From an uncultured Clostridia bacterium (GTDB taxonomy: Bacteria > Bacillota > Clostridia > Christensenellales > Aristaeellaceae), in the NCBI GenBank assembly GCA_944362695.1, contig CALVTQ010000106.1, positions 1-36,846 of the forward strand: 36,846 nt of DNA. The letters run 5' to 3'. The first letter of the stretch is position 1; each line of letters starts with the position of its first letter. This document shows positions 1-36,846 of this stretch, in pieces. The notes beneath the pieces are model-generated. The model worked only from the letters and a program-made list of their open reading frames with translations. It made no database searches and was not told the DNA's origin. Made by a program: the position numbers and the translations under genes.

Positions 1-1
1 G

Positions 2-139
2 TGCCGGGGAAAGGAGAAGGTGAGCGCCGAAATTGCCCTCAGCTTCCTCGCCTATAATCTACGCCGCGCCATCAACCTGTTGGGCGCAGGCGCTCTTGTC
101 GCGCACTTTAACGAAAGAAAACGGAAAAACAGGGGTTGA
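2..139 (+). pseudogene. C-terminal end of an IS1182-like transposase (cut by window edge)
   Basis: The frame starting at base 2 reads 45 residues to a TGA at 137-139. It contains GKEKVSAE, then FLAYNLRRAINLLG, and a basic end. The 'GKEKV..E' followed by 'AYN(L/I)' pattern is how DDE transposases of the IS1182 group (DDE_Tnp_1_6-type) usually finish. Only the last part lies in the window, so it cannot be told whether the element is intact. A bidirectional terminator overlaps the stop, and tRNA-Ser begins less than 100 bases further on, so the element sits beside a tRNA gene. The family call rests on a short tail. Confidence 0.6.
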
Positions 140-155
140 AAGGCCCCCGTTTTTT
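125..155. terminator. Bidirectional terminator after the transposase
   Basis: AAAAAC-a-GGGG, an 8-base loop, then CCCC-c-GTTTTTT. The hairpin has an A-run on one side and a T-run on the other, so it can end transcripts from either strand. It overlaps the transposase stop codon. Confidence 0.6.
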
Positions 156-190
156 GCTTTTTCAGACGTTTTATGTTAAAAATGGACAAC

Positions 191-220
191 AAAAAAGTCT
201 GAAAACCGTTGTTTTCAGAC
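191..220 (-). terminator. Intrinsic terminator of tRNA-Ser
   Basis: A perfect 10-bp stem (GTCTGAAAAC / GTTTTCAGAC, 197-206 and 211-220) has a 4-base loop and is followed on the minus strand by six T (191-196). It lies 6 bases past the tRNA-Ser CCA end. The same TTTTCAGAC half also appears at 159-167, which could reflect an insertion-element end. Confidence 0.85.
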
Positions 221-226
221 AAATTG

Positions 227-317
227 TGGCGGAGAGTTAGGGATTTGAACCCTAGGTGGGGTATCAGCCCACACACGATTTCCAGTCGTGCGCCTTAGAC
301 CACTCAGCCAACTCTCC
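227..317 (-). tRNA. tRNA-Ser (anticodon GGA)
   Basis: This is a 91-nt cloverleaf with a long variable arm, as expected of class II serine tRNAs. The acceptor stem GGAGAGT pairs with ACTCTCC, followed by G and an encoded CCA. The anticodon loop CTGGAAA gives GGA, and the T-arm has GGTTCAAATCC. A consensus promoter lies upstream and a terminator immediately downstream, so it is a single-gene transcription unit. Confidence 0.96.
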
Positions 318-347
318 ATGAAGGCTGCTGCTCAATCAGCGAAACTT

Positions 348-376
348 ATTATACACATTTTCGCGCGGCTTGTCAA
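348..376 (-). promoter_or_regulatory. Consensus sigma-A promoter of tRNA-Ser
   Basis: On the minus strand TTGACA (371-376) is separated by exactly 17 bases from TATAAT (348-353), a full match to consensus at both hexamers. It lies about 30 bases upstream of the tRNA 5' end. Confidence 0.9.
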
Positions 377-426
377 GCATTCCGCGCACATTCGCCGCAA
401 AATAATTTTGCGCACACCCGCCGCGG

Positions 427-455
427 TTTACTTGCGCGCGCGCACGTGTTATAAT
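427..455 (+). promoter_or_regulatory. Probable promoter of the CE2-like esterase
   Basis: TTTACT (427-432), a 17-base spacer, then TATAAT (450-455). The -10 is perfect and the -35 matches at four of six positions. It is 40 bases upstream of the start codon. Confidence 0.65.
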
Positions 456-495
456 CGTTACAGCAATATTGTGCACACAAACGGGAGGTAACGCC

Positions 496-1536
496 ATGAA
501 CGAACTCACTCGCCTCGCCATCCGCGGCATCGAACATATCCGCACGCGCGGGCGCTTTGACCCCGAGCAGAGCGATCTGCCCATGCACTGGACGGCCAGC
601 GGCTTTGATCTTTATCTGAACTGCACCGCGCTGAGCGTGGAGATCGACGCGAAATTCACCGCGCAGACGCCGTGGCTCGTGCTGCAGATCGACGGCGCGA
701 CCGTCAGCCGCATGCCGCTTGAAAACGGCACGCACACCTATGCCCTCGTCTCCGGCCTTGAGACCGACAGGCCGCACGTCTTCTCCGTCCTGCGCGACAC
801 GCAGGCGCTCTCCGGCGGCGAGATCGAGCACGTCATCGCCCGCGCCGTGTATACCGACGGCGAGCCGCTGCCCCTGCCCGCGCACAAACTCAGCATCGAG
901 TGCATCGGCGACAGCCTGACCACCGGCGAGGGCCTCGTCGGCGCGTTCGACGAGCAGAGCTGGCGCACGGCGTGGCTCTCGACCATCGGCGGCTGGCCCG
1001 TGCAGACCGCCAACGCGCTCGATGCCGACCTGTCCGTGTTCAGCCAGAGCGGCTGGGGCGTCTACTGCGAGTGGACCGGCAGCGAGGAGGCCGCCATACC
1101 GCGCATCTACGACCAGATCTGCGCGCACGAAGCCGCCGGACGCAAGCCCTACGACTTCGCCGCGCACCCCGTCGACGCCGTCATCGTCAACCTCGGCACG
1201 AACGACGCCTCCGGCATCCGCAAGCGCGACGAGGCCGACCAGCCCCGCTCCGCCCAGGAGCTCAGCCGCGCCGTCGAGCGCTTCATCCGCCATCTGCGCG
1301 AGGTCTACCCCGACGCGTACATCCTGTGGATCTATGGCATGTGCGGCCACGACCTGATCGACAGCATCCGCAGCGCCGTCGCCCGCGTCCGCCGCACGGA
1401 CAAGCGCGTGGGCTTTGAGACGCTGCCGCCCGCAGGCGAGGGCGAGATCGGCTCGCGCTCCCACCCCGGCGCGCCCAACCACGCCAAGACCGCCCGCATC
1501 GTCGTGCGCCATCTCAAAAAGCACCTCGGTCAGTGA
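496..1536 (+). CDS. SGNH/GDSL hydrolase, CE2-like carbohydrate esterase
   Basis: A 346-residue cytoplasmic protein with no signal peptide. An N-terminal beta-rich region (about 1-130) precedes an SGNH hydrolase domain, the architecture of carbohydrate esterase family 2 (acetyl-xylan/acetyl-sugar deacetylases). The visible blocks are IGDS with nucleophile Ser140, Gly-Thr-Asn-Asp at 234-237 (block III Asn) and Ser-His-Pro with His323 near the end (block V). The ATG at 496 is chosen because GGAGG sits 7 bases upstream; an in-frame ATG at 469 has no such site. It leads a set of three hydrolase genes on the same strand. Removal of acetyl groups from imported oligosaccharides is the likely role, inferred from family; the substrate is unknown. 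Confidence 0.8.
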   Translation: MNELTRLAIRGIEHIRTRGRFDPEQSDLPMHWTASGFDLYLNCTALSVEIDAKFTAQTPWLVLQIDGATVSRMPLENGTHTYALVSGLETDRPHVFSVLRDTQALSGGEIEHVIARAVYTDGEPLPLPAHKLSIECIGDSLTTGEGLVGAFDEQSWRTAWLSTIGGWPVQTANALDADLSVFSQSGWGVYCEWTGSEEAAIPRIYDQICAHEAAGRKPYDFAAHPVDAVIVNLGTNDASGIRKRDEADQPRSAQELSRAVERFIRHLREVYPDAYILWIYGMCGHDLIDSIRSAVARVRRTDKRVGFETLPPAGEGEIGSRSHPGAPNHAKTARIVVRHLKKHLGQ

Positions 1537-1543
1537 TAGACCT

Positions 1544-1572
1544 TTGCATTTTCGACCACAATGTGATATGAT
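1544..1572 (+). promoter_or_regulatory. Promoter for the alpha/beta hydrolase-phospholipase pair
   Basis: TTGCAT (1544-1549), 17 bases, TATGAT (1567-1572), lying in the short gap before the gene at 1600. It suggests that the second and third hydrolases can be transcribed separately from the CE2-like gene. Confidence 0.65.
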
Positions 1573-1599
1573 TTCATAAACATCGAGAGGAAGTCCGTC

Positions 1600-2376
1600 A
1601 TGAATCTGCTCTTTCAGCGCAACATCATCTACGACGCCGCGCACGCGGGCAATTGCCGCATCGACCTTGTGATGTCCGCCAATGTCAAGGCCGCGCCGCT
1701 GCTCATCTGGTTCCACGGCGGCGGTCTGGAGTCCGGCATCCACACGCCGGGCGCCGAGATCGTCGATTTCGCGCAGACCTACGGCATCGCCGTCGCCTCC
1801 TGCGGCTATCGCATGTATCCCGAGGCCAAATATCCCGACTTCGTGGACGACGCCGCCCGTGCCGTCGCGCATCTGCTCAAGGACGCGCGCGCCGATCTCG
1901 CGTTCTCCTCGGTCTGGGTCGGCGGCTCGTCTGCGGGCGCGTATCTGGCGATGATGCTCTGCTTTGATCAAAATCGGCTCGGCGCGCTGGGCGTGGACAA
2001 TGGCCGCATCGCCGGCTGGATCTTTGACGCCGCCCAGCCCACCACGCATTACAACATCCTGCGCGAGCGCGGCGAGGACACGGCCCGCGTGGTGATCGAC
2101 GAGGCCGCCCCGCTCTACTACGTACACGGCAAGCTGTCCGCCGCCGCCAGGCGTCCCATGCTCTTCATCGGCGCGGAGCACGACGTGCCGGGCCGCAACG
2201 AGCAGAACGCCCTGCTGCGCGCCACGCTCCTGAGCCACGGCTACCCCGCCGAAAGCATGGAGAGCGTCATCATGCCGGGCTATAACCACTGCGAATACGA
2301 CGCCGCGCGCGACGAGAACGGCTTCTTCCTCACGCGCCTGTGCGCCGGCTTCATGCGCAGACACACCGCCAAATAA
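1600..2376 (+). CDS. Alpha/beta hydrolase (HSL/carboxylesterase type)
   Basis: A 258-residue soluble alpha/beta hydrolase. The oxyanion motif HGGG is at 39-42, the nucleophile elbow Gly-Ser-Ser-Ala-Gly places the catalytic serine at 111, and a late His230 in the PGYNHCE segment plus Asp195 could complete the triad. This layout fits the hormone-sensitive-lipase-like branch (Abhydrolase_3/BD-FAE type) that hydrolyses small esters. A GAGGAAG ribosome binding site precedes the ATG. It ends 12 bases before the next gene, so the two are probably cotranscribed. The natural substrate cannot be read from the sequence. Confidence 0.8.
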   Translation: MNLLFQRNIIYDAAHAGNCRIDLVMSANVKAAPLLIWFHGGGLESGIHTPGAEIVDFAQTYGIAVASCGYRMYPEAKYPDFVDDAARAVAHLLKDARADLAFSSVWVGGSSAGAYLAMMLCFDQNRLGALGVDNGRIAGWIFDAAQPTTHYNILRERGEDTARVVIDEAAPLYYVHGKLSAAARRPMLFIGAEHDVPGRNEQNALLRATLLSHGYPAESMESVIMPGYNHCEYDAARDENGFFLTRLCAGFMRRHTAK

Positions 2377-2388
2377 GGAGGCATCCCC

Positions 2389-3327
2389 TTGCCCGCATCC
2401 TATGTCCACCAGTCCGTGGCAGCCGACGCCTGCGGTGCGATCTTCGCCGGCGACGCCGAACGCGCGGCGCTTCTGGCCGGCAGCGAAGGCCCTGACCCGC
2501 TGTTCTTCTCGCTCATGCCCGCCAAGGGCGGCCCGCCGTCGCCCAAGGTCGGCTCCATCCTGCACACGCAGCGCACGGACGACTTCATGCTCGCCCTCGC
2601 CGATGCGTGCCGGGGCAGCGCGCTGCTTCGGGCGTACTGCTGCGGATTTTTCACGCACTACGCGACCGACACGACGTTCCACCCGTTCGTCTACGCGCAC
2701 TCGCTGACACCCGATGGCCGCTACTCCGGCAACATCCACTGCACGCTCGAGCATCAGCTCGAGACGCTGCACTACCGCCGTCAGGGGCACGCCTCCGGTC
2801 TGCCCGTGCAGATGGCGGGCTTTGCCGCATTGTCGCCCGCGCAGAAGGACGAAATCGCCGCCGCGCTCGCCGGGGCCATCCGCAAGACCTTCCCCGAGAG
2901 CGCGCTCGCCGATATCCGCGTGCGCCGCAGCTTTGAGGACGCGGTGAAGCTCTGCGGCCTGCTGCGCTCGGAGTCGGGCAGGAAGTTCAACGCGCTGGGC
3001 GCTGTGCTCTCGCCGTTTCATCTCGACGTGCCGCTGCACGCGCACATGATGCCCGCCGAGCCGCCCGCCGCCGACATCGCCAACGACGCGCACGCGGCTT
3101 GGGCGAGCATCTGGAAGCCGGGCGAGACGCGCACCGACGGCTTTTCCGAGCTGTATGCCGACGCCGTCCGCCGCGCGCAGACCCTCGCCGGGGCCGCGCT
3201 GGCCTACATGCACGGCAATCTGACCGAAGGCGAGCTCCGCGCGATGCACGGCGGCCTGTCCTACGATTCCGCGCTCCCGTGGCGGCAGAGCTGCCCAGCC
3301 AAGGATGCGTCCGGCGTCAAGCGTTGA
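2389..3327 (+). CDS. Zinc-dependent phospholipase C-like protein (TTG start)
   Basis: A 312-residue protein of the Zn_dep_PLPC type (PF00882-like). Evidence is an N-terminal ASYVHQSVA segment, GPDPLFF, a HYATDTTFHP motif (metal-ligand pattern H..x..D....H) and a later HCTLEHQLETLH with further candidate ligands. The start is a TTG at 2389, set by an AAGGAGG 8 bases upstream and no suitable ATG. There is no signal peptide, unlike secreted clostridial alpha-toxins. Members of this cytoplasmic branch are common in Clostridia and mostly uncharacterised, so phospholipase activity is not certain. It is the last gene of the hydrolase group; a terminator follows. Confidence 0.78.
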   Translation: MPASYVHQSVAADACGAIFAGDAERAALLAGSEGPDPLFFSLMPAKGGPPSPKVGSILHTQRTDDFMLALADACRGSALLRAYCCGFFTHYATDTTFHPFVYAHSLTPDGRYSGNIHCTLEHQLETLHYRRQGHASGLPVQMAGFAALSPAQKDEIAAALAGAIRKTFPESALADIRVRRSFEDAVKLCGLLRSESGRKFNALGAVLSPFHLDVPLHAHMMPAEPPAADIANDAHAAWASIWKPGETRTDGFSELYADAVRRAQTLAGAALAYMHGNLTEGELRAMHGGLSYDSALPWRQSCPAKDASGVKR

Positions 3328-3377
3328 GCCCCGTCCCATGTAATAAGAAAGAACGCCCGCCAAATGCGAGCGCCCTG

Positions 3378-3407
3378 CCCCGTGTCCCGTGCGGACGCGG
3401 GGTTTTT
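3378..3407 (+). terminator. Terminator after the phospholipase-like gene
   Basis: CCCCGtGTCC pairs with GGACgCGGGG around a short loop and is followed by TTTTT. It lies between convergent genes: the selenium operon ends at 3417 on the other strand. Confidence 0.75.
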
Positions 3408-3416
3408 GTATGCCTT

Positions 3417-4817
3417 TTACGTTCTGCGCACGTACGGCATCCCCTCGCGAAGCGGCGCCATCAGCACGCGGTTTCGCCCGCCGCAGGCCATGTCCGCCGA
3501 CGCATCGAGCACGTAGTCCCGCTCGACCACGCCGGTGACCGTGCGCGCATCGTTTGCCGCCGCGTATTCGATGCCCCCGCCGCCGATGCTGCCCACGATG
3601 CCGCCGTCCGCGACGAGCATCATGCTGCCCACGCCGCGCGGCGTCGAGCCCTCTTTCTGCGTGATCACGCACAGCACGCCCGGCCGCTCGCAGTCCATCA
3701 GCTCCGGCCCGGCGGTCGAGCGCGCGCCCATCTCGCCGATGATCTGCGCGAGTATGCTCACGGCGATCTCGGCGGGCGTCTGCGCGCCGATGGCAAGGCC
3801 GATGGGCATGTGGATGCGGTCGATTTCGCTCTGCGCCACGCCCGATGCGGCGAGGCTCTCGCGCAGGGCCGCGATCTTGCGCCTGCTGCCCATCATGCCG
3901 AGGTAGGCAAAATCCGCGCCGAGCGCCATCCGCACGCAGTTCTCGTCCTGCGCGTGTCCCCGCGTGGCGACGACGCAGCGCATGCCCGGCGAAAACGCGC
4001 GCGGCAGATGCTCAAACGCATCGCAGATCACGCGCACGCCCGTGGGGAACCTCGCAGCGTCGGCGAATTCCGGCCTGTCGTCCCAGACTGTCACGCGCCA
4101 ATCGAGCTGCACGGCCATCGCCGCGAGCGCACGGCCCACATGCCCCGCCCCGCAGATGAGCAGCTCCGGCTGCGGCGCGAACCAGTCGGGATTGAGCCGC
4201 GTCACGTCCGCCTCATGTTCGAGCATCGCGCCGATTGCGCGCTTGTACAGCCCGTCGCACTGTCTCGCCAGCCCGCGCACGCACTTGTCGGGGTACTGTT
4301 TGCGCAGCGGGTCGACGTATCCGCGCGTCACCAGCCTTTGGATGTGTTCGGCGGTCACACGCTCATTCACATCGACGCCGAGCAGCGCCGCCGCGAGCTC
4401 CGGTCTGTGGCAGACGTCGCCAAGCGGCCTGCCCAGCGCGCTCATCCCGACGCACACGACGATCTCCTCCGCGTTGCCAGGGATGACCGGCTCGTGCGCC
4501 ACCGGGCATTTGATGGGCAGCTTGCGCGAGCCGTCCGCCTCGATCAGCACGTCGTCGGCCAGCGCGCACGCACGCTCATATGTATCACGCGAAAGCGGCC
4601 CGAGCTTTTCGCCCGCCGCCTGACCGGCCATCACGACGCAATTCTGCGCAAATGCAGCCTCAATCGCCGCGATATCGTTGCCCACGACCGCACCGTCCAT
4701 GCGCTCGATGTGCGTCGTGGTGCAGATCAGCACGTGCCGCCCCTTCGCCGCCAGCGCATCCGCCAGCGCGAGGATCGTCCCGGTCTTCCCGCCGGAACCG
4801 GCAAACGCCCGAATCAT
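3417..4817 (-). CDS. YqeC-XdhC fusion, Se-dependent Mo-hydroxylase maturation protein
   Basis: A 466-residue fusion. Residues 1 to about 205 are YqeC-like, with a P-loop at 7-12 (GSGGKT) and a TTTHI motif. Residues about 218-360 are the XdhC C-terminal Rossmann domain (LICGAGHVGRAL, GMMGSRRK, IGAQTPAEIAVSI). Residues about 378-466 are the XdhC/CoxI domain (GSTPRGVGS, GSIGGGGIEY, MACGG). The XdhC halves are thus in the reverse of their usual order. XdhC proteins help insert sulfurated or selenated molybdenum cofactor into hydroxylases, and YqeC marks the selenium-dependent version. The start is the ATG at 4817, preceded by GGAGGG and overlapping the upstream stop as ATGA. It is the last gene of the selenium operon. 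Confidence 0.85.
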   Translation of the reverse strand: MIRAFAGSGGKTGTILALADALAAKGRHVLICTTTHIERMDGAVVGNDIAAIEAAFAQNCVVMAGQAAGEKLGPLSRDTYERACALADDVLIEADGSRKLPIKCPVAHEPVIPGNAEEIVVCVGMSALGRPLGDVCHRPELAAALLGVDVNERVTAEHIQRLVTRGYVDPLRKQYPDKCVRGLARQCDGLYKRAIGAMLEHEADVTRLNPDWFAPQPELLICGAGHVGRALAAMAVQLDWRVTVWDDRPEFADAARFPTGVRVICDAFEHLPRAFSPGMRCVVATRGHAQDENCVRMALGADFAYLGMMGSRRKIAALRESLAASGVAQSEIDRIHMPIGLAIGAQTPAEIAVSILAQIIGEMGARSTAGPELMDCERPGVLCVITQKEGSTPRGVGSMMLVADGGIVGSIGGGGIEYAAANDARTVTGVVERDYVLDASADMACGGRNRVLMAPLREGMPYVRRT

Positions 4818-5926
4818 CGCTTTCCCTCCGCAATTTCGCAAACCGCCCGCGCGCATGCGTCCGCGTCGGCGGTCGTGTTGTCCCATCCAAAGCTCAAACG
4901 CACCATCGACGCCGTGCCGAAATGCTCATGCACAAGCGGCGCACAGTGCGCGCCCGCCCGCGCCGCAATGCCGTAATCGTTCGCGAGCACATCGGCGACG
5001 ACCGCGTTGTCGATGTCCTCGACGGTGAAGGACACGATGCCCACGCGCGCCCCGTTTCCGTGATACATGCGCACGCCCTGCGCGCCGCAAATCTGTCTTT
5101 CCACGCGATCCGCCAAAGCGCGCTCATGCGCCGCGATGTTCGCAAGCCCGCGCTGTGCGATGACGCCCTGCGCCGCGAGCAGCGCCGCGATGCCCGGCAC
5201 GTTCTGTGTCCCGGCCTCAAGGCCCTCCGGCAGGTCGCGCGGGTGCTCGTGGTCAAAGGAGCGGATGCCGCTGCCGCCGACCATCAGCGGCGCGATCTCC
5301 ACGCCCTCGCCGACGGCCATGCCGCCCACGCCCTGCACGCCGAGCATGCTCTTGTGGCCCGCAAAGCACAGCACGTCAATGCCGTCCGCTTCCATAGATA
5401 TGGGCAGCACGCCCGCCGTCTGCGCCGCATCGACGATCAGCAGCGCGCCGTGTGCGTGCGCGATTTCGCCCGCCGCGCGGATGTCCAGCACGTCGCCGGT
5501 CACGTTGCTGGCGTGCGTCATGACGACGGCGCAGGTGTTCGGCCTCATCGCCGCCGCGATCTGTTCGGGCGAGCCGTCGGTGATGCTCAGGCTCACGCCC
5601 GTCTTTTCCAATTGATACAGCGGACGCAGCACGCTGTTGTGCTCGTAGAACGTGGTCACGACGTGGTCACCCGGCTTCACCAAGCCGCGGATCGCCGTGT
5701 TGAGGCTCTGCGTCGCGCCGCTCGTGAACACCACGCGCGACGGATCAGCGCAGTCAAAGAAGTCCGCCAACGCGAACCGCGCCTCCAGCACGATCCTCGC
5801 CGCGTCCATCGCCCGCGCATGCGTCCCGCGCCCCGGATTGCCGGGATGCGTCAGGTAATCCGCGACGGCAGCGCGTACCGCCTCCGGCACGACGCCGTTC
5901 GTCGCGGCATAGTCGCAGTAGATCAT
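4814..5926 (-). CDS. Cysteine desulfurase family protein of the Se-cofactor operon (EF2568 type)
   Basis: A 370-residue class V aminotransferase-fold enzyme. Asp166 and Gln169 lie in VDAAQTAG, Lys192 in FAGHKSMLG is the PLP Schiff-base lysine, and Cys328 in AGAHCAPL is the persulfide/selenium-handling cysteine. Its position between yqeB and yqeC-xdhC matches TIGR01977/EF2568-type enzymes, which are found with orphan selD genes and are thought to deliver S or Se to the molybdenum cofactor. Both ends overlap neighbours by ATGA, indicating translational coupling. A general Fe-S assembly role is possible but less likely, because no scaffold gene is nearby. Confidence 0.88.
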   Translation of the reverse strand: MIYCDYAATNGVVPEAVRAAVADYLTHPGNPGRGTHARAMDAARIVLEARFALADFFDCADPSRVVFTSGATQSLNTAIRGLVKPGDHVVTTFYEHNSVLRPLYQLEKTGVSLSITDGSPEQIAAAMRPNTCAVVMTHASNVTGDVLDIRAAGEIAHAHGALLIVDAAQTAGVLPISMEADGIDVLCFAGHKSMLGVQGVGGMAVGEGVEIAPLMVGGSGIRSFDHEHPRDLPEGLEAGTQNVPGIAALLAAQGVIAQRGLANIAAHERALADRVERQICGAQGVRMYHGNGARVGIVSFTVEDIDNAVVADVLANDYGIAARAGAHCAPLVHEHFGTASMVRLSFGWDNTTADADACARAVCEIAEGKR

Positions 5927-6741
5927 TGTGCGCCCTCCCGCAGCGACAGCGCAAGGATCGCCTCGAGCACGCCGCCGCCGATGGCCCGCGCCTTGTCGGA
6001 GATCGTGTAGCAGTTCTGCTTCTCGGCGAGCCTCGGGTCGATGTCGGCGATCTTGAAGCCCTGCGTCACGGGGTATCCGTCGCGGATCAGCCCGCGCAGA
6101 AGCCCGTCGATGGTCGCATACACCGGCACGTCGCCGCTGTCCGTCACCACGCGCGCGATGCGCTGCCCCTTCTTCACTTCGCTCGCCAGCTCCGCCTCGC
6201 AGCGCAGCACGCCCGCCGCCGGGCTGTGGATGACGCGCTCTTTTGCATAGCCCGCGATCACGCCCGGCACGCCCGTGTTCGGTGCGGCGCTGCCCGCATA
6301 GATCACGCGCCCGAGGTTGTGCCCGCGCTGCGTCTCGATCACCGCGTCCACGTCCTCGCCCGCCACAAAGCCCGGGCCGAGCGCGACGGTGATATCGCAC
6401 ATGCCGCGATGCGTGCCGAGGTTGCGCTTGGCGAGGATGGCGTCGACGACAGCCATCGGATGAAGCGCCGCGATGGATGCGCCGGTCTCGTCCACCAGCA
6501 TCGTCACGCCGCCGCTTTTGAGCCGCTCGCGCGCCTCGTCCACGCTGTGAACCAAGACACACTCGATGCCCTCGACAACCGCGCGGCCCTCGTAGACCGC
6601 CTCGGAAAACGCCGCGTTGCGCCGAATGGCCGACGGACGCGCCGCCTCCAGCGACAGCACGCGGAAGCCGCAGCGATGCAGCCGCGCGATCGTGCCGGTC
6701 GCGATGTCGCCGCCGCCGCGCACGATGATGAGCTTGTCCAT
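5923..6741 (-). CDS. yqeB: YqeB, selenium-dependent molybdenum hydroxylase system protein
   Basis: A 272-residue protein. It begins with an NAD(P)-binding-like RGGGDIATGTIARL segment and continues with LVDETG and the DITVALGPGF block typical of the EF2563/YqeB family. YqeB is a marker of bacteria that place a labile selenium in molybdenum hydroxylases such as xanthine dehydrogenase; its exact biochemical step is not established. A GGAGGG site precedes the ATG. The stop overlaps the cysteine desulfurase start, and yedF ends 12 bases upstream, so it is embedded in the operon. Confidence 0.88.
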   Translation of the reverse strand: MDKLIIVRGGGDIATGTIARLHRCGFRVLSLEAARPSAIRRNAAFSEAVYEGRAVVEGIECVLVHSVDEARERLKSGGVTMLVDETGASIAALHPMAVVDAILAKRNLGTHRGMCDITVALGPGFVAGEDVDAVIETQRGHNLGRVIYAGSAAPNTGVPGVIAGYAKERVIHSPAAGVLRCEAELASEVKKGQRIARVVTDSGDVPVYATIDGLLRGLIRDGYPVTQGFKIADIDPRLAEKQNCYTISDKARAIGGGVLEAILALSLREGAQ

Positions 6742-6753
6742 AATCCCTCCGCG

Positions 6754-7383
6754 TTACGGGCGCACGACGATGCTCGCGCGCTCGAGCTTCTCGACGATGT
6801 CATACATGTTGGAGACGCCGCCGACGGCCAGCTTGTCCGTGATGCCGTAGTAATTGAGGCACGTGCCGCAGGTCATGATCGTCACGCCGCGGGCCTCGAG
6901 CTCGCGCAGGTCTGCGAGGCTGTCGCTGCCCTCGCAGGAGAGGAACGCGCCGGAGTTGTAGAGGATGACCGTCGCGGGAAGCTGATCCTGCTTGGTGAGC
7001 GCGAAGATGAACGCCTTCATCAGCGTCTCGCCCAGCTCCGGCGCGCCGCTGCCCATCTGATTCGAGGAAATCGCCACGACAAGGCCCTCGCCGCAGCCGC
7101 AGGAGACGGTCTCGGGCGCGGCCTGCTCGCTCTGCGCGGGCGCGGCGGGCTGGTCGGCATTGCCCGATTTGGTGATCGTCACGGCGAACTCGCGCTCGGC
7201 GCGCTTTTCGGCAGAAAAACCGTGGCCGCGCACGCGCGCGAACTTTTCGAGGTTCTGCACGGCGATCTCGTTGTCCACCAGCACGAGCACCTGCTCGCCC
7301 GGCTGCATGCGGGCGACCTCCTCCTTGGTGTGCACGACCGGCAGCGGGCAGGCCAGCCCGCGTGCATCAACCTGATGATTCAT
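6754..7383 (-). CDS. yedF: YedF, selenium metabolism protein (TusA-DsrE fusion)
   Basis: A 209-residue protein with two domains. Residues 1-70 are TusA/SirA-like, with the active CPLP motif (Cys12). The C-terminal half is DsrE/F-like, starting at GEGLVVAISSNQMGSG and containing the conserved MTCGTCLNYYG segment. This fusion is the selenium-specific YedF family, normally adjacent to selD, and is proposed to carry sulfur or selenium as a per-sulfide or per-selenide. The start is ATG 7383 because GGAGAAA lies just upstream; upstream in-frame codons lack a site. A 93-base gap separates it from selD, longer than the other gaps in the operon. Confidence 0.9.
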   Translation of the reverse strand: MNHQVDARGLACPLPVVHTKEEVARMQPGEQVLVLVDNEIAVQNLEKFARVRGHGFSAEKRAEREFAVTITKSGNADQPAAPAQSEQAAPETVSCGCGEGLVVAISSNQMGSGAPELGETLMKAFIFALTKQDQLPATVILYNSGAFLSCEGSDSLADLRELEARGVTIMTCGTCLNYYGITDKLAVGGVSNMYDIVEKLERASIVVRP

Positions 7384-7476
7384 AACAATTTCTCCTTTTA
7401 TCATCGCATTTTCTCGCGCCGCAAAGCGCATTTTGATTCATTGCAAAATTCCGTTCAGGACGCATACGCCGCCCCG

Positions 7477-8502
7477 TCACTCGACGAAGATCGCCTTCTC
7501 CTTCTTATCCAGCACCTCGCCGACGCACGCCGCAGGCAGCCCGGCTTCGCGCATCGCCGTGACGATCTCGCCCGCCGTCTCTTTCGGCACGCTCACGAGC
7601 AATCCGCCCGACGTCTGCGGGTCGAACAGCAGCTCCTCCATCGTGAAATCGTCAATGTCAAAGCGCACCGCGTCGCCGAGGTGATTCCTGTTCTTCTGCG
7701 CGGCGGCGGTCAGGTAGAATTCGCCCGCAAACTCGAGCGCACGCGCCATCCTCGGCACGTTCGCGCTGTCGATGCGCGCGGACAGCCTGCCGTCGAGCAT
7801 CTCCGAAAGATGCACGAGAAAGCCAAAGCCCGTCACGTCGCTGCACGCGTGTACGTCGTACCCCGCGAGCACCTCCGCCGCGCGCCGGTTGAGCGTGCGC
7901 ATGGAGTCCGTCGCCTCGCGCATGTCGGCCTCGGTCGCCGCCTTCACGCGGTTGGCCGCACAGACGAGGCCCACGCCGAGCTTCTTGGTCAGAATCAGCG
8001 CGTCGCCCGCATGGCAGCCGTTGTTGCGCAGGATCTTCTGCGGATCGACGATGCCCGTCGCGCTCAGGCCGTACTTGACCGTGTCGTCCACGATCGAATG
8101 GCCGCCCGCGAGCACCGCGCCCGCCTCCATGACCTTCTCATTGCCGCCCTGCAAGATCTTGCCCAGGACGTTCAGGTCGAGCGTCTCCGGGAAGCAGACA
8201 ATATTCAGCGCCGTCAGCGGCCGCGCGCCCATCGCGTAGATGTCGGAAAGCGCGTTCGCCGCCGCGATCTGGCCGAACAGATACGGGTCCTCGACCATCG
8301 GCGGAAAGAAATCGAGCGTCGAAACGAGCGCCTGATGCTCATTGATTTTGTAGACAGCGGCGTCGTCGTGGCTGTCAAAGCCCACCAGCAGATTCTCGTC
8401 CGGCCTCTTTTCGAGCTTCTCGAGTACGCGGGTCAGCGCGCCCGCGCCGAGCTTGGCCGTGCAGCCGCCGCTCGTGCAGAACAGAATGTCTTTTCTTTCC
8501 AT
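7477..8502 (-). CDS. selD: Selenide, water dikinase SelD (cysteine form)
   Basis: A 341-residue selenophosphate synthetase that converts selenide and ATP to monoselenophosphate. The active-site segment SGGCTAKLG provides Cys14 and Lys17, so this is a Cys rather than a selenocysteine enzyme. FDSHDDAAVY, GGHSIVDDTVKYGLSATG and SDVTGFGFLVHL are the metal/ATP-binding motifs of the AIR synthase fold. The ATG at 8502 follows an AGGAC-type site. No selA, selB or tRNA-Sec is present in the window and no in-frame UGA is needed. With yqeB, yqeC and xdhC alongside, its product most likely feeds the selenium cofactor of a molybdenum hydroxylase. Confidence 0.95.
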   Translation of the reverse strand: MERKDILFCTSGGCTAKLGAGALTRVLEKLEKRPDENLLVGFDSHDDAAVYKINEHQALVSTLDFFPPMVEDPYLFGQIAAANALSDIYAMGARPLTALNIVCFPETLDLNVLGKILQGGNEKVMEAGAVLAGGHSIVDDTVKYGLSATGIVDPQKILRNNGCHAGDALILTKKLGVGLVCAANRVKAATEADMREATDSMRTLNRRAAEVLAGYDVHACSDVTGFGFLVHLSEMLDGRLSARIDSANVPRMARALEFAGEFYLTAAAQKNRNHLGDAVRFDIDDFTMEELLFDPQTSGGLLVSVPKETAGEIVTAMREAGLPAACVGEVLDKKEKAIFVE

Positions 8503-8516
8503 TGATATACGTCCTT

Positions 8517-8744
8517 TCACAGCATCACGCGCGTGATGAGCTGATGCCTGATGTGCTTGCTCTGCATCAATTCGACCAGCGCCGCCTCGTCGCCCGGCTG
8601 CGCCGCCCACGCCATGCCGCATCCCGCGTCGATCGCCTTGGGCAGCGGGATGAGCCGCCCCGGCGCGCCGCTTTGCTTGCACGTGCGCTCCATCATCAGC
8701 GCCATCGTCGTCGTGGCGAACGTCACGATCAGGTATTCGCGCAT
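8517..8744 (-). CDS. DUF3343 putative Se/S carrier-like protein
   Basis: A 75-residue protein with MREYLIVTFATTTMAL, GRLIPLPKAI and the hallmark AGCGMAW (Cys43). It matches the small DUF3343 family, named in Pfam as a putative Se/S carrier-like protein, which is often adjacent to selD or yedF. It is the first gene of the selenium operon, 14 bases from selD. The ATG at 8744 is preceded by GGAGGG, and a longer upstream frame lacks one. Carriage of selenium to SelD is a guess from context and the single conserved cysteine. Confidence 0.82.
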   Translation of the reverse strand: MREYLIVTFATTTMALMMERTCKQSGAPGRLIPLPKAIDAGCGMAWAAQPGDEAALVELMQSKHIRHQLITRVML

Positions 8745-8766
8745 GATATCCCTCCGTTTCCTCATC

Positions 8767-8795
8767 ATTATACAACACGTCAAGCCCATTGTCAC
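8767..8795 (-). promoter_or_regulatory. Promoter of the selenium operon
   Basis: Minus-strand GTGACA (8790-8795), 17 bases, TATAAT (8767-8772), 22 bases upstream of the DUF3343 start codon. It matches consensus at eleven of twelve positions and is the only strong promoter seen for the six genes. Confidence 0.8.
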
Positions 8796-8817
8796 GCAGC
8801 ATATGCACATTTACCAA

Positions 8818-8834
8818 GTTGACCTTCTGTCAAC
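8818..8834. promoter_or_regulatory. Inverted repeat, possible operator
   Basis: GTTGAC, 5 bases, GTCAAC: a perfect 6-bp inverted repeat located 22 bases upstream of the selenium operon -35, in the divergent region shared with the esterase operon. It could bind a regulator; six base pairs can also arise by chance. Confidence 0.3.
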
Positions 8835-8928
8835 GCGCGCCCTGCGTTTCCCACGGAATTTGCGCGCGGATTCCCGTAAAATATGGCGGTGCAGATTCAA
8901 CAAATTTCAATTTTTCGCGCGGATAGAA

Positions 8929-8957
8929 TTGACATTATCCCATCGCTTGAGTATACT
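8929..8957 (+). promoter_or_regulatory. Promoter of the esterase/ATP-grasp operon
   Basis: TTGACA (8929-8934), 17 bases, TATACT (8952-8957): perfect -35 and a five-of-six -10. The gene start is 75 bases downstream. Confidence 0.8.
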
Positions 8958-9031
8958 TATGGACATACCCGCATCCCTTGCCGGGCTTTTTGATATGCCC
9001 ATATGCGGGAAGATGAATACGCGAGGTCATT

Positions 9032-9787
9032 ATGCTGCATAAATGGGAGATCACCATCCCTTCCCTTTTCCCGGAGGTCAGCCGCCGGGCCTATCTCTAC
9101 GTTCCGGACTGCTACGAGGATGACCCCGAGCGGCGCTTCCCCGTGCTCTACATGTTCGACGGACACAACATTTTCATCGACAGCGAGGCCGCCTTCGGCA
9201 CGTCCTGGGGCATGTACGACTACATGAACCAGACGAAGACGCCGCTGATCATCGCCGCCGTCGCCTGCAACCCCGTGGGCAACGCCCGCCTGCGCGAGTA
9301 TTCGCCGTTTTCCCACGTCACCGAATCGCTTGGCGACATCCGCGCGTTGGGCCGCACGACGATGGAGTGGCTGGTGAACGACTTTAAGCCGTTTATCGAC
9401 GCGCATTACCGCACGCTGCCCGATCGCGAGCACACGCTGATCGCCGGTTCGTCGATGGGCGGGCTGATGGCGCTGTATGCCATTTCCGCGTATAACGGCG
9501 TGTTCAGCCGCGCGGCGAGCCTGTCGCCCAGCCTGTGGGTCAGCCCCGCGAAGGTGCGCACGATGATCAAACGCGGCAGATTCGCGCCGGACACGTGCAT
9601 CTACATGGACTACGGCGCGCAGGAGATGGGCAATCATAAGCAGACGCGCGACGCGCTGTTCGCCACGACGCAGGCGCTCTTTGCCAGAGGCGTCGACCTG
9701 ACGGCCCGCATCGTCCCCGGCGGCACGCACAGCGAGGCGAGCTGGGCGCAGCGCGTGCCTGTGTTCATGAAGTGCTTAGGCTTCTGA
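9032..9787 (+). CDS. Esterase-D/CE1-like alpha/beta hydrolase
   Basis: A 251-residue putative esterase (PF00756 type). VLYMFDGHNIF is the oxyanion-side motif. Gly-Ser-Ser-Met-Gly places the nucleophile at Ser141, with likely triad partners Asp193 (YMDYG) and His233 (GGTHSEASW). CE1-fold members deacylate carbohydrates or small thioesters. No signal peptide is present, so it acts inside the cell. It is the first gene of a three-gene operon with a second, more divergent esterase and an ATP-grasp ligase, separated by 60 bases that contain a small GC hairpin (9803-9816). That partnership hints at hydrolysis of an ester or amide made by the ligase, but the product is unknown. Confidence 0.8.
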   Translation: MLHKWEITIPSLFPEVSRRAYLYVPDCYEDDPERRFPVLYMFDGHNIFIDSEAAFGTSWGMYDYMNQTKTPLIIAAVACNPVGNARLREYSPFSHVTESLGDIRALGRTTMEWLVNDFKPFIDAHYRTLPDREHTLIAGSSMGGLMALYAISAYNGVFSRAASLSPSLWVSPAKVRTMIKRGRFAPDTCIYMDYGAQEMGNHKQTRDALFATTQALFARGVDLTARIVPGGTHSEASWAQRVPVFMKCLGF

Positions 9788-9847
9788 TTTTTCGCTTTCC
9801 CCGCCCCGCACGGGGCTTTCCATCAAACACAAAGGAGACTTTCGCCC

Positions 9848-10606
9848 ATGGAACAACGCTACTTTAAGACGTACTCGAATTGCCTCGGCAGGGACATGGA
9901 GTTCAAGGTCTACGGCCATCACGGCAAGCCGGTGCTGTTCATCCCGTGCCAGGCGGGCCGCTTCTTCGATTTCGAGAATTTCCACATGGACGACGTCTGG
10001 CGTCCGTGGATCGACGCGGGCAAGGTGATGGTCTTCTCCATCGACACCATCGACGGCGAGACCTGGGCCAACAAGGGCGGCGACAAGCGCTGGCGCATCG
10101 AGCGCCACGAGCAGTGGTTCCGCTACATCGTCGACGAGCTCGTCCCGATGATCCACCACATCGCCGGCGAGCGCAACTGGCATCAGGAGGCCATCATGAC
10201 CTTCGGCGCGTCCATGGGCGCGCAGCACGCGGCGAACCTCTTCTTCCGCCGCCCGGATCTGTTTGACACCGTGCTCGCGCTCTCGGGCGTCTACGATTCC
10301 CGCGACGGCTTCGGCGATTACATGGACGACCTGGTCTACGCCAATTCCCCGGTCGATTACATCGCCAACCTCCCCGCCGATCACCCGTACATCCGCATGT
10401 ACAACGAGCGCAAGATCTGCATCGTCGTGGGCCAGGGCGCGTGGGAGGACGTGCTCAAGGTCAGCACCGGCTGGCTGGGCCGCGTGCTCTATGAAAAGGG
10501 CATCAACGCCTCGGTCAACTTCTGGGGCTACGACGTCAACCACGACTGGGACTGGTGGTATAAGCAGACCGCGCACTATCTGCCCCAGCTCATCGGCAAT
10601 CCGTAA
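9848..10606 (+). CDS. Divergent esterase-like alpha/beta hydrolase
   Basis: A 252-residue relative of PF00756 esterases. GASMGAQHA gives the nucleophile Ser122, His232 lies in DVNHDWDWW, and the family-typical WGYDVNHDW end is present. The middle contains many aromatic residues (FFDFENFH, WRPW, RWRIERHEQW). It lacks a signal peptide. AAAGGAG precedes the ATG. It sits between a conventional esterase and an ATP-grasp gene and differs clearly from the first esterase, so this is not a recent duplication. A role on the same metabolite as its neighbours is inferred only from operon structure. Confidence 0.75.
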   Translation: MEQRYFKTYSNCLGRDMEFKVYGHHGKPVLFIPCQAGRFFDFENFHMDDVWRPWIDAGKVMVFSIDTIDGETWANKGGDKRWRIERHEQWFRYIVDELVPMIHHIAGERNWHQEAIMTFGASMGAQHAANLFFRRPDLFDTVLALSGVYDSRDGFGDYMDDLVYANSPVDYIANLPADHPYIRMYNERKICIVVGQGAWEDVLKVSTGWLGRVLYEKGINASVNFWGYDVNHDWDWWYKQTAHYLPQLIGNP

Positions 10607-10636
10607 GCGAACCCATCCAAAAAAGGAGTGTTCTAT

Positions 10637-11833
10637 ATGAAGAATTTCGTTTTCATCTCCCCGAACTTCCCGACGAACTACTGGAAGTTCTGCGCCGAGC
10701 TCAAGAACAACGGCATGAACGTGCTGGGCATCGGCGACTGCCCGTATGATCAGCTGATGCCCGAGCTCAAGGCGAGCCTCAACGAGTACTACAAGGTCTC
10801 CTCGCTGGAAAATTACGACGAGGTGTTCCGCGCGGTCGCCTTCCTGACCTATAAGCACGGCAAGATCGACTGGCTGGAGAGCAACAACGAGTATTGGCTC
10901 GAGCGCGACGCCGCGCTGCGCACCGCCTTCCACATCACCACCGGCTTCCAGGAGAGCGACATGGAGGCGGTCAAGTACAAGTCCGCGATGAAGGCGTACT
11001 ATGCCAAGGCCGGCATCAAGACCGCGCGCTGGCATCTGGTGCACGACTATCAGGGCTGCAAGGACTTCATCGCCGAGGTCGGCTACCCGGTCATCGTCAA
11101 GCCGGACAACGGCGTGGGCGCGTCGAGCACCTACAAGCTCAAGAACGACGACGAGCTCAACTACTTCTTCGCCACCAAGGACGACACGCTCTACATCATG
11201 GAGGAGTTCGTCAACGGTACCGTCCACACCTACGACGGCATCATCGACGCGAACGGCAACCCGCTCTTTGAGACCGGCAACGTGACGATGGATTCCATCA
11301 TGGACGTCGTCAACACCAAAGGCAACTCCTGCTACTACATCGAGAAGCACCTGCCCGACGCCATGCGCGAGATCGGCCGCAAGACCGTCGCGGCCTTCGG
11401 CGTCAAGAGCCGCTTTGTCCACCTCGAGTTCTTTGTGCTCAACGAGGATCAGCCGGCGCTGGGCAAGAAGGGCGACATCCTGGGCCTGGAGGTCAACATG
11501 CGCCCGTCCGGCGGCTTCAGCGCGGACATGTTCAACTTCGCCAACTCCTGCGATGTCTACAAGATCTGGGCCGACATGGTCGCCTTCAACAAGCGCACCG
11601 TGCCGGACGAGGGCGCGGAGCACTTCTACTGCTGCTACTGCGGCCGCCGCGACGGCAAGAACTTCGTCATGGATCACGATGCGATCATGGCCAAGTACGG
11701 CAGCCGCGTCAAGATGGTGCAGCGCATCCCCAAGGCGCTCTCCGGCGCGATGGCCGATATGATGTATCTGGTCAATGTCTCCACCGAGGAGGAGAAGGCC
11801 GAGTATTACCGCGATCTGCTTCAGTGCTACTAA
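10637..11833 (+). CDS. ATP-grasp ligase of unknown substrate
   Basis: A 398-residue ATP-grasp protein. A Rossmann-like N-terminus (FVFISPNFP) precedes the nucleotide-binding part PVIVKPDNGVGAS, the hinge IMEEFVNGTVHTYDG and the magnesium-binding LGLEVNMRPSGG (Glu-x-Asn). It most resembles stand-alone ligases often mislabelled carbamoyl-phosphate synthase large subunit. It joins a carboxylate to an amine or thiol using ATP, but no substrate can be assigned. A short cysteine group (YCCYCGRR) near residues 331-338 is unusual. The ATG at 10637 is used because AAGGAG is 9 bases upstream; a GTG at 10628 overlaps the ribosome binding site. It is the last gene of the operon, followed by a terminator. 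Confidence 0.82.
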   Translation: MKNFVFISPNFPTNYWKFCAELKNNGMNVLGIGDCPYDQLMPELKASLNEYYKVSSLENYDEVFRAVAFLTYKHGKIDWLESNNEYWLERDAALRTAFHITTGFQESDMEAVKYKSAMKAYYAKAGIKTARWHLVHDYQGCKDFIAEVGYPVIVKPDNGVGASSTYKLKNDDELNYFFATKDDTLYIMEEFVNGTVHTYDGIIDANGNPLFETGNVTMDSIMDVVNTKGNSCYYIEKHLPDAMREIGRKTVAAFGVKSRFVHLEFFVLNEDQPALGKKGDILGLEVNMRPSGGFSADMFNFANSCDVYKIWADMVAFNKRTVPDEGAEHFYCCYCGRRDGKNFVMDHDAIMAKYGSRVKMVQRIPKALSGAMADMMYLVNVSTEEEKAEYYRDLLQCY

Positions 11834-11850
11834 TCCCAAAATGCAGAAAT

Positions 11851-11879
11851 GGCCGTCCGGGCAAAACCGGGCGGCTTTT
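11851..11879 (+). terminator. Terminator of the ATP-grasp operon
   Basis: GCCGtCCGG pairs with CCGGgCGGC around a short loop and is followed by TTTT, 19 bases after the stop codon. Confidence 0.8.
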
Positions 11880-11890
11880 CATGTTCTGTT

Positions 11891-12511
11891 TTATTTGAGC
11901 ATACCGAGAATTTCGCTCAGTCTGTTCGCCGTGCAGTCCGCGCGCTCCGCATCGCACCTCGCCGCATGATACGCGCCGAAGCCCTGCCGCACATGGATCG
12001 TGCGCATCCCCAACGCCTTGGCTGGCGCGATGTCGTTGTCGATTCTGTCGCCGATCATCACGGCCTCATGCGGCAGGCAGCCCGCCCGCGTCAGCGCACG
12101 CCGGAAGATTTCCGCGTCCGGCTTGGCGACGCCCTCCTCCGCGCTGCTCACGATGATCTCTATATAGGAAAGCAAGCCCCACGCCGCCAGCCGCCCGCAT
12201 AGTCCCGCGCCCTGATTGGCGATGATGCCCACGCGATAGCCGCGATGTTTCAATGTGCGCAGCACGCTTTGCGCATCGGGGTAAACCGTCTCGTCCTCCC
12301 CGTGCCAAGGCGTTTTGGGCAGGCCGAGCCGCGCGAGCGCTTCCCTGTCGCCTGCGCGGTTCTCCTTGGCACATTCGGCGCACAGCTTCCATACATCGTC
12401 AAACGCATGCTCCGTCCCGGCGATGACTTCGCGGATGCGGCGGGCATAGCATGCCGTCTCGTCGATCAGCGTCGAGCCGATATCGAAAAACGCCCATTTG
12501 ATCCGTTCCAC
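11891..12511 (-). CDS. HAD-superfamily hydrolase (GTG start)
   Basis: A 206-residue HAD hydrolase. Motif I is FFDIGSTLID (nucleophile Asp10, with the usual second Asp replaced by Gly, as in a common Firmicutes subgroup). IIANQG stands at motif II, KPDAEIF supplies the motif III lysine, and GDRIDNDI is motif IV. It is likely a small-molecule phosphatase. The GTG at 12511 is preferred because GGGAGG stands 9 bases upstream; ATGs at 12529 and 12541 lack a site. It lies just past the tRNA-Gln/tRNA-Glu terminator, and no separate strong promoter was seen, so readthrough could supply it. The missing second Asp makes catalytic mechanism and activity uncertain. Confidence 0.78.
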   Translation of the reverse strand: MERIKWAFFDIGSTLIDETACYARRIREVIAGTEHAFDDVWKLCAECAKENRAGDREALARLGLPKTPWHGEDETVYPDAQSVLRTLKHRGYRVGIIANQGAGLCGRLAAWGLLSYIEIIVSSAEEGVAKPDAEIFRRALTRAGCLPHEAVMIGDRIDNDIAPAKALGMRTIHVRQGFGAYHAARCDAERADCTANRLSEILGMLK

Positions 12512-12552
12512 GCCGCGCGCCTCCCGCATACGCTGTCTCACAAAGATTTACA

Positions 12553-12587
12553 GACAAAAAGAAAAGCCACAGCATTACCTGTGGCTT
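12553..12587 (-). terminator. Terminator of the tRNA-Gln/tRNA-Glu unit
   Basis: AAGCCACAG and CTGTGGCTT form a 9-bp stem with a 6-base loop, followed on the minus strand by TTTTCTTTTTG. It lies 2 bases past the tRNA-Glu CCA end. Confidence 0.85.
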
Positions 12588-12589
12588 GT

Positions 12590-12664
12590 TGGCACCTCCA
12601 ATGGGAATCGAACCCATGATTTTGCCTTGAGAGGGCAACGTCTTGACCGCTTGACCATGGAGGC
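12590..12664 (-). tRNA. tRNA-Glu (anticodon CTC)
   Basis: A 75-nt cloverleaf. The 5' end is GCCTCCA and the 3' end pairs as TGGAGGT plus encoded GCCA. The anticodon stem TTGCC/GGCAA encloses CTCTCAA, giving CTC, and the T-arm has GGTTCGATTCC. It is 3 bases downstream of tRNA-Gln in the same transcript. Confidence 0.95.
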
Positions 12665-12667
12665 ATC

Positions 12668-12741
12668 TGGCTGGGGAACTAGGATTCGAACCTAGACAAT
12701 ACGAGTCAGAGTCGTAGGTGCTGCCGTTACACAATTCCCCA
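12668..12741 (-). tRNA. tRNA-Gln (anticodon CTG)
   Basis: A 74-nt cloverleaf with acceptor TGGGGAA/TTCCCCA and encoded GCCA. The anticodon stem TACGA/TCGTA encloses CTCTGAC, giving CTG, and the T-arm has GGTTCGAATCC. It is first in the tRNA pair behind a perfect promoter. Confidence 0.95.
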
Positions 12742-12767
12742 ATGAGAAGATCTCATCGACGAAAGCT

Positions 12768-12796
12768 ATTATAGCAAATCATGCCCCGTTTGTCAA
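12768..12796 (-). promoter_or_regulatory. Consensus sigma-A promoter of the tRNA pair
   Basis: Minus-strand TTGACA (12791-12796), 17 bases, TATAAT (12768-12773), all twelve positions matching consensus, the same quality as the tRNA-Ser promoter. Confidence 0.9.
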
Positions 12797-12846
12797 CAGA
12801 AAATTCGAAATTTTTTCCCGGTCATTTTCCGTGCGGCGGTCAAGTA

Positions 12847-12875
12847 TTGCTCATTTTCAAATTATGTGGTATACT
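12847..12875 (+). promoter_or_regulatory. Promoter of the secreted repeat protein
   Basis: TTGCTC (12847-12852), 17 bases, TATACT (12870-12875). About 110 bases of 5' leader follow before the start codon. Confidence 0.65.
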
Positions 12876-12987
12876 GTATTATCTCTGTTTGATCACAAGC
12901 GACAAAAGTAGCGCGCCCATCCGATTTTCGCGGGCTGCGCGCGGATTGCCGTTCATATCAATCCGACATTTTGAAAGGAGACCTTCC

Positions 12988-14271
12988 ATGAAAAAAGCGC
13001 TGTGGGCGTGGCTGCCGCTGTTGGCCGCCCTGCTCCTGCTGCCGCTTTCTTCCGCCTTTGCCGCAACGCTCGGCCCGGTTTCGTCCTACGAGGCGCTGAC
13101 CGAGGCCCTGTCCATGGCGGAGGACGGCGACACCATCCTCGTTTCGGGCGTCATCGACTGCCCGGCGGACGCCGCGCTCGACACCGGCGTCAACATCAAG
13201 ATCACATCGGCCACAGCCGAGCCCGCCACCGTGCGCAGCCTGCATCTGACCGACGCCTCCGCATCCTTTTCCGACATCCGGCTCGAGAATACGCTGACCA
13301 TCACCGGCAGCTCCTATGTCGAGCTGGGTCAGGGCGTGGAGATTTCCGGCAGCGAGGGCGGAAGCGGCGTTGCGTTCTCCGGCTCCGGCGCGCTCATCAT
13401 CGACCGCCAGGCCAACATCACCGGCGGCGACGGCTCGACCGGCGTGTCCATCGTCCACGCCGGCGGCGAGTTCTACGGCAGCATCGACGGCCATGTGCGC
13501 GGCGGCTCCGGCGAGAACGGCGGCTCCGGCGTCACGATCTCCCCGCTCGGCGATTCCGGTGCGGTCATGATCACCGGCACCATTGAGGGCGGCCACGGCA
13601 GCGCCATCGGCGGCCATGCGCTCAACCTCTACGACCTCAGCGGCAACGCGTTTGTCACGGTCGACGGCCTGCTCACGGGCGGCACGGGTTCCGTCGGCGG
13701 CGACGGCATCCAGCTCGTCGCGGCGAAGGACAACGTCACCGTCGGCATCAGCGGCCGTGTCAAGGGCGGCGACGGCTCAACATACGGCGGCGACGCGCTC
13801 ATCCTCATGAACGCCGAGGATTCCTCCGCCTTCAACCTCACCGGCGCGCTCATCGGCGGCAACGGCACGGCGGCGGGCGCACTGCCCGGCTCCTCGCTGC
13901 TCATCGTCGGCGAGACCACAGCCCGCCATGCGTTCGTCAACGACTGCGTGCTCGAGAACGGCCACGTCGGCGGCGGCTCAAACGTCACCCCGACGCCTGC
14001 CGCCACGCCTGCTCCGGCCGTGACGCCGCTTCCGCAGATCACATCCTCCGTCGACGAGTACGAACAGCTCGCCACGCCGGAACCCACCGCGACGCCCGAG
14101 GCCACGACCACGCCCGAGGCCACGACCACGCCCGAGGCCACGGCCACGCCCGAGCCTTCGGTCTCCCCGACCGTCGAGCCGACCGAGGAGCCCATCGCCA
14201 CGGACGACGAGGCGCAGCCCGAGCCCTCCCTTTTGTCCATCAGCACCCCCGACGAGGCCATTTCCGTATGA
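12988..14271 (+). CDS. Secreted glycine-rich repeat protein with Thr/Pro stalk
   Basis: A 427-residue exported protein. Residues 1-25 are a clear signal peptide (MKK, long Leu/Ala core, cleavage after AFA). About residues 26-330 look like a beta-helix or beta-solenoid: short strands alternate with GGxGS turns in roughly 30-residue units (for example GGHGSAIGGHAL, GGTGSVGGDGI, GGDGSTYGGDAL). The C-terminus is a low-complexity Thr/Pro/Glu stretch. There is no LPXTG, SLH or C-terminal membrane helix, so how it stays on the cell is unclear. AAGGAG lies 7 bases before the ATG at 12988. It has its own promoter and terminator. The function is unknown; surface adhesion or carbohydrate contact is typical of similar folds. 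Confidence 0.75.
   Translation: MKKALWAWLPLLAALLLLPLSSAFAATLGPVSSYEALTEALSMAEDGDTILVSGVIDCPADAALDTGVNIKITSATAEPATVRSLHLTDASASFSDIRLENTLTITGSSYVELGQGVEISGSEGGSGVAFSGSGALIIDRQANITGGDGSTGVSIVHAGGEFYGSIDGHVRGGSGENGGSGVTISPLGDSGAVMITGTIEGGHGSAIGGHALNLYDLSGNAFVTVDGLLTGGTGSVGGDGIQLVAAKDNVTVGISGRVKGGDGSTYGGDALILMNAEDSSAFNLTGALIGGNGTAAGALPGSSLLIVGETTARHAFVNDCVLENGHVGGGSNVTPTPAATPAPAVTPLPQITSSVDEYEQLATPEPTATPEATTTPEATTTPEATATPEPSVSPTVEPTEEPIATDDEAQPEPSLLSISTPDEAISV
14092..14154 (+). repeat. 18-bp tandem repeat encoding PEATTT-type units
   Basis: Three and a half copies of an 18-base unit (ACGCCCGAGGCCACGACC, with one G variant) start at 14092, 14110, 14128 and 14146. They are in frame within the Thr/Pro stalk, so slippage would change stalk length without a frameshift. 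Confidence 0.85.
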
Positions 14272-14279
14272 ATCCATCA

Positions 14280-14311
14280 AGGGAGACGCGAACATTGCGT
14301 CTCCCTTTTTC
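14280..14311 (+). terminator. Terminator of the secreted repeat protein gene
   Basis: AGGGAGACGC and GCGTCTCCCT form a perfect 10-bp stem around a 7-base loop, followed by TTTTT. Confidence 0.9.
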
Positions 14312-14344
14312 ATTGCATGCAATCGCTTTCGTTTCTGTGTGTAT

Positions 14345-14380
14345 AAACAAAACAGGCATGGCCGCGCGGGTCACGCCTGT
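14345..14380 (-). terminator. Terminator of the S58 peptidase transcript
   Basis: On the minus strand ACAGGCGTGACC pairs with GGCCATGCCTGT (11 of 12 bp) and is followed by TTTGTTT. A T-run on the plus side also makes it usable in that direction. Confidence 0.65.
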
Positions 14381-14390
14381 CTTTCTTTTT

Positions 14391-15434
14391 TTACAGATAC
14401 TGCCCCAGCGTCTCGAACGTCCTGCCGTCCGCCGCCGTGACCGCCTCCGCACAGCTCAGCGAGTTGAGCACGGCCTCCTGCGTGGCCTCTGCGACCGCGC
14501 GGAACGCCAGCTCGAGCGCGTGCTCGGTGACAATCTGCATGTCGACCAGCCTGTGCATGCCGCCGTTCGGCACGCGGTTGGCCGTCGTGAAGCCGATCAT
14601 CACATCGCCGCTGCCGTGGCCCCAGTACGATCCGACGCGCGCCAGCCCGACGCCGCAGCGCTTGATGATCCGCCGAAGCTGCCTGTCGCTGACCGGCAGA
14701 TCCGTCGCCACGACCATCATGATCGAGCCGCGGTCGGCGGGTTCGCCCTCCGGCGCAGCCTTGCGTTTTTCGATGATCTCGCGGCCCAGCATGCGTCCGC
14801 ATACGTTCAGCTCCTCCAGGCACCCATGATTGCTCTGCACGAGCACGCCAATGGTGTATCGCCCGCCCGCCAGCTCGATGACGCGCGATGCCGAGCCGAT
14901 GCCGCCCTTGAGCCCGTGGCAGACCGTGCCCGCGCCCGCGCCCACGCAGCCCTCGTCAAAGTCCGCGCAGGCCGACTCGATGGCCGCAAAGACGTGCTCC
15001 GCACGCACCGGCCTGTCCGCGATTTCGTTTAATTGCGAGTCGTTGCACTCGCCGACGACCGGGTTGACCGAATGTATCTCCACTTGATCCGCCTCGCAGC
15101 GGCGCACCATGTACTGCACCAGCGCGTCGTGCACGAGGCCGACGTTCAGCGTGTTCGTCAGCGCGATGGGCGTCTCGATCGTGCCGAGCTCGCCGATCTG
15201 CACGAGACCCGCCGTCTTGCCAAAGCCGTTCAGAACAAACGACGCCGCCGTCAGCTTCCTGCGGAACATGTTGTCCTCGCAGGGCATGATGACCGTCACG
15301 CCCGTGTGGTGGCGCGCGTCGCATATCGTCGCATGCCCCACGCGCACGCCCGGTACGTCCGTGATCTTGTCAAGCGGCCCGCGCTCCATGCCGCCCACGC
15401 GGATGCCGCGATCCGCGATGCGCGTCCTGCTCAT
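14391..15434 (-). CDS. P1 (S58, DmpA/BapA-type) family aminopeptidase
   Basis: A 347-residue N-terminal-nucleophile hydrolase. ITDVPGVRVGHATI opens the family core, GAGAGTVCHGLKGG is the conserved glycine block, and RGSIMMVVATDLP contains the Gly236-Ser237 bond where these enzymes self-cleave, freeing Ser237 as the nucleophile. Relatives are L-aminopeptidase D-Ala-esterase/amidases or beta-aminopeptidases. No signal peptide. The start at 15434 overlaps the stop of the CapA-like gene (ATGA), with a GAGGGG site inside that gene, so the two are translationally coupled. The coupling suggests related work at the envelope or on peptides, but the substrate is not known. Confidence 0.85.
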   Translation of the reverse strand: MSRTRIADRGIRVGGMERGPLDKITDVPGVRVGHATICDARHHTGVTVIMPCEDNMFRRKLTAASFVLNGFGKTAGLVQIGELGTIETPIALTNTLNVGLVHDALVQYMVRRCEADQVEIHSVNPVVGECNDSQLNEIADRPVRAEHVFAAIESACADFDEGCVGAGAGTVCHGLKGGIGSASRVIELAGGRYTIGVLVQSNHGCLEELNVCGRMLGREIIEKRKAAPEGEPADRGSIMMVVATDLPVSDRQLRRIIKRCGVGLARVGSYWGHGSGDVMIGFTTANRVPNGGMHRLVDMQIVTEHALELAFRAVAEATQEAVLNSLSCAEAVTAADGRTFETLGQYL

Positions 15435-16726
15435 CCCTGGCCCCCCTCGTCCTGGTTCGTGACGGTGCGGATGATCTGCGCCGCGCCCGCCGCGTTCTCC
15501 CGCTCGGCCTGCGTGAGCGCCTCCATCCCCTCCGCGTTCTCCACATCGGTGACGCGGTAGACCGTGCGCCCGTCCTCGCGCTGCTGCGCGATGTAGACCG
15601 GCAGGCACGCGAGGTCTCCCAGCGACGTCCTGCGCGTAACGGGATCGTAAGTCACCTGAAGCCGCGCGATCATGCTCGCCGTGTTCTCCGGCGTGCGCGC
15701 GTCCACGAGCAGCGCGCCCAGCGAATAGCAGACCACGCAGTCATACGTCAGCCCGTCGCTGCGCGTCACGGTCAGCCGCTCGGTCTCCTGCGCGACATTG
15801 GGATGCGTGCCGAGGATGATGTCCGCGCCCGCCTCGGCCAGCTCGCGTGCCATCTGCCGCGTGCTCTCCTGCACGCCAACCTTGTTCTTCGTCCCCCAGT
15901 GCGGCAGGACGATCACGACGTTTGCGCCGTCGATGCGCGCCTGCGCGATGTCCCGCTTCATGCGCTCCATGTCGGCGATGGCGACGCACTCGACGCCCTG
16001 CGCCGTCTGCTCGCCCGTCTCGCTCAAGCCGTATGTGTATGCGAGCACCGCAACCTGCACGCCGCTCACCCGCATCATCGTCGCCGGAACGCTCACGCCG
16101 CCGGGGTTCACGCCCGCATAGGCCATCGCCCGGCTCGTCAGCTCGCTCACCGTCAGCGCCAGCCCCTCGTAGCCCATTTCAAGCGCGCGCTCGGTCGCCA
16201 GCGACACGACGTCCACGCCCGCATCGCGCAGCGCATCGAGGATTTCCGGCGGGGTGTTGTAGTTGCCGTAGCCCGCCTCGCGCCCGGCGGTCGTCGTCTC
16301 CAGCGTCACAATCGCCAAATCCGCGCCGGAGAGCGTCGTGCCCAGCCCAGCGAAGACCGGCGCAAAGTCGTAGCTGTCCTCGTCCTCCTGCGCGCCCTCG
16401 CGCACCGTCTTGGGCGCGTAGACCGTGCCGCCCGCCGCGAGCGTGAAGGTCACCGGCTGCGGCACGGGCGACGGCGTGATGACGACCGGTTCGGGCGTGA
16501 CGGTCGAGAATGCAATCTGCGCCTGGCTCTGCGGCTCGGGCGTGCTCGCCGGTTCTTCCTCGCGCCCTTCGCGCAGCGAGCGGAACACGTCGGCCGCGCG
16601 CATGTGCAGGTCGTCCCCGCCGATCATCAGCAGAAACGCCGCGCAGCATGCGACGACAAGCGCCGTCAGCGCCAGCATGGCGATCGTGCCCGCCGTCAGC
16701 CTGCGCCGCTGCTTCCTCCCGCGCAT
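15431..16726 (-). CDS. Membrane-anchored CapA-family protein with altered active-site motifs
   Basis: A 431-residue protein. A basic N-terminus and one membrane helix (about 14-36) are followed by a Pro/Thr linker and a CapA (PF09587-like) domain outside the cell. The scaffold is recognisable, but the usual metal-site motifs differ: GD is GG (LAAGGTV), NLE is TLE, and the NNHA block reads TERA. PHWGTK and GTHPNV remain. CapA proteins belong to the metallophosphoesterase fold and act in poly-gamma-glutamate or envelope functions; this copy may not be catalytic. AAGGGGG precedes the ATG. The stop overlaps the S58 peptidase start. Confidence 0.78.
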   Translation of the reverse strand: MRGRKQRRRLTAGTIAMLALTALVVACCAAFLLMIGGDDLHMRAADVFRSLREGREEEPASTPEPQSQAQIAFSTVTPEPVVITPSPVPQPVTFTLAAGGTVYAPKTVREGAQEDEDSYDFAPVFAGLGTTLSGADLAIVTLETTTAGREAGYGNYNTPPEILDALRDAGVDVVSLATERALEMGYEGLALTVSELTSRAMAYAGVNPGGVSVPATMMRVSGVQVAVLAYTYGLSETGEQTAQGVECVAIADMERMKRDIAQARIDGANVVIVLPHWGTKNKVGVQESTRQMARELAEAGADIILGTHPNVAQETERLTVTRSDGLTYDCVVCYSLGALLVDARTPENTASMIARLQVTYDPVTRRTSLGDLACLPVYIAQQREDGRTVYRVTDVENAEGMEALTQAERENAAGAAQIIRTVTNQDEGGQG

Positions 16727-16783
16727 CGCTTTGCCCCCTTGTCTCTATCGCTTAAAACGCAGCGTCCGCCGCGTCTGTACAGG

Positions 16784-16820
16784 AAAAGAAAAGGATGCAC
16801 CCGGCATGCCGAATGCATCC
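16784..16820 (-). terminator. Terminator of the ferredoxin gene
   Basis: GGATGCA and TGCATCC form a stem with an inner CGGCATGCCG helix, followed on the minus strand by TTTTCTTTT. It lies about 15 bases past the ferredoxin stop. Confidence 0.85.
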
Positions 16821-16835
16821 AATCGGTCCAGAGAA

Positions 16836-17006
16836 TCAGGCCTGAGCCGGAGCGCCCACCGGGCAGGTCTCCGCGCACGCGCCGCAGTCGATGCAGGTGT
16901 CCGCATCGATCACGTACTTGCCATCACCCTCGCTGATCGCGCCCACCGGGCAGCCGCCGGCGCAAGCGCCGCAAGAGATGCAATCGTCAGAAATCTGATA
17001 AGCCAT
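16836..17006 (-). CDS. 2[4Fe-4S] ferredoxin, clostridial type
   Basis: A 56-residue electron carrier with two CxxCxxCxxxCP cluster motifs (CISCGACAGGCP and CIDCGACAETCP). It starts MAYQI at an ATG preceded by a near-perfect GGGAGGTG site. Length and spacing are those of classical clostridial ferredoxins that serve hydrogenases and pyruvate:ferredoxin oxidoreductase. It forms its own unit, with promoter and terminator. It is the only soluble redox protein gene in the window, and the antiporter operon begins well away from it, so no specific partner is implied. Confidence 0.95.
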   Translation of the reverse strand: MAYQISDDCISCGACAGGCPVGAISEGDGKYVIDADTCIDCGACAETCPVGAPAQA

Positions 17007-17047
17007 AACTTTCACCTCCCGATTTTCTTTGGGCATTCACCCGTTTC

Positions 17048-17076
17048 ATTTTATCACGGAAGACCTGTAAATGCAA
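17048..17076 (-). promoter_or_regulatory. Promoter of the ferredoxin gene
   Basis: Minus-strand TTGCAT (17071-17076), 17 bases, TAAAAT (17048-17053), about 40 bases upstream of the start codon. Confidence 0.65.
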
Positions 17077-17206
17077 CCATTTTTCACGATGTTGCGCGCG
17101 AAAATGCAAACCGTGTATACAAATTTTCCGTTGTCACAAGCCTTTTCCCATGCGGCCAAAATGCGCCTTCCCGTTTTCTTTACGCACGCTTTACGCCGCG
17201 CGCCGC

Positions 17207-17413
17207 TCACGCCTCGTCCGTGAACTCAAACAGCTCCTCGACCGTCGCGCCGAACACCTTCGCGATGTCCATCGCCAGCCGCAGCGACGGGTTGTATCGC
17301 CCGTTTTCAAGGTGGACGATCGTCTCCCGCCGCGCGCCGACGCGCTGGGCCAGCTCGCTTTGCTTCATGCCCGCCCGCTCGCGGTATTCTTTAATCCTCG
17401 TTTTCAGCGCCAT
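17207..17413 (-). CDS. Small XRE-family transcriptional regulator
   Basis: A 68-residue protein that is almost entirely one helix-turn-helix ([23 protein letters not shown], about 16-38). It resembles YozG-like regulators in Firmicutes that pair with a membrane protein. It follows the membrane-protein gene with a single base between stop and start, so they form one operon. Two palindromes around the operon promoter (17871-17886 and 17911-17932) share the half-site GATGTGA and are the natural candidates for autoregulation. With no effector domain, signal input probably comes through the partner or is absent. Confidence 0.85.
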
Positions 17414-17414
17414 C

Positions 17415-17831
17415 TTACATCCCCTTGCTGTCCAGCACGACGAACATCGCCGTCCGCACGATCGTCAGCCCCAGAATCGACAGCACGATCACCCAGCCGA
17501 GCGCGCCCATGTACGCCGCGTCGATGTGCCCCAGAATCGCGCAGGCGAACGCCGCCACGGCCATGACGCCGACGAAGATCTTTAAGCACACCGAGTCGCA
17601 GCGCCTGAGGTTGCGCTCCGCCATTTCATCGACGCCCTCTTTCTTGTATTTGCGCACCCGCATCATCTGCAAAAGAAAAAAGGCGACGAAAAACCAGCCG
17701 AGCACCTGCTGCACCGTGACATACCAGTCCTGCCAGTCCGTTCTGGCCCACATCCAGTAGTAGCTGACCAGAATCACCGCGTAGACGATCTTCGTGGCGA
17801 CGATTTCTCTGAGCGATACCATTTTCTTCAT
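17415..17831 (-). CDS. Four-helix membrane protein paired with the XRE regulator
   Basis: A 138-residue integral membrane protein with about four hydrophobic helices (roughly 9-28, 38-56, 83-101 and 108-132) and a basic loop RVRKYKKEG between the pairs. The layout is like DUF2178-type proteins that are commonly encoded next to small XRE regulators. The ATG at 17831 follows GTGTGGAAGC, a weak ribosome binding site. First gene of the two-gene operon. It may sense membrane state or act as an anti-regulator, but no motif supports a particular function. Confidence 0.7.
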
Positions 17832-17870
17832 GCTTCCACACCTTCGTGTTATATATTTCGCACTTGCGAT

Positions 17871-17886
17871 GTGATAAATATATCAC
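17871..17886. promoter_or_regulatory. Palindromic operator overlapping the -10
   Basis: GTGATA, 4 bases, TATCAC: a perfect inverted repeat covering the -10 of the XRE/membrane-protein promoter. Binding here would block RNA polymerase. Together with the two flanking bases it reads GATGTGATA, resembling the second palindrome. Confidence 0.6.
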
Positions 17887-17905
17887 TCGCCCCGCCGGTT
17901 GTCAA
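17877..17905 (-). promoter_or_regulatory. Promoter of the membrane protein-XRE operon
   Basis: Minus-strand TTGACA (17900-17905), 17 bases, TATATT (17877-17882), about 45 bases before the start codon, flanked and overlapped by palindromes. Confidence 0.8.
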
Positions 17906-17910
17906 GAGGT

Positions 17911-17932
17911 GATGTGAATTATTTTTCACATC
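17911..17932. promoter_or_regulatory. Second palindromic operator upstream of the -35
   Basis: GATGTGAA, 6 bases, TTCACATC: a perfect 8-bp inverted repeat starting 6 bases upstream of the -35. The half-site GATGTGA is shared with the palindrome over the -10. Confidence 0.6.
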
Positions 17933-17954
17933 ATGAAGCAACGCCGCTGCCCGT

Positions 17955-17989
17955 CAAAAAATCCCCCGCAGGATGAGCCCGCGAGGGAT
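17955..17989 (-). terminator. Terminator of the ABC importer operon
   Basis: On the minus strand ATCCCtCGCgGG pairs with CCtGCGgGGGAT and runs into TTTTTT (17956-17961), about 15 bases after the ATPase stop. Confidence 0.85.
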
Positions 17990-18003
17990 GATGTTCATTT
18001 CGA

Positions 18004-18810
18004 TCAGCTCAGCAGCAGCCTGTCGCCGTCGAGCTCCTCGCCCGCGGCCTTCTCGAACAGGCCCATGACCTCGGCGCGCGTCAGGTTCTTCTTGCGCTCG
18101 CCCGACACGTCCACGACGATCCGGCCCGCGTTCATCATGATGAGGCGGTTGCCGATGGCGATGGCGTCCTTCATGTTGTGCGTGACCATCATGGCCGTCA
18201 GCTTCTGCTCGGCGACGATCTTCTCGGTCAGTTCGAGCACCTTCGCGGCGGTCTTGGGGTCAAGCGCGGCGGTGTGCTCGTCAAGCAGCAGCAGCTTCGG
18301 CGTCTTGAGCGTGGCCATCAGCAGCGTGAGCGCCTGGCGCTGGCCGCCGGAGAGCAGGCCGACCTTGCTCTGCATGCGGTCCTCGAGGCCGAGGCCCAGC
18401 GTGCGCAGCTGCTCGCGGTACATCTCGCGCTCCATGGGACGGATGCCCCACTTCAGGCCGCGCGGCTGTCCGCGGCGCATGGCGAGCGCCATGTTCTCCT
18501 CGATGTTCATCGTCGCGGCGGTGCCGGTCATCGGGTCCTGGAACACGCGGCCCAGATACTTGGCGCGCTTGTATTCCGGCAGGTGCGTGACGTCCACGCC
18601 GCCGATCTCGATCTTGCCCGAATCGACGGGGAACACGCCCGCGACCGCGTTGAGCATGGTCGATTTGCCCGCGCCGTTGCCACCGATGACGGTCACAAAG
18701 TCGCCCTCGTTGAGCGTAAGCTCCACGTCCAGCAGCGCCTTCTTCTCGGTGATCGTGCCGGGGTTGAAGGTCTTGGCGATATGGTTGATATGCAGCATCG
18801 TGTTGGCCAT
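18004..18810 (-). CDS. ABC importer ATP-binding protein
   Basis: A 268-residue ATPase with Walker A GGNGAGKST (about 43-51), Q-loop VFQDP, signature LSGGQRQ, Walker B LLLLDEH and an H-loop MVTHN. It is closest in architecture to COG1101 ATPases that accompany ABC_sub_bind-type solute receptors (the TrpXYZ class). It is the third gene of the operon, starting 3 bases after the permease stop. It powers uptake of the ligand bound by the protein at 19829-20764. Confidence 0.92.
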   Translation of the reverse strand: MANTMLHINHIAKTFNPGTITEKKALLDVELTLNEGDFVTVIGGNGAGKSTMLNAVAGVFPVDSGKIEIGGVDVTHLPEYKRAKYLGRVFQDPMTGTAATMNIEENMALAMRRGQPRGLKWGIRPMEREMYREQLRTLGLGLEDRMQSKVGLLSGGQRQALTLLMATLKTPKLLLLDEHTAALDPKTAAKVLELTEKIVAEQKLTAMMVTHNMKDAIAIGNRLIMMNAGRIVVDVSGERKKNLTRAEVMGLFEKAAGEELDGDRLLLS

Positions 18811-18813
18811 CGC

Positions 18814-19725
18814 TTACGCCCCCTTCCCGGTCTTCTTGTTGAAGTACTTGCCCTTCCAATACGGGATGGCGAGGAAGACCGCCACGACAAGGGCCTGCAG
18901 CATCTTCAGGAAGTCCGTGTCAAGGCCGAGCCAGAGCACGACCTGAATGACGACGAAATAGATCACCGCGCCGATGGAGACGGCCAGCAGCTTGAGCGCG
19001 AAGTTGTTGAAGATCTTGGAGAAGAGCACCTCGCCGATGATGACGGCGGCCAGGCCGATGACGATCGCGCCGCGGCCCATGCCCACGTCGGTGAAGCCCT
19101 GATACTGGCACAGCAGCGCGCCGGAGAGCGCGACCAGGCCGTTTGAGAGCATCAGGCCGAGCACCTTGTTCGTGTTGGTGTTGATGCCCTGCGCGCGGGC
19201 CATGGCGTTGTTTGCGCCCGTCGCGCGCAGCGAGCAGCCCAGCTCCGTGCCGAAGAACAGATACAGCAGCGCGATCACGCCCGCCGTCACGATGGCCAGC
19301 ACGATCAGCGGGTTGTCAAGCGAGAGCGCGCGCACGTTGCGCTGGCTGATCAGAAGCTCCAGCTTGGTGGCGTTCAGCGGCAGATTCGCCTTGCCCAGAA
19401 TCGCCAGGTTGACCGAATACAGCGAGAGCTGCGTCAGGATGCCGGCCAGAATCGCCGGGATGCCCATGAACGTATGGAAGATGCCCGTCGCCAGACCCGT
19501 GAGCATGCCCACGACGAACGCGACGATCAGCGCGATCCACGGATTGACGCCCGCCATCAGCAGCACGGTCGCAACCGCGCCGCCCGTGGCGATGGAGCCG
19601 TCAACCGTCAGATCGGCCACATCGAGTATCCTGTATGTGATGTATACGCCGATGGCCATGATGCCCCAGATCACACCCTGGGACACACAGCCGGGCAGCG
19701 CATTGATGAGCTTGATGATTTCCAC
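18814..19725 (-). CDS. ABC importer permease (GTG start)
   Basis: A 303-residue membrane protein with about eight hydrophobic segments, beginning LINALPGCVSQGVIWGIMAIGVYITYRIL. It is related to branched-chain amino-acid/COG4120 permeases. The segment GCSLRATGANNAMARAQGIN is the cytoplasmic loop that contacts the ATPase. The start is GTG at 19725, set by AGGAGG 8 bases upstream. A single permease is encoded, so it presumably acts as a homodimer. A long stem-loop (19776-19817) separates it from the receptor gene. Confidence 0.9.
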   Translation of the reverse strand: MEIIKLINALPGCVSQGVIWGIMAIGVYITYRILDVADLTVDGSIATGGAVATVLLMAGVNPWIALIVAFVVGMLTGLATGIFHTFMGIPAILAGILTQLSLYSVNLAILGKANLPLNATKLELLISQRNVRALSLDNPLIVLAIVTAGVIALLYLFFGTELGCSLRATGANNAMARAQGINTNTNKVLGLMLSNGLVALSGALLCQYQGFTDVGMGRGAIVIGLAAVIIGEVLFSKIFNNFALKLLAVSIGAVIYFVVIQVVLWLGLDTDFLKMLQALVVAVFLAIPYWKGKYFNKKTGKGA

Positions 19726-19775
19726 CTCGGAGTCCTCCTGTTTCTTTTCCCGTCACAAGAACTTTGGCATAACAC

Positions 19776-19817
19776 AAGCGAAGCCAAGAGGGAAAATCCC
19801 CCTTGGCTGATTCGCTT
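19776..19817 (-). promoter_or_regulatory. Intergenic stem-loop between receptor and permease genes
   Basis: AAGCGAA-GCCAAGaGGG pairs across a 5-base loop with CCCcCTTGGC-..TTCGCTT. There is no T-run on the minus strand, so this looks less like a full terminator than a hairpin that shields the receptor mRNA or partly attenuates readthrough. That would give more receptor than permease, as is usual in ABC importers. Confidence 0.6.
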
Positions 19818-19828
19818 ACAGCTTGATT

Positions 19829-20764
19829 TTACTCCTCGATGGCCACGTAGCCCTCGGGCGGGGTCATGCCCAGCGCTTCCATGTTGGTCGGGTCATACTT
19901 CTTGGTGAACTGCAGCGCAAAGCGGATCTCCATCGTGCTGATGTCGGCGCCCTCGGCGAGGATCTCGTAGGCCATGTTGGCGGTCTCCACGCCGATGTCG
20001 TAGTAGCTGATGGTCAGCGTCGCGACGCCGCAGCCGTTGCAGATGCCTTCCTCACCGGCGATGACCGGCACGCCAGCCGGGATCACGACGTTGCCGACGG
20101 TCTCGGTGTAGGCAGCAGCGGTGTTGTCGGTCGGGATGTAGATCACGTCGCTGGCGTCAGCAGCGGTCTGCGTGACAGCGGCGATGTCGTTGGAATCGGT
20201 GAAGGCGTACTCGGTGCAGGTGTAGCCCAGCTCCTCGAGGTAGCCCTTGACCATCTGGACCTGATAGGCGGAGTTCGCCTCGGCGGAGCAGTACACCAGA
20301 CCCACGTTCTTGGCGTCCGGGAAGAGCTCCTTGACCATCGCGGCCTGCTGATCCAGCGGGGCGAGGTCGGAGGTGCCGGAGATGTTCACGCCCGTGGCGC
20401 CGGTCCAGGGCTCGATGCCCAGCGCGGTGCCGTAGTGGGTGATGGAGGTGCCCAGGATCGGGATGTCACCGGTCGCGGAGGCAGCGGTCTGAAGCGGCAG
20501 CGTCGCGTTGGCGAGGATCAGGTCCACGCCGTCGTTGACGAAGCCGTTGATGATCGTGGAAACGTTGGCGGAGTCGCCAGAGGCATTCTGGTTGTCGATC
20601 TCGACGTCGGGCATCAGCTCGGTCAGTCGGTCGATAAAGCCCTGCGTGGCCTGGTCAAGCGCAGCATGCTGAACCAGCTGGCAGACACCGACGGTCGTCG
20701 CGCTGGCGCAGGCGGCCATCGCCACCATCGCGAGCACGAGAGCAAGCGTAATGAGCTTCTTCAT
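19829..20764 (-). CDS. ABC importer substrate-binding protein (ABC_sub_bind/TrpX type)
   Basis: A 311-residue exported receptor. Residues 1-23 form a signal peptide; AMAAC at 15-19 is only a weak lipobox, and an Ala-Ser-Ala signal-peptidase I site follows, so lipidation is uncertain. The mature part has the two-lobe periplasmic-binding fold of PF04392: VGVCQLVQHAALDQATQGF at the start, DLILANATLPLQTA, and IPTDNTAAA, the family's ligand-site segment. Family ligands include tryptophan and other aromatic amino acids, but the ligand here is not determined. A GGAGG site precedes the ATG. First gene of the operon behind a perfect promoter. Confidence 0.9.
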   Translation of the reverse strand: MKKLITLALVLAMVAMAACASATTVGVCQLVQHAALDQATQGFIDRLTELMPDVEIDNQNASGDSANVSTIINGFVNDGVDLILANATLPLQTAASATGDIPILGTSITHYGTALGIEPWTGATGVNISGTSDLAPLDQQAAMVKELFPDAKNVGLVYCSAEANSAYQVQMVKGYLEELGYTCTEYAFTDSNDIAAVTQTAADASDVIYIPTDNTAAAYTETVGNVVIPAGVPVIAGEEGICNGCGVATLTISYYDIGVETANMAYEILAEGADISTMEIRFALQFTKKYDPTNMEALGMTPPEGYVAIEE

Positions 20765-20796
20765 AGGTCAGTCCTCCGATGCTTCAATCTTTTTAG

Positions 20797-20826
20797 GGAA
20801 TCCCCCGTGAATCGCCGGGGTTTTCC
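20797..20826 (-). promoter_or_regulatory. Leader hairpin in the ABC importer 5' UTR
   Basis: GGAAaACCCCG and CGGGGgaTTCC flank a short loop within the roughly 70-base leader between promoter and receptor gene. There is no T-run behind it and no recognisable riboswitch or T-box; it may stabilise the message. Confidence 0.4.
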
Positions 20827-20840
20827 TCAAGTATGCAGTC

Positions 20841-20869
20841 ATTATATATCCGTTTACAAACCTTGTCAA
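20841..20869 (-). promoter_or_regulatory. Consensus promoter of the ABC importer
   Basis: Minus-strand TTGACA (20864-20869), 17 bases, TATAAT (20841-20846): all twelve positions match consensus, implying strong expression. Confidence 0.88.
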
Positions 20870-21158
20870 GCTGCAAAATGCAGAAAATGCTATATTTTTC
20901 GGCTCTTTCTTCCAATTTCTGCATAATTGCGGCGATTTCGATTGACAATTCGTTGTGTAATTTCCATGCGCATGTTGACAAACCGTTTATCTTTTTGCAT
21001 GCATAATGTTATGGCTCCATGCCGAAAAACGGCGCTATTGCGCGAAGTGTGCGCGGTATACGGCGCGCATATTTCCGTACACAGCGCGCATCGGCCGGTG
21101 TGGATTTTTTTACAGAAAACGCTCGCTGCGCGCCGGGACCGTCACCGCGACGCGCAGC
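20870..21158. other. Intergenic gap, no supported gene
   Basis: About 290 bases between the ABC importer promoter and the antiporter operon's terminator. The left part is AT-rich. The right part is GC-rich with a direct repeat GCGCGCAT (about 30 bases apart near 21065 and 21090). Several frames are open here, but none has a ribosome binding site or a recognisable protein, and I see no RNA gene. Confidence 0.5.
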
Positions 21159-21207
21159 AAAAAACCGCGGGGGCGGCGGCTCTTTTCGGGCCTGCGCATC
21201 CCCGCGG
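21159..21207 (-). terminator. Terminator of the antiporter operon
   Basis: On the minus strand CCGCGGGG and CCCCGCGG enclose a long internal loop and are followed by TTTTTT (21159-21164), about 30 bases after the last antiporter gene. Confidence 0.75.
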
Positions 21208-21238
21208 GTGGCGGTATTGATTTGCCGGGGCGTCTGTT

Positions 21239-23383
21239 TTAATAAAGAAGCAGATACAGCAGCGTCACGCACAGACCGAGACCAAACAGCACCAGGCCGA
21301 AGCTCATGGTGTGCGTCGTGCTGCGCATGATCTCGGACAGACCGTCAAGCAGGCCCGCGAGCGTGCCGGTGTAATGGTGCTCGACCGGCCTCTCGCGCCG
21401 GATCGTGTGGTTGAGCCCCTCGGACACGCTGTCCGCGATGCCGCCGACCGTCTGCGCGACCTTGCCGCCCACGCCGAGCCTGTGCACGGCATGGCGCACG
21501 CGCAGCACCGTGTCGTCGGCGATGACCGCGAGCATGTCCGTCATCTCGCTGACCATCTTCGCCAGCACGAGGCCCGCAAACGACGCGCCGCCGATCACGG
21601 GCTTATAGATGTACGTCTCCAGCGTCTTTTCGCTGCACACGTTGGCCGCCGCGCCGCCGATCTTCGTGATCAGGCCGATCACCGGGCGATACACGGCGTC
21701 CTCGAGGTCAAGCCCCGCCGGCCAGACATCAAGATACACGCGCTCGCCGCGCTCGTCCCTGCCCATGAGCATCGTGCGGATGATGAACAGATACACCAGC
21801 AGGCCGATGGCAAGCGAGATGCCCGCGCCCTTGAGGTTGGTGATCGAGAAGTAATGCACGGCGTGCTCGGGCGTCCCGGCGTGCAGGAAGCCGCCCGCGA
21901 AGTCTGCGATGGCGTCCATCGTCATGTTCGGCGTCAGGCCGAGCACCGGGATCAGCAGCGCCGTGAGCGTCAGCGCGAGCGCGGACAGCGGCTTCATGTA
22001 TTTCTTCTTCACGTCGTGGAACAGCTGCTCCGTCGGGTGCTTCTGCCAGAACAGGCAGATGTAGAGCTTGATCATGTACGCGCCGGTCAATCCGCCGCTG
22101 AACAGATACAGCCACTCGGCGATCTGATACGGCAGCGCGAAGCCGCCCGCCTCGCGGACGATTTCGATGTACTCGACGATGCCCTCGTGGATCAGCGTCT
22201 TGCTGACATACCCCGAGAAGCCCGGCACGCCCATCAGGCCCACTGCGCCCATCAGGAACGCGAAATGCAGCAGCGGCTTGTGCCTGCCGAAGCCGCGCAC
22301 GTCGTTGAGATTCAGCTTGTGCAGGTTCATATACACGACGCCCGCCGCCATGAACAGCACCAGCTTGAACAGCGAGTGGTTGACCATGTACAGCAGCGCG
22401 CCCCTCGCCGCCAGCGCGTTGTGATGCCCGAGCAGGCAGCTCACGGCGATGCCCGTGAGGATGAAGCCGATCTGCGACATCGACGAGCACGCCAGCGTGC
22501 GCTTGAGGTTCACGGAGAACACCGCGAGCACCGCGCCGCCCAGCATCGTCACCAGCGCCAGCGCGAGCAGCATCTTGCCCCACACCGCGCTGTCCCGGAA
22601 GATGTTCGCGCTCACGACGATCACGCCGAACACACCGGACTTGGTCAGGATGCCCGAGAGCAGCGCGCTCGCCGGGGCCGGGGCGACCGGGTGCGCCTTC
22701 GGCAGCCAGATGTGCAGCGGGAACATGCCCGCCTTCGCGCCGAAGCCCACGAGGATGCACAGCGCCGCCGCCCAGATCGCCGTCTTATTCGCGCACGCCT
22801 GCGCCGCGTCGTAAAGCGCCGCGATTTCAAGCGTGCCGATGGTCGTCCAGAGGATGAACAGGCCCACGAGCATCACCATGCCGCCGAGGATGGCGACGGC
22901 CAGATACGTCTGCGCGGCACGCAGCGCGCCGGGCGTCTCGTCGTGCGCGACCCACGTGTAGGACGTGAACGACATGATCTCAAAGAAGATGAACGTGGTG
23001 AACAGGTCGGCGGACAGGAACACGCCCAGCGTCGCGCCCAGCGTCATGAGGTTAAAGAAATAGTAGCGATTGCGGTTGTGGTAGTGATGCGAGAAGTAGT
23101 CCGGCGAGAGCATGCCCGTCGCCAGCCACATCACGCCCGCCACGCACGCATACAGCGCGCGGAAGCCGTCGAGCGTGAATGTCAGCGTCATGCCGCACAT
23201 CGGGAAGGCGAGGCTCAGCTCGCGCCCGGCCAGCACAGCCATGGCCGCCAGCCCCGTGCCCGCCGCCGTCAGCAGGCAGGCGAGCACCACGAACGCGTCG
23301 CGCGCGCCCTTGTGCCAGCGCCCGATGAGATAGGAGAGCACCGCCGCAGCCATCGGGAAAAAGACCAGAAAACCGATCAGCAT
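21239..23383 (-). CDS. NuoL/MrpA-like proton-conducting antiporter subunit (fourth, long form)
   Basis: A 714-residue membrane protein of the NuoL/MrpA/HyfB type with about 15 or more helices. The ion-path residues are present: Glu135 (FFEIMSFTSY), Lys217 (GFGAKAGMFPLHIWLPKAHP), Lys248, Lys340 (NHSLFKLVLF) and Lys395 (GYVSKTLI). After the antiporter core, a C-terminal extension of about 170 residues holds amphipathic helices and a final membrane helix, as in NuoL-like subunits with a lateral helix. It is the last of ten genes, with a GGAGG-type site before the ATG. In Mbh/Mbx or complex I operons such a subunit couples ion pumping to a redox partner, but none is encoded next to it. Confidence 0.9.
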   Translation of the reverse strand: MLIGFLVFFPMAAAVLSYLIGRWHKGARDAFVVLACLLTAAGTGLAAMAVLAGRELSLAFPMCGMTLTFTLDGFRALYACVAGVMWLATGMLSPDYFSHHYHNRNRYYFFNLMTLGATLGVFLSADLFTTFIFFEIMSFTSYTWVAHDETPGALRAAQTYLAVAILGGMVMLVGLFILWTTIGTLEIAALYDAAQACANKTAIWAAALCILVGFGAKAGMFPLHIWLPKAHPVAPAPASALLSGILTKSGVFGVIVVSANIFRDSAVWGKMLLALALVTMLGGAVLAVFSVNLKRTLACSSMSQIGFILTGIAVSCLLGHHNALAARGALLYMVNHSLFKLVLFMAAGVVYMNLHKLNLNDVRGFGRHKPLLHFAFLMGAVGLMGVPGFSGYVSKTLIHEGIVEYIEIVREAGGFALPYQIAEWLYLFSGGLTGAYMIKLYICLFWQKHPTEQLFHDVKKKYMKPLSALALTLTALLIPVLGLTPNMTMDAIADFAGGFLHAGTPEHAVHYFSITNLKGAGISLAIGLLVYLFIIRTMLMGRDERGERVYLDVWPAGLDLEDAVYRPVIGLITKIGGAAANVCSEKTLETYIYKPVIGGASFAGLVLAKMVSEMTDMLAVIADDTVLRVRHAVHRLGVGGKVAQTVGGIADSVSEGLNHTIRRERPVEHHYTGTLAGLLDGLSEIMRSTTHTMSFGLVLFGLGLCVTLLYLLLY

Positions 23384-23398
23384 TTCGCTCCTCCTTCC

Positions 23399-24883
23399 TC
23401 ACATCACACCGGCGGAGGCCGCCGTCAGGACATCGACCACCGCGCCGGAGAACAGGCCGCAGAGCACAATCGCCGCGCAGAGCACCGCAAACGGCAGCTT
23501 CATGCGCCACGTCGGGTCGCAGTTCACATTCGCCTGCACATGGCCCGACGGCTCAAGCGGCCTGAAGAACATCGCAAACGCGACGCTCATCAGGTAAATC
23601 GCCGTCAGCACCGCCGAGATCAGCAGGGCCGCCATGCCGATCCACGCCGCCGGGACGCCCATGATGGACAGGCCTGCGTTGTCGATCAGCGACGTGCCGA
23701 TCATCCATTTGCTCACAAAGCCCGGCAAAAGCGGCGTGCCCGTCAGCGCCAGCGCGCCCACAACATACGCCGCGCACGTCACCGGCATCACGCGCCCGAT
23801 GCCGCGCAGACCCTCGACCTGCGTGCGGCCGGTCTTCACCAGCACAGCGCCCGCGCAGTAGAACAGCGTGATCTTGATGAGCGCGTGGAACACCATGTGC
23901 GCCATGCCCGCCGTCAGGCTCTCCTGCGTCATCAGGCTCGCCGCGAGCACGATATAGGACAGGTTCGAGACCGTCGAATACGCCAGCCTGCGCTTGAAGT
24001 GGTGCTCCTTGACCGCCATCGTCGAGCCGTAGACGATCGTGATGCTCGCCAGCAGAATCGCGACGAGCTGCGCCTTCGTGCCGTACAGAAGCGACGCGCC
24101 GAAGCTGAAGAACGTCACGCGGATGATACCGAACGCGCCCGCCTTGACGACCGCGACCGCATGCAGCAGCGCCGTCACCGGCGTGGGCGCGACGCTCGCC
24201 GAGGGCAGCCAGGCGTGCATCGGGAAGATCGCCGCCTTGACGCCGAAGCCCAGGAATGTGCAGATGTAGCCGGCTTGAAGCATCAGCGGGTGTTCTTTGG
24301 CAAAGCTCTCGCCCAGCGCGCCGCCGGGGACGAAGCCGCCGCCCTTGCCGTAGACCGTGACGATCATCACGCCCACGAACGCCAGCGCCGCGCCGAAGAA
24401 CGAATAGAGCATGTACTTATGGCCCGCCGCCACGCTCGCGCGGCTCGTGCCGTGCATGACCAGCGAGATCGTGGAGACCGTCAGCAGCTCGTAGAAGACA
24501 TACATCGTCATCAGATTCGCCGCGGACGCGATGCCCACGGTGACGCCGTATGTCATGGTATACAGCGCAAAAAAGTGATTCTCGCCGCCCTCGTGCTCCA
24601 TGTATTCAAACGCATAGAGCACGGCCAGCGGCCACAGGAACGCCACGAGGCCTGCAAACACCCGGCCCACGCCGTCCAGCTCAAAGGCCAGCGGCAGGCC
24701 CGGCATCAGGTACAGCAGCACCTCCCGCTCCCCGCCCGGGCGCAGCACGCAGGCAAGCACGATCAGGGACGTGATGAGCGTCGCGCCCATGACCAGCGCC
24801 TCGCGCACGCCGCGCCTCTTGGGCCGAAGCGCGAGGAGCAGTGCCCCCGCCGCGATCGGCAAGATAACCGCAAGGTTCAGCAT
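23399..24883 (-). CDS. MrpD/NuoM-like antiporter subunit (third)
   Basis: A 494-residue, about 14-helix protein of the proton-conducting transporter family. Conserved charged residues are Glu132 (MYVFYELLTVST), Lys216 (GFGVKAAIFPMHAWLPSAS) and a lysine in the helix-12 motif GFVSKWM. It starts at an ATG preceded by GGAGAGAG, 12 bases after the preceding gene. It is as complete as subunits that truly pump, so it is not a decayed copy. It differs strongly from its two neighbours, which suggests an old duplication rather than a recent one. Confidence 0.9.
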   Translation of the reverse strand: MLNLAVILPIAAGALLLALRPKRRGVREALVMGATLITSLIVLACVLRPGGEREVLLYLMPGLPLAFELDGVGRVFAGLVAFLWPLAVLYAFEYMEHEGGENHFFALYTMTYGVTVGIASAANLMTMYVFYELLTVSTISLVMHGTSRASVAAGHKYMLYSFFGAALAFVGVMIVTVYGKGGGFVPGGALGESFAKEHPLMLQAGYICTFLGFGVKAAIFPMHAWLPSASVAPTPVTALLHAVAVVKAGAFGIIRVTFFSFGASLLYGTKAQLVAILLASITIVYGSTMAVKEHHFKRRLAYSTVSNLSYIVLAASLMTQESLTAGMAHMVFHALIKITLFYCAGAVLVKTGRTQVEGLRGIGRVMPVTCAAYVVGALALTGTPLLPGFVSKWMIGTSLIDNAGLSIMGVPAAWIGMAALLISAVLTAIYLMSVAFAMFFRPLEPSGHVQANVNCDPTWRMKLPFAVLCAAIVLCGLFSGAVVDVLTAASAGVM

Positions 24884-24895
24884 GATCCTCTCTCC

Positions 24896-26365
24896 TTACA
24901 GAATGGTGGGCATCGCGGCCGTCACCGCGTCCATCAGCGGCCCGGCCATCACGCCCGTGAGCACGACCGCCGCCGCCAGCAGGATCACCGGCACGAGCAT
25001 GCGCCAGCCGCCCTCCTTCTTCTCGAGCTTGTCGTAATCGAAGTCGCTGCCCGGGAAGAAGCCGTTGATGGTCACCGGCAGCAGATACGCCGCCGTCAGC
25101 AGCGCGGAGACGATCAGCACGACCGGGCCGATGATGCCCAGCACGCCGAGGCCCGCCTCCAGCGAACCGGTCGCCAGCAGCCACTTGCTCACGAAGCCGC
25201 CCGTCGGCGGGATGCCGATCAGGCCCAGCGCCGCAATCGTCCAGCACCACGTCGTCACCGGCATCTCCTTGCCGATGCCGCGCAGGTCGCGGACATACGT
25301 CTTGCCGGTCTGGTGGATGTACGCGCCCGCGCATAGGAACAGGCCGTCCTTGATCGTGCTGTGCGCGATGACGTGCAGCAGCGCGCCCGCAAACGCCACG
25401 GGATGCAGGCAGCTAAGGCCGAAGAGCACGTAGCTCACCTGCGACACGGTCGAGTACGCGAGGCGCTTTTTGAGCAGCGGCTCGCCGTAGGCCATCATCG
25501 AGCCCATGAACACGGTGATCAGCGTCAGGATCATGAACGCCGTCTGCACCCACGTGCCGCGGATGGTGTCCGCGCCGACGAGGAAGTAGATCACGCGGAT
25601 GATCGCCAGCACGCCCGCCTTCGTGATCACGCCGGAGAGCACCGCCGACGCCGGGGCGGGCGCAACCGGGTGCGCCGTCGGCAGCCAGCCGTGCATCGGG
25701 AACATGCCCGCCTTCGTGCCAAAGCCGAGGATCACCATGAACGCGATGGCCAGCACGGGGCCAACCGGCGCGCCGCTCGCCGCCGCCGCGCCGCCGGGCG
25801 TGAACGTCACCGTGCCGAGGTAGTGGTTGAAGAAGAAGATGCCCAGCAGGCCCATCATCGCGCCGAAGATCGAGTAGATCAGATACTTGATGCCCGCGGC
25901 GACGGCCTGCGGCGTGCGCTCGTGCACGACCAGCGGCACGGAGAGCATCGTCATCAGCTCGTAGAACACGTACAGCGTGATCATCGAGCCGGCGCAGCAC
26001 TGGCCGATCAGCGCGGAGAGCACCGTCATGTAAAACGCCTGGAAGGAGCGCTCGTGCGCGTCGTGGCCGAGGTAGTCAAGCGCGAACACCGCCGCCAGCA
26101 GCCACATCGCGCTCATGAGCACGGCGAACATGCAGCCGATGGCGTCGATGCGCAGGAAGATGTGCAGCGTCGGGGTCAGCTCAAGCAGCGTCAGCTCGTA
26201 GCCGTTGCACAGGCACAGCGACACGCTCAGCAGGACCTCCACGATCAGCGCGCCGACCGTCAGCGCGGAGCGCAGTCTGCGGTCCTCCCTGGCGGCGGGC
26301 AGCAGCCAGATGCCCACGCCGCACAGCGCCGGCCAGAAAATCGCCAAGATCACAAACAGGTACAC
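24896..26365 (-). CDS. MrpD/NuoM-like antiporter subunit (second, GTG start)
   Basis: A 489-residue antiporter-like membrane protein. Glu136 (LYVFYELMTM), Lys218 (GFGTKAGMFPMHGWLPTAHP) and the helix-12 lysine of GGFVSKWLL are in place. The start codon is GTG at 26365, fixed by AAGGAGG 8 bases upstream. A 48-base gap, the largest inside the operon, separates it from the mnhD gene upstream. The GxKAGMFP..WLP.AHP block links it to NuoL/HyfB-type subunits more than to classical MrpD. Confidence 0.9.
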   Translation of the reverse strand: MYLFVILAIFWPALCGVGIWLLPAAREDRRLRSALTVGALIVEVLLSVSLCLCNGYELTLLELTPTLHIFLRIDAIGCMFAVLMSAMWLLAAVFALDYLGHDAHERSFQAFYMTVLSALIGQCCAGSMITLYVFYELMTMLSVPLVVHERTPQAVAAGIKYLIYSIFGAMMGLLGIFFFNHYLGTVTFTPGGAAAASGAPVGPVLAIAFMVILGFGTKAGMFPMHGWLPTAHPVAPAPASAVLSGVITKAGVLAIIRVIYFLVGADTIRGTWVQTAFMILTLITVFMGSMMAYGEPLLKKRLAYSTVSQVSYVLFGLSCLHPVAFAGALLHVIAHSTIKDGLFLCAGAYIHQTGKTYVRDLRGIGKEMPVTTWCWTIAALGLIGIPPTGGFVSKWLLATGSLEAGLGVLGIIGPVVLIVSALLTAAYLLPVTINGFFPGSDFDYDKLEKKEGGWRMLVPVILLAAAVVLTGVMAGPLMDAVTAAMPTIL

Positions 26366-26413
26366 CGTCTTTTCCTCCTTGTTCTCCCAAATGTCTCCAT
26401 ATGTCGAACAACG

Positions 26414-27919
26414 TCATGCGAAGTGGTGAAGGCCGGTGAACAGAGCATCGAGGATGTCCCCGCACCACAGGCCCAGAATCAGGTTCAGCGCGATAAAACC
26501 GATCAGGCTCAGCGCCGTCATGCCGCGCATCGGCACGCGCGATTGCACGACCCGCGCGCCGCTCTCGTCGCGAACCGGCGTGAACAGATGCAGCGTCGTG
26601 TTGAGGAAATACCACGCGTTGAGCAGCGTGGAGACCGCCAGACACGCCAGCGTGATGGCCGCGTGGCGTCCGCCGGTGTTGATGGCCGCTGTGGAGAGCA
26701 TGACCTTCGTGACGAACGCCGAGAGCATCGGCACGCCCACGAGGTTCGCCGAGCCGAGCGTGAACGCCGTCGCCGCCAGCGGGCTGCGCCAGAAGCCGCC
26801 GCGCAGGTCGCGCCGCAGATGCGTGTCGCCCGAGGCGACGTCCAGCTCCGCGCCGGAGATGAAGAGCATCGACTTGGTCGCCGCGTGCGCCAGCACATGC
26901 CACAGCGCGCAGACCATGCCGACCTCGTTGCCCATGCCCAGCGCCGTGAAGATGTAGCCGATCTGCGCCACGGAGGAATAGGCGACCATCATGCGCGTGG
27001 TCTTCGCGCGCACGGCGCACACGGAGCCCATCACCATGCCCGCCGCGCCGAAGACGAACAGCACGTCAAACACGCCGAGCTGCCTGACCACGTCATAGCC
27101 GATCACGCGCACATACACCTTGACCAGCAGCACGATGTAGCCCTTGGAGACGATCGAGGAGAGCAGCGCGCTCGCCGTCGGCGTGGCGTTTGAGTACGCC
27201 CCCGGCAGCCAGCTCGAGAACGGGAACAGCGCGCTCTTCATCGCAAGGCCCACGCTGATGAGCGCGAGCACCATCGTCAGCGGCACGTGATATTTGCCCG
27301 TCTGCGCGAGCACCGCGACGCTGTCCTGTATCGGCTCCATCAGAAGATGGCCGGTGATCGTGTAGAGGATGACCACGCCGATGAGGAACAGGCTCGAGCC
27401 CAGCAGGTTCATGATCATGTAGCGCACGCCCGCGACCACGCCGCGTCCGATCTGGCGCATGATGACCAGGCCCGCCGCCGCAAGCGTATTGATCTCGATG
27501 AACACGTACGCCGTGAACAGGTCGTTGGTGTAGACCAGCGCCAGCAGCGAGAGCATCGTCAGGTCCACCAGAATACAGAAGATGTTGTATTTCGTCTCCT
27601 CAATCTGGCGCACGCTCACGCGCATGCCGCCGGTGAAACTGAACAGGATGACGAAGCAGAGCACCATCATCGTGACCGTCTCCAGCACGCCGACGCGGAT
27701 CTCGTTGCCCCATGGCGCGGGGAAGTGGCCCATCAGATAGACGTAGCTCTCGCCCGTTTTGAGCGTGAACACCATCACGCACGCCGTCATCGCCGTGACC
27801 GCGCAGATGGCAAAGAACGTCAGATACCGCGCGGCGCGGGGCTTGAGGACGCTCGTGATGACCGCGCAGATCAGCGTCAGCAATATGCACGCGAAGGGGA
27901 AGTTCTGCACAAGCTGCAT
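26414..27919 (-). CDS. mnhD: MnhD/MrpD-like Na+/H+ antiporter subunit (first)
   Basis: A 501-residue membrane protein directly after mnhC, the position of MrpD and of MbhH in membrane-bound hydrogenase operons. Glu142 (AYVFIEINTLAAAG), Lys228 (GLAMKSALFPFSSWLPGAYSNA) and a helix-12 lysine (LSAFVTKVML) mark the ion path. The SNATPTASALLSS segment is typical of MrpD/MbhH. Its ATG touches the mnhC stop (TAAATG), with a GGGAGGAAG site. It is the most MrpD-like of the four antiporter subunits. Confidence 0.92.
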   Translation of the reverse strand: MQLVQNFPFACILLTLICAVITSVLKPRAARYLTFFAICAVTAMTACVMVFTLKTGESYVYLMGHFPAPWGNEIRVGVLETVTMMVLCFVILFSFTGGMRVSVRQIEETKYNIFCILVDLTMLSLLALVYTNDLFTAYVFIEINTLAAAGLVIMRQIGRGVVAGVRYMIMNLLGSSLFLIGVVILYTITGHLLMEPIQDSVAVLAQTGKYHVPLTMVLALISVGLAMKSALFPFSSWLPGAYSNATPTASALLSSIVSKGYIVLLVKVYVRVIGYDVVRQLGVFDVLFVFGAAGMVMGSVCAVRAKTTRMMVAYSSVAQIGYIFTALGMGNEVGMVCALWHVLAHAATKSMLFISGAELDVASGDTHLRRDLRGGFWRSPLAATAFTLGSANLVGVPMLSAFVTKVMLSTAAINTGGRHAAITLACLAVSTLLNAWYFLNTTLHLFTPVRDESGARVVQSRVPMRGMTALSLIGFIALNLILGLWCGDILDALFTGLHHFA

Positions 27920-28288
27920 TTACACTTCCTCCCTTCCCGCGATGGCGATGATCTCGTCGAGGTCGAGCGTGTGATAGCGGTAGTACAGCCGCACCGACAG
28001 CGCGAGCATCAGCGCCGATACGCTGACCGACACGACGATGCCCGTGAGCACGAGGCCCGCCGGGATCGGGTTGATGTATGCCTCCACGGACTGCACGCCG
28101 TCCACGACGATGGGCGCGGTGCGTCCCTCGATGTAGCCCTGGCAGGCGAGGAACAGATACACGGCGCTGTCCATGATGTCCATGCCGATGATCTTTTTGA
28201 TCAGATTCTTGTTGAGCATCATCGTGGTGAAGCCGATGCAGAAGAGGATCACCGCCGCCGTCTCATAATAATTGGTAAACAGCCGCAT
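27920..28288 (-). CDS. mnhC: MnhC/NuoK-like antiporter subunit C
   Basis: A 122-residue three-helix protein homologous to MrpC, MbhG and NuoK: GFTTMMLNKNLIKKIIGMDIM in the first part and PIPAGLVLTGIVVSVSVSAL in the third helix. It starts one base past the mnhB stop. NuoK-like subunits provide part of the ion path beside the antiporter subunits. Confidence 0.93.
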   Translation of the reverse strand: MRLFTNYYETAAVILFCIGFTTMMLNKNLIKKIIGMDIMDSAVYLFLACQGYIEGRTAPIVVDGVQSVEAYINPIPAGLVLTGIVVSVSVSALMLALSVRLYYRYHTLDLDEIIAIAGREEV

Positions 28289-28289
28289 A

Positions 28290-29273
28290 TCACACCTCTC
28301 CCTTCCGGAATACCGCGTAGAAGGCGTACATCGTGCAGGTCACGATGAAGCCCACGCAGATGTTGAGCACGAGGATCAGGCCGCTTGAGAGGATCGCGCC
28401 CGGCGTGCCAAGCGGGATGACGCTGTGGATGCCGTTCGCGCCGGTGTAGAACGAATAGCACTTGCTCACCGCGTAGGTCAGCAGCGCGCACAGCACGATC
28501 GTCTGATACGTCTTATAGCGGAAGAACCTGTGGATCGACTTGAAGCCGAACGCCGTCACGTAGAGCATCAGCGCCGCGCCCATGATCGCGCCGCCGGAGA
28601 AGCCGCCGCCCGGCGACAGGTGGCCGTTTAATACGACATATATGCCCAGCAGCAGCACCATCGGCACGAGGATGACCGCCGCCTTCTGCAAAATCACGTC
28701 GTTGTGCGGCTCGTAGTACGTGTCCGCGTGCGGCATCTCGCGCATCACGCGGGCCAGCGGACTGTACTGGTCGCTCTTTTCGTCCATGCGAAGCAGGAAC
28801 AGCACGACCATCGCCGCCGTGAACAGCACGCTCGACTCGCCCAGCGTGTCAAACGCGCGGTAGTCAAGGATCATGCCCGTCACGATGTTGACCGCGCCCG
28901 TCTCCTGCAGGCCCTTTTCGATGTAGCGCGCGGAGACCTCGTTGTTGATCGGGTGATTCGGGCTGCCAAAGCGCGGCAGGGTCGAAACCGTGAACAGCAA
29001 AAGGAAGATCATCGTCACGCACACGCACACGCACAGCGCGCAGTAGAGCCTGCGCATGAGCTTGCTGCCCCGGCGCTCCTTCCACGCGTGCACGCGCTCG
29101 GCGACGTCCTGCTCGACGGTGCGCTCCTGCGCCTCGCGGATGACGGTGGCCTCGTCCGGCTCGTCGCTCTCCTCGTCCGGCTCGCGCGTCTGCATGGCGA
29201 TCATGCGGCGCTCGAGCGCGCTGTCCTCCTCGGTGAGCCAGCGCTCAAGGCGCTCCTTCCATGCCTTAGCCAT
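28290..29273 (-). CDS. mnhB: Fusion of MrpA C-terminal (MbhE-like) region with MnhB
   Basis: A 327-residue protein. Residues 1-72 are hydrophilic and highly charged, which normal MnhB lacks. A membrane helix follows at about 73-96, then the MbhE/MrpA-tail segment NIVTGMILDYRAFDTLGESSVLFTA. The C-terminal 140 residues are a full MnhB domain with NGHLSPGGGFSGGAIMGAAL. The ATG at 29273 is chosen (GGAGG 8 bases upstream) over a GTG at 29282 that lies inside the ribosome binding site. It overlaps the DUF4040 gene by 8 bases. The MrpA tail is thus found here and in the DUF4040 gene, not on a MrpA protein, as in Mbh operons. Confidence 0.88.
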   Translation of the reverse strand: MAKAWKERLERWLTEEDSALERRMIAMQTREPDEESDEPDEATVIREAQERTVEQDVAERVHAWKERRGSKLMRRLYCALCVCVCVTMIFLLLFTVSTLPRFGSPNHPINNEVSARYIEKGLQETGAVNIVTGMILDYRAFDTLGESSVLFTAAMVVLFLLRMDEKSDQYSPLARVMREMPHADTYYEPHNDVILQKAAVILVPMVLLLGIYVVLNGHLSPGGGFSGGAIMGAALMLYVTAFGFKSIHRFFRYKTYQTIVLCALLTYAVSKCYSFYTGANGIHSVIPLGTPGAILSSGLILVLNICVGFIVTCTMYAFYAVFRKGEV

Positions 29274-29562
29274 TGCGCTCACCTCCGCGCTTCTGCTCGC
29301 CGTGCTCGCTGCGCACCTCGTTGCGCGCCTGAATGGCGTGAATCTTCTTGAGCGTCAGGAAGAACAGCAGGCTCGTGATGCCCGCGCCGACGGCCGCCTC
29401 GGTGATGGCCAGATCGGGCGACTCGAGCACGACCCAGATGATCGACATGACCAGCGAATACGACATGTAGATGATGACGCTCGTCAGCAAATCGCGCGTC
29501 AGGCACACGGCGATGGCGCATATGATCAAAAAAGCGAGCATCAGCTGCACGACCAGCGTCAC
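29266..29562 (-). CDS. DUF4040/MbhD-like antiporter subunit (GTG start)
   Basis: A 98-residue protein with three helices and the hallmark SPDLAITEAAVGAGITSLLFFLTL, the DUF4040 domain found in the C-terminal part of MrpA and as the separate MbhD subunit. The GTG at 29560-29562 overlaps the mnhG stop as GTGA. Its charged tail (KIHAIQARNEVRSEHGEQKR) extends into the cytoplasm. Having it as a separate gene is a mark of the Mbh-type rather than the Bacillus-type Mrp layout. Confidence 0.9.
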   Translation of the reverse strand: MTLVVQLMLAFLIICAIAVCLTRDLLTSVIIYMSYSLVMSIIWVVLESPDLAITEAAVGAGITSLLFFLTLKKIHAIQARNEVRSEHGEQKRGGERNG

Positions 29563-30077
29563 GGCGCATCCACCTCCCCGTCCTGCGCGGCGGCTTCCTC
29601 TGCTTCGTCCGCGCTGTTTTCGTCCAATATTTCTGTATCATTCATATTTGCATCAAACCCGGCCTGTTCGCCCGCATCATGCTGCGCATCGGGCTCATCC
29701 TGCGCCGCTTCCAGCTCGCTTTCGGCCTGCGCCGCGGCGATGGCGGCTTCCTCGTCGAGGTCGCGCACGGTCATGTAATCCTCGCGCTGCTCGTTCGTCT
29801 CGATCTCAAGGCGGCACAGCAGGTGACTGGACACCGGGCCGCTGATGAAATAGAACACCACGACCAGCAGGAGCTTGACCGCCGTGAAGCCGTCCGGCGC
29901 GCTGATGGCCCAGCCGATCAGGCACAGCGCGATGCCCAGCGTGTCGTTGAGCGCCGAGGCGTGCATGCGGTTGGCGACGTACTTAAACCGGTAGACGCCC
30001 AGCCCGCCGATGCAGCAGACGACGATGCCCGAGAGCACGAACGCCGCCGTCAGCATGAATCGAATCCACGCAATCAC
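29559..30077 (-). CDS. mnhG: MnhG antiporter subunit with acidic tail (GTG start)
   Basis: A 172-residue protein. The first about 95 residues are a standard three-helix MnhG (GGLGVYRFKYVANRMHASALNDTLG). The last about 75 are a highly acidic, Ala/Glu/Asp-rich tail that ordinary MnhG proteins of about 110-120 residues do not have. The GTG start overlaps the mnhF stop as GTGA. The tail is probably cytoplasmic, like the tails on MnhE and MnhB in this operon. Confidence 0.9.
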   Translation of the reverse strand: MIAWIRFMLTAAFVLSGIVVCCIGGLGVYRFKYVANRMHASALNDTLGIALCLIGWAISAPDGFTAVKLLLVVVFYFISGPVSSHLLCRLEIETNEQREDYMTVRDLDEEAAIAAAQAESELEAAQDEPDAQHDAGEQAGFDANMNDTEILDENSADEAEEAAAQDGEVDAP

Positions 30078-30418
30078 TGCTCAGCCGCCTCCTTCTCCTG
30101 CTGCTCGCGCATGCGCCGCATTTCCTCCTGCTCATGCCTGCGCTCGCGGTAGATGCCCATGTAGACCTTCGAAAGCAGCACCACCGCCAGGAAGCTGACC
30201 ATCGCATACAGCAGCGCGATGTCCGCCAGATATCCCTCGCCCAGCAGCACGACGCACGCGCTGACCATGATGATGGTGAGCGTGCCGGTCATGTTGACGG
30301 CGAGCACGCGGTCGCTGATGCGCGGCCCCTTGATGCAGCGGATCAGGCACAGGATCGCCAGCACCATCAGCGCGCCGATCGAGACCGCCGCCAGCATGTG
30401 ATATGCCTTGTCAATCAT
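30074..30418 (-). CDS. mnhF: MnhF antiporter subunit
   Basis: A 114-residue, three-helix protein. IRCIKGPRISDRVLAVNMTGTLTI is the MnhF/MrpF signature. A charged tail of about 25 residues (RERRHEQEEM..) ends it. The ATG at 30418 is used because AAGGAGG is 9 bases upstream; an ATG at 30427 sits directly on the site. It overlaps mnhE by 8 bases. Confidence 0.9.
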   Translation of the reverse strand: MIDKAYHMLAAVSIGALMVLAILCLIRCIKGPRISDRVLAVNMTGTLTIIMVSACVVLLGEGYLADIALLYAMVSFLAVVLLSKVYMGIYRERRHEQEEMRRMREQQEKEAAEQ

Positions 30419-31325
30419 GCCGCTCATCCTCCTTCTGCTCGCCGCCGGGCGCGATATCCTGCCCCGCAGTCTCGTTTTCTTCGGGCACAGCCTCGTTTTC
30501 TTCGTTCTCATCGTCAGGGGAAACGCCCTGCGCATCCGGCACGCCCACGGCGTACTCCGCCGCCTCGTAATCGCCGTCGTCCTGCGGGATATCCTCCATC
30601 AGGGCATCCTCGCCGGTCTGCTCCTGCGTAGCGTCCTCCTGCGGGGCGTCCTCTGCGGGCTGCTCCGGCTCGTCTGCGGCGCGGCGGTTCTTGCGGCCCG
30701 CCTTGGCGGCTTCCTTCTCGGCCTTGGCCGCGGCCTTCGCCGCCTCGCGCTCGGCCTTGGCGTTCTCCTTTTCGGCCTTCGCGGCGGCTTTGGCGGCTTC
30801 GCGCCCGGCCCTGGCCGCTTCCTTGTCCGCGGCCTTCTGCGCCTTGGCGGCCTGCTTGTCGGCGTCGGCGTATTCCATCGAGGCGAGCGCGTCCACAAAG
30901 CTGCTGCGCTCGATGCCGTCGGCCAGCGATTTGTCCAGGCAATGCACGAGATACCGCCCGTCCTCCAGCTCGCATGTGATCGTGCCGGGCGTCAGCGTGA
31001 TCGAGTCGGCCAGCACGACGCGGTGGTTCTCGCTCTTCAAATCGGTCGAGAAGCGCACGAGCTGCGGCTCGACCTCCCCGCTCTTGTGCAGGATCAGGTC
31101 GATCACGGCGAAGTTCGCCTTGAGGATCTCCGCGATCAGCAGCGCGCCATAGCGCACGCCGCGCCAGAGCGACAGCAGCAGCCCGATATCGGTCTTCACG
31201 CTGTACCCCATGAACTTGCACGAGAACGCGTAGAGCACCGCGGCGAAGATCAGGCCGAAGACGCCGATTTCCGTCGTCCATTTGCCGTTGAAGATCACCC
31301 ACAGCGCAAAGTACACAATGAACAT
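30411..31325 (-). CDS. mnhE: MnhE antiporter subunit with long charged C-terminal extension
   Basis: A 304-residue protein. Residues 1-150 are a normal MnhE domain: two N-terminal helices (FALWVIFNGKWTTEI..), then LKANFAVIDLIL, TPGTITCEL and YLVHCLD. Residues about 155-213 are an Ala/Lys/Glu repeat strongly predicted to be a single charged helix or coiled coil, and 214-304 are acidic and disordered-looking. Normal MnhE has about 160 residues, so half of this protein is extra. The ATG at 31325 follows AAGGAGGG. First gene of the ten-gene operon. Confidence 0.9.
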   Translation of the reverse strand: MFIVYFALWVIFNGKWTTEIGVFGLIFAAVLYAFSCKFMGYSVKTDIGLLLSLWRGVRYGALLIAEILKANFAVIDLILHKSGEVEPQLVRFSTDLKSENHRVVLADSITLTPGTITCELEDGRYLVHCLDKSLADGIERSSFVDALASMEYADADKQAAKAQKAADKEAARAGREAAKAAAKAEKENAKAEREAAKAAAKAEKEAAKAGRKNRRAADEPEQPAEDAPQEDATQEQTGEDALMEDIPQDDGDYEAAEYAVGVPDAQGVSPDDENEENEAVPEENETAGQDIAPGGEQKEDERHD

Positions 31326-31339
31326 GGTTTTCCCTCCTT

Positions 31340-31369
31340 GCCGCACGCGCAGCCGAAGCACAGTGCGGC
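31340..31369 (-). promoter_or_regulatory. Leader hairpin next to the mnhE ribosome binding site
   Basis: GCCGCAC and GTGCGGC form a 7-bp stem around 16 bases that can pair further. The stem ends immediately before the AAGGAGGG site (31332-31339), so it could stabilise the 5' end or affect ribosome access. Confidence 0.45.
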
Positions 31370-31381
31370 ATACTTATGTGT

Positions 31382-31410
31382 ATTGTAGCCCCCGCGCGCC
31401 CGCCTGTCAA
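31382..31410 (-). promoter_or_regulatory. Promoter of the antiporter operon
   Basis: Minus-strand TTGACA (31405-31410), 17 bases, TACAAT (31382-31387): eleven of twelve consensus positions. It is the only strong promoter found for the ten genes. Confidence 0.82.
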
Positions 31411-31540
31411 CCGATCAGTCCGAAAATGTTGAATGAAACCGCCGTCATCCGTCTGGGACAAATCCCCGCCCCGTCCGCACAATATGCGCGCATTTTCGAC
31501 TTTTTTCCCGCAGGTCAATCGCGCACGTTTCTTCCTATAT

Positions 31541-31570
31541 AAATAAGAACCGGAGGATGCGCTCCCCCGG
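31541..31570 (-). terminator. Terminator of the sigH operon
   Basis: On the minus strand CCGGgGGA pairs with TCCtCCGG around GCGCA and is followed by TTCTTATTT, about 50 bases after the sigH stop. Confidence 0.65.
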
Positions 31571-31620
31571 CATTAAACTTTCCTTATGCGGATTTCGATT
31601 TCTTAACGGGCTGTATACGC

Positions 31621-32238
31621 TCACGCGCGCTCGGCGATGAGGCGTTCGAGCTTGTGCTTGACGCGCTGCAATGCGTTGTCGATGCTCTTGACCTGACGCC
31701 CCAGCATCTCGGCGATCTCCTGATAGCTCTTGCCGTCCAGATACGCCGCCAGCACCCGCCGCTCCAGCGGCGAGAGCATCTCGTCGATCTGGCTCTCGAT
31801 GCTCACATAGCTCTCCCGCCCGATGATCAGCTCCTCCGGGTCCATGCCCCGGCCCTCCGTGATCACGTCCATGAGCGTTCTGTCGCTCTCCTCCTCGTAG
31901 ATCGGCTTGTTGAGCGAGACGTAGGAGTTGAGCGGGATGTGCTTTTGCCGCGTGGCGGTCTTGATGGCCGTGATGATCTGGCGCGTGACGCACAGCTCCG
32001 CGAAGGCATGGAAGGACGAGAGCTTGTCCGGCCTGTAATCGCGGAACGCCTTGAACAGGCCGATCATGCCCTCCTGCACGATGTCCTCGTGGTCCGCGCC
32101 CACCAGAAAATACGAGCGGGCCTTGGAGCGCACGAAGTTTTTGTATTTGTTGAGCAAGTGCTCCGACGCCTCGACGTCCCCCTGCTGCGCGAGCAGGGCG
32201 ACCGCCTCGTCGGTCATGCTTTCATAGTCGTGGTGCAT
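31621..32238 (-). CDS. sigH: RNA polymerase sigma factor SigH (Spo0H)
   Basis: A 205-residue sigma-70 family protein of the length of SigH. Region 2 contains DHEDIVQEGMIGLFKAFRDYRPDK, and region 4 has LSPLERRVLAAYLDGKSYQEIAEMLGR with helix-turn-helix QVKSIDNALQRVK. SigH directs early stationary-phase and sporulation genes in Bacilli and Clostridia. Its place after rlmB and yacP is the conserved order in Firmicutes. AAGGAGG precedes the ATG. Confidence 0.93.
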   Translation of the reverse strand: MHHDYESMTDEAVALLAQQGDVEASEHLLNKYKNFVRSKARSYFLVGADHEDIVQEGMIGLFKAFRDYRPDKLSSFHAFAELCVTRQIITAIKTATRQKHIPLNSYVSLNKPIYEEESDRTLMDVITEGRGMDPEELIIGRESYVSIESQIDEMLSPLERRVLAAYLDGKSYQEIAEMLGRQVKSIDNALQRVKHKLERLIAERA

Positions 32239-32268
32239 GCTTCCTCCTTGCCGTGGATTCGCGATTGA

Positions 32269-32778
32269 TTATTCTTCGCCCTTGCGCATTTTGTCGAATA
32301 TTTCGCGCTGATGCGGCGGCAGGCGCGAGAAGATGTCCCCGCGCGAGACCTTCGGTTCGTTCATGTGCCGCCTGCCCACGGCGCGAACCTGCGTCAGCTC
32401 CATCAAAAACTCGCGCGAGCTGATGCGCACGGCCCCGCGCCCCATCGTGACGGTCTGCTCCACGGCGTCGCTCGTCGCCACGCGCACGGCCCGCCATTTC
32501 GGCACGGACGAGACCGTCGCCTCGATGAAGTTGTCCGCGCTCTCGGCGTGCTTGGTGAAGACGACCTCCACGCCGTGCCATGTCTGGCGCGAGCGCGTCG
32601 GGCGGTCGGTGTAGTGGCCGTCGAAGACCACGATGACCTCCTCGCCGGAGTAGCCCGCGTAATCCGCGACCAGATGAACAAGCCGCTCGCGCGCTTCCTC
32701 GATGGAAAGGTGCTCCGCGCGCGGCACGTCCCATGCGCCGATCACGTTGTAGCCGTCCACGAGCAGCAGCGGTTTCAT
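32269..32778 (-). CDS. yacP: YacP/Rae1-like NYN-domain ribonuclease
   Basis: A 169-residue NYN/PIN-like protein. LLLVDGYNVIGAW gives the first catalytic Asp, VVFDGHYT the second, and FTKHAESADNFIE and VRVATSDAVEQ supply further acidic residues. The B. subtilis homologue Rae1 cuts mRNA in the ribosomal A site. The start overlaps the rlmB stop as ATGA, indicating coupling; sigH follows 30 bases on. Confidence 0.9.
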   Translation of the reverse strand: MKPLLLVDGYNVIGAWDVPRAEHLSIEEARERLVHLVADYAGYSGEEVIVVFDGHYTDRPTRSRQTWHGVEVVFTKHAESADNFIEATVSSVPKWRAVRVATSDAVEQTVTMGRGAVRISSREFLMELTQVRAVGRRHMNEPKVSRGDIFSRLPPHQREIFDKMRKGEE

Positions 32779-33911
32779 GCGCGCGCCCCCATCATCGCGT
32801 AGAGCAGGATGCCCGCCGCGACCGACGCGTTCAGCGAGTCGATATGCCCCTTCATCGGCAGGCTCACCAGCTTGTCGCAGCTCTCGGCGACAAGGCGCGA
32901 TATGCCCTCGCCTTCCGAGCCGATGACGATGGCCGCCGGGCCGGAGAAATCGACCTTGCGGTAGTCCTCGCCGTTCATCGCCGCGCCGTAGACCCAGATG
33001 TTCTCCTTCTTCAGGCGCTCGATCAGGCGCGTGAGGTTCGTCTCCTTCGCCACGGGCAGGTACTCCACCGCGCCCGCGCTCGCCTTCACGGCGCTGGGGG
33101 TCAGGCCCACAGCCCTGCGCTCCGGGATGATGACGCCGTGCGCACCGGCACATTCCGCGCTGCGGATGATCGCGCCGAGGTTGTGCGGGTCGGTCACGCC
33201 ATCGAGGATCACCAGCAGCGGGTCCTCGCCGTGCTCTTTGGCCAGGGCGAGCATGTCGTCCACCGTCTTATAGGCATAGGCCGAGGCGACCGCGATCAGG
33301 CCCTGATGATTCGGGGCCATCGCGTCAAGGCGCGCGCGGTCGACCTCCTGCACGACGATCTTCGCCTCGTGCGCCATCGCGACGATCTCGCGGGCAGAGC
33401 CGATCAGCTCGCCGCGCGCCACGAGCAGCTTCTCGATGTCGCGGCCCGCGCGCAGCGCCTCGCGGATCGGGTTGCGGCCGACGAGCAGGTTGTCCGGCTC
33501 CTCGTGCTCCGGCGCAAAGGCCGGGCGCTCCGGTCTCGGCGGACGGCGGTCATCCCTGCGCTCGTCGCGCTCCTCGCGCTTCTGCGGGCGCGGGCCGCCG
33601 AAGGCCGGGCGGTCGCCGTAGGGCTTGCGCTCGTGCGGGTCGCCCACATAACGGCGCTCTTCCTTATTATTATAGGGCTTGCGCGGGCCATCGGCGTAGC
33701 GGCGCTCGCCGGGTTTGCCGTCCTTGTCATACGGCTTGCGCTCGTGCGGGTCGCCCGCGTATTGCCTGCGCTCGCCGTAGGGCTTCTTGTCATAGGGCTT
33801 CCTGCCGCCGCGTTCGCCGTCGCGCGCGGGACGCCAGGTCTCCTCGTCGTCGCGCCAGTCGTCGCGCTTGCCGCCCTGCGGCTTCTTGGTGAATTGATCG
33901 TAATATGCCAT
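32775..33911 (-). CDS. rlmB: 23S rRNA (guanosine-2'-O-) methyltransferase RlmB with charged repeat extension
   Basis: A 378-residue protein. From about residue 140 it is a standard SpoU/TrmH methyltransferase: NPIREALRAG substrate-binding start, DPHNLGAIIRSAECAG (motif 1), IVIGSEGEGIS (motif 2) and IDSLNASVAAGILLY (motif 3) of the trefoil-knot SAM site. The first about 135 residues are Arg/Lys/Asp/Tyr/Pro-rich, with repeated DPHERKPY and GERRYADG-like units. Ordinary RlmB has about 250 residues. Such a basic tail could bind rRNA. It starts with GGAGAA before ATG 33911. Confidence 0.92.
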   Translation of the reverse strand: MAYYDQFTKKPQGGKRDDWRDDEETWRPARDGERGGRKPYDKKPYGERRQYAGDPHERKPYDKDGKPGERRYADGPRKPYNNKEERRYVGDPHERKPYGDRPAFGGPRPQKREERDERRDDRRPPRPERPAFAPEHEEPDNLLVGRNPIREALRAGRDIEKLLVARGELIGSAREIVAMAHEAKIVVQEVDRARLDAMAPNHQGLIAVASAYAYKTVDDMLALAKEHGEDPLLVILDGVTDPHNLGAIIRSAECAGAHGVIIPERRAVGLTPSAVKASAGAVEYLPVAKETNLTRLIERLKKENIWVYGAAMNGEDYRKVDFSGPAAIVIGSEGEGISRLVAESCDKLVSLPMKGHIDSLNASVAAGILLYAMMGARA

Positions 33912-33923
33912 GGTGATTCTCCT

Positions 33924-34655
33924 TTATTTCAAATCCATTTCGGCGGCGCGGGCCTTCATCTCGGCCGCCCTGCCGCATGTGTTCTTGCCCTCGGGGCATG
34001 CGCCGCGCAGGCATGCCGGGCCTGCGTTGGCGAACAGCGCCGGCGCGGCCTTCTTACATTCGGCGAGCATCTGCCACGCCATCTCGCGGATCTCCCACTG
34101 CGCGCGTCCGCAGCAGCGCAGCTCGAAGAAATGCATCAGCTCGCGCGCGTTCATCGTCATCACGAGGCGCGTCGCCGCCGCATTGGGCAGCACGAAGCGC
34201 GCGTCCTGATTGGCCGCCTCCTTCGCCCCGCCGAGCTTCTCCTGCCACTGACAGTACCACTTGTGCATGGTGTCCATCTGGCGGATGAACTCCGCCTCCT
34301 GCTCCTCGCCCAGCGCGCTGATCGACGGCGGGATGACGTAATCAAACCCGTCCGCCATCGAGACGTAGCGCTGGCTCTGCACCGAGAACGAAGCGATGCG
34401 GTGGCGCGTCAGCTGCGCCAGAAGCGCCCGGCTCACGCCCTCCACGGCGAATGTGAAGCTCGCGTGCTCCGTGACCGACAGATGCCCGCGCTGCATGACG
34501 CGCTCGACGTATGCCCGCTGGTCGCTGGCCTCCACGCGCTCGCGAAGCGCCTCGACGTCCGCCTGCGCATAGCACAGCCGCGCGCCCAGCGCCACGATCT
34601 CGTCCGGATCGGGCGTCGAGCGCAGCAGGATCACCTTCAGCGTTGCCTTTGCCAT
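33924..34655 (-). CDS. thyX: FAD-dependent thymidylate synthase ThyX
   Basis: A 243-residue flavin-dependent thymidylate synthase that makes dTMP from dUMP using methylene-tetrahydrofolate and NADPH. The ThyX signature RHRxxSxxxxSxR is seen as Arg84-His85-Arg86..Ser89..Ser94-x-Arg96. HLSVTEHASFTF and NARELMHFFELRCCGRAQWEIR supply the FAD and dUMP contacts. The C-terminus CPEGKNTCG is typical of clostridial members. GGAGG precedes the ATG at 34655, which lies inside the end of mrnC (19-base overlap). It is inserted into the mrnC-rlmB neighbourhood. Confidence 0.96.
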   Translation of the reverse strand: MAKATLKVILLRSTPDPDEIVALGARLCYAQADVEALRERVEASDQRAYVERVMQRGHLSVTEHASFTFAVEGVSRALLAQLTRHRIASFSVQSQRYVSMADGFDYVIPPSISALGEEQEAEFIRQMDTMHKWYCQWQEKLGGAKEAANQDARFVLPNAAATRLVMTMNARELMHFFELRCCGRAQWEIREMAWQMLAECKKAAPALFANAGPACLRGACPEGKNTCGRAAEMKARAAEMDLK

Positions 34656-35119
34656 GATCTATCCTCCGTGCGCGAAAGCGCCAAATTCACCAGTTCGTTG
34701 AGCCTGTGCGTCTGCCCGCTGATGTACAGCGCGCCCCACAGCGCCTCGAGGCCCGTCGCATGTGCATAGTCCGCGGGGTCGGCGTGCTTGGGCGCGGCGT
34801 GTTTGGCGTGCGCATTGCGGCCCCGGCGCACGATGTCTGCCTCGGCCTGCGTCAGCTCCGGCTCAATCGCCGCGAGCATCCTCGCCTGCGCGCCCGCGCT
34901 GACCATGCGGATGGCCCGCTTGTGCATCGCGCCGACGCTCATGCCGCGCACGACGAGCGCACTGCGCACGTACAAATCGTGCACCGTGTCGCCGATATAC
35001 GCCAATTGCAGCGCGTTCAGCTCGCGGATGTCCCGCCCGCCGACTGCCTCGTGCACGGCGTCCAGCTCCGCCTCGACCGCAGGCGCCGCGTGCTCAAATT
35101 CGTTCTTTTCCTCCGGCAA
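34637..35119 (-). CDS. mrnC: Mini-ribonuclease III (TTG start)
   Basis: A 160-residue RNase III-like protein without a dsRNA-binding domain. ALQLAYIGDTVHDLYVR holds the catalytic Asp, and ATGLEALWGALYISGQ the second acidic site. In B. subtilis, MrnC matures 23S rRNA. The TTG at 35119 is preferred because GGAGGG is 8 bases upstream; an ATG at 35161 has none. First gene of the mrnC-thyX-rlmB-yacP-sigH series; cysS, which usually precedes it, is absent. Confidence 0.9.
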   Translation of the reverse strand: MPEEKNEFEHAAPAVEAELDAVHEAVGGRDIRELNALQLAYIGDTVHDLYVRSALVVRGMSVGAMHKRAIRMVSAGAQARMLAAIEPELTQAEADIVRRGRNAHAKHAAPKHADPADYAHATGLEALWGALYISGQTHRLNELVNLALSRTEDRSWQRQR

Positions 35120-35174
35120 GGATGCTTCCCTCCAAATCCATAAAATGGCCTTCCTCGCCACAATAATTCAGTTT

Positions 35175-35203
35175 AGTATATCATTAAAACCGTAAAAGGA
35201 CAA
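35175..35203 (-). promoter_or_regulatory. Probable promoter of the mrnC-sigH operon
   Basis: Minus-strand TTGTCC (35198-35203), 17 bases, TATACT (35175-35180). The -35 overlaps the edge of the upstream gene's terminator stem. Confidence 0.55.
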
Positions 35204-35223
35204 GGGAAAATTTGCTTCCCTTG
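35201..35223 (-). terminator. Terminator of the amidase gene
   Basis: CAAGGGAA and TTCCCTTG form a perfect 8-bp stem, followed on the minus strand by TCCTTTT. It lies about 35 bases after the amidase stop. Confidence 0.7.
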
Positions 35224-35259
35224 CCCCATGTTTTTCACTTTTTTACACGATGCGTGCAG

Positions 35260-36054
35260 CTACTGCGCCCCCGGCTCTCCCGACCTGTCCACGGCGGGCA
35301 GGGGCTCCGGGTGGTCAAGCTGCGCCCATGCGCTCACGCCCTCCGCGATGCTTCTTGCGACCCGCTGCCGGTATTCCTCCGTGCACAGCAGCCGCTCCTC
35401 CTCGCGGTTGGACAAAAACCCGCACTCCACCAGCGCGCTGGGCACACCGAGCGTCAGGATGTAGTAATCCCCGCCGAGCGCCGCGCGCTTCTTCTTGGGC
35501 GACAGGCCGGTGATCATCGCCTCCTGAATCGCCCCGGCCAGCAGCCGCCCCGCCGGGCAGTCCTCGCGATAGAACACCTGCGGCCCGCTCTGCGAACGAC
35601 CGGCGTATTCGTTCATGTGGATGGAGAGCACCATGTCCGCGCCTGCCTGCGTGATGATGGCCGCGCGCCGCTGCATGTCCTGAAGCTTCTTGCGGATCGG
35701 CGGGTCGTCGTCGCACAGCGCGATATCCTCCGTGCGCGTCATCACGACGCTCGCGCCCGCCTCCCCGAGCAGCGCCGCCACGCGCCGGGCGACGTCGAGG
35801 TTCAGCTCCTTCTCCGCGACGCCGGTCACCCGCCCGACCGCGCCGCCGTCGTATCCGCCGTGGCCCGCATCCACGGCGATGACCATGCCCGAAAGCGGCC
35901 CTGTCCCGCCACCCGCGCCCTGCGCCGCATCCGTTCGCCCGGCAAATGCGCTCGCCGCGTTGTCCCCCGCGCAGTACAGCAGCGCCGCCGAGCACAGCGC
36001 CGCCGTCGCCAGCAGCACGCTGCACGCCCTCTGTATCCGATCCGTCATCCGCAT
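35260..36054 (-). CDS. cwlD: N-acetylmuramoyl-L-alanine amidase, CwlD-like
   Basis: A 264-residue amidase_3 protein with an N-terminal membrane anchor or signal (about 10-30). Zinc and catalytic residues are visible: His in VDAGHGGYDGG, Glu in AEKELNLDV, His in SIHMNEY and Glu in ALVECGFLSN. KKLQDMQRRA before the SIH motif resembles CwlD, which removes peptides from spore-cortex peptidoglycan to allow muramic-lactam formation. The ATG at 36054 follows AGGGGAG; an ATG two codons later is the alternative. It is the gene nearest the DnaA-box cluster and is transcribed away from it. Confidence 0.85.
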   Translation of the reverse strand: MRMTDRIQRACSVLLATAALCSAALLYCAGDNAASAFAGRTDAAQGAGGGTGPLSGMVIAVDAGHGGYDGGAVGRVTGVAEKELNLDVARRVAALLGEAGASVVMTRTEDIALCDDDPPIRKKLQDMQRRAAIITQAGADMVLSIHMNEYAGRSQSGPQVFYREDCPAGRLLAGAIQEAMITGLSPKKKRAALGGDYYILTLGVPSALVECGFLSNREEERLLCTEEYRQRVARSIAEGVSAWAQLDHPEPLPAVDRSGEPGAQ

Positions 36055-36131
36055 CCGCTCCCCTCTGCCCCCAGCCCTGCATCCTACGCGGGCAAGCGCG
36101 GCCTTATGCCGTGTACGGCGCGTTTGGCCGC

Positions 36132-36163
36132 TGTGAACACCGTGTGAAATATATATGTTCACA
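36132..36163. promoter_or_regulatory. Inverted repeat upstream of the amidase
   Basis: TGTGAACA (36132-36139), 16 bases, TGTTCACA (36156-36163), a perfect 8-bp inverted repeat about 80 bases upstream of the amidase start. The AT-rich spacer contains ATATATAT. It could be an operator or part of the adjacent DnaA-box region. Confidence 0.45.
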
Positions 36164-36195
36164 ACCTTCATCGGCTGCAAACAAATGTTACAAGC

Positions 36196-36383
36196 TTCTT
36201 CACAAGTTTTCCCGCGTTTTTCCACAGTTTTCCACCGTTTATCCCCAGTTTTCCACGGAATTGCCCACATCATTTTTTCAAGCCATTCAAGAATAAACGC
36301 CATTTCCCCACAATTTTGCGCAGTTATCCACAGATATACGTTTTGGGTTAGGCCCAGTCTGTTGATAAGTCCAGTTATCCACA
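36196..36383. other. oriC: DnaA-box cluster, candidate replication origin
   Basis: Two perfect DnaA boxes TTATCCACA (36324-36332 and 36375-36383) accompany a phased run of near matches spaced 10-11 bases: TTTTCCACA (36218), TTTTCCACC (36228), TTATCCCCA (36239) and TTTTCCACG (36249). TTCTTCACA (36196), TTCCCCACA (36304) and, on the minus strand, TTATCAACA (36360-36368) are looser copies. An AT-rich stretch follows. All genes from 14391 to 36054 are transcribed away from it. No dnaA, dnaN or rpmH is in the window and the gene on the other side points toward it, so a DnaA-titrating or regulatory site is the alternative. Confidence 0.55.
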
Positions 36384-36664
36384 GTTTTGCAATTATTACA
36401 CGTCAGCCTCTAAATGTTACAATTCTGTAATAAATTCATCTCATTTTTGACTCATTCTGTTTGAGAATTCCAGATATTGTGTCATTCTCCCCATCCTGCA
36501 TGCCTGCGATGCGGCGTCGTTTTTCGTTCTTTTTCGTCGCAAACGACCGCGGTCTGTTCGGGCAGGCTGCGCGTGCCGGACAGCCCGTGCACAGCAGCTT
36601 GCGGCACGCCGTCAGGCGGCGCGATATGCAGAAACCGACTCCGGTCTGTTTGACGCATACATGC
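36384..36664. other. Gap to the right of the DnaA-box cluster, no supported gene
   Basis: Bases 36384-36480 are AT-rich (many A/T runs, TAATAAATTCATC), as expected of a DNA-unwinding element beside DnaA boxes. From about 36500 the sequence returns to high GC. An open minus frame at 36436-36666 has no ribosome binding site and no recognisable protein. Confidence 0.45.
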
Positions 36665-36701
36665 AAAAAAGGAGCGCACCCACGCTGTATGGATGCGCTC
36701 C
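36665..36701 (-). terminator. Terminator of the aldolase gene
   Basis: GGAGCGCA and TGCGCTCC form a perfect 8-bp stem, followed on the minus strand by TTTTTT (36665-36670). Confidence 0.9.
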
Positions 36702-36719
36702 GAAGGTACTGATTGAGGA

Positions 36720-36846
36720 TTACTTCTGCACGAGGTGCAGCGCGAAGCCGCCGATCTCGTCCTTGAGGTAGATCGCCTTGAGCTTGCCGTCCTTGACGTT
36801 GGCAGAGCTCTCGTCGAACTCGAAGCCCTGGCGCTCGAGATACGCC
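36720..36846 (-). CDS. C-terminus of a probable KHG/KDPG aldolase (cut by window edge)
   Basis: The last 41 codons to a TAA at 36720-36722, including AYLERQGFEFDE, GKLKAIYLKDEIGGFALH and LVQK. This tail (xxYLxxxGF.., then a Lys-rich strand and IGGFA.HL.QK) is how many clostridial 2-dehydro-3-deoxyphosphogluconate/4-hydroxy-2-oxoglutarate aldolases with an extra C-terminal segment end. The catalytic part lies outside the window, so the assignment is by tail similarity only. A strong terminator follows. Confidence 0.5.
   Translation of the reverse strand, partial: AYLERQGFEFDESSANVKDGKLKAIYLKDEIGGFALHLVQK

Follow-up and report, generated by a model that had tools for sequence, protein, structure and literature searches.

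Why does an uncultured Clostridia bacterium encode four antiporter subunits in a single Mrp operon, with no electron-transfer module beside them? The window, i.e. the whole stretch of 36,846 nucleotides that we analysed, carries ten contiguous and co-directional genes on the minus strand (positions 21239–31325, with the ATG of the first gene, E, at 31325). In the reading that we favour, with a probability of about 60%, this operon would encode a single Na+/H+ antiporter of the stand-alone Group 3 Mrp type, which is linear and ends distally in the fourth antiporter subunit, D4.

How is the operon built? The reading frames were picked by their Pfam matches and by codon-position G+C, and the Pfam profiles revealed the order E-F-G-MbhD-(MbhE+MrpB)-C-D1-D2-D3-D4. 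The mrpE/mbhA-like gene E (30411–31325; PF01899, E 1.7e-26) encodes 304 residues with a long Ala/Lys/Glu-rich C-terminal tail, while its counterparts in 59 loci of relatives have a median of 157 residues (range 152–212). It is followed by the mrpF-like gene F (30074–30418), which encodes 114 residues from the start MIDKAYH and matches PF04066 (E 4.1e-9, scored in the longer frame 30074–30535), the mrpG-like gene G (29559–30077; PF03334, E 7.1e-21), and the mbhD (DUF4040) gene (29266–29562; PF13244, E 6.1e-21). Gene B (28290–29282; 330 residues; PF20501 and PF04039) is a fusion of mbhE and mrpB, from which the alignment A1 was built with 31 family members, and precedes the mrpC/nuoK-like gene C (27920–28288; PF00420, E 1.7e-19). 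Four PF00361 subunits complete the operon: D1, which adjoins C (26414–27919; 501 residues, E 4.7e-42), the middle subunit D2 (24896–26365; 489 residues, E 1.3e-57), the extra middle subunit D3 (23399–24883; 494 residues, E 7e-50), and the distal MrpA/NuoL-type subunit D4 (21239–23383; 714 residues, E 1.9e-53). A genome search found no other PF00361 proteins in the source assembly, which is 83.3% complete. The ten genes in Mbh-like order and the four full-length antiporter subunits, both proposed in an earlier note, are thus confirmed by Pfam matches to all of the parts.

Which kind of Mrp does this represent? In the Group 1 Mrp (Bacillus type), MrpA is a protein of about 800 residues that combines a NuoL-like part with an MbhD/E-like tail, and the gene order is A-B-C-D-E-F-G. 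We rejected a Group 1 identity, since the order differs and the operon has no fused MrpA gene, with MbhD and MbhE lying in frames separate from D1–D4. Instead, the operon fits the order E-F-G-B-B′-C-D of the Group 3 Mrp (CPA3), which is defined, in the available sections of PMC8415708, as lacking mrpA and sometimes carrying mrpD in multiple copies. The same sections describe a stand-alone mrpEFGBB′CD in Pyrococcus furiosus, which has in common with our operon the gene order, the absence of a redox module and of a fused MrpA, and a proposed Na+/H+ role; however, it has a single D subunit and lacks a distal one of the MrpA/NuoL-like kind, as compared to the four D subunits with a distal one here. 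Three-antiporter stand-alone clusters are annotated on the Peptoclostridium acidaminophilum plasmid EAL2_808p and on a Natronorubrum daqingense plasmid. They likewise follow the order E-F-G-MbhD/DUF4040-(MbhE)-B-C-D-D-D without redox genes, but have three D subunits rather than four, and the middle one of Peptoclostridium lies outside the D2+D3 clade. According to the available part of PMC7784846, the Group 3 Mrp cluster of Ca. Nitrospira alkalitolerans, which adjoins the bicA and nhaB genes, contains two extra NuoM/NuoL-like genes after mrpD. These are probable additional mrpA/D-like genes, adding up to three or four in all, according to which gene counts as mrpA. A stand-alone Mrp with four D subunits was not found plainly described in the literature searched, although this Nitrospira cluster, as far as the available text of PMC7784846 goes, may be one. 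Because published work already covers stand-alone Mrps of Group 3 as well as additional mrpD genes, the lack of a redox module is in itself nothing new, and the fixed set of four D subunits is the unusual part of the operon. The earlier view that four units without a redox module are unusual therefore stands for the four units, and not for the missing module.

Is the set of four really fixed? The identical ten-gene order occurs in 48 of 60 same-family loci, which were taken, mostly as the best-scoring ones and with some on short contigs left out, from 79 PF13244 places outside the source genome; four further places outside the 60 served other questions. Seven of the 60 loci leave the contig before D4, and the other 53 all have C-D1-D2-D3-D4, including some (e.g. 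L044 and L077) in which D4 runs off the contig. Among the 53, D4 is in four pieces in one locus, a fifth antiporter gene is present in one, and two small genes are listed in a different order in three (L035, L064 and L093), which is presumably due to the way in which overlapping frames were sorted. The four-D run also recurs in 62 of 66 uncut named loci; the 80 named loci are the best matches to the B alignment of the window and thus lean to close relatives. A survey of the phylum matched 141 of 398 genomes, and 20 loci were taken from among the higher-ranking matches. At the genome level, MbhD (PF13244) is present in 78 of 150 same-family genomes, including our own, and 67 of these 78 have exactly four PF00361 proteins, as do all eight named genomes tested, four Synergistales among them. 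Most of the 11 exceptions (G002, G018, G034, G088, G104, G106, G107, G121, G137, G144 and G145) would be accounted for by contig ends, by broken frames, by an additional gene or by a cluster of a different kind, as judged from the places and loci seen, with the second contigs of G002, G088 and G104 left out. The four-D order is far beyond chance. The earlier note had named, as a finding that would count against its view, an order both widespread and already characterised; the order is indeed widespread among relatives, but its four-subunit form was not found characterised in the literature searched.

Next, we matched the ion-path columns of D1–D4 to those of E. coli NuoL, NuoM and NuoN. The key residues, which we take to be TM5 Glu, TM7 Lys and TM12 Lys, show no variation in D1 (E142, K228 and K405; 57/57), D2 (E136, K218 and K394; 57/57), D3 (E132, K216 and K392; 55/55) and D4 (E135, K217 and K395; 52/52). 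The TM5 Glu and TM7 Lys noticed earlier in the single operon are therefore retained in 52–57 sequences of each subunit. In a tree of 127 chosen sequences, in line with the suggestion to place the four subunits phylogenetically, D1 falls on the NuoN/MrpD/MbhH side, and D2 and D3 form sister clades with a joint local support of 0.994. The tree shows the fourth antiporter subunit to have come, as judged from these sequences, from a duplication of the middle one (D2/D3). The best solved-structure match of D1 is subunit H of MBS (6u8y_H). For D4, the best sequence match among solved structures is 6cfw_H, while its model (mean pLDDT 86.8) has its best fold matches in MrpA (9a6h_A and 7qru_A) and also matches NuoL and HycC.

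D4 is further distinguished by its lateral extension (21242–21769), which, according to the model secondary structure and hydropathy, consists of amphipathic helices (residues about 539–694) and a hydrophobic terminal helix (695–713); beyond residue about 580, the model is of low or mixed confidence, the lateral helices and the last TM included. A median of 313 residues follows the TM12 Lys in D4 (n=102), as compared to 95 in D2 and 95 in D3, and since only D4 has the long tail, each operon has one distal end. After TM15, the D4 proteins of the 102 full operons have a median of about 166 residues; the lowest value, 79, belongs to L077, in which the gene runs off the contig, and the next lowest is 108. 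The corresponding lengths are 83–244 residues in 11 three-D clusters, overlapping with those of the four-D clusters, and 110–117 in Synergistales. A clean scaling of the tail length with the number of D subunits was not found.

Could the operon be the membrane arm of a redox complex, with its hydrogenase, dehydrogenase or Rnf part encoded elsewhere? Its gene order equals that of the MBH and MBS membrane arms in the available sections of PMC8415708, where the Pyrococcus complexes (6cfw and 6u8y) combine a smaller number of antiporter subunits with modules for a hydrogenase or a sulfur reductase. However, PF00146, the NuoH/MbhM-type linker, was not detected in our own assembly (83.3% complete), and is absent from 147 of 150 same-family genomes and from 75 of the 76 with an over-cut-off MbhD. 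Among the window genes on either side of the operon that were put through Pfam, none encodes a redox subunit, and no neighbour recurs, as the commonest flanking gene cluster appears in 6 of 160 loci (those without a B match were skipped). On the absence of PF00146 and of recurrent neighbours, we rejected a hydrogenase or complex I partner, and, with no catalytic redox subunits among the flanking genes put through Pfam, we do not class the operon itself as an MBH, MBS or complex I. As for Rnf, the arrangement in two other Bacillota families is a complete rnfCDGEAB operon immediately ahead of a three-D Mrp, followed by apbE. Within the family, two of the 60 loci, from one genus (L043 and L047), have apbE- and rnfG-like genes upstream on the opposite strand, with RnfC further on, and in the named locus L169 an rnf cluster occupies this position. 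Nevertheless, RnfC is over the cut-off in 133 of 150 same-family genomes, including our own, versus 78 of 150 for MbhD, and thus Rnf does not track Mrp. Since nearly all genomes of the family have it, whether or not they have Mrp, Rnf is rejected as a general cis partner. The lack of a redox module, as first noticed, is borne out. Of the candidates for the distant module with a matching distribution that the earlier note suggested looking for, PF00146 occurs in 3 of 150 genomes. We consider a redox arm highly improbable.

Do the four D genes have to be linked? Four Synergistales genomes carry D3 and D4 as solitary genes away from the operon, one copy of each, and these fall in the D3 and D4 clades of the 127-sequence tree; the D genes therefore need not be linked. 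Such single genes might suggest that D3 and D4 are independent antiporters merely located beside a two-D Mrp, and the available text of PMC5703873 reports that a single MrpA/D-like protein, Nt-Nha, is active alone. This would leave the operon, minus D4, without a distal MrpA/NuoL-type subunit. Moreover, each of these Synergistales genomes retains a single D3 and a single D4 together with D1–D2, and of the six genomes that have lost the Mrp core, five have a shortened D4, which makes independent action very unlikely. As a separate observation, a gene for 289–299 residues, which reads by eye like an aldo/keto reductase, lies upstream of the scattered D3 in all four Synergistales genomes.

The six core-less genomes, with no PF13244 and no match to A1, bear on whether D1–D4 are all present at once. 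Of the D genes, five of them retain a D2–D4 pair and the sixth retains D2-D3-D4, in no case adjoined by a core gene; part of the D row can therefore exist alone. This finding, together with the retention of the TM5, TM7 and TM12 residues in all six core-less D4 proteins, is consistent with a core that binds different D subunits, or with D2–D4 as a separate two-subunit transporter. However, these sets look like altered remnants, because D4 is shortened (48–67 residues after TM15 in five genomes and 159 in one, with G029 keeping a full-length D4), the TM5 Glu of D2 is lost in three of six, and D3 has lost both residues in the sole genome having it. In the trees, the core-less D genes nest among full-operon relatives, and those of two of the three genera sit next to members of their own genus or of a neighbouring one; the full operons hold all four D genes at one copy. 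A Fisher test (4/5 vs 0/102), which treats related genomes as independent and predates the sixth genome, is not relied on. On balance, alternative use of the D subunits seems unlikely.

Returning to the stand-alone antiporter, we infer a single physical complex that exchanges Na+ for H+. Exchange of Na+(K+) against H+ is a trait of Group 3 Mrps, and the residues of the ion path are conserved here in all four D subunits. By homology to the solved Mrp, MBH and complex I arms, E, F, G, B, MbhD and MbhE would form the cation-path module, followed by C and then by the row D1-D2-D3-D4 in gene order. D4 would be the distal MrpA/NuoL-like end, with its C-terminal lateral extension running back along the row. 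The ATP synthase c subunit has the two-carboxylate Na+ signature (by-eye comparison with PMC3692424), and the ATP synthase of the host is apparently of the Na+ type. Since both Rnf and this c subunit are present, Na+ is probably the main coupling ion of the organism. If the stand-alone Mrp of P. furiosus is a guide, the complex would most likely serve to export H+ against an influx of Na+ as fermentation acids build up, although the reverse direction is conceivable.

Four antiporter-like subunits are known from redox complex I variants, according to the available parts of PMC7419157 and PMC9040806. In the latter, extra subunits give four or five per complex in the Nitrospira 2M complex I, the rhizobial green complex I and the Manganitrophaceae complex I_3, and the 2M form has an additional NuoM and an insertion in the lateral helix; all of these have redox modules, whereas our operon has none. 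The 2M complex I has a duplicated middle antiporter subunit, as in D2/D3, which is a likeness and not a membership. The key paper on the four-pump complex I is reportedly Chadwick 2018. We tentatively suggest that the operon may encode a parallel to the four-pump complex I, a redox-independent row of four (once five) units, in which the middle duplication allowed more ions to be exchanged in each cycle. If so, the relatives with one to five units and the core-less genomes would form a natural deletion series, and the D4 extension would, a few exceptions aside, be retained only where there is a row and a core for it to clamp.

The operon thus represents a large predicted ion exchanger of gut Clostridia, in a four-unit form not found described in the literature searched. 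The available text of PMC7419157 treats it as an open question whether the individual antiporter-like subunits of complex I and related complexes each carry an ion fully across the membrane. With four channel subunits, a higher number than in most related exchangers, and no electron-transfer genes adjoining, the operon provides a natural test of the role of each extra channel. In a four-unit antiporter without electron transfer, the ion ratio would be directly measurable and comparable with those of its one-, two- and three-unit relatives.

All ten genes of the claimed operon with four antiporter subunits are present on the minus strand at positions 21239-31325, where Pfam domains identify E, F, G, MbhD (PF13244), an MbhE+MnhB fusion (B), C and four antiporter subunits (PF00361), D1 to D4. 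A search of the whole assembly, which is 83.3% complete at 2.93 Mb in 174 contigs, finds no further PF00361 protein. Among the best 25 of the 71-76 NCBIfam matches for each D protein, all the families are below their curated cut-offs, and the D proteins are therefore divergent from the named families. Subunit E consists of 304 residues, as compared to a median of 157 (152-212) in 59 relatives, and owes this size to a tail rich in Ala, Lys and Glu (30411-30900) that is itself long. On the same strand, the region upstream of the operon (31621-35161) carries genes for sigma-70 family, YacP, SpoU-methylase, ThyX and ribonuclease III-domain proteins. Elsewhere on the minus strand (3420-8817), XdhC/YqeC-like, TusA-like and AIRS-domain (SelD-like) genes are grouped, an arrangement that we take to resemble a selenium-dependent molybdenum hydroxylase maturation cluster.

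The ten-gene operon with four antiporter subunits is real and widespread. MbhD is found in 78 of 150 Aristaeellaceae genomes, including our own (over the cut-off in 76), and 60 of the 79 other places with this domain were examined as loci. The exact order E-F-G-MbhD-B-C-D1-D2-D3-D4 occurs in 48 of these 60. The contig ends before D4 in seven, and the remaining 53 all carry C-D1-D2-D3-D4, with D4 in four pieces in one and a fifth antiporter gene in another. The operon with five antiporter subunits (locus L056, 4085-12601) ends in two subunits that are both of the D4 type. Among the best 80 loci from named genomes, which include Lachnospiraceae, Clostridia, Hungatella hathewayi, Butyricicoccus pullicaecorum, Synergistales and others, 62 of the 66 uncut loci have the run of four (D4 in two pieces in one), and the other four belong to Synergistales. 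Thus, the search of related genomes proposed in the earlier note reveals a common gene order.

The copy number is equally constant, as exactly four PF00361 proteins are encoded in 67 of the 78 MbhD-bearing family genomes and in all eight chosen named genomes. In the four Synergistales among these eight, the operon ends after D2, and two other PF00361 genes are solitary elsewhere; they score best as D3 and D4, and fall in the D3 and D4 clades of the tree. The set of four is therefore kept at one copy each even after the operon is split, and we regard this retention as the strongest sign that the four subunits would act together. Each of these four genomes also has a recurring gene, for 289-299 residues, upstream of D3 (isolated D3 and D4 loci, L208-L215).

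How did the fourth subunit arise? In a FastTree phylogeny of 127 antiporter subunits (477 columns), D1 falls on the NuoN/MrpD/MbhH side, together with the D subunits that come first in other clusters. The D2 clade is sister to the D3 clade, with a joint local support of 0.994, and outside them lie the middle subunits of Peptoclostridium and L181, plus one of L193 (support 0.94). D4 groups (1.0) with the last subunits of Peptoclostridium, L180, L181, L185, L187, L195 and L197, while those of L184, L192 and Natronorubrum are outside this group. This topology indicates that the four-subunit form is the three-subunit form with its middle subunit duplicated. L193, on one contig of a Bacillota genome (G423), also has four D subunits. 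Its middle pair belongs to neither the D2 nor the D3 clade, and this placement suggests that its set of four arose separately. In the phylum as a whole, one to four D genes follow C (20 loci examined, some cut). At L182 (1-13692), a D4-type gene lies upstream of E and four D-type genes follow C, the last of them truncated where the locus ends.

The TM5 Glu and TM7 Lys residues claimed for all four subunits are, together with the TM12 Lys, invariant (D1, 57/57; D2, 57/57; D3, 55/55; D4, 52/52). In the D4 model (mean pLDDT 86.8), the antiporter core is followed by one more TM helix (residues 514-538), then by amphipathic helices and, at the terminus, a hydrophobic helix; confidence is low or mixed past residue ~580. 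By fold, the model is closest to MrpA (9a6h_A and 7qru_A), with NuoL and HycC next. In the clusters compared, the long extension is confined to the last D subunit; in the other D subunits, the TM12 Lys is followed by about 90-130 residues (medians of 95 for D2 and D3).

Ten family genomes have PF00361 without MbhD. Six of them, from three genera and with four at least 95% complete, encode a D2-D4 pair with no adjoining core gene, the core being the Mrp genes other than the D row (G029, G035, G072, G097, G133 and G149; loci L216, L217, L218, L219, L233 and, with D2-D3-D4 in G133, L223). An alignment of B proteins has no match anywhere in these six genomes. Of the other four, G070, G105 and G109 represent operons cut by a contig end or single contigs, and G116 has a remnant of 370 residues. 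In the trees, the core-less sets fall among full-operon relatives: those of genera g30 and g35 adjoin members of the same or a neighboring genus, and that of g27 lies apart from its genus mates, beside the three-antiporter L180 in the D4 tree. From these positions, we conclude that the core was lost. Past TM15, the core-less D4 proteins retain 48-67 residues in five of the six genomes, which are few and related, and 159 in G029, contrary to the trend; the median in 102 full-operon D4 proteins is about 166 (lowest 79, in a contig-cut gene; next 108). The TM5 Glu is gone from D2 in three of the six, and both residues are lost from D3 of G133, the sole core-less genome with D3, so that four of the six genomes have lost ion-path residues of D2 or D3; D4 retains its ion-path residues in all six. 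The simplest reading is that the D4 extension would serve contacts with the lost core.

The absence of a redox partner, also claimed earlier, agrees with the distribution of PF00146, the linker subunit of redox complexes, which is found in three of the 150 family genomes and is absent from our assembly. Two of the three (G106 and G145) have PF00146 in a different antiporter cluster, with MbhD only weak, and the third (G107) also holds the five-antiporter operon. Neighboring genes hardly recur: of the 160 loci given, 6 have the most frequent flanking cluster.

In the literature, Group 3 is defined by a lack of mrpA and by mrpD “sometimes with multiple copies” (PMC8415708). Other papers list irregular clusters with two mrpD (PMC5703873), a Nitrospira cluster with two extra NuoM/L-like genes past mrpD, totaling three or four (PMC7784846), complexes with one to three and recently four antiporter-like subunits (PMC7419157), and complex I variants with four and five pumps (PMC9040806). 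Searches of open-licence PMC papers did not bring up a conserved set of four antiporters in a stand-alone Mrp, nor the split form of that set or the core-less remnants. The operon is a new form of the known Group 3-type Mrp.

What does the operon do in its host? RnfC is over the cut-off in 133 of the 150 family genomes, including our own, and Rnf is likely the maker of the gradient rather than a subunit. Two other Bacillota families have a complete rnfCDGEAB operon immediately upstream of a three-antiporter Mrp operon and apbE immediately downstream (L197, 2044-16761, all six rnf genes by Pfam; L185, 1854-16516, rnfC and rnfB by Pfam and the rest by similarity). In 2 of the 60 family loci, from one genus, the opposite strand carries apbE-like and rnfG-like genes and RnfC upstream of the four-antiporter operon (L043, 2157-5831; L047, 15615-19197), and a named locus has Rnf-type or apbE-like genes so placed (L169, 2630-8415). 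The ATP synthase c subunit of our genome (L228, 1447-1725; GEGYA ... VAETTGLY) resembles the two-carboxylate Na+ signature. The Na+-driven Fusobacterium nucleatum rotor is described with Glu32, Val63, Glu65, Ser66, Thr67 and Tyr70 (PMC3692424), all matched here by eye except for Ser66, which is Thr. The c-subunit motif and Rnf together suggest Na+ bioenergetics in the host.

The role proposed for the stand-alone Group 3 Mrp of P. furiosus is to exchange H+ from inside the cell against Na+ from outside, and cells that have lost it are sensitive to acidification (PMC8415708). By analogy with P. furiosus, we propose with moderate confidence that the product of the present operon would expel H+ in exchange for Na+ entry; it may instead work in the opposite direction, with H+ entry and Na+ expulsion. 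The sequence comparisons support one complex that would hold all four antiporter subunits.
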